Positions 1 to 26,722 of a stretch of DNA of 26,722 nucleotides are shown here, piece after piece. The notes beneath the pieces are model-generated. The model was not told the origin of the DNA. It searched no databases and saw only the letters and a list, made by a program, of their open reading frames with translations. Each line of letters starts with the position of its first letter. The first letter of the stretch is position 1. The DNA lies in IMG/VR virus record IMGVR_UViG_3300042556_002422, positions 1-26,722 of that record; one strand, written 5' to 3'. The position numbers and the translations under genes are program-made. Source of the stretch: a virus.

Positions 1-197
1 GCAAACTTACGATCTTCTTGGTTATTGATTGGCCTAGATTCGCCTTTTAGTTCGCGAACCAATCTATCACTATCAATACAAACTAACAAATACGAACCTT
101 GACTCCTTGCAAAGTTAAGCATCTCAATATGCCCACGATGCAAGATATCAAATGTACCGTTAACTATTACTCTTCTGGCTATCCCCGGGCTGTACAC
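1..197 (-). CDS. HldE/RfaE2-type sugar-phosphate nucleotidyltransferase, partial (C-terminus beyond window)
   Basis: The first 65 residues of a cytidylyltransferase-fold enzyme run off the left edge. The N-terminus carries the nucleotide-binding signature GTFDILHRGH (residues 14-23, with the paired histidines), followed by an IDSD...LKGESRPIN segment. That spacing and LKG-x-x-RP wording match the ADP-heptose synthase domain of HldE better than TagD-type glycerol-phosphate enzymes. By family it would move AMP from ATP onto heptose-1-phosphate. The start is a GTG (195-197), chosen because AGAGGA lies 8 bases upstream and an in-frame TAG lies just before it. The gene overlaps the 3' end of the cupin gene by 38 bases. 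Its kinase partner is encoded separately at 525-1256, whereas in many bacteria the two are fused. The nucleotide used (ATP or CTP) cannot be read from the sequence. Confidence 0.8.
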   Translation of the reverse strand, partial: MYSPGIARRVIVNGTFDILHRGHIEMLNFARSQGSYLLVCIDSDRLVRELKGESRPINNQEDRKF

Positions 198-528
198 GAT
201 AATTGTCCTCTACTGAGTCTGGAGTTGAAACTTCTACTACGGTACCTTCTTCTACACAAATTAGCTGATGTGGCATGCAAGGTGGATTGTGCCAAGTGTC
301 GCCAGGATTTAATTCTTGTTCATTTTGTTGAGCATTAGTGGTGTCAATCCACTTTACAACAAACTTGCCTGACTGCACATACCAGGTTTCTTCTTTTTCT
401 CGATGAAAGTGCATGCTAAATCTAGCACCTGTGTCAAAATGCATCATCTTACCACAGTATCTATCATTGGTAGCCCAAATTAGTTCATGGCCCCAACCTT
501 TTGATACATATCCTTCTAGTCTTGTCAT
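160..528 (-). CDS. Small single-domain cupin protein
   Basis: A 122-residue cupin. Motif 1 is complete: G34, then H40, H42, E47 and G54 with the classic G-x5-H-x-H-x4-E-x6-G spacing. Motif 2 has PGDTWHNPP (75-83) followed by H87. The four likely metal ligands are therefore all present. The family resembles the cupin half of mannose-6-phosphate isomerase and the WbuC-type cupins of polysaccharide loci, so a sugar isomerase or epimerase role is plausible but unproven. It overlaps the kinase gene by four bases (ATGA) and sits between the kinase and nucleotidyltransferase genes, which suggests it acts on the same sugar phosphate. A structural or regulatory cupin cannot be excluded. Confidence 0.8.
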   Translation of the reverse strand: MTRLEGYVSKGWGHELIWATNDRYCGKMMHFDTGARFSMHFHREKEETWYVQSGKFVVKWIDTTNAQQNEQELNPGDTWHNPPCMPHQLICVEEGTVVEVSTPDSVEDNYRVQPGDSQKSNS

Positions 529-1256
529 ATTTGTTCGATTTCCGCTAATGTGGGACTATATACACCAATGTGTTGAATAGTTACACTGGCTGCTCGAGTA
601 GCAAATCGTATTGCAGCAAGTATATCCGCAGATAAGACGAAGTTGTATGCGAGAGCAGACAAGAAAGTATCACCTGCCCCGCATACATCAAACGCCTCTA
701 CTTGTGGAGTAGAAAACTTATGTTCTTTGTATTGTACTCCGTCTCGTCCGAGAGTAACAATAAGTTCTGTAGGCACTGTCTTAGCAGCCGCATGTTCAAT
801 TTGGTTAATTTTAACGAAGCAACCCTCGAAGCGGGCCAAGTCGCTTTTCTTTGTATCAACAAATATTGGACCCGAGAAATTTTTTCGAAGATTTTCAATG
901 GTCTCATATTCTACGCTGCCTTTATTGTAATCACTAACTATAATTGCATTATACTTGTCTATGTTGGTATAGTCAATTTTAACGGCACGACTAGGTATGT
1001 CTTGATCTATCCTTACTAGATGTTGACCGGTCTTACTATCAATCACTCTAGTCTTGATACAGGTTTTAACGCCATGCACAAAGTCAACTTCGCAACCTAA
1101 CTTTAGTAAATTGTCTTGAACATTAGCTGCCATACCTGGCTTGGTTACTGTGTGGGTATAATTCAAAACAGGCACAGGTGCTTCGGGACTGATTCTAGTC
1201 ACCGTTCCAAATTGGTATTGATCAATACCGTTATCGCCTATTAATAAAATTTTCAT
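525..1256 (-). CDS. PfkB/ribokinase-family kinase, HldE N-domain-like (heptose-7-phosphate kinase type)
   Basis: A 243-residue sugar kinase. The N-terminus has GDNGIDQY followed by TRISPEAPVPV (20-30), a segment characteristic of the HldE/RfaE1 kinase domain. PGMAANV (40-46) corresponds to the substrate-binding PGGAANV loop. DVCGAGDTF (190-198) supplies the anion hole and catalytic base D196. Predicted reaction: ATP-dependent phosphorylation of D-glycero-D-manno-heptose-7-phosphate at C1. The protein is about 70 residues shorter than typical HldE kinase domains, mainly in the middle lid region, yet all key motifs remain. It is coupled by one shared base to the upstream GT9-like gene and by four bases to the cupin gene. 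A different sugar phosphate substrate is possible. Confidence 0.85.
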   Translation of the reverse strand: MKILLIGDNGIDQYQFGTVTRISPEAPVPVLNYTHTVTKPGMAANVQDNLLKLGCEVDFVHGVKTCIKTRVIDSKTGQHLVRIDQDIPSRAVKIDYTNIDKYNAIIVSDYNKGSVEYETIENLRKNFSGPIFVDTKKSDLARFEGCFVKINQIEHAAAKTVPTELIVTLGRDGVQYKEHKFSTPQVEAFDVCGAGDTFLSALAYNFVLSADILAAIRFATRAASVTIQHIGVYSPTLAEIEQI

Positions 1257-2005
1257 TAAAAGTATTGACAGTTGTTTCTAGGAAAATAGCATTCGTTATT
1301 TGCCAGAGGCTTGATTTTAATTGTTTCTAACACTGAGGCTTTGCCTAATCCCATTGCTATACTATAAGCAGCACTTTGATTGCCCATAAACAAATCTGCA
1401 CCAGCAATAATATCTGCTAGTTCTTTAAAGTCTTGTACAGCATAGTATTGTACAGGAAAACCAGTGACTTTAACAAAATCTTCATGTTCTTCCGGAGTAC
1501 CTACAAAGACACCATTATTTACTATATCAGATTGTGCTAGAATATTTTGCCATGATCCATTGCCTTCTGGACAACGATATCTGAATGTTCTGTTGATTAC
1601 AATAGGTGCCACTCGAACAGGATCTGCTTCTAGCCACGTTTCGTTATACACATCTTGAGTGAATGGCAAATTAAATGTTTTATGATAAGCTTCAACATAG
1701 TTTCCTTCAAAGCCTCTAAACAATACGGCGCGGAATCTATCTAGATCAACATCGTGGTCACCGGTCCAGAATGTCACACTCTTGATGTAACTTTGCCTGC
1801 TCAGTAAAGGTCTCAGCATATCAAAGTCTGCATTACGAAATCTACCCTGATGCATAGGATCTACTTCGTCTGGTCTGTATCCGTATTGAGCAACGCACCG
1901 CTCTAAGTTTTCAATATGAATGGCAAAAGTACCACCGCCCATCTTTTTCACTACAGACAAACTATAGATTAAATCACCAAATGTTCCTGAATGTCTATAT
2001 ATCAT
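1256..2005 (-). CDS. GT9-like (heptosyltransferase-related) glycosyltransferase, compact
   Basis: A 249-residue protein related to the GT-B family 9 (ADP-heptose:LPS heptosyltransferase) group. The N-terminal GTFGDLIYSL (7-16) matches the glycine-rich acceptor loop (G-D-x-I-x-x-x). Near the C-terminus DLFMGNQSAAYSIAMGLGK (204-222) matches the donor-binding helix region of GT-B enzymes. It is about 80-100 residues shorter than bacterial heptosyltransferases, so domain 1 is reduced. It follows a full-length GT9 gene with a four-base ATGA overlap and precedes the HldE-like kinase gene, which supports use of a heptose-type donor. Whether it is catalytically active or a degenerate partner of the adjacent GT9 is not clear. 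Confidence 0.65.
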   Translation of the reverse strand: MIYRHSGTFGDLIYSLSVVKKMGGGTFAIHIENLERCVAQYGYRPDEVDPMHQGRFRNADFDMLRPLLSRQSYIKSVTFWTGDHDVDLDRFRAVLFRGFEGNYVEAYHKTFNLPFTQDVYNETWLEADPVRVAPIVINRTFRYRCPEGNGSWQNILAQSDIVNNGVFVGTPEEHEDFVKVTGFPVQYYAVQDFKELADIIAGADLFMGNQSAAYSIAMGLGKASVLETIKIKPLANNECYFPRNNCQYF

Positions 2006-2874
2006 AATAATTCTAAAATGTTATTAGCAATCTTTGCTGCATCAAAATTGTCTTTGCAACGATAATCGCCGTGCTTGCATACTACTTGTCTTACTGGTCT
2101 CTCTTGTACATCATTACATCCTACACAATCTATGTTAGATAAAATTGGAATAGCATTTTGATCTCTAGGTAAAATTCTGTCTGGTAATAAATGGGTATGT
2201 AAAGAAATTATGTTAGCTACACCTGCGCTGGCTATATGATAAGGTCCACTGTCTGTGCCTACAAAACACCTAGCATTGTCCATTAAGAGTTTTTGTTGTT
2301 GTACGCTAAGTTTATCTCTAGCATCAACAAACAACGGGTGTTCAACGTATCCGTCATGTGCAGTTCCTACACACACAATCTTTATATCTGTACGAACACT
2401 AAAAATCTGTTCAAATATGGGGTACCATGTATCCCAACTCATATTTTTTAATGGCCAATACCACTGTCTAATATGAACTACAATGTATTCATCTATTGCA
2501 TTACTTTCAAAAAATGCATTTACAATTTCCACATCTGATTCTGTTGCAAATAGTTCTGGTTTTTTGTTTGCTACAGTTGATGTACCAAAAGCGCGATAGA
2601 AATAGCTGTCCAGGTAATGATTAACTGGATTACACTCGTAACTGTCATCCAAATTTATATACATATCATAGGCCGCAGGATCTGGCATAGCATTGGTATG
2701 ATAGATAGCTCTTACATTAGGATTGTTATCGTACACATTAGGAAATTCTGTAGCAATGTCAATGTTGCATTGATAACGATGCTTTAATTGGCGCACAACT
2801 CCGGTACTCATTATTACATCACCTAGTGCTGCCCTGCGCCTTACTAATATTTGTAGTGGTTGTTCAATATTCAT
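2002..2874 (-). CDS. Glycosyltransferase family 9 (heptosyltransferase-like)
   Basis: A 290-residue GT-B glycosyltransferase. RRRAALGDVIMSTGVV (12-27) is the family 9 N-terminal loop with its conserved Gly-Asp. VVHIRQWYWPLK (132-143) matches the inter-domain strand. GTDSGPYHIASA (206-217) is the hallmark donor-nucleotide motif, with the D-S-G-x-x-H pattern. The C-terminus has four cysteines (250, 253, 266, 273) in the pattern often seen after this motif in the family. Predicted role: transfer of ADP-heptose or a similar activated sugar onto an envelope glycan or a phage product. It overlaps the next upstream gene by 11 bases and the compact GT9-like gene by four. Acceptor unknown. Confidence 0.85.
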   Translation of the reverse strand: MNIEQPLQILVRRRAALGDVIMSTGVVRQLKHRYQCNIDIATEFPNVYDNNPNVRAIYHTNAMPDPAAYDMYINLDDSYECNPVNHYLDSYFYRAFGTSTVANKKPELFATESDVEIVNAFFESNAIDEYIVVHIRQWYWPLKNMSWDTWYPIFEQIFSVRTDIKIVCVGTAHDGYVEHPLFVDARDKLSVQQQKLLMDNARCFVGTDSGPYHIASAGVANIISLHTHLLPDRILPRDQNAIPILSNIDCVGCNDVQERPVRQVVCKHGDYRCKDNFDAAKIANNILELL

Positions 2875-3913
2875 ATAATGTCTTTTGCAATATGTTAGTA
2901 AATTGTAAATCTGGTCTTTGTTGTATAACTAGATTTTTATTGTGTTGAATTGCTGGAATACATTTTTCATATGCAAGTTTAATAATTTCAATTGGCTGAC
3001 TTAAAAACTCAATTAAACTTGTCCTGGCGGCAATTAATCGTCGGCCTGACTCTATAATAGAGTCATAACTAGTATCTATAATGCCATCAAAAGTACAATA
3101 GCCTTGTTGGCGCAAATACTTCAAACTGCCGTGATGTCCAATGTAAAAGAATAATTGCTGATAATTCATGGCATTAAAAACTTTTTCGCTTAAAAATACG
3201 CCTTGATCAAAAAATGTATCTGCAACAATACCTAAGTAACTATCTAAATAAAAATCTACATTAGTTTGCGAGAATTCTATGGTATTGTCAAGTGCAGGCA
3301 GAGGGACTTGATTGGTTATCAAATTACATTGTTCATCAATGTAATTACCAGCCGGTTCTTCAACTTGATGTTGTACCCATGGGCCCGGTATGTCAGTATG
3401 AACACATTTGTAATTTACAATCCCGTCTTTGATAAAATTGTTACCTATTAATCCTGCTAACACAAATCTTCTGGTATACCAATCCTTGCTACTAGACCAG
3501 TAAAATTTTTTATTTTTTATACGCCGACAATCTTGTTGCCAATCTCTCTTATGATTTTCTGTTCTTCTCGTCCAGTGAAAATTACTGACCATATCAAACA
3601 TTGATATTCTATGATATCGAAAACTGCTGCTAGGCATGTCATATTCTGCATCAGGAGTCAACTTACCAGTAAAAACTACTACTGGATTAGAAATACTCTG
3701 ACAAAAACTGTCCAGCGGGTTTACCCAAAAATCTCTTTCTTGTATGCATTGGAATGCACCTAGTAATATAATTAATGTGTTTTTGTCTTTAACAGGAATA
3801 CTATTAACATGTTCTAAAATAGTGTGTAAATGGCTAGGATATAGATGTTCTAAAGCAAAATTATCAGTTGGTATTTCTAATTGTATGTCGTATTCGCCGG
3901 TGTCATAAATCAT
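2864..3913 (-). CDS. Uncharacterised protein, possible exostosin/fucosyltransferase-like glycosyltransferase
   Basis: A 349-residue protein without an assured family. The C-terminal half contains SEKVFNAMNYQQLFFYIG followed by a GSLKYLRQQGYCTF stretch (roughly residues 242-276). This resembles the donor-binding (S/T)EK-x-(F/W) region of fucosyltransferase and exostosin-type GT-B enzymes. The middle has many Trp, Tyr and Arg residues, including SSSKDWYTRRFVLAGL. No signal peptide or membrane segment is evident. It lies in the sugar operon between the DUF6165-like and GT9 genes with 4- and 11-base overlaps, so a role in the same glycan assembly is likely. The enzymatic assignment is inference from one motif. 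Confidence 0.5.
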   Translation of the reverse strand: MIYDTGEYDIQLEIPTDNFALEHLYPSHLHTILEHVNSIPVKDKNTLIILLGAFQCIQERDFWVNPLDSFCQSISNPVVVFTGKLTPDAEYDMPSSSFRYHRISMFDMVSNFHWTRRTENHKRDWQQDCRRIKNKKFYWSSSKDWYTRRFVLAGLIGNNFIKDGIVNYKCVHTDIPGPWVQHQVEEPAGNYIDEQCNLITNQVPLPALDNTIEFSQTNVDFYLDSYLGIVADTFFDQGVFLSEKVFNAMNYQQLFFYIGHHGSLKYLRQQGYCTFDGIIDTSYDSIIESGRRLIAARTSLIEFLSQPIEIIKLAYEKCIPAIQHNKNLVIQQRPDLQFTNILQKTLYEY

Positions 3914-4269
3914 ACATTCGTTTTAATTTCTCTTACCGGATCATTTAATTTTGATGCGACAGCATTTTTTAAATTTACTCTAAATTGATTGTAATCTCTA
4001 ATTTCTAATGCACGCCTACCAACTTCAGCCAAATCTGTGCCGTCTATTTTACACTTTTTAAAATCGTCTTCGAGACTCCAAATTTTATTGTGTAAGATTT
4101 TCAATGCCTGCAATTCATCCCAAATCAATATCTTGTCAATGCTGTTCATTTGCTGTTCATAGAAATCAAGTTCAGCTTGATTAGCTCCACTTGTACGGTC
4201 ATACTTTACCTGTGCAATAGTATAGCGATCAACAAGTTCCATAACAGGAAATTTATAATCCAACTTCAA
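3910..4269 (-). CDS. DUF6165-like small conserved protein
   Basis: A 119-residue helical protein. The N-terminal PVMELVDRYTIAQVKYDR and the middle LHNKIWSLEDDFKKC, with a closing RDYNQFRVNLKNAVASKLND segment, match the layout of the DUF6165 family. Members of that family typically have GE(L/V)VDKLTIL..., LW-x-IEDD and ND-x-R-x-x-x-KR-x-IN blocks. Their function is unknown, but they are often found beside glycosyltransferase genes, as here. It overlaps the upstream methyltransferase gene by 17 bases and the downstream gene by four. It has no catalytic signature that I can identify. Confidence 0.6.
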   Translation of the reverse strand: MKLDYKFPVMELVDRYTIAQVKYDRTSGANQAELDFYEQQMNSIDKILIWDELQALKILHNKIWSLEDDFKKCKIDGTDLAEVGRRALEIRDYNQFRVNLKNAVASKLNDPVREIKTNV

Positions 4270-5470
4270 CCTCCGGGAAATACCGTAAAAATCTATCTAT
4301 ATCTACATCTCGTACTTGTTTAATTTTATTTTTAATTTCTCTAAAGAAATTCCAAGCAAGTGGTACAAATAAAATTTTCTGACTTTTACTATAATTCATT
4401 GTTACATAGTCCATACTAACAATTGGAATATCTCTTCCTGGACTTACGTGATTTTGTTTCAGAGGATTATCATCTACAATTATATCTAAATCAACTTCAG
4501 AAAAGTTTAGTAGTGTATTACCTTTGGCAGCAGCGCCATACCCAACTATTTTAAATCCGCTTTTCCTATAATCATCGATGATGTCACTGAATTCTTTGGT
4601 AATAGCCAATGCTCGTTTTTCCCATCTGATGTAGGTTTCTGGCTGTAATAAACTTCGCTCCATTTCAATAAGATTAGCAATGTGCTTGGATCTTTTCTTG
4701 TGTTTACTAAGAACAAATACATAGCTGGTGCCATGGATAGGAGTTTTAATTACATCAATTAAATAGAACGGGCTGCGTTTTGCCATTGCATTAAATGAAT
4801 TAATGTTGTAAAAACTAATATGTTCGTGATAAATTGTGTCAAACTCGCCATTGAGCACCATATCAGCTTGACTAGTCTGAATGAACACATAGCTTTTATC
4901 TCGGGTTACTTCATCTAACAACTCAAGAAACTTTACAGGATCGGTGTTGTGTGCAAATGCATTTTGACAAACTACAATATCAAACTTGTTGTGTTTCAAT
5001 TGTTTGATGCTTTTCTTATTCCAAAAACCGCAAACAACTTTGTGTCCTTTGGAAGAACTGGTTTCGTGCAAGTTCTCTGCCGGATCCACACCATAGGTGT
5101 TGTAACCAAGATTGGCAAATGCGTCCAATTGACTGCCATCATTGCAACCGATATCTAATATATGTCCGCGCCATTGATCAGTGTATTCTCTACACCATTT
5201 GGCAAACCACGACATGTAATCAAGATAGGTTTGACTAGTGCCGCTTACATAAGCATAGTCTCTATAGATTAACTCCGGATCAACTATGTGTGTTAATTGT
5301 AAATGGTAACAATCTCTGCAACGATTTACTGCCAACGGAAAATAAGGTTCATCTTTGTTGGCATGTGTGGGATATGTGTTTGCTAGTGGCTGATCATTAA
5401 GATCAAGAGTCAATACTAAATTATCACTACCACAGGCTACACATTCATTTAGTTTAGTTAAGTTTTCCAT
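4253..5470 (-). CDS. SAM-dependent sugar C-methyltransferase
   Basis: A 405-residue enzyme with the three-part layout of deoxysugar C-methyltransferases such as TylCIII and TcaB9. The N-terminal zinc-binding domain has C10-x2-C13 and C51-x2-C54. A Rossmann methyltransferase core follows with HILDIGCNDGSQLDAF as SAM motif I, and a FDTIYHEHISFY segment carries the His-Glu-His stretch typical of the active site. The C-terminal domain contains KIVGYGAAAKGNTLLNF. Predicted reaction: methyl transfer from SAM to a carbon of an NDP-4-keto-deoxysugar. It lies three bases downstream of the preceding gene, in the same operon as an RmlB-like dehydratase that could supply the keto-sugar. Confidence 0.88.
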   Translation of the reverse strand: MENLTKLNECVACGSDNLVLTLDLNDQPLANTYPTHANKDEPYFPLAVNRCRDCYHLQLTHIVDPELIYRDYAYVSGTSQTYLDYMSWFAKWCREYTDQWRGHILDIGCNDGSQLDAFANLGYNTYGVDPAENLHETSSSKGHKVVCGFWNKKSIKQLKHNKFDIVVCQNAFAHNTDPVKFLELLDEVTRDKSYVFIQTSQADMVLNGEFDTIYHEHISFYNINSFNAMAKRSPFYLIDVIKTPIHGTSYVFVLSKHKKRSKHIANLIEMERSLLQPETYIRWEKRALAITKEFSDIIDDYRKSGFKIVGYGAAAKGNTLLNFSEVDLDIIVDDNPLKQNHVSPGRDIPIVSMDYVTMNYSKSQKILFVPLAWNFFREIKNKIKQVRDVDIDRFLRYFPEVEVGL

Positions 5471-5473
5471 TGT

Positions 5474-6184
5474 TTAGTTTTTGATAGCAACTCCGTTTGG
5501 CGCTATAAATCCCTCAACACCTAATAAAGGAATTTCTTGCACCAAAGATTCAGGCAAAAATTTGTATAAGACATGTTCAATATCAGCGTAGCCACCTTGA
5601 CTAACACGATTGCCAATATAAGACAGACTATCTTCGTAAACTTGAATCACTGTATCAAGTTGTTCAGCAGGCCAACTCCATAATCTAGCCATGTACTGTA
5701 GTTCAATACCAGTTATTTGAAAAGGAAATTGACTTTGATGTTTTGGACCAATAATAATTTTGTTGAGATGTTGCTCATAAACATCTAAATTAAAATCATC
5801 GTTCAGTACATACCGTCCAGACATTTTATGAATTCTATCATACCCTGTAAAGTCACCGTCATTCTGGCAGATGCGTAGTGTCCTACCAAAACACATAATC
5901 TCGGTAGAATTTTTTACCACATCCCAATTGTCACTTTGATAAATTGCATGCACATCCAAATCGTTGCTAAAGTCTATTAGCAAGTCACTGTTATCTTCAA
6001 GTGTCTGACTTTGACTAGCACTTATCGGTGTACCTGCACACTCCATTACAATAATTTTTGCACCAGGAACTCGAAATCTGATATTTTGTAGTGTGATAAC
6101 AGTTTGTGCCAGTCTTTCTTCAGGACTATAAACTCCAAATTTACTATTGACAGCAGATGTAACTATAAAACAATGTTTAATCAT
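5474..6184 (-). CDS. Conserved protein of unknown function
   Basis: A 236-residue protein that I cannot place in a named family. The N-terminal half reads like an alpha/beta domain: HCFIVTSAVNSKFGVYS, later KIIVMECAGTP, then LLIDFSNDLDVHAIYQSDNW. A YDRIHKMSGRYVLNDDF segment sits in the middle. The pattern of a short hydrophobic strand, an extended acidic loop and a central R-x-x-K-x-SGRY box could fit a GT-A-like nucleotide-sugar fold, but no clear DxD is present. It is coupled by four bases to the RmlB-like gene upstream and ends three bases before the C-methyltransferase gene, which implies sugar-related work. No function is assigned. Confidence 0.6.
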   Translation of the reverse strand: MIKHCFIVTSAVNSKFGVYSPEERLAQTVITLQNIRFRVPGAKIIVMECAGTPISASQSQTLEDNSDLLIDFSNDLDVHAIYQSDNWDVVKNSTEIMCFGRTLRICQNDGDFTGYDRIHKMSGRYVLNDDFNLDVYEQHLNKIIIGPKHQSQFPFQITGIELQYMARLWSWPAEQLDTVIQVYEDSLSYIGNRVSQGGYADIEHVLYKFLPESLVQEIPLLGVEGFIAPNGVAIKN

Positions 6185-7215
6185 TTACGCAACCATCTTT
6201 CATTTTGCAGTGTCCATTGCACCACTTCGTCAATTCGTTCGCTTAGTTTGATTCGTGGTTCCCAACCTAAACTTCTAAGTAGTCCGCCGTCTAGTGCATA
6301 ACGCATGTCATGACCCGGACGGCTGGTGTGAAAGTCGGTCATTTCGTACTTGAGTTCTTGGCCTACAGCAGCGGCAATCATTTGTGCTAGTGTAAGATTG
6401 TCAATTTCTTCAGTACCAACAAGATTAAACTTTGGACAGTGGGCGTGTCCATAATCCCCTTGGTGACGATAATCCTTGAGGCCGAGTATGAACATAAGAC
6501 CCTCAGCAACATCTCTGGCATGAATGTACATTCTACTACCAGCCACGGTTCTCGTTGGATCACTGTGTATGATGACTGTTTCCCCATCTCTCGCCTTCTG
6601 AATTGTACTAGGAATAAATTTTTCTGGATGTTGTCTTTCCCCAAACACATTCATGGTATGCGTGACAACGATAGGCATTTTGTAAGTATTTTCATAAGCC
6701 ACACAAAATTCTTCCGCTGCCGCTTTTGACGCAGAATATGGATTGGTGCTGTTGTATCGATCATATTCTTTATAAGCCACACCAGGTGGTGCGATTCCAT
6801 AAATTTCATCGGTAGAAAAGTATACAAAGCGTTCAAGATTGGGATGATTTTTTCTAGCATAGTCTAGTAAATTAACTGTTCCGACCACATTGTCCTGTAC
6901 AAATTCCATAGGATAAGCAATCGAACGGTCTACATGACTGCCAGCAGCAAGATGTAATACTATATCTACAGGCCCAATATCCTGAACAATTTGACTATTA
7001 ATTTCTGCTCTGAGATCGTGAAAAATAATACGCAGCCTTTGACTAACCATTTTTGCGTCATGATCTTGCAACATATCGTGTAGTCTATTTAGATTGCCAC
7101 TGATGTCTAATCTATCTAAACAAACGATATGCCAATCAGTAGTTTGTAAAATTAAGTCAATTACATGATGCGCAATAAATCCAGCACCGCCGGTGATTAA
7201 TACTTTTTTTGACAT
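6181..7215 (-). CDS. NAD-dependent nucleotide-sugar dehydratase/epimerase, RmlB-like
   Basis: A 344-residue extended short-chain dehydrogenase. The N-terminal ITGGAGFIAHH (7-17) is the NAD-binding glycine motif. STDEIYG (134-140) holds the Thr/Asp/Glu of 4,6-dehydratases, and Y160-x3-K164 in NPYSASKAAAE is the catalytic pair. NVFGERQHPEKFIP matches the sugar-nucleotide binding loop. The STDE motif points to a 4,6-dehydratase rather than a simple 4-epimerase. It lacks the (K)xTYAGN block of classical dTDP-glucose enzymes, so the nucleotide is uncertain. The start is backed by GAGGA about 4 bases upstream of ATG. A late-promoter-like AATAAATA box lies 29 bases upstream. A second RmlB-like gene is at 15663. 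Confidence 0.87.
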   Translation of the reverse strand: MSKKVLITGGAGFIAHHVIDLILQTTDWHIVCLDRLDISGNLNRLHDMLQDHDAKMVSQRLRIIFHDLRAEINSQIVQDIGPVDIVLHLAAGSHVDRSIAYPMEFVQDNVVGTVNLLDYARKNHPNLERFVYFSTDEIYGIAPPGVAYKEYDRYNSTNPYSASKAAAEEFCVAYENTYKMPIVVTHTMNVFGERQHPEKFIPSTIQKARDGETVIIHSDPTRTVAGSRMYIHARDVAEGLMFILGLKDYRHQGDYGHAHCPKFNLVGTEEIDNLTLAQMIAAAVGQELKYEMTDFHTSRPGHDMRYALDGGLLRSLGWEPRIKLSERIDEVVQWTLQNERWLRK

Positions 7216-7243
7216 GGATCCTCAGTTTTTATTGAATATACTA

Positions 7244-7251
7244 TATTTATT
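7244..7251 (-). promoter_or_regulatory. Possible T4-type late promoter box (AATAAATA)
   Basis: AATAAATA on the minus strand matches the NATAAATA late-promoter consensus described for marine T4-like phages. It overlaps the stop codon of the 49-residue gene and sits about 29 bases upstream of the RmlB-like start. An eight-base AT-rich match can arise by chance in this DNA, so this is tentative. Confidence 0.4.
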
Positions 7252-7396
7252 CGCCTGCTTTTGGAGCGATAAATTGCTTGATATGACTCATTGCTTTGCG
7301 AGCAGTATCAAACACATACTCTCGGGTTTCGTCTTCAAGATTAACAGTCACAATAAAACCATTTGCCACTTGACGAATTTCAATTGATTCAAACAT
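7247..7396 (-). CDS. Small 49-residue protein, leading gene of the sugar operon
   Basis: A 49-residue acidic-to-neutral protein read from ATG at 7394-7396 to TAA at 7247-7249. It begins MFESIEIRQVANGFIVTV and ends with FIAPKAGE. The predicted shape is a few beta strands followed by a helix (DTARKAMSHIKQF). GGAG lies six bases upstream of the ATG, and a consensus sigma70 promoter lies 28 bases before the start, so expression is very likely. It is the first gene of the minus-strand operon. I do not recognise a family. Confidence 0.75.
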   Translation of the reverse strand: MFESIEIRQVANGFIVTVNLEDETREYVFDTARKAMSHIKQFIAPKAGE

Positions 7397-7423
7397 ATTA
7401 AACTCCAGATTAGTTGAATCATA

Positions 7424-7452
7424 ATTATACTAATTTTTTTACACAAAGTCAA
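7424..7452 (-). promoter_or_regulatory. Consensus sigma70-type promoter for the leftward sugar operon
   Basis: On the minus strand TTGACT (7447-7452) and TATAAT (7424-7429) are separated by exactly 17 bases containing a poly-A run. The predicted start of transcription is near 7417, giving a roughly 20-base leader before the 49-residue gene. The -35 box lies just past the stop codon of the radical SAM gene. Confidence 0.85.
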
Positions 7453-7453
7453 G

Positions 7454-8335
7454 TCATGCAGCTTGTGACAAATACCTTTTGTCCGGTATTGCGTCAACAC
7501 AGCTTTTACATAGTGTTTCGTTAGTAAAATGGGGTAGTTTATTTAATTCTAAAAGTTTTTGCATTGCAGGACCATTTAAGATATCGTCATAAGAATCAGT
7601 CAGTAGATTGCCCATAACGTGTTTTTTGTCGTAATCCATACAACACAACAATACTTCTCCGTTTGGTAAAAGGACTCCTTGATTATAAAGTATAGTTTTA
7701 CCGCAAACAACAGGCCCTTCGTGTCTTGGAGTAAGTTTAATTACTTGCCCTTTAACTTGTTCTTTGTTAAGTAAACCTGCACGATCGTGCGCAGCTATGT
7801 CCCATCGATGACTAGGTGCCGCTCCGGGTAAATGTTGTATGGAGGGATGTATTCCATCGTCGCTCATGGTCATGGCCTCATAATGAACGCCGGCAGTTTG
7901 CAATATAGTTCTCATGCCTATATAGGCGTATTCCCATTCTTCGCTGTGTTTCCACCCTTTCATGTTACCGGCTGCATCCGGAAAATGAATTTTAAAAATA
8001 TCAAATTTGTCTGCGTACCGTAAAACAATTTCACCAACCCTGTGAACTGTTTGTTCATCCCAATTGTACAGAGTAGTAAAGATTGCCACTCTGTGTCCTT
8101 TTTCAAGCACATACTCTAACATGTCACTACAATCAGGGTTAACCCAAGGTTCGGCCTGTCCACTAAAATCAATTCGCACATATTCAGGCACTTTGTCTAT
8201 CATGATTTTAAAATCATCAAAGCTCATGTATTTGACGTCATCGCCGTAGACATCTCGCAAATTGTCTTGCGGGCAATATGTACACATTAATGGACAACCT
8301 ATCATGGTTGTAATTTCAATTTGATAAAAATTCAT
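7454..8335 (-). CDS. Radical SAM protein with C-terminal SPASM-like domain
   Basis: A 293-residue radical SAM enzyme. C14-x3-C18-x2-C21 in GCPLMCTYC binds the [4Fe-4S] cluster that cleaves SAM, and DFSGQAEPWVNPD (about 57-69) matches the SAM-binding GGE-type motif region. The C-terminal part has CGKTILYNQG, LPNGEVLLCCMDY, GNL and C-x2-C (CKSC), the cysteine layout of a SPASM auxiliary-cluster domain. SPASM enzymes usually modify peptides or carbohydrates. The gene starts three bases after the stop of the GT17-like gene and is cotranscribed with it, so a sugar or glycoconjugate substrate is possible. Substrate unknown. Confidence 0.87.
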   Translation of the reverse strand: MNFYQIEITTMIGCPLMCTYCPQDNLRDVYGDDVKYMSFDDFKIMIDKVPEYVRIDFSGQAEPWVNPDCSDMLEYVLEKGHRVAIFTTLYNWDEQTVHRVGEIVLRYADKFDIFKIHFPDAAGNMKGWKHSEEWEYAYIGMRTILQTAGVHYEAMTMSDDGIHPSIQHLPGAAPSHRWDIAAHDRAGLLNKEQVKGQVIKLTPRHEGPVVCGKTILYNQGVLLPNGEVLLCCMDYDKKHVMGNLLTDSYDDILNGPAMQKLLELNKLPHFTNETLCKSCVDAIPDKRYLSQAA

Positions 8336-8338
8336 ATT

Positions 8339-9190
8339 TTAATTAAAAGGTAAAAAGTCAGTTATATTGTGTGTTGCACCAGCAATGTATTTTTTATATT
8401 TAGTGATGTTATTTACTAGTGTTTTTGGCATGTAGTCATCAATTTCTACGTTGACAAACACTTCTGAATTATTTGGGCCCAGACCGTGACCGTTTTGAAC
8501 ACTGGATTCTACATCAATTGAGCTCATCACTTCAGGTGTATTGGTTTCTTGATGTGCAAAACTTTTTATTTTATTTTTGGCAAATTCTGTATCGCCTAGG
8601 TAACTAAACTGCCATCCAGCATGTTCCATAACTCTAATACCGCTGTTGGTATAACCATATGGTAAACTTGCCAATTGGAATCTTTGAAATCTAAATTCAT
8701 CTGCGGGCACTATGAGTCGTTTTCGGCAGGCCATACCCCAAATCATGTACTTACTGTCTGTGGTTGTAAGCATGTGATTAAACTTGAAATAGAATAGCGG
8801 CATTCTCAATCCCCAGATCTGGGTTTCATTGTCTTGCCGCATGGCGTCTACTGTTTCTGGTCTAATAATTTCATCAAGATCAGAAACAATTATAATATCG
8901 TTGTCATCAGCATCAATTATTCCTTGATTGATACTATTTCTTTGCCAAATATCATTGTCCCATGCATTACTGCTATGCGGCATGTCTGCCACCTTGATGT
9001 GTATAACTTTATCTAACCATTTTGCATATCTGTCTTTGTTTTCGTCAAAATAATATGGTTTTGGGATGTCAGTAAATGTTGTATTTGCTTCTACCAAAAC
9101 AAAATGATCCACATGATCATAAAGTTCTTCAAATCTCAGTTCCAGCAAATCTAGCTCGTTGTAAAAAGGAAAGCAATCGTATATTTTCAT
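8339..9190 (-). CDS. Glycosyltransferase family 17-like protein
   Basis: A 283-residue GT-A type glycosyltransferase resembling family 17 (the MGAT3-like beta-1,4-N-acetylglucosaminyltransferase group). The N-terminal YDCFPFYNELDLLELRF (4-20) and FVLVEANTTFT (30-40) are hallmark blocks. IIIVSDLDEIIRPE (99-112) contains the metal-binding D104-L-D106. WQFSYLGD and KIKSFAHQE in the C-terminal half match the family's acceptor-site region. No signal peptide is seen, so it would act in the cytoplasm. It is the first gene leftward from the divergent promoter at about 9239-9267. Its ribosome binding site is weak. Confidence 0.85.
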   Translation of the reverse strand: MKIYDCFPFYNELDLLELRFEELYDHVDHFVLVEANTTFTDIPKPYYFDENKDRYAKWLDKVIHIKVADMPHSSNAWDNDIWQRNSINQGIIDADDNDIIIVSDLDEIIRPETVDAMRQDNETQIWGLRMPLFYFKFNHMLTTTDSKYMIWGMACRKRLIVPADEFRFQRFQLASLPYGYTNSGIRVMEHAGWQFSYLGDTEFAKNKIKSFAHQETNTPEVMSSIDVESSVQNGHGLGPNNSEVFVNVEIDDYMPKTLVNNITKYKKYIAGATHNITDFLPFN

Positions 9191-9213
9191 ATTGGTACTT
9201 ATAATTTAAAAAC

Positions 9214-9243
9214 TTGACTTTTAGATTTTGTAAATAGTATAAT
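9214..9243 (+). promoter_or_regulatory. Sigma70-type promoter for the rightward plus-strand cassette
   Basis: TTGACT (9214-9219) and TATAAT (9238-9243) are spaced by 18 bases, one more than optimal. The predicted transcription start is near 9250, so the leader to the TTG start at 9268 is short. It carries AAAGGA at 9255-9260, seven bases before that start codon. Confidence 0.8.
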
Positions 9244-9267
9244 ACTATCAATCAAAAGGATATTCAA
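9239..9267 (-). promoter_or_regulatory. Divergent promoter sharing the -10 box of the rightward promoter
   Basis: On the minus strand TTGAAT (9262-9267) and TATTAT (9239-9244) have a 17-base spacer. The -10 box overlaps the rightward TATAAT inside the palindrome TAGTAT-A-ATACTA. The match is weaker than the rightward promoter (4 of 6 and 5 of 6). It would give a leader of about 40 bases for the GT17-like gene. Confidence 0.55.
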
Positions 9268-9924
9268 TTGAAATTTGCTCTTGTAACTGCTCACAATGAG
9301 GCTTACCAACCTTTAGCAGATATTACCTGGAATCAAAATAAAAAAGTCTATTGCGAAAAATGGGGTTACGACGCACTTGCAATGACCACTGGATTTAAAC
9401 ATCCGGTACAATATATAAGTTTTGAGCGTACACGTTACATTGCAGATCTACTAGAATCAGGAAAATATGATTGGATTCATGCAGTAGGTTGCGATACTAT
9501 GATTACAAATTTTAACATCAAACTAGAAGATTTAATAGACAACGACTTTGATTTTGTTATTGCCACCGATTGCTATAATATCAACAATGACAGCTTTCTA
9601 GCTAGAGCTACAGATACAACTATAAAGTGGTTGCGTAATACAGTCAATCTACTAGACAGCTACACTAATGCTAAATGGTTGGATCAGTCGGCCATGATAG
9701 ATACTATTGATATGATGGCAGACCGTATTAAAATTGTGCCACAGCGAACTATGAATTCATACGATTATGATCTTTATCCCGGACTAGTTCCTCACATTTA
9801 CAAAAAAGATCTATTAGGCAACGATGGCCAATGGCAATCAGGAGATTTTTTAATTCACTGGCCTGCTGTACCTTTAGCGACTAGAATCAAACTGGCACAA
9901 GAAATGCTAGGACAAGTTATCTGA
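9268..9924 (+). CDS. GT34-like (GMA12/MNN10) galactosyl/mannosyltransferase-type protein
   Basis: A 218-residue protein with the core of the GMA12/MNN10 family, GT-A fold enzymes that transfer galactose, xylose or mannose. FALVTAHNEAY opens the fold. DWIHAVGCDTMITN (68-81) holds the metal-site region around D76, in place of the usual DxD. NNDSFLARAT, WLDQSAMID and QWQSGDFLIHWPAV match the family's substrate-binding and C-terminal His blocks. The start is TTG at 9268: AAAGGA is seven bases upstream and a strong promoter immediately precedes. It is the first gene of the rightward operon, sharing one base (TGATG) with the next gene. Donor unknown. Confidence 0.75.
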   Translation: MKFALVTAHNEAYQPLADITWNQNKKVYCEKWGYDALAMTTGFKHPVQYISFERTRYIADLLESGKYDWIHAVGCDTMITNFNIKLEDLIDNDFDFVIATDCYNINNDSFLARATDTTIKWLRNTVNLLDSYTNAKWLDQSAMIDTIDMMADRIKIVPQRTMNSYDYDLYPGLVPHIYKKDLLGNDGQWQSGDFLIHWPAVPLATRIKLAQEMLGQVI

Positions 9925-10652
9925 TGAGATTATCAAATATAAACTACCATGAAGTCACATGCAAGATATGCAATCATGACACATCTATCTGGGGTTGTGT
10001 TGATTTTAATAAAAACTGCGAAGAACGTAACGGTATGTATTTGCCTTATACCGGGGTATCTGTTTATTATTTAAAATGCAATCACTGTGAATTTATTTTT
10101 AGTCCAGATTTTGATACTTGGACCAAAGAAGATTTCAAAGAACTTATTTACAATGATGACTATATTATAGTTGATCCCGAATACAACGGCCAAAGAAGTA
10201 TCAATGATGCTCAATATTTTCTTAATCGTTTACAGATAAAAAAAGATATTGACATCTTGGATTACGGAGCAGGTCCTGCTGTATTAGGTAAAGAATTAGC
10301 AAAACACGGATATTCAGTTGACAGTTGGGATCCTATGTGGGGCACCAATCCAGACTGGGATAAAGATAAAAAATTTGATTTAGTTATGGCCTGGGAAGTT
10401 CTCGAACACACTCCTACTCCTATACAAACCATAGCAGAAATGCATAGTTGGTTAAAACCTGGTGGATCAATATTACTAGCAACTTGCAGCACAGGAATAA
10501 TGCAGGGACGCCGTGATCCAACATTTTGGTATTTGAGTCCTCGCAATGGTCATATTTGCATGTATTCAGATATGAGTTTAGATATTTTGTTTTCAAATTT
10601 TGGTATGAGGGTGCAGCACGATCCATGGAATATTCACTTAGCGAGTTATTAA
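9924..10652 (+). CDS. SAM-dependent methyltransferase with N-terminal zinc-ribbon-like motif
   Basis: A 242-residue class I methyltransferase. Two CxxC pairs, C13/C16 and C52/C55, suggest a small zinc-binding head like that of sugar C-methyltransferases, but the long C-terminal domain of those enzymes is missing. SAM motif I is ILDYGAGPAVLGKEL (111-125), and DLVMAWEVLEHT with LKPGGSILLAT are motifs II and III. The product could be an O- or C-methylated sugar or glycan. It sits between the GT34-like and RfbH-like genes and overlaps the first by one base. A related but longer methyltransferase lies at 4253-5470. Confidence 0.82.
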   Translation: MRLSNINYHEVTCKICNHDTSIWGCVDFNKNCEERNGMYLPYTGVSVYYLKCNHCEFIFSPDFDTWTKEDFKELIYNDDYIIVDPEYNGQRSINDAQYFLNRLQIKKDIDILDYGAGPAVLGKELAKHGYSVDSWDPMWGTNPDWDKDKKFDLVMAWEVLEHTPTPIQTIAEMHSWLKPGGSILLATCSTGIMQGRRDPTFWYLSPRNGHICMYSDMSLDILFSNFGMRVQHDPWNIHLASY

Positions 10653-10653
10653 T

Positions 10654-11973
10654 ATGAAAGAAATTTTAGAACAAGTACGACAATATATTCAAGAAAAACA
10701 GACAAATAGGACCTGGACAGCAGGTAAAGATTTTGTAAACTATGCAGGTACCTACTACAATGAAGATGAATATGCAGCTGGTGTTGAAAGCTTGCTTAAG
10801 GGCTGGTTGGCAATGGGCAGCGAAAGCCTGAAGTTTGAAAGACAATTTCCTAAACAGTTTGGAAAGACTGGTGGTATAGTTACTAACAGCGGTAGCTCAA
10901 GTAACTTACTAATGATGGCAAGCTTGACTAGCAAGCGGGGCTACAACTTTCCCAAAGGCACCAAAGTCTTAATGCCAATTGCAGGATTTCCTACTACACT
11001 AAACCCTACATTACAAGTGGGTTTTGAACCTATTTTCGTTGACATTGAATTGGACACATTAAACATCGATCTAGAGCAAGCAGAGCGAGTATTGCGTAAT
11101 GATCCTTATATCAAGGTGATTACATTTGCGCATGTGCTAGGTAACCCACCAAACATGGATCAGCTGATGGAGTTAGTTGAAAAATATAAACTGGTGTTGC
11201 TAGAAGATTGCTGTGATGCTCTTGGTAGCACATACGACAATAAGCCATTAGGTTCATTTGGTTTAATGGCTTCGTGTTCATTTTATCCAGCACATCACAT
11301 GACCATGGGCGAAGGTGGTTTTGTGGTCACAGATGATCAAAATCAAGAAGTTATTCTACGTAGTCTAAGAGAATGGGGCCGTGGTTGTTATTGTGTAGGT
11401 CCCGAAGCTAACAAATTAAAATGCGGTACATGTGGGACTAGATTCAGAGAATGGATTCCAGAACTGCCCGGCGAAATATTTGATCACAAATACGTTTACG
11501 ATGAAATTGGATACAATTTAAAACCAATTGAACTGCAATGTGCAATGGGTATGCAGCAACTAAAGAAACTGCCAGAGATTCATTCTTTGCGCCGGCGCAA
11601 TTATCAACTGTTGTTTGATATCTATTCTAAATACGAAGAATTCTTCTATCTTCCTAGAGCACGAGATAAATCTGATCCAAGTTGGTTCGCATTTCCATTA
11701 ACTATTAGATCAAGCGCACCATTTACTCGTGCAGATATAGTAGATTATTTAGAAGAAAATCTAATTCAAACTCGTCCATACTTTGCAGGCAATATTATGT
11801 TGCAACCAGCATACAGTCATTTAATGGATCCTGCTCGGGCCAGAGACGATTTTCCAAATGCCACACATGCCATGACACATACCTACTTCCATGGTACTAG
11901 TCCGGTAATTACACCAGAACAAATTGCCTACATAGGCGAAAAGGTTGATGGATTTATGAGTTTGTTTCAATGA
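10654..11973 (+). CDS. RfbH/DdhC-like NDP-4-keto-6-deoxyglucose 3-dehydratase (E1 type)
   Basis: A 439-residue member of the DegT/DnrJ/EryC1/StrS superfamily in the special E1 (RfbH, DdhC, SpnQ) branch. LLEDCCDALGSTYD (182-195) is the cofactor-binding strand. FYPAHHMTMGEGG (210-222) has histidine where aminotransferases have the PLP-binding lysine, the hallmark of the 3-dehydratases. REWGRGCYC followed by KCGTC (C245, C247, C257, C260) supplies cysteines for the iron-sulfur cluster of E1-type enzymes. Length matches RfbH. Known E1 removes the C3 hydroxyl of CDP-4-keto-6-deoxyglucose using PMP and electrons from a reductase (E3), which is not in this window. It overlaps the next gene by four bases. 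Confidence 0.9.
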   Translation: MKEILEQVRQYIQEKQTNRTWTAGKDFVNYAGTYYNEDEYAAGVESLLKGWLAMGSESLKFERQFPKQFGKTGGIVTNSGSSSNLLMMASLTSKRGYNFPKGTKVLMPIAGFPTTLNPTLQVGFEPIFVDIELDTLNIDLEQAERVLRNDPYIKVITFAHVLGNPPNMDQLMELVEKYKLVLLEDCCDALGSTYDNKPLGSFGLMASCSFYPAHHMTMGEGGFVVTDDQNQEVILRSLREWGRGCYCVGPEANKLKCGTCGTRFREWIPELPGEIFDHKYVYDEIGYNLKPIELQCAMGMQQLKKLPEIHSLRRRNYQLLFDIYSKYEEFFYLPRARDKSDPSWFAFPLTIRSSAPFTRADIVDYLEENLIQTRPYFAGNIMLQPAYSHLMDPARARDDFPNATHAMTHTYFHGTSPVITPEQIAYIGEKVDGFMSLFQ

Positions 11974-13136
11974 AAAATCTAAGCCAAGTCACCAAAAACA
12001 TAGACGGTCAGCCTATGTTCAAGTATTTAGACAAAGCAAAAACCCTTGAGGCCCAAGGAAAGCATCTTATACACATGGAAATAGGAGAACCAGATTTTGA
12101 TACTCCTATGAATGTTACCTGGGCTGCTGTTAAATCTTTAGCATCTGGCGAAACACATTACGAAAGCAGTTTTGGGCTATTAGAATTCAGACAAGCCGTG
12201 CAATTTGCCACTGAAAGAAGCAGAGGCTTTCGCCCAGACATTGACCAGATTCTAATCACTCCTGGTGCAAACATTGCAATTTTTTATGCTGTGTTTTGTT
12301 TGGTTGATCCTGGCTACGAAGTTATTGTGCCAGATCCGGGATTCAGCACATATTATAGCAACATAAAGATGTGCGGAGCTGTGCCTGTTAGAGTTCCCCT
12401 AAAAGAAGAAAATCAATTTAGAATGAACCCAAGTGATATAGAAGCAGCTATCACCGATAAGACAAGATTAATAATAATTAACAGCCCGCAAAATCCTACT
12501 GGCAGTCTTTTAACTCAAGAAGATGTAAAAAGAATATATGAAATTGCTAAAAAATATGACATCTATGTTTACAGTGACGAAATATATGCTAGGATGACAT
12601 ATGATCCCGTGGGATTTAGCAGTCCTAGCATCTATGATCATTGTAGAGAACATGTAATTTTAGCCAATGGATTTTCAAAAGCCTTTGCAATGACTGGCTG
12701 GAGATTAGGCACAGTAATAGGACCATCAGTTGTGATTGAAAGAATGGCCGCACTATTACAAACTACGTCAAGTTGCGTTAGCCCTTTTATACAACGAGCA
12801 GGAATTGAAGCAATTCGTGGTAGTCAAGAAACAGTAACTAATATGATGCATGAATATAAAATGCGTCGAGATCTGTTAGTGGATGGGCTCAACAGAATTA
12901 AAGGAATTACTTGTCTTAAACCTGGCGGAGCATTTTATGTGTTTCCCAACATCAAAGACACAGGACTTACCAGTGATGAAGTAGTTGAAAAACTACTACA
13001 AGGAGGTGTGGTTACATTACCAGGTCATTGTTTTGGTGAATATGGCAATGGGTATATTAGACTGTGCTATGCCACAAGTAGAGAAAATATTCAAGAAGCA
13101 TTGCATAGAATACAAAAAGTATTGGGGTTGAAATGA
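11970..13136 (+). CDS. Class I/II PLP-dependent aminotransferase (AspC-like)
   Basis: A 388-residue fold-type I aminotransferase. GEPDFDTP (39-46), NSPQNPTGS (171-179), YSDEIYARM (201-209) and NGFSKAFAMTGWRLG (233-247) are the standard blocks, with K237 as the PLP Schiff-base lysine. The C-terminal GYIRLCYATS contains the substrate-carboxylate arginine. The family uses aspartate, aromatic amino acids or alanine. Its place between the 3-dehydratase and the ThDP enzyme, with four-base overlaps on both sides, suggests it feeds or draws on the same pool, for example making pyruvate from alanine. That role is inference. It is not a DegT-type sugar aminotransferase. Confidence 0.88.
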   Translation: MKNLSQVTKNIDGQPMFKYLDKAKTLEAQGKHLIHMEIGEPDFDTPMNVTWAAVKSLASGETHYESSFGLLEFRQAVQFATERSRGFRPDIDQILITPGANIAIFYAVFCLVDPGYEVIVPDPGFSTYYSNIKMCGAVPVRVPLKEENQFRMNPSDIEAAITDKTRLIIINSPQNPTGSLLTQEDVKRIYEIAKKYDIYVYSDEIYARMTYDPVGFSSPSIYDHCREHVILANGFSKAFAMTGWRLGTVIGPSVVIERMAALLQTTSSCVSPFIQRAGIEAIRGSQETVTNMMHEYKMRRDLLVDGLNRIKGITCLKPGGAFYVFPNIKDTGLTSDEVVEKLLQGGVVTLPGHCFGEYGNGYIRLCYATSRENIQEALHRIQKVLGLK

Positions 13137-14140
13137 GAGTTTGTGATTGGATAGCCAATTACTTGAAGTCAATTGGTGTGGAACGAGTGCATGGATTAAT
13201 GGGCGGTGGCGCCAGCGGTCTAAATGATGGTTTTATCAAGCAAGACATGCCTTATATTTGCTATCATCATGAACAGGGTGCAGGACATGCTGCCATCGGT
13301 GAAAGTAAATTTACAGGAAAACTAGCTGTAGTAAATCCTACCACAGGGTGTGCCGGAACTAATTGTGCCACCAGTGTGTTAAATGCCTGGCAAGATAGTG
13401 TTCCTGTTTTATTTCTCAGTGGTAATGTTCGTTTAGATACATGCTCAGGACATATCAATAAACAAAAAAATATCAATATAAGAAAGTACGGTATTCAAGA
13501 ACATCATGTAGTAGATACTTATAAATCAATGACCAAGTTTTCTTACTTTATTGATAATGTTGATGATGTGTGTTATGTTCTACAATATGCTGTACATGCT
13601 GCACAATCTGGACGACCTGGTCCTGTTTGGATAGATATTCCAGGAAATATTCAAACGGCAGAAATGCCTGTATCTTATAAAGAATATCAACCGCTGCAAC
13701 TACAACAACAAGTTGATGATTTGTCTTTTATCAAGCAATCTATTGAAAAATCTCAAAGGCCGATCGTTCTTGCTGGTTACGGAATTAGACAAAGTAACAC
13801 TGTTGATCTTTTCGTGCAGTTTATTGAAAAATATCAGATACCTTACGTTAGCACATACGGTGCTAGAGATTTTACAGCAGACAAGCACCCATTAAGCATA
13901 GGCGCTGTAGGAATAAAAGGAAGTAGAGCAGGCAACTTTGCTATGCAAAATGCTGACTTACTATTGGTTTTAGGCAGTAGCCTAGGAGCAAGTGTTATCG
14001 GATATGATCCTAAACAGTTTAGCCCAGCCAGTTATAAAATAATAGTTGATATTGACATAGAAGAATTGAAAAAAGATATTGTAAAAATTGATGCAAAATA
14101 CAATATTGATCTTGAAAAATTTTTTAGAGGTATGTTTTGA
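13133..14140 (+). CDS. Acetolactate-synthase-like ThDP enzyme, PYR plus central domain subunit
   Basis: A 335-residue protein matching the first two domains of acetolactate-synthase-type ThDP enzymes found in polysaccharide loci. The PYR domain has GLMGGGASGLNDGF and YHHEQGAGHAA, where E47 is the glutamate that activates ThDP. VNPTTGCAGTNCATSVLNAW and GRPGPVWIDIPG follow. The central domain runs to the end (SLGASVIGYDPKQF), as in YerE-type flavoenzymes. The PP domain is absent here and is encoded by the next gene. The protein ends FFRGMF and stops at TGA 14138-14140, which overlaps the TTG start of the partner. Together the two chains sum to 582 residues, the normal full enzyme length. Predicted role: attach a two-carbon unit from pyruvate to a keto-sugar. 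Confidence 0.85.
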   Translation: MRVCDWIANYLKSIGVERVHGLMGGGASGLNDGFIKQDMPYICYHHEQGAGHAAIGESKFTGKLAVVNPTTGCAGTNCATSVLNAWQDSVPVLFLSGNVRLDTCSGHINKQKNINIRKYGIQEHHVVDTYKSMTKFSYFIDNVDDVCYVLQYAVHAAQSGRPGPVWIDIPGNIQTAEMPVSYKEYQPLQLQQQVDDLSFIKQSIEKSQRPIVLAGYGIRQSNTVDLFVQFIEKYQIPYVSTYGARDFTADKHPLSIGAVGIKGSRAGNFAMQNADLLLVLGSSLGASVIGYDPKQFSPASYKIIVDIDIEELKKDIVKIDAKYNIDLEKFFRGMF

Positions 14141-14880
14141 ACAGAAAAGAATGGATCAACAAATGCGGCGATTGGAAAACCAAATGGCCTGTTATGCAAC
14201 CAGAGTATGAAGCAAGCAACAATGACCATAGGTTAAACATCTATGCGGTATTGGATGCAGTAAACAAACACAGCCGCATTGAAGACATTATTATGGGCGA
14301 TGCTGGTAGTATCAGTTATGCCGGTCCTGTGGCTTTAAATGCCAAACAAGGTCAACGATTTATCTTTAGTCCAGCACAGGCTGATATGGGATGGGCATTA
14401 CCAGCAGCAATTGGGGTATCAATGGCAAGTGATCAACCTATTATCTCTATAATTGGAGATGGTAGTTTCATGAGTAACATTCAAGAACTTGCTGTAGTAA
14501 AGCAACACAACCTTGATATAAAATTTATAATCCTAAATAACAATGGTTATCTAAGCATTAAAAATACCCAGACAAAATACTTTCAAGGTAGAGTATATGG
14601 TACCAGCAGTGAAACCGGTCTTTGGTTTCCTAATTTTAAGAATATAGCAGAAGCTTTTGGTCTAGATTATCACGATGCTAGTCAGGCCGGCGATCTTGAA
14701 AGATTTGGTGAATGGTTTGCCCAGCCGGGACCATCAATTATTGATTGTCAATGTCTAGCAGAGCAAGAAATACTTCCAGCTCAAGCACTTAAAAATGGTA
14801 AACAAGCAGGTCTTCATGACATGACTCCATTCCTAAGCGACAAAGAGCTTGCAGACGAAATGATTGTCAAAATCGAATGA
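14137..14880 (+). CDS. Acetolactate-synthase-like ThDP enzyme, PP-domain subunit
   Basis: A 247-residue protein equal to the C-terminal PP domain of acetolactate-synthase-like enzymes. GDGSFMSN (107-114) through LNNNGY (133-138) forms the GDG-x(24-27)-NN motif that binds Mg-ThDP diphosphate. QADMGWALPAAIGVSMA (81-97) is another family block. The start is TTG at 14137, with AGAGG six bases upstream (14126-14130). In-frame TAG at 14125 blocks any longer reading. The N-terminal linker NRKEWINKCGDWKTKWPV is what normally joins the central and PP domains, so this is a split enzyme and not a separate decarboxylase beta chain. It overlaps the reductase gene by four bases. Confidence 0.85.
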   Translation: MNRKEWINKCGDWKTKWPVMQPEYEASNNDHRLNIYAVLDAVNKHSRIEDIIMGDAGSISYAGPVALNAKQGQRFIFSPAQADMGWALPAAIGVSMASDQPIISIIGDGSFMSNIQELAVVKQHNLDIKFIILNNNGYLSIKNTQTKYFQGRVYGTSSETGLWFPNFKNIAEAFGLDYHDASQAGDLERFGEWFAQPGPSIIDCQCLAEQEILPAQALKNGKQAGLHDMTPFLSDKELADEMIVKIE

Positions 14881-15659
14881 AAGTAGCAGTTTTAGGTTCG
14901 TCTGGATATTTAGGTTCATACATTGTAAACAATATTCAAAATTGTACTGTTTATCCTATTACTAGAGACACCATTGATTTGACCAATGTTGATCAAGTAA
15001 GAAATTTTCTCATATCAACTACCCCTGATGTTATAATTAATTGTGCTACTTCTGGTGGAAAAACAAAGATGGGAGAAAATAATTTCCTGGACATTCAAAA
15101 TAACTTGTCTGTGTTTTTAAGTTTTTATAATAGCAGCGACCTAGTTCCAAAATTTATAAATGTAGGAAGTGGTGCGGAATTTGATATTAGTAAAAATATC
15201 GATCTTTGCAAAGAGGAAAGCATATTAGAATCATTTCCTAACGAATCGTATGGGTATAGTAAAAATATAATATCAAGATTGTGTTTAGCAAAAGAAAATT
15301 TTTACACACTAAGACTCTTTGGTTGTTTTGATAAATCAGAACCTGATTTTAGATTATTTAAGAAACTTCTTAGAGGTCAAGTAAATAGTATAATAGATAG
15401 ACAATTTGATTTCTTCAGCGCCAGTGATTTTGTTAGGGTTTTAGAACTTTATATTTTCGAAAACCAATTGCCTCAAGACATCAACTGTGTTTATCAAAAA
15501 AAATACATGTTGAGCGAAATATTACATAAATTTAATAAAGAGTTTGTTGTTGAGGGAATTAATGCAAACAATTATACCGGCGATTCTACAAAATTAGATT
15601 CGTTAAATATCGAACTCGAAGGTCTTCAAAGCGGAATTAACAAGTACATAAATGCGTAA
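14877..15659 (+). CDS. NAD(P)-dependent nucleotide-sugar reductase/epimerase, RmlD-like
   Basis: A 260-residue short-chain dehydrogenase. GSSGYLG (7-13) is the nucleotide-binding turn and Y124-x3-K128 in ESYGYSKN is the catalytic pair. The order TPDVIINCAT, then KFINVGSGAEF, matches RmlD/WcaG-type enzymes. The chain is short (typical 290-310) and its reading is rich in Asn, Ile and Lys, with AT-rich codons more marked than in its neighbours. Placed after the ThDP enzyme, it is a candidate for the ketoreductase that completes a branched sugar, in the position of YerF. This role is inference. A plain 4-ketoreductase for the dehydratase product is an alternative. Confidence 0.8.
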   Translation: MKVAVLGSSGYLGSYIVNNIQNCTVYPITRDTIDLTNVDQVRNFLISTTPDVIINCATSGGKTKMGENNFLDIQNNLSVFLSFYNSSDLVPKFINVGSGAEFDISKNIDLCKEESILESFPNESYGYSKNIISRLCLAKENFYTLRLFGCFDKSEPDFRLFKKLLRGQVNSIIDRQFDFFSASDFVRVLELYIFENQLPQDINCVYQKKYMLSEILHKFNKEFVVEGINANNYTGDSTKLDSLNIELEGLQSGINKYINA

Positions 15660-15662
15660 ACT

Positions 15663-16613
15663 ATGAAAAAAATTGTTTATATTACAGGTTGTTTGGGTTT
15701 TATTGGAATACATCTAACTCGAGCCTGCTTAGAAAAAAAATGGTATGTTATTGGTGTAGATAAAATGACCTATGCTAGTAATAAATCATTTCTGGCAGAG
15801 TTTGAAAAATATCCTAACTTTAAGTTTATCGAATCTGACATCAATGATCTTGACATGCTGTACGACTGCGATTACATTATCAATACCGCAGCTGAAACAC
15901 ATGTTGATAACAGTATTGAAAGAAGCGATGTATTTTTACGAAGCAATGTAAACGGTGTGCATCATTTACTCAATCTGATTAAAGAACGTCATCGTTTCAA
16001 AATGCCTATACTATTACATTTTAGTACAGATGAAGTATACGGAGATATTGAAGAAGGTAGTCACGTTGAAACAGATTTGTTAAAACCAAGTAATCCTTAC
16101 AGTGCAACCAAAGCCGCAGCGGATCAATTAATTTTAGCATGGGCACGTACATTTAAGGTACCTTACGTTATTGTGAGACCAACCAACAACTACGGAATTG
16201 GTCAGTATACAGAAAAATTTATTCCTAAAAGTATTAAGCATCTTCAGTTAGGCAGACCAATTGCATTGCATGATGCAGGGACGCCACGACGCACTTGGTT
16301 ACACGTAAGTGATACTGCTAGTGCAGTAATTTGTATTATAGAAGCCGGTGTTCAAAATGAAATTTATAACATAAGTGGTAATCACGAGGAACAAAATATT
16401 GTAATCGCCATGCAGATAGTTGATATGTTTTGTCCTAAAAATGTTGAAGATTATGAGCAATATCTTAATTTAAATATAACCAGGCCAGGTCAAGATGTTA
16501 GATACAGTATTAATGATGATAAGCTAAAATTGTTGGGTTGGGAACCCAATGCAGTTTTTGAAGTGGAATTGGCTAAGATTGTTCAGTATTATTCTCAAAC
16601 GTTTGTGTGGTAG
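15663..16613 (+). CDS. dTDP-glucose 4,6-dehydratase-like protein (RmlB family)
   Basis: A 316-residue extended SDR. TGCLGFIG (8-15) binds NAD. GVDKMTYASN (31-40) corresponds to the TYAGN block of RmlB, which favours dTDP-glucose over CDP-glucose. STDEVYG (121-127) holds the catalytic Thr-Asp-Glu and Y146-x3-K150 (PYSATK) is the catalytic pair. RPTNNYGIGQYTEKFIPK and RRTWLHV are sugar-binding blocks. Predicted product: NDP-4-keto-6-deoxyglucose, the substrate class needed by the RfbH-like enzyme in this operon. It is the last gene of the cassette, and its 3' end overlaps the opposing DUF2452-like gene by 41 bases. Confidence 0.9.
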   Translation: MKKIVYITGCLGFIGIHLTRACLEKKWYVIGVDKMTYASNKSFLAEFEKYPNFKFIESDINDLDMLYDCDYIINTAAETHVDNSIERSDVFLRSNVNGVHHLLNLIKERHRFKMPILLHFSTDEVYGDIEEGSHVETDLLKPSNPYSATKAAADQLILAWARTFKVPYVIVRPTNNYGIGQYTEKFIPKSIKHLQLGRPIALHDAGTPRRTWLHVSDTASAVICIIEAGVQNEIYNISGNHEEQNIVIAMQIVDMFCPKNVEDYEQYLNLNITRPGQDVRYSINDDKLKLLGWEPNAVFEVELAKIVQYYSQTFVW

Positions 16614-17079
16614 GAACTTCTACCCAAGTATAATCGCCTAACCACTTAACCTGAGCTATATAAGCATAATGATCAGGAGGTCCTGTGGTCCAATCACCTG
16701 GCCCTGTAGGTGTCAATCTTGTATTATTAATTTTACTGTCATAACACAGCCAATAACATTGCCCGTGATAAACTTGAAATTCATATTTTGCTGCATGAAC
16801 TGCATCAGTTATTTCTAATCTTCTTTTTAACTCTGCTGCTTGTTTTGTTAACACTTTAACTAAATCCATTATACGGTTATACTCTTGCTCGGCATGCATG
16901 CGGGCAACATTGACCATAATGTCTTTTTGTTTTTCTACTGGTATTAGATCAAATTTTGGTCCACCAACTTCAGTAGCGTAAGGTGTGATATTTTTATTAA
17001 AAAATGCCACCAATGAATTATCAAGAGTGGCATCGTAACTATCGCGACCTTTGGCTAAATTACTTTTTTTCTTGGCCAT
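16573..17079 (-). CDS. DUF2452-like conserved protein
   Basis: A 168-residue protein matching the DUF2452 pattern. TPYATEVGGPKFDLIPVEKQ is followed by a helical HAEQEYNRIMDLVKVL region and a C-terminal YHGQCYWLCYD...GPGDW...KWLGDYTWVEV domain rich in Trp, Tyr and Gly. The family is found in bacteria and phages, and its function is unknown. The N-terminus is lysine-rich (MAKKKSNLAKGR). It is the last gene of a four-gene leftward operon, overlapping the membrane protein gene by 20 bases. Its 3' end lies inside the end of the RmlB-like gene on the other strand. Confidence 0.72.
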   Translation of the reverse strand: MAKKKSNLAKGRDSYDATLDNSLVAFFNKNITPYATEVGGPKFDLIPVEKQKDIMVNVARMHAEQEYNRIMDLVKVLTKQAAELKRRLEITDAVHAAKYEFQVYHGQCYWLCYDSKINNTRLTPTGPGDWTTGPPDHYAYIAQVKWLGDYTWVEVPTTQTFENNTEQS

Positions 17080-17407
17080 TTTCTTGTTTGATTATAATTG
17101 GTTTATCTTGATTGGGATTTCTTGTATTAGATAGTAGCCAACTACCGTAATTTATAAACGCAGCGAATGGGTAGGAACCAATAGCTAGTACTGCCGCCAA
17201 GCAAACTCCTGTGATTAGAAATAAAATACTAAAAATTGTGAATACAGTTTCTAGCATGAGATTCCAAAAACCAGTGACACCAATATCAATTTCAAAGTTT
17301 TCAACTGTGCCTGTATTGTTTGCTCTAATATGCATTCTTAATGTTTCTACTTGTTCTATAAATCGCATCACAAGTATTTCTAATAAACCTCGGTACAGCT
17401 CAGTCAT
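17060..17407 (-). CDS. Small membrane protein of unknown function
   Basis: A 115-residue protein with a hydrophobic stretch from about residue 48 to 92. It is long enough for two transmembrane segments (about 52-74 and 76-92, the second interrupted by GSYP). The first 45 residues are amphipathic and the tail after SNTRNPNQDK is charged and probably cytoplasmic. There is no signal-peptide cleavage site. It overlaps the MazG-like gene by eight bases and the DUF2452-like gene by 20. Function unknown. Its size and topology would fit an inner-membrane phage protein, but no lysis signature such as a Rz or holin motif is seen. Confidence 0.65.
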   Translation of the reverse strand: MTELYRGLLEILVMRFIEQVETLRMHIRANNTGTVENFEIDIGVTGFWNLMLETVFTIFSILFLITGVCLAAVLAIGSYPFAAFINYGSWLLSNTRNPNQDKPIIIKQENGQEKK

Positions 17408-17669
17408 AAATCTTACTCCATTGTTTTAATTTGTTGACTTTGTTTTCTACTGCTTGTGTTACAAATTCTGGTCTGACTAGTCCGTGTGTTGTTAATAAAT
17501 TGATCATACACAATACATCACCTACTTCTTGTTCTAATTTTTCCTGATGCGACATACCATCTTTATGTTGTTGATCTATACCAAATCTAAATATTTTTGA
17601 AATTTCTTGTATGACTTCTGCACACTCTTCTTGAGTAATTACAAGTATTTCTCTTTGTTTATCATTCAT
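17400..17669 (-). CDS. MazG-like nucleotide pyrophosphohydrolase
   Basis: An 89-residue all-alpha protein of the MazG/dUTPase-like NTP pyrophosphatase group. ITQEECAEVIQEISK gives the E-E-x-x-E metal-binding half, and EKLEQEVGDVLCMINLL gives the E-x-x-D half. These acids bind Mg2+ and position NTP for hydrolysis to NMP and PPi. It is short, as in phage single-domain MazG proteins. The ATG at 17667-17669 is preferred over the in-frame TTG one codon earlier. It overlaps the stop of the 58-residue gene. Phage MazG proteins are common in marine T4-like phages, and proposed roles are nucleotide clean-up or control of (p)ppGpp. Confidence 0.8.
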   Translation of the reverse strand: MNDKQREILVITQEECAEVIQEISKIFRFGIDQQHKDGMSHQEKLEQEVGDVLCMINLLTTHGLVRPEFVTQAVENKVNKLKQWSKIYD

Positions 17670-17838
17670 CAATTAAATCCATGTCTTCTACTAGTGGCAC
17701 CACATTCCACTTAGCATCTTCAATTAAATCTTTTGCCATTGCGTTTGCTGCTTTTTCAGCCGCTTGCCTCGTTTGGTAAGCATTTTCCCAAATGCGATTA
17801 CCATCTTCTGTTTCTGCCATTGCAATATATATTTTCAT
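17662..17838 (-). CDS. Small 58-residue acidic protein, first gene of the MazG operon
   Basis: Read from ATG at 17836-17838 to TGA at 17662-17664, with the N-terminus MKIYIAMAETEDGNRIWE. The middle is an Ala-rich helix (RQAAEKAANAMAKD), followed by WNVVPLVEDMDLIDE. The net charge is acidic. A consensus sigma70 promoter lies immediately upstream, which supports real expression. It overlaps the MazG-like gene by eight bases. No family recognised. The shape resembles the small early proteins phages use to bind host proteins, but that is speculation. Confidence 0.7.
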   Translation of the reverse strand: MKIYIAMAETEDGNRIWENAYQTRQAAEKAANAMAKDLIEDAKWNVVPLVEDMDLIDE

Positions 17839-17844
17839 AGTTAT

Positions 17845-17873
17845 ATTATAGAGTAATTGTTTGACAAGGTCAA
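17845..17873 (-). promoter_or_regulatory. Consensus sigma70-type promoter for the MazG operon
   Basis: On the minus strand TTGACC (17868-17873) and TATAAT (17845-17850) are separated by exactly 17 bases. The -10 box is only seven bases from the ATG at 17838, so transcription would start at or within a base or two of the start codon. The first gene may therefore be read from a leaderless or nearly leaderless message. No Shine-Dalgarno sequence is seen. Confidence 0.8.
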
Positions 17874-17886
17874 TCGTTTGAGAAAA

Positions 17887-19065
17887 TCAATCTCTTTTTT
17901 TACGTGGACTAGTATCTACATCTCTTGGTTCGGCTCGTCTACCAGGATGTTTGATTTTTACTCTTGTTTTTTCTGGATCAAACTGTTTGAGTTCTTTGGC
18001 TGTTACTTCTTGATCTTGTTCATCTCGCGGATCATAATTTCTATCTACTACATTTCCGTATTGATCAACCAATATTGGATTTTTTTTACCTGTTTTACCA
18101 ATTCCTCTACTTAATGTAACTCCCTGTATTCTTATTCCTGGAATTCCTAATTCAGTGCTGTTTCTGCTAGAGTCGTTGCGTATTAACCATACCATTAAAT
18201 GGCTTTCGGGTATTTCTGCTTTGTTGGTAATAACTGCATGGCATTCTACCTTCACTTGATTAGCATCTTGTATAAAGTGCTCGGGTCGAAAAGTTTGTAT
18301 AACAATGCCGCCTTTGGGATTCAAATCGCTACCAAAAATTGCCGCCATTGCTTCTTCTTCTGTAGGCTCAACAACAATTTCTTTGCTTAGTTCAAATATA
18401 GGTGCCCAGTCTGGTGATTTTTCTGTTTTGTTAAGTTTAACTATTCCTGCATCAGTTAGATTATCAATTATAGCTCTAGCTTTTTTTCCAAACATGGTAT
18501 CTGCACTTTCCCATGCTTCGGCATTTAATTTCTTGATTGATATAGGAAGATTTCTATCCGGACTAACTAGAACCACATCAGCTTTTTTTCTACCCTTAAC
18601 ATCTCGCCCTGAAATGTCAACTTGATTGCAATTGTTAATAGTTAACGATTTACCTCTGTTATCAACAAATGTTATGTTTGCTGATCCATACTTTTCAATT
18701 ACACTTTGTATTATACCAGCAAGTTCTATTTCGTTAGCAACACCGGCACTTTTATCGCCTTGAACTCCTTTGTCTTTTACAACAATTTTTACCTTGCTTT
18801 GCCAAAATTCAACATGTCCAATGCTACTAGGTTGATAAGGACTATATCTTGCCTGCACATCAGGGTTGGCTGCATTGATAATTTCTACTAGATCTAGTAG
18901 AACTTTGTGTCTAAAAGCTTCCTTAATTTGTCCATCTGGGACTTGTACTAAAACAGCAATTAAATTGCCGTTAATTTTTAAATCTGTGTAGCCGTTTTGT
19001 GCCAGTATTTGCTGGACATCTGCTTTAGTTGCTGCTTCAGTAAGTATGTTAATTAAATCACGCAT
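17887..19065 (-). CDS. Uncharacterised 392-residue protein, possible PD-(D/E)XK-like nuclease fold
   Basis: The N-terminus MRDLINILTEAATKADVQQ is helical, followed by an alpha/beta segment to about residue 90. Near residues 155-190, GRKKADVVLV...NLPISIKKLNAE has the layout of a PD-(D/E)XK core. An Asp precedes a hydrophobic strand, then a second strand ends in I-S-I-K-K, with an acidic residue after it. The usual E-x-K is replaced by S-x-K, so activity is doubtful. The C-terminus is long, charged and low complexity (KHPGRRAEPRDVDTSPRKKRD), likely nucleic-acid binding or disordered. It is not in an operon: it is flanked by a promoter on the left and a plus-strand gene on the right. A virion protein is an alternative. 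Confidence 0.45.
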   Translation of the reverse strand: MRDLINILTEAATKADVQQILAQNGYTDLKINGNLIAVLVQVPDGQIKEAFRHKVLLDLVEIINAANPDVQARYSPYQPSSIGHVEFWQSKVKIVVKDKGVQGDKSAGVANEIELAGIIQSVIEKYGSANITFVDNRGKSLTINNCNQVDISGRDVKGRKKADVVLVSPDRNLPISIKKLNAEAWESADTMFGKKARAIIDNLTDAGIVKLNKTEKSPDWAPIFELSKEIVVEPTEEEAMAAIFGSDLNPKGGIVIQTFRPEHFIQDANQVKVECHAVITNKAEIPESHLMVWLIRNDSSRNSTELGIPGIRIQGVTLSRGIGKTGKKNPILVDQYGNVVDRNYDPRDEQDQEVTAKELKQFDPEKTRVKIKHPGRRAEPRDVDTSPRKKRD

Positions 19066-19115
19066 AATAACATATTTACCGGTTTTATCTATTCTGTTTA
19101 TTCATGTTGCAATGC

Positions 19116-19123
19116 AATAAATA
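19116..19123 (+). promoter_or_regulatory. Possible T4-type late promoter box (AATAAATA)
   Basis: AATAAATA on the plus strand matches the NATAAATA late consensus. It lies 24 bases upstream of the ATG of the 55-residue gene, with a strong AAGGAG between them. No sigma70 -35/-10 pair is evident here, so a late promoter is the best candidate for this isolated gene. Confidence 0.5.
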
Positions 19124-19147
19124 CAAGCATACTTTAAGGAGAATTAA

Positions 19148-19315
19148 ATGGACTTCCGAAGTCTAGTTGAGCGTCTGCACGAAATGTTTCCTGCACAAGG
19201 AAAAAGTGATCTAGAACAATATATCGAAAGCAAAAATCCACAAAACGGAGCAGATGTTGAACATTGGCTACAGCAGTGGACCTATCACAATCACAAAGAT
19301 TATCTAGGGTTGTAA
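19148..19315 (+). CDS. Small 55-residue protein on the opposite strand from its neighbours
   Basis: Read from ATG at 19148-19150 to TAA at 19313-19315. It begins MDFRSLVERLHEMFP and ends NHNKDYLGL-like (HNHKDYLGL), with two predicted helices and aromatic residues near the C-terminus (HWLQQWTYHNH). AAGGAG lies six bases before the ATG, one of the best ribosome binding sites in the window, and a late-type AATAAATA box precedes it. It is the only plus-strand gene right of 16613. Its stop is five bases from the opposing methyltransferase stop. No family recognised. A small virion or late-acting protein would fit. Confidence 0.7.
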   Translation: MDFRSLVERLHEMFPAQGKSDLEQYIESKNPQNGADVEHWLQQWTYHNHKDYLGL

Positions 19316-19319
19316 TTTT

Positions 19320-20081
19320 TCAGTCTTTTATTCTGTAAAAGTCTTTATCCAACCATGTGGTTACTATTTCTTCTTGTTTTACATAGCCATATGTATTAAT
19401 GCAGTTTTCTACACTATCGTTAACTAATTTCAAATCAATTAGATCATGCCAACTTGTAGTTTGTGGATTCATGGGTTCAATATCACTTTTGTACACAGCA
19501 ACATACAGCCAAATGTCATTTTCTTTTTTGTAAAAATAGGCGTCCCTGCAATCGAACCCATTTACAGCTAACATGTACATCAAGTTAACAACATTGTGAT
19601 TGTAATACCAGCCGTTATAACTCACACAGTTAAGTCTATTATATTTGTAATGTGCAGCTTGTGGAACTGTCATTATTAACATGCCATTCACATTCATCAT
19701 CTCGTTCCACTGCCTTAGCGTACCTATAGGATTAGTGACATATTGAAATGTGTTATGGCACCAGATCAAGTCTACCTGTCTTGGGATAAATCTGTGGCTG
19801 TCTTCTAAATTTGCTTCAATTGCTTTAACATTTTTTAATGCAACAACATCTTCTCTTATCTTTTTAATGTTAGAGTCTACTGCGTAGCATAGATAGTTTC
19901 TTGGTTCAGGCGGATCATCTCTGGTTTTAAGATTAGCCCACCATTCAATGTTTGACCCATCGCTACACCCAAAATCTGCAACTACTTCAAGGCTGTCTAA
20001 AAAAGTATCATACTCGTAAAGACAATCTCGTATAAATTGAGTATGATCAAAACTTTCTTGATGATTTCTAAACAGACCCAT
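19320..20081 (-). CDS. Class I SAM-dependent methyltransferase
   Basis: A 253-residue methyltransferase. Motif I is VVADFGCSDGSN (33-44), and the acidic strand end YAVDSN (about residue 69) binds the SAM ribose. IEANLED and VDLIWCHNTFQYVTNP are motifs II and post-II, and NGMLIMTVPQ is motif III. The C-terminal part (YNGWYYNHNVVNLMYML) resembles enzymes that methylate small molecules or sugars rather than DNA, and no DPPY or PC motif of DNA methylases is present. It is the last gene of the uvsX operon, overlapping the 83-residue gene by 14 bases. Substrate unknown. Confidence 0.82.
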   Translation of the reverse strand: MGLFRNHQESFDHTQFIRDCLYEYDTFLDSLEVVADFGCSDGSNIEWWANLKTRDDPPEPRNYLCYAVDSNIKKIREDVVALKNVKAIEANLEDSHRFIPRQVDLIWCHNTFQYVTNPIGTLRQWNEMMNVNGMLIMTVPQAAHYKYNRLNCVSYNGWYYNHNVVNLMYMLAVNGFDCRDAYFYKKENDIWLYVAVYKSDIEPMNPQTTSWHDLIDLKLVNDSVENCINTYGYVKQEEIVTTWLDKDFYRIKD

Positions 20082-20319
20082 TTTGAATTACCTCAATAAT
20101 AATTTTTTCTTTTAACGGTTTTAATCTTGTCTCGAGTTGATAGCAAGCTTCTGCTAACTCGCTTTCACTACCCCAATTGAGATTATGAATTAAATTAGTG
20201 GCCCATCGACTGCAAGTATCTTTTTCAATCTGAATGTCAACTGCATTGTTTTTTGGACGAGCGTTAGAGCATAATGCCCATTCTTTTAAAATTTTTTTAG
20301 CATGTTCTTTATAATCCAT
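20068..20319 (-). CDS. Small protein of unknown function in the uvsX-uvsY operon
   Basis: An 83-residue, mostly helical protein that begins MDYKEHAKKILKEWALC and ends EKIIIEVIQNGSV. It contains WGSESELAEACYQLETRL, predicted as a long helix. It shares one base with the uvsY-like gene upstream and overlaps the methyltransferase by 14 bases, so it is translated with them. I recognise no family. Position suggests a part in recombination or in recruiting the methyltransferase, but nothing in the sequence shows this. Confidence 0.6.
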   Translation of the reverse strand: MDYKEHAKKILKEWALCSNARPKNNAVDIQIEKDTCSRWATNLIHNLNWGSESELAEACYQLETRLKPLKEKIIIEVIQNGSV

Positions 20320-20771
20320 TACACCACAATATCTTCCATGCCAGCTGTGCGCAATCTAACCACATGACCTAGCATAAAATTTTTGCTTTCTAAGCCTTTC
20401 ATAACTCCAAGCCATTTGTTTCTAAGCAAAGCAACTTCGTTAATGATAGTTTCAAAGTCAATGACTTCGTCCTCACCATCTGTATATTTCTCAGCGTCGC
20501 GACTGGTAAGAGCTCGGGCATAAGCTTCCAAGTACTTTTGAAAATGCTTTCGTCTAATTTTACGAAGTTGTATATTCAGATATTCAAGCACCGCTTCGAT
20601 CTCTTGTAGCTGATTAAATCTGTGTTCTGTAATTCCTGGTAAATTCGCTGCGGACTTTTCAACATTCCCTCTAATGTATGTTTCATTTTTAGCCTGTGCA
20701 AGTTCGCCTTCATAGTAATCTATAAAGGTAGGAATATTACCAAGATCCGCAACTATTTTATTATACCACAT
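20319..20771 (-). CDS. uvsY: UvsY-like recombination mediator
   Basis: A 150-residue, highly helical protein. The size is close to T4 UvsY (137 residues) and the layout is alike. A helical, charged middle (NIQLRKIRRKHFQKYLEAYARAL) leads to DAEKYTDGEDEVIDFETIINEV. The C-terminal part, LLRNKWLGVMKGLESKNFMLGHVVRLRTAG, parallels the T4 C-terminal helix ending in SRGFAIKHIQDMRAFEAG. UvsY loads UvsX onto gp32-coated single-stranded DNA. The gene lies two genes downstream of uvsX in the same overlapping operon. The match is one of architecture and a few residues, not strong identity, so another helical accessory protein remains possible. Confidence 0.62.
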   Translation of the reverse strand: MWYNKIVADLGNIPTFIDYYEGELAQAKNETYIRGNVEKSAANLPGITEHRFNQLQEIEAVLEYLNIQLRKIRRKHFQKYLEAYARALTSRDAEKYTDGEDEVIDFETIINEVALLRNKWLGVMKGLESKNFMLGHVVRLRTAGMEDIVV

Positions 20772-20992
20772 TAGTCTTCGTAATCAATTTCTTCATCTTC
20801 GTCGTCAAGATATTCTTCGATGGCCCGTTTAGTATAACTATCGGTACCACCAAACTCTCGCAGTTCCTTGTCGCTTAAATTGTCTACCAGCATGCTTACC
20901 AAATTATCAGCAGCAGCCTGTCGCTCTTTTGCTGGAATATATTCTTTAAGAGTAATATAAGATTCAATTAAGACTTCAACATCGATACTCAT
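20771..20992 (-). CDS. Small acidic protein between uvsX and uvsY-like genes
   Basis: A 73-residue protein with a helical body (VLIESYITLKEYIPAKERQAAADNLVSML) and an extremely acidic tail (EEYLDDEDEEIDYED). The tail resembles acidic C-termini that mimic DNA, as in gp32 and in other replication proteins. It overlaps uvsX by four bases (ATGA) and the uvsY-like gene by one. Its placement between the two recombination genes makes a role in that pathway likely. No family name can be given. Confidence 0.65.
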   Translation of the reverse strand: MSIDVEVLIESYITLKEYIPAKERQAAADNLVSMLVDNLSDKELREFGGTDSYTKRAIEEYLDDEDEEIDYED

Positions 20993-22056
20993 TCCGCAGT
21001 TTCCTCTTGTGATTGATCAGCAGATTGTTTATGTGGATTTTGAGCAAAGTCTTCCATAACTTTGTCCAAGCTACCATCATCATTTCGTTCCCACGCTTTG
21101 CGGAATTGCTTGATGACTGTGCCGTCTGCTAGCGTGTATTTAAGACTGTTGCCTTCTTTGGTCAATAAACCTTTGCCTTCGAACATGTCAACTAGGCCCG
21201 AATACGGATTCATTCCAGTTTCGTATGGAATCTTGACCTGCACACTTTCAAACGGCTTGGCATAGCGAGTTTTCATAATCTTGCAAGCTGCGCGAATACC
21301 TTTGACTTCGCTAATTTTATTGCCATCTTCATCTTCTTTTAATTTTAACTTACGCATAGCAACAACGATACTGCTTGCATAGATAAAGCCTTGTCCGCCA
21401 CTAATTTTGTCATCAGGGTCAAACATGTCCTGGCTTGCGTATGTATGGTTGGTAGCAACCAGTCCAATGTTTAAACTACCAAACATGTTTACACAATTAC
21501 GAACAAGTGCTGTTAGTGCTTTGGGCTTACGACCCATGTCACCTTTAAGATCACCTGCTTCAAACTGGTTTACATCAGTTGGTGTTAGCAACATACCTAG
21601 ACTGTCTAATACGATTAAGACTTTAGGCCGCTGATCTTCAGGTAGCGTTTTGTATTCTTTAACAAACTCGGTAATCATTTTAGCAACATCGTCAATCATT
21701 GCCATGTTGAGTTTGAGAAGCTTGTCTTCAGAAGTATCGACGCCGAGTGCGTGAAGCCAGGCTTCGTCGAGTGCGTTTTCAGTATCAATAAGAATAACAT
21801 ATATACCTTGTTCTTGTGCGTTCTTAACCAGATTTCCTGAGCAGATAAAACTTTTACCTGCACCAGACTCTCCAGCAAATACAGTAACCTTACCCATTGG
21901 AATACCCTTATTAAAATCCCCGCTAATAAGATAGTTAAGAGCGTAATTGTTTGTGGAGATCCAGTCTGTGGGATCGTTAAATCCAACGGAGATACCGTCA
22001 ATACTTTTTGTAATACTTTTGCGAAATTTTGATACATCAAATGGTTTGGTTGCCAT
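20989..22056 (-). CDS. uvsX: UvsX, RecA-like strand-exchange recombinase
   Basis: A 355-residue RecA/Rad51-fold ATPase of the T4 UvsX type. Walker A is GESGAGKS (62-69) and Walker B is VLIVLD (146-151). IDTENALDEAW (90-100) carries the catalytic Glu region, and LVATNHTYASQDMFDPDD (about residues 198-215) is the loop 2 region, followed by SGGQGFIYASS. The tail is acidic (QSADQSQEETAE). Length is close to T4 UvsX (391) but shorter. UvsX forms filaments on ssDNA and drives strand exchange and recombination-dependent replication with gp32 and UvsY. Its AAGGAA ribosome site lies inside the end of the radical SAM gene, and the two genes overlap by 20 bases. No separate promoter is seen, so it depends on read-through from upstream. 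Confidence 0.95.
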   Translation of the reverse strand: MATKPFDVSKFRKSITKSIDGISVGFNDPTDWISTNNYALNYLISGDFNKGIPMGKVTVFAGESGAGKSFICSGNLVKNAQEQGIYVILIDTENALDEAWLHALGVDTSEDKLLKLNMAMIDDVAKMITEFVKEYKTLPEDQRPKVLIVLDSLGMLLTPTDVNQFEAGDLKGDMGRKPKALTALVRNCVNMFGSLNIGLVATNHTYASQDMFDPDDKISGGQGFIYASSIVVAMRKLKLKEDEDGNKISEVKGIRAACKIMKTRYAKPFESVQVKIPYETGMNPYSGLVDMFEGKGLLTKEGNSLKYTLADGTVIKQFRKAWERNDDGSLDKVMEDFAQNPHKQSADQSQEETAE

Positions 22057-23197
22057 AATTATAAAGTTCCTTAAAAATTTTAGTGCTGTCTAAGTTGCGT
22101 CGTTTATCTAATGTTTTAAGATATTCAAATAATTCATTGGTGTCTCCACCGGTTGATTCGTCTAAGTAATTTAATAAATTTTGTAATCCATTTTCTAATA
22201 AAAATCCTGGCTTTTTGTTAATTCTACTTTTTAATTCTTTCCTTGTAAAGTTTAGCATCTCGCTGGGCAATTGTCTAATATTTAGAACTTGAGGCCCGGT
22301 TAAAGGACCAGCAATAAAACTATTAGGATGAAATCCCAATCCGGAAAGGTAATCTATGCATTGGAATATGCTCATTGAATTCAATGCAAAATGCAGCATG
22401 TTAAATGATATTTTATGATCAAGATTTTTTAACACTAAAAGATTATCAACAAAATCTTGCCAACGACCGCCATATCTAATATATTCATATTCCGCTTCTA
22501 TTGATTCTAAACTTACAATCCAATGCACATTTTTAAATGAACACAATTTTTCAAAAATTCTAGTATCTACCTTACTTAAATTTGTGTTTATTCTAATATT
22601 GATTTCATTATTTTCTTTTAATAAAAATTCAAGCAATTCTAAATTTTCTTTCATTAGCAGTGGTTCGCCACCTGCTAGGTATATGTGTTTTAATTGCTTT
22701 GCGTTTTTATAAATGTAATCAGTAAATGCTGCGGCTCTATCGCTCGCAGGAGTTTTTATTCGAACTCCAATTTCGTTTTCCCATTTGCTACTAAACTCAG
22801 GACCACAGTAAACACAGGCAAAATTGCACAAATTTGACCATCTAACATCAGCAGTTAGCAAATTGAACTTGGTTGGATCGGCATATAGTTCCAAGGGCTC
22901 TGATTTTAATTCTTTTATATAAAAAACTCTATCGCTTATAATCTCAAAACTATTGGTTTCTTTTTCTAAATTATAACACGGATAACATCGTGCACCAGGC
23001 TCGTTTATAATCATATCCAATTTAGTAGCGGTATTTTGCACCCCGTGTAGTATTTCTTCAATTGAGTTATTTTGAATGTTACCTATAAGTTTAGCACTAC
23101 GAATACAATTTTTTACATTGCCATCAAAATTGTACATCAGTCCAGTCCATGGAATTGGACAAAAATGTTTATTAGTTAAATAAGCCTTGGCTTTCAT
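22037..23197 (-). CDS. Radical SAM protein with N-terminal auxiliary cysteine domain (twitch type)
   Basis: A 386-residue radical SAM enzyme. The core motif is C124-x3-C128-x2-C131 in NLCNFACVYC, and YLAGGEPLL is the GGE motif. NIRINTNLS is the next barrel strand. The first 75 residues carry C13, C31, C71 and C74, in the arrangement C-x17-C...C-x2-C, which likely binds a second iron-sulfur cluster. SPASM-type clusters are usually C-terminal, so this order is reversed. The rest of the chain (about residue 290 onward) is helical. Substrate unknown. It overlaps uvsX by 20 bases and the SDR gene by four. Confidence 0.88.
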   Translation of the reverse strand: MKAKAYLTNKHFCPIPWTGLMYNFDGNVKNCIRSAKLIGNIQNNSIEEILHGVQNTATKLDMIINEPGARCYPCYNLEKETNSFEIISDRVFYIKELKSEPLELYADPTKFNLLTADVRWSNLCNFACVYCGPEFSSKWENEIGVRIKTPASDRAAAFTDYIYKNAKQLKHIYLAGGEPLLMKENLELLEFLLKENNEINIRINTNLSKVDTRIFEKLCSFKNVHWIVSLESIEAEYEYIRYGGRWQDFVDNLLVLKNLDHKISFNMLHFALNSMSIFQCIDYLSGLGFHPNSFIAGPLTGPQVLNIRQLPSEMLNFTRKELKSRINKKPGFLLENGLQNLLNYLDESTGGDTNELFEYLKTLDKRRNLDSTKIFKELYNYGNQTI

Positions 23198-23742
23198 GGA
23201 TAATAAACCCCAAGACCTATTTCTGGTATTTCTAAGTCTGAACCGCAGTCTAAGAGTTCAACTAGTCGTCGTGCCCATACATCAACATCTGCGTAAGGTC
23301 TTGGACTAGTTTGTCCAGGTTGTGTGGCTATTGCACCGGGCTTTACTAAACATAACTTTGGCCAAGTTTGATAATATCTTAATTGTCTAATACCTTCTTC
23401 AAGTGCAATTTTTTGAACATAATATTCTGTCATATCTAATCCAGGAAGTCCACTAAGTGGTTCTGAAGTCATCATTGTGCTTATGTTAATTATTAGTTTA
23501 TTTTCAATCTTGTACCATTCTCTAAATAGTGCAAACAATAACTCTGTTTGTGCAAATCCTACTTGGGCATTGTTGATAAAAATATCAGCGTCTTTTACCT
23601 CTTTAATAATTTTTGGAATACTTCTTATATTGTGGCCATTGCGACGACTAAGGCCGATAATGCTATGACCTTTTTCTTCGTAAATTTTAGCAAGTGCTAA
23701 ACCGATGCCTGCACTATGTCCTGTAATTGCTATTGTAGCCAT
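23194..23742 (-). CDS. Short-chain dehydrogenase/reductase (compact)
   Basis: A 182-residue SDR. TGHSAGIGLALA (7-18) is the NAD(P)-binding motif and IFINNAQ (54-60) is the NNAG-type block. NISTM (86-90) places the catalytic serine, and Y107-x3-K111 is the catalytic pair. PGAIATQPG matches the family's PG motif. At 182 residues it lacks about 60-70 residues of typical SDRs, mostly from the substrate-binding C-terminus. It overlaps the oxygenase gene by 13 bases and the radical SAM gene by four. It may reduce a product of the neighbouring oxygenase or radical SAM enzyme, but this is inference from order. Confidence 0.85.
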   Translation of the reverse strand: MATIAITGHSAGIGLALAKIYEEKGHSIIGLSRRNGHNIRSIPKIIKEVKDADIFINNAQVGFAQTELLFALFREWYKIENKLIINISTMMTSEPLSGLPGLDMTEYYVQKIALEEGIRQLRYYQTWPKLCLVKPGAIATQPGQTSPRPYADVDVWARRLVELLDCGSDLEIPEIGLGVYYP

Positions 23743-24206
23743 TTTAATGGTTCATTGAAAAAAGTAAAACTTGCTACTATTCTGGGCAGAGAAGTGTTAT
23801 CATCTAGTTTGTCCACACTATGAGCAATTTGCGAATTGAAAATTATTGGTGTATCTAAATTTAAAACCTCATCTATTATCACATCGTTTTTATACCAACG
23901 ATTGACCCATCCTTGTGTGTTAATGACAGGAATATTTAATTTAGCTATTACTGGTGGTTCATCAACATGCATTGGTAGTTGGCCAGTTTTGGTTAGGATG
24001 TTCACTGCTGCATGCCTTGGTTTTAATTTTAATTCATTAAAAAAATTTAATAGATTAGGAGAGTTTTTTACCAGCGTTTTACAATCAATAAAGTTCCAAC
24101 CAATTATAGGTTCTTTTATTAATGAAGTGTGTAGCAGTAAAAAAACATAAATTTCTTTAGATATAAATTCTATTTTATTACAATCAATTCTAGCGAAGCA
24201 TTTCAT
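23730..24206 (-). CDS. 2-oxoglutarate/Fe(II)-dependent oxygenase-like protein
   Basis: A 158-residue protein with the double-stranded beta-helix core of 2OG-Fe(II) enzymes. Iron ligands are H80 and D82 in MHVDEPP and the distal H129 in SQIAHSVDKL. R142 in LPRIVASFTF would bind 2-oxoglutarate. VNILTKTGQLP and PIIFNSQIAHSV fit the strands around the iron in small aspartyl-hydroxylase-like proteins common in marine phages. Predicted activity: hydroxylation of a peptide or small molecule. It overlaps the radical SAM gene upstream by four bases. The short length leaves little room for substrate-specific parts. Confidence 0.78.
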   Translation of the reverse strand: MKCFARIDCNKIEFISKEIYVFLLLHTSLIKEPIIGWNFIDCKTLVKNSPNLLNFFNELKLKPRHAAVNILTKTGQLPMHVDEPPVIAKLNIPVINTQGWVNRWYKNDVIIDEVLNLDTPIIFNSQIAHSVDKLDDNTSLPRIVASFTFFNEPLKWLQ

Positions 24207-25135
24207 AATCCACGCAATGCCTTTTCTCTATCAATAAATTCATCTAATTCAACCTGATTATTTCTGTCTACTGCCACTACGCCTGGAAACATATTTTGAT
24301 ATGGGTCAGTCAAGTTATTTTTGTATCGAACATTCAATGGATCGGGACTGTGTAAAAATGCAAACGAATGTTTCAACTGATTGTCGGCAGTGAATTGTTC
24401 AATGGCTGTAAAATTGTGTAGATTTAATGCACTAACTGTAGTCCAGGTATTCAAATCAATTTTTTTTAAACTTTTGTAAAACATCAAGTTTGCATAGAAT
24501 TTATCCCATTTAATGGGCCAACGAACAAAATCATGAACTTCTTCTACGCCATCTAAACTAACTGTAACTATTACTCTAACACCACGATCAATTAATGTTT
24601 CAATATCATCTATTATAATCGAACAATTAGTATTAATTCTCACTGATTGAATGTTTGATGGCAAATTTTGTAAAACTTCTTTGTAATTTTTACTGGCACT
24701 AGGTTCACCACCATTTATATCTAAATGTACGATTCGATTTGTCGGTAAATTCCAGAAACGATTTGTATTATCAACAATTGGATAGATTTTTGAATGTAAA
24801 CTGCCAATTTTGGTGCTGTGTTCTTTGTTACATGTCAAGCATCCGCTGTTACAAATATTATCAAGAACGCCTCCTACACAAAGATAATCCGGTCTAGATT
24901 GCTTTTGATGGAATTTTATAGCATGTAGACGAATACTTTCTTGTCCTAAACTTTCTGTTTCACGGCAACGGATACATTCTTTTGGCCAAATTGTTTGTTT
25001 TGTTTTATACAGCCATTCACTATTATCAAGATCGTTTAATGAAGCGAACTGTGGAGGATCAACCATGTGTCCACATCTACTCACAGTTCCATTTGGGTTT
25101 AATCTAACAAAGTGATCTAGTCTAGGACATTGCAC
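24203..25135 (-). CDS. Radical SAM protein with N-terminal auxiliary cysteine domain
   Basis: A 310-residue radical SAM enzyme. The N-terminal domain has C3, C21, C54 and C57 (C-x17-C...C-x2-C), the same spacing type as in the protein at 22037-23197. The core is C95-x3-C99-x2-C102 in NICNSGCLTC, followed by LDINGGEPSASKN (GGE-type SAM-binding motif) and VSLDGVEEVHDFVRWP. It lacks the long helical C-terminus of its neighbour. The two enzymes appear to be paralogues that flank the oxygenase and SDR genes. It overlaps the sulfotransferase gene by 19 bases. Substrate unknown. Confidence 0.88.
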   Translation of the reverse strand: MQCPRLDHFVRLNPNGTVSRCGHMVDPPQFASLNDLDNSEWLYKTKQTIWPKECIRCRETESLGQESIRLHAIKFHQKQSRPDYLCVGGVLDNICNSGCLTCNKEHSTKIGSLHSKIYPIVDNTNRFWNLPTNRIVHLDINGGEPSASKNYKEVLQNLPSNIQSVRINTNCSIIIDDIETLIDRGVRVIVTVSLDGVEEVHDFVRWPIKWDKFYANLMFYKSLKKIDLNTWTTVSALNLHNFTAIEQFTADNQLKHSFAFLHSPDPLNVRYKNNLTDPYQNMFPGVVAVDRNNQVELDEFIDREKALRGL

Positions 25136-25728
25136 AGATCTATGCTCCGTTGAACAATTTCTTTATATACTTCTGGATATCTATGTTTTAATGTTTGTAT
25201 AATGAATTTGAAGGTTATAGTTTTTCCTAATAGATCTTCAGTCAATACGCGATCTATGCTCAAATAAAAATGCACTTTCTCTACTGTGCTAACGAATTCA
25301 TCCAATGACGAATACTCGCTTTTATTACTTGTAAATGATGTTATTTCCTTTAGAGAGTCAATTGGATTAATTCTAATCTTAGCGGAAGTAAATCTTTGTA
25401 AATTGACTAGCCAATGAAATTGCGGACAAAAATGTCTATTTAAAAATAGATAATGGCTTGCAAAATGCAATACTGTTTTTCTATCTAAATTTTCATTTTG
25501 TTTAAGAAAAGTATTTACACCACTTACGAATCTGTCATAAGGATTACGGACATAGATATCTACAACAGGAATATTTTTAATTTCGTCATGTTCTAGTAGT
25601 CTAAATCCGCTATATAACAAACTACTACTACCGTTTTTATATATAGGATAGACAAATCGTTGTGATGGGACGATTTCATACACATCACAACGATCCGGGA
25701 ATATGACATTATCTAATTGAGATAACAT
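25117..25728 (-). CDS. Sulfotransferase-like protein
   Basis: A 203-residue protein with both PAPS-binding signatures. FVYPIYKNGSSSLLYSG (25-41) is the 5'-phosphosulfate loop with K31, and IYVRNPYDRFVSGVN (58-72) is the 3'-phosphate-binding helix with R61 and S69, in the style of Sulfotransfer_2/carbohydrate sulfotransferases. A His-rich, aromatic middle (LHFASHYLFLNRHFCPQFHW) may form the acceptor site. It would move sulfate from PAPS to a hydroxyl of a sugar, lipid or Tyr. There is no signal peptide, so it acts in the cytoplasm. It is the first gene after gp32, with AAGG about six bases before its ATG. Confidence 0.8.
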   Translation of the reverse strand: MLSQLDNVIFPDRCDVYEIVPSQRFVYPIYKNGSSSLLYSGFRLLEHDEIKNIPVVDIYVRNPYDRFVSGVNTFLKQNENLDRKTVLHFASHYLFLNRHFCPQFHWLVNLQRFTSAKIRINPIDSLKEITSFTSNKSEYSSLDEFVSTVEKVHFYLSIDRVLTEDLLGKTITFKFIIQTLKHRYPEVYKEIVQRSIDLCNVLD

Positions 25729-25739
25729 CCGATACCTTA

Positions 25740-26722
25740 CTATTTGCTACGGTTCCTAATCATGGCCAAAATGTCCTCGGCTCGTTGGCTTGATGGAGCA
25801 GCAGCAGATGCTTTCACTGGAGCAGTAGCTACAGGTGTGTCATCTTCTTCGTCTGCGTCAAATGGTGCAGAGGATTGAACTGGAGCAGGTGCGGCTTTGG
25901 CTACTGGAGCAGGTGCCGATTCCGTATCGTCGCCACCTCGACCTTGGAAGCCACTGGGCTTGTAGTATTGACTCCAACGATCTGGGTCGTATGCTTGACC
26001 ATCAACCGACGCTTCAAACATTTCCTTAAGAACCTTGAGTTCTACTTCGCCTGGTCGTTTAGGCAAGAAGTCTGCGAGATTATAAAGACCAAAGCTATCA
26101 ATTGCACCTTGTTCTTGTGCAGTCAATGCAGTTTCTTTGCGGCTCCACTTACTAGTAGAATAGTCTGCATAACCGCCTTTACTAGTTTTTGTAACAGTAA
26201 AATCCAAACCAGCGGTGTAATCTGTAGGCATGCTTTCTAGTTCTGGGTCCATTAGTGCAGCCTTGATTAAATTAAAGATCTGGGGACTAATAACGAATCT
26301 ACGAATAGGATTCTCTGGTGTTTTGTCGTCCGCTAGTGGATTTTCTCTTACAAAACCTTGGAACAAGTATGATTTCTTCTTCCAATACTTACGACCCATT
26401 TCTTCCAGTCCCGGATCTTTGAACCAAGTGCGTACTTCGGCTAGAATAGGGCATGCGTCGCCATACATTTCTACGCAAGGTACTTGTACAACTACAGGTT
26501 TACTATCTGATTGTCCTTTGATGCCTGCAAACGGCAAGCGAATCATCAGTCGCTCAACCCAGAAGAATGAGTTCTGTGTGTTAGCGTCTGGTAGGAATCG
26601 GATTTTGCTGCTTGAGCCTTCTGGAATGTTCCAGTGTGCATAGATGGCGTTGTCGCCTTGTGATTGTCCGCCTTGTGAGCGTGTCTCTTGCGCTTGTAGT
26701 TTAGCGCGAATTTCTGCTAAAG
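25740..26722 (-). CDS. 32: gp32-type single-stranded DNA-binding protein, N-terminus beyond window
   Basis: The visible 327 residues run from LAEIRAKLQAQE at the window edge to TAG at 25740-25742; the true start lies to the right of 26722. YAHWNIPEGSSSKIRFLPD matches the start of the gp32 OB-fold core, followed by SYLFQGFV and RRFVISPQIFNLI. T4 gp32 holds zinc with His64 and Cys77, 87 and 90. The matching stretch here, VPCVEMYGDACPIL, has only two cysteines and no histidine. The tail has Ala/Pro-rich repeats, an acidic patch (DADEEDDT) and ends AEDILAMIRNRSK. gp32 coats ssDNA and recruits replication and recombination proteins. No terminator follows it, so the cassette downstream may be read through. 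Confidence 0.93.
   Translation of the reverse strand, partial: LAEIRAKLQAQETRSQGGQSQGDNAIYAHWNIPEGSSSKIRFLPDANTQNSFFWVERLMIRLPFAGIKGQSDSKPVVVQVPCVEMYGDACPILAEVRTWFKDPGLEEMGRKYWKKKSYLFQGFVRENPLADDKTPENPIRRFVISPQIFNLIKAALMDPELESMPTDYTAGLDFTVTKTSKGGYADYSTSKWSRKETALTAQEQGAIDSFGLYNLADFLPKRPGEVELKVLKEMFEASVDGQAYDPDRWSQYYKPSGFQGRGGDDTESAPAPVAKAAPAPVQSSAPFDADEEDDTPVATAPVKASAAAPSSQRAEDILAMIRNRSK

Follow-up and report, generated by a model that had tools for sequence, protein, structure and literature searches.

The pathway to CDP-yersiniose in Yersinia comprises RfbF, RfbG, E1, E3, YerE and YerF. The YerE-like lyases (YerE, ErwE, JanthE) yield tertiary alcohols of chemical interest; their 2-oxo-acid donors range from C2 to C8, and their viral orthologues were named as unexplored in a 2025 review (PMC12247030). 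A two-protein ThDP enzyme has been proposed for the C4 acetyl branch of the branched octoses of avilamycin and paulomycin (AviB1/AviB2 and Pau11/Pau12) (PMC4753412). These pairs are of the 2-oxo-acid dehydrogenase type, whereas the virus pair described here is a split decarboxylase-type enzyme.

The window, which is the whole stretch of 26,722 nucleotides that was analysed, is a fragment of a T4-like virus. It contains a cassette with the following features:

9268-9924, + strand: GT34-like glycosyltransferase (TTG start; PF05637, 41.8 bits)
9924-10652, + strand: SAM-dependent methyltransferase (PF13489, 77.9 bits)
10654-11973, + strand: RfbH/E1-type NDP-4-keto-6-deoxyhexose 3-dehydratase (NCBIfam NF011936, 440 bits; cut-off 423)
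11970-13136, + strand: class-I aminotransferase, between RfbH and the ThDP pair (PF00155, 231 bits)
13133-14140, + strand: YerE-like ThDP subunit 1, N-terminal and central domains (PF02776, PF00205; catalytic Glu; tree)
14137-14140, + strand: TTGA stop/start overlap splitting the ThDP enzyme
14137-14880, + strand: YerE-like ThDP subunit 2, C-terminal ThDP-binding domain (PF02775, 110 bits)
14877-15659, + strand: SDR reductase, weakly RmlD-like (PF01370, 49 bits; PF04321, 32 bits)
15663-16613, + strand: RmlB-type 4,6-dehydratase (TIGR01181, 302 bits, cut-off 365; TIGR02622, 60 bits)

The intergenic spacing along the cassette is -1, +1, -4, -4, -4, -4 and +3 bases. All the genes named in a first-pass annotation of this DNA were found at the same place and on the same strand, but that annotation had overlooked the class-I aminotransferase. 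It had also described the cassette as devoid of a sugar-1-phosphate nucleotidyltransferase, and the same was found here; at positions 3-197, where the window begins, there is a truncated HldE-type fragment resembling cytidylyltransferases.

An E1-type dehydratase, a YerE-like enzyme and an SDR in one cluster are common to the cassette and the Yersinia pathway. In contrast, neither the RfbF cytidylyltransferase nor the RfbG CDP-glucose 4,6-dehydratase is present in the window, E3 is missing, the dehydratase is of the dTDP type, and an additional aminotransferase is present. The erwiniose-type clusters (ErwE; the enteric locus L173) have the same order of RfbH, donor-slot gene, YerE-like gene and SDR; their slot holds an HpaI-type aldolase, with more aldolase and aldehyde dehydrogenase genes downstream, whereas the virus slot holds the aminotransferase. 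The virus enzyme shares with the YerE-like lyases the predicted fold, the catalytic Glu, the position of the ThDP motif, the GY..IK.TQ stretch and the linkage to RfbH and an SDR, but is two-chain and virus-borne, and is accompanied by an RmlB-type instead of an RfbG-type dehydratase.

Of 81 virus loci, 80 contained both RfbH and the ThDP gene, in most cases along with an RmlB-type dehydratase, and the RmlB, aminotransferase and reductase genes also recurred in many of these loci. The RmlB relatives recurring with the module showed 60-72% identity, those of the SDR (31-53%) were present in many virus loci, and those of the GT34-like transferase (32-45%) adjoined the module in several. Such recurrent linkage shows that the gene arrangement is not due to chance. 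The neighbourhood search suggested in the first-pass annotation thus recovered the module in other viruses, and YerE-like genes in bacterial RfbH clusters too. In a second virus type (L065, L072-L078), which lacks its own dehydratase, the split ThDP enzyme is paired with an RfbH of the bacterial, CDP type.

When a fused homologue of the ThDP pair was compared with the PDB by sequence, the top match was the characterised YerE-like enzyme JanthE (PDB 8rph; PMC12188165) at 255 bits, and the next two were acetolactate-synthase entries (208 and 184 bits). In a fold search with a structure model of this homologue (pLDDT 87, pTM 0.91), ranks 1-6 were all JanthE chains (TM ~0.90, E ~1e-53), below which acetolactate synthases appeared (TM ~0.83, E 3e-45). 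In the tree, in which JanthE and the enteric E3-RfbF-RfbG-RfbH-aldolase-ThDP cluster (L173) served as anchors for the YerE type, 30 virus ThDP proteins formed one clade inside the bacterial YerE-like sequences, and this grouping was separate from eight acetolactate-synthase-type references (SH-aLRT 99). In addition, the catalytic Glu was kept in 81/81 virus ThDP copies, and subunit 2 contains the GDG..N motif (in the motif variants listed) and a GYLSIK.TQ stretch. These results place the ThDP protein, at the level of sequence and modelled fold, among the YerE-like ketone-branching enzymes and away from the acetolactate synthases, in line with the YerE-type assignment originally proposed. Clustering with true acetolactate synthases, which the first-pass annotation had set as grounds for refuting that assignment, was thus not seen.

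The nearest bacterial members found were at most ~42% identical to the virus ThDP enzyme, and many of the bacterial YerE-like genes are located in RfbF/RfbG/RfbH clusters. A scan of genome contigs with the ThDP N-terminal half alone yielded no bacterial relatives; they were found once the search alignment included JanthE. The GenBank phage matches to the N-terminal half were at most ~32% identical, and those that are annotated are given as acetolactate synthases.

The ThDP enzyme is encoded by two genes in 76 of the 81 virus loci and is fused in the other 5. The split is one conserved 4-base overlap, ATGA in 74 relatives and TTGA in the window and in L059, and in the fused homologue it maps to residue 341, next to a linker modelled at low confidence (345-349). 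No stop was present within the match in 80 bacterial relatives. Since the same junction recurs in 76/81 loci, a sequencing frameshift was rejected as the source of the split. A topology with the fused copies ancestral in viruses and the split copies as one clade was also rejected (p-AU 0.00028), which favours a re-fusion of the gene in one lineage. Owing to the split, the predicted activity would need the assembly of two chains. The characterised YerE-like enzymes are single chains, and the split counts against the proposal in this respect.

For RfbH, the best PDB matches were E1 structures (3bcx and 3bb8). The catalytic His that replaces the PLP lysine, taken as diagnostic in the first-pass annotation, and the four Fe-S Cys were kept in 73/73 virus copies longer than 350 aa. 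RfbH proteins of the window's type branch as a clade of their own and have extra residues inserted between the Fe-S cysteines. An E3 reductase had been reported as missing from the cassette, and 27 virus records (possibly incomplete) likewise yielded no E3-type Fer2 protein; NTP_transferase gave two weak matches only in 27 virus records. These functions would hence have to come from the host. SpnQ relies on general reductases rather than on a dedicated E3 (PMC8987622).

The fingerprint of the window's RmlB-like protein, TDE...YSATK, fits the [ST]DE...YxxxK of dTDP/UDP-glucose enzymes, according to the fingerprints described for dTDP- and CDP-type dehydratases (PMC8987622). TDE was present in 64/65 virus dehydratases, as opposed to [ST]DK in 33/38 bacterial copies. 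A point against this assignment is that the protein scored below the curated cut-off for dTDP-glucose dehydratases (TIGR01181, 302 versus 365 bits). No match to the CDP-glucose dehydratase model (TIGR02622) exceeded its cut-off in 21 virus records. The fingerprint and the lack of CDP-type matches suggest that the sugar nucleotide is more likely to be dTDP than CDP. The bacterial YerE-type clusters, unlike the virus cassette, use CDP-glucose enzymes.

The aminotransferase is 49-64% identical to those beside bacterial YerE-like genes, versus 33-37% for the next-best paralogues, where found, in the same bacterial genomes. Its nearest relatives are the aspartate/aromatic aminotransferases, with which it can be aligned across the regions of the PLP-lysine (NGFSK) and the C-terminal arginine (RLCYAT); amino and keto acids are therefore expected as substrates. 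In seven bacterial clusters, the aminotransferase gene lies directly upstream of the ThDP gene, whereas nine others and the virus loci L069 and L070 contain an aldolase with or without an acylating aldehyde dehydrogenase. The two kinds of gene were never seen together in these loci, the numbers being too small for a test. In view of this placement, and of the 2-oxo-acid aldolases in other clusters, the aminotransferase probably makes the 2-oxo-acid donor for the ThDP enzyme, and this overlooked gene suggests a dedicated donor. Many virus loci, however, leave the slot empty (about half of the loci lack the aminotransferase), and in others it is occupied by an E1-alpha/beta-like ThDP pair or an FkbM methyltransferase; a gene dedicated to the donor is thus dispensable in some cases.

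Taken together, we consider the cassette to encode a viral route for making a C4-branched 3,6-dideoxyhexose, with a probability of roughly 0.7. The RmlB-type enzyme would convert host-made dTDP-glucose to dTDP-4-keto-6-deoxyglucose, from which the PMP- and Fe-S-dependent RfbH/E1-type enzyme would remove the 3-hydroxyl; as no E3 is encoded, a host ferredoxin/flavodoxin reductase would supply the electrons. The aminotransferase would then convert an amino acid to a 2-oxo acid, which the two-subunit YerE-like enzyme would decarboxylate, transferring the acyl unit to C4 to form a tertiary alcohol. The SDR, the proposed counterpart of YerF, would reduce the ketone of the new branch, and the GT34-like transferase and the methyltransferase would serve to add the sugar to a glycan of the virion or host surface and to modify it there.

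The core of this scheme, branching of the 4-keto-3,6-dideoxy sugar from the RfbH/E1-type enzyme by a YerE-type ThDP enzyme, is supported by the sequence and model comparisons. Of the Yersinia-like route put forward in the first-pass annotation, this branching is supported, whereas the CDP nucleotide gives way to dTDP as the more likely one by the dehydratase fingerprint. Branching as such is likewise supported for the proposed yersiniose-like two-carbon unit, but its C2 length is not established, given the donor range of YerE-like enzymes and the hint of a dedicated donor. DNA had been named as one destination; nothing ties the sugar to DNA, and hypermodification appears less likely because no thymidylate-synthase-fold gene (the dCMP hydroxymethylase fold) was found in 21 related virus records, possibly fragments.

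The donor is where another explanation comes closest: the pathway may be as proposed, with the aminotransferase acting on a sugar or another metabolite and the branch derived from the cell's own pyruvate. Its absence from about half of the virus loci and the unrelated FkbM methyltransferase gene in the same slot are consistent with this explanation, which we nevertheless regard as unlikely in view of the class-I affinity of the enzyme and of a distinct subfamily common to bacterial YerE-type clusters, with aldolases replacing it in others. A Yersinia-type CDP route, in which the virus RfbH and YerE-type enzyme would use host CDP-sugars and pyruvate to form a two-carbon branch while the RmlB-like gene serves another sugar, is improbable. 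CDP sugars are the substrates of the characterised YerE and ErwE, and YerE itself prefers pyruvate (PMC12247030); the second virus type, with its CDP-type RfbH, would also fit. This route is at odds with the position of RmlB inside the same gene cluster and its recurrence with the module, with the lack of a CDP-glucose dehydratase above cut-off in the virus records, and with the separate RfbH clade.

A role of the ThDP pair as acetolactate synthase or 2-oxo-acid decarboxylase in the amino-acid metabolism of the infected cell, beside an unrelated sugar pathway, is very improbable. The best NCBIfam matches of the pair are mostly acetolactate synthase models, though far below their cut-offs, and in one survey a virus gene labelled 'acetolactate synthase' was assigned to the metabolism of branched-chain amino acids (PMC8226683). 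Conversely, the tree, fold search and conserved residues speak for a YerE-like enzyme and against an acetolactate synthase, the gene is linked to RfbH in nearly all loci, and the window contains no further recognisable gene of a branched-chain amino acid pathway.

For the proposed pathway, the elements that appear new from sequence are the split ThDP enzyme, the dTDP-type dehydratase, the shared aminotransferase and the second virus type with a CDP-type RfbH. More tentatively, the cassette might be the first route encoded by a virus, and the first of the YerE type linked to dTDP, for making a C4-branched 3,6-dideoxy sugar, with a two-subunit enzyme and its own transaminase-derived donor, owing to which the branch may exceed two carbons and the sugar is perhaps undescribed.

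A large conserved phage set of YerE-like enzymes is now supplied, and its natural split and re-fusion mark where the ThDP enzyme tolerates a cut. Since the family scores as acetolactate synthase with general models, some such genes may be misinterpreted in viral surveys that assign them to amino-acid metabolism. The bacterial and virus clusters suggest that the donor is made by a gene near the ThDP enzyme, a rule that could possibly predict unknown branched sugars, and the change from a CDP- to a dTDP-type dehydratase provides a testable hypothesis on how sugar pathways switch activators.

The eight plus-strand cassette genes (9268-16613) encode a GT34-like transferase, a methyltransferase, RfbH (10654-11973), a class-I aminotransferase, the two halves of a ThDP enzyme (13133-14140 and 14137-14880), an SDR, and an RmlB-type dehydratase (15663-16613), and consecutive genes are spaced by -4 to +3 bases. 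All of the genes named in the first-pass annotation were correctly assigned, whereas the aminotransferase at 11970-13136 had been left out. That annotation had proposed a yersiniose-like 3,6-dideoxy sugar with a two-carbon branch; the core of this interpretation held, with a probability of about 0.7 for the virus pathway at the class level, whereas neither the yersiniose identity nor the two-carbon branch follows. The IMG/VR record, at 26,722 bases, is probably a fragment, and UvsX-like and gp32-like genes are present in it. In addition, three radical SAM-like proteins are encoded on the minus strand of this T4-like phage fragment (7454-8335, 22037-23197, and 24203-25135), two of them with SPASM domains and one adjoining UvsX.

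General models label the ThDP enzyme as an acetolactate synthase, with scores far under the cut-off. Against solved structures, the naturally fused homologue from locus L064 matched best to JanthE (8rph, 255 bits), a YerE-like enzyme that joins 2-oxo acids to ketones (PMC12188165), as compared with 208 and 184 bits for acetolactate-synthase entries. Its predicted fold (pLDDT 87, pTM 0.91) retrieved JanthE at ranks 1-6 (TM ~0.90), followed by acetolactate synthases (TM ~0.83). In the ThDP tree, bacterial YerE-like sequences enclose a single clade (SH-aLRT 100) of 30 virus sequences; eight acetolactate-synthase-type references are placed apart from this group (SH-aLRT 99). JanthE falls on the YerE side, but with only part of its sequence aligned and a long branch, its exact position is unsure. 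The catalytic Glu is present in 81/81 virus copies. Conservation also extends to the ThDP-binding motif and to a stretch, GYLSIK.TQ, in which the virus proteins are like JanthE and unlike acetolactate synthase. The YerE-like proteins of two bacterial genomes share 41-42% identity with the virus protein, and the nearest acetolactate-synthase-like paralogues 28-30%. Tree, fold match, and sequence thus favor the YerE-type assignment of the pair over a grouping with acetolactate synthases. Elsewhere, a remote ThDP-enzyme match (24%) lies in a 595-kb uncultured phage (LR756511.1, 327219-328193), a similar fold occurs in Mimiviridae sp. ChoanoV1 in a viral fold library, and a YerE-type cluster (L083, CAMDCJ010000050.1) lies on a contig whose title, a Rickettsia typhi MAG, looks doubtful.

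The ThDP gene is two genes in 76 of the 81 virus loci, with an identical -1-frame junction (ATGA in 74; TTGA in two, including the window), and a single fused gene in the other five. The cut site corresponds to residue 341 of the fused form, adjoining a linker (345-349) that is poorly ordered in the predicted model. In a careful tree, the fused lineage is nested within split lineages; a tree keeping the split copies in one group was rejected (p-AU 0.00028). This is most simply explained by a single fission in the virus ancestor, followed by one re-fusion.

The window RfbH scored 440 bits against a curated cut-off of 423, and its closest solved structures are Yersinia E1. The catalytic His and four cysteines matching the E1 cluster ligands were retained in 73/73 virus copies longer than 350 residues. 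E1- and SpnQ-type enzymes employ a reductase for the final reaction stage, those of SpnQ being general ferredoxin/flavodoxin reductases (PMC8987622). Because a search of 27 related virus records revealed no Fer2 protein, the electrons for RfbH are assumed to come from the host. The RfbH of window-type viruses has an insertion between its Fe-S cysteines and clusters with cyanophage RfbH rather than with bacterial E1. Loci L072-L078, a second virus type, have, by inspection, different phage genes (an apparent DNA polymerase A in L078, a 2007-residue protein in L072). They share the split ThDP enzyme, their RfbH is nested among bacterial CDP-type E1, most have an SDR of bacterial type, and no 4,6-dehydratase was matched in them. 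The RfbH partner was evidently exchanged.

The bacterial relatives lie in CDP clusters: of their 80 loci, many of them short contigs, 40 have RfbF, 46 have RfbG, and 51 have RfbH. Dehydratases acting on dTDP/UDP-glucose carry [ST]DE and those acting on CDP-glucose [ST]DK (PMC8987622); TDE occurs in 64/65 virus RmlB copies, and [ST]DK in 33/38 bacterial RfbG copies. Because, in addition, none of 21 virus records has a CDP-glucose dehydratase above the cut-off and 27 gave only two weak nucleotidyltransferase matches, host dTDP-glucose is the likely starting substrate. Given the pathway class, we consider dTDP quite probable as the nucleotide.

Roughly half of the virus loci, like the window, carry the class-I aminotransferase alongside RfbH and the ThDP pair, usually between the two. 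In seven bacterial clusters, the gene immediately preceding the ThDP gene encodes a member of the same subfamily (49-64% identity; next-best paralogues found in those genomes, 33-37% only). In other bacterial clusters and in virus loci L069 and L070, an aldolase is encoded, in most cases together with an acylating aldehyde dehydrogenase. An enteric cluster, whose genes were named by inspection, carries an aldolase of the HpaI type between RfbH and ThDP. In L069 (8106-9979) and L070 (6528-8401), the dehydrogenase and a 4-hydroxy-2-oxovalerate-type aldolase show 54-55% identity to those of a bacterial YerE-type cluster. YerE-like enzymes accept C2 to C8 2-oxo acids, and ErwE prefers 4-hydroxy-2-oxo acids (PMC12247030). 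The most plausible role of these genes is to provide the donor of the ThDP enzyme; given the pathway class, this role is somewhat favored. Exceptions are some loci with an empty slot, an FkbM methyltransferase in L033, and an E1-alpha/beta-like ThDP pair in L043. This unrelated two-gene enzyme, 2-oxo-acid dehydrogenase E1 alpha/beta-like (L043 8834-9457 and 9457-9999; likewise in L041 and L042), precedes the split YerE-like pair.

A second sugar cassette occupies 3-7215 on the minus strand.

Genes of the second sugar cassette
3-197, minus, cytidylyltransferase-like gene, cut
160-528, minus, cupin
525-1256, minus, PfkB kinase
4253-5470, minus, sugar C-methyltransferase-like protein (PF08421/PF08484)
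6181-7215, minus, RmlB-like, TDE fingerprint

Its content points to a split HldE and, perhaps, to a sugar with a C-methyl branch.

DNA had been among the destinations proposed for the sugar of the plus-strand cassette; a T4-like DNA modification finds no support. The window has many glycan genes (GT34, GT17, GT9-like, C-methyltransferase, and HldE-like pieces), and a glycan cluster in cyanophage RN05-S includes an RfbH relative, with no ThDP gene annotated. Both fit a sugar destined for a virion or host-surface glycan.
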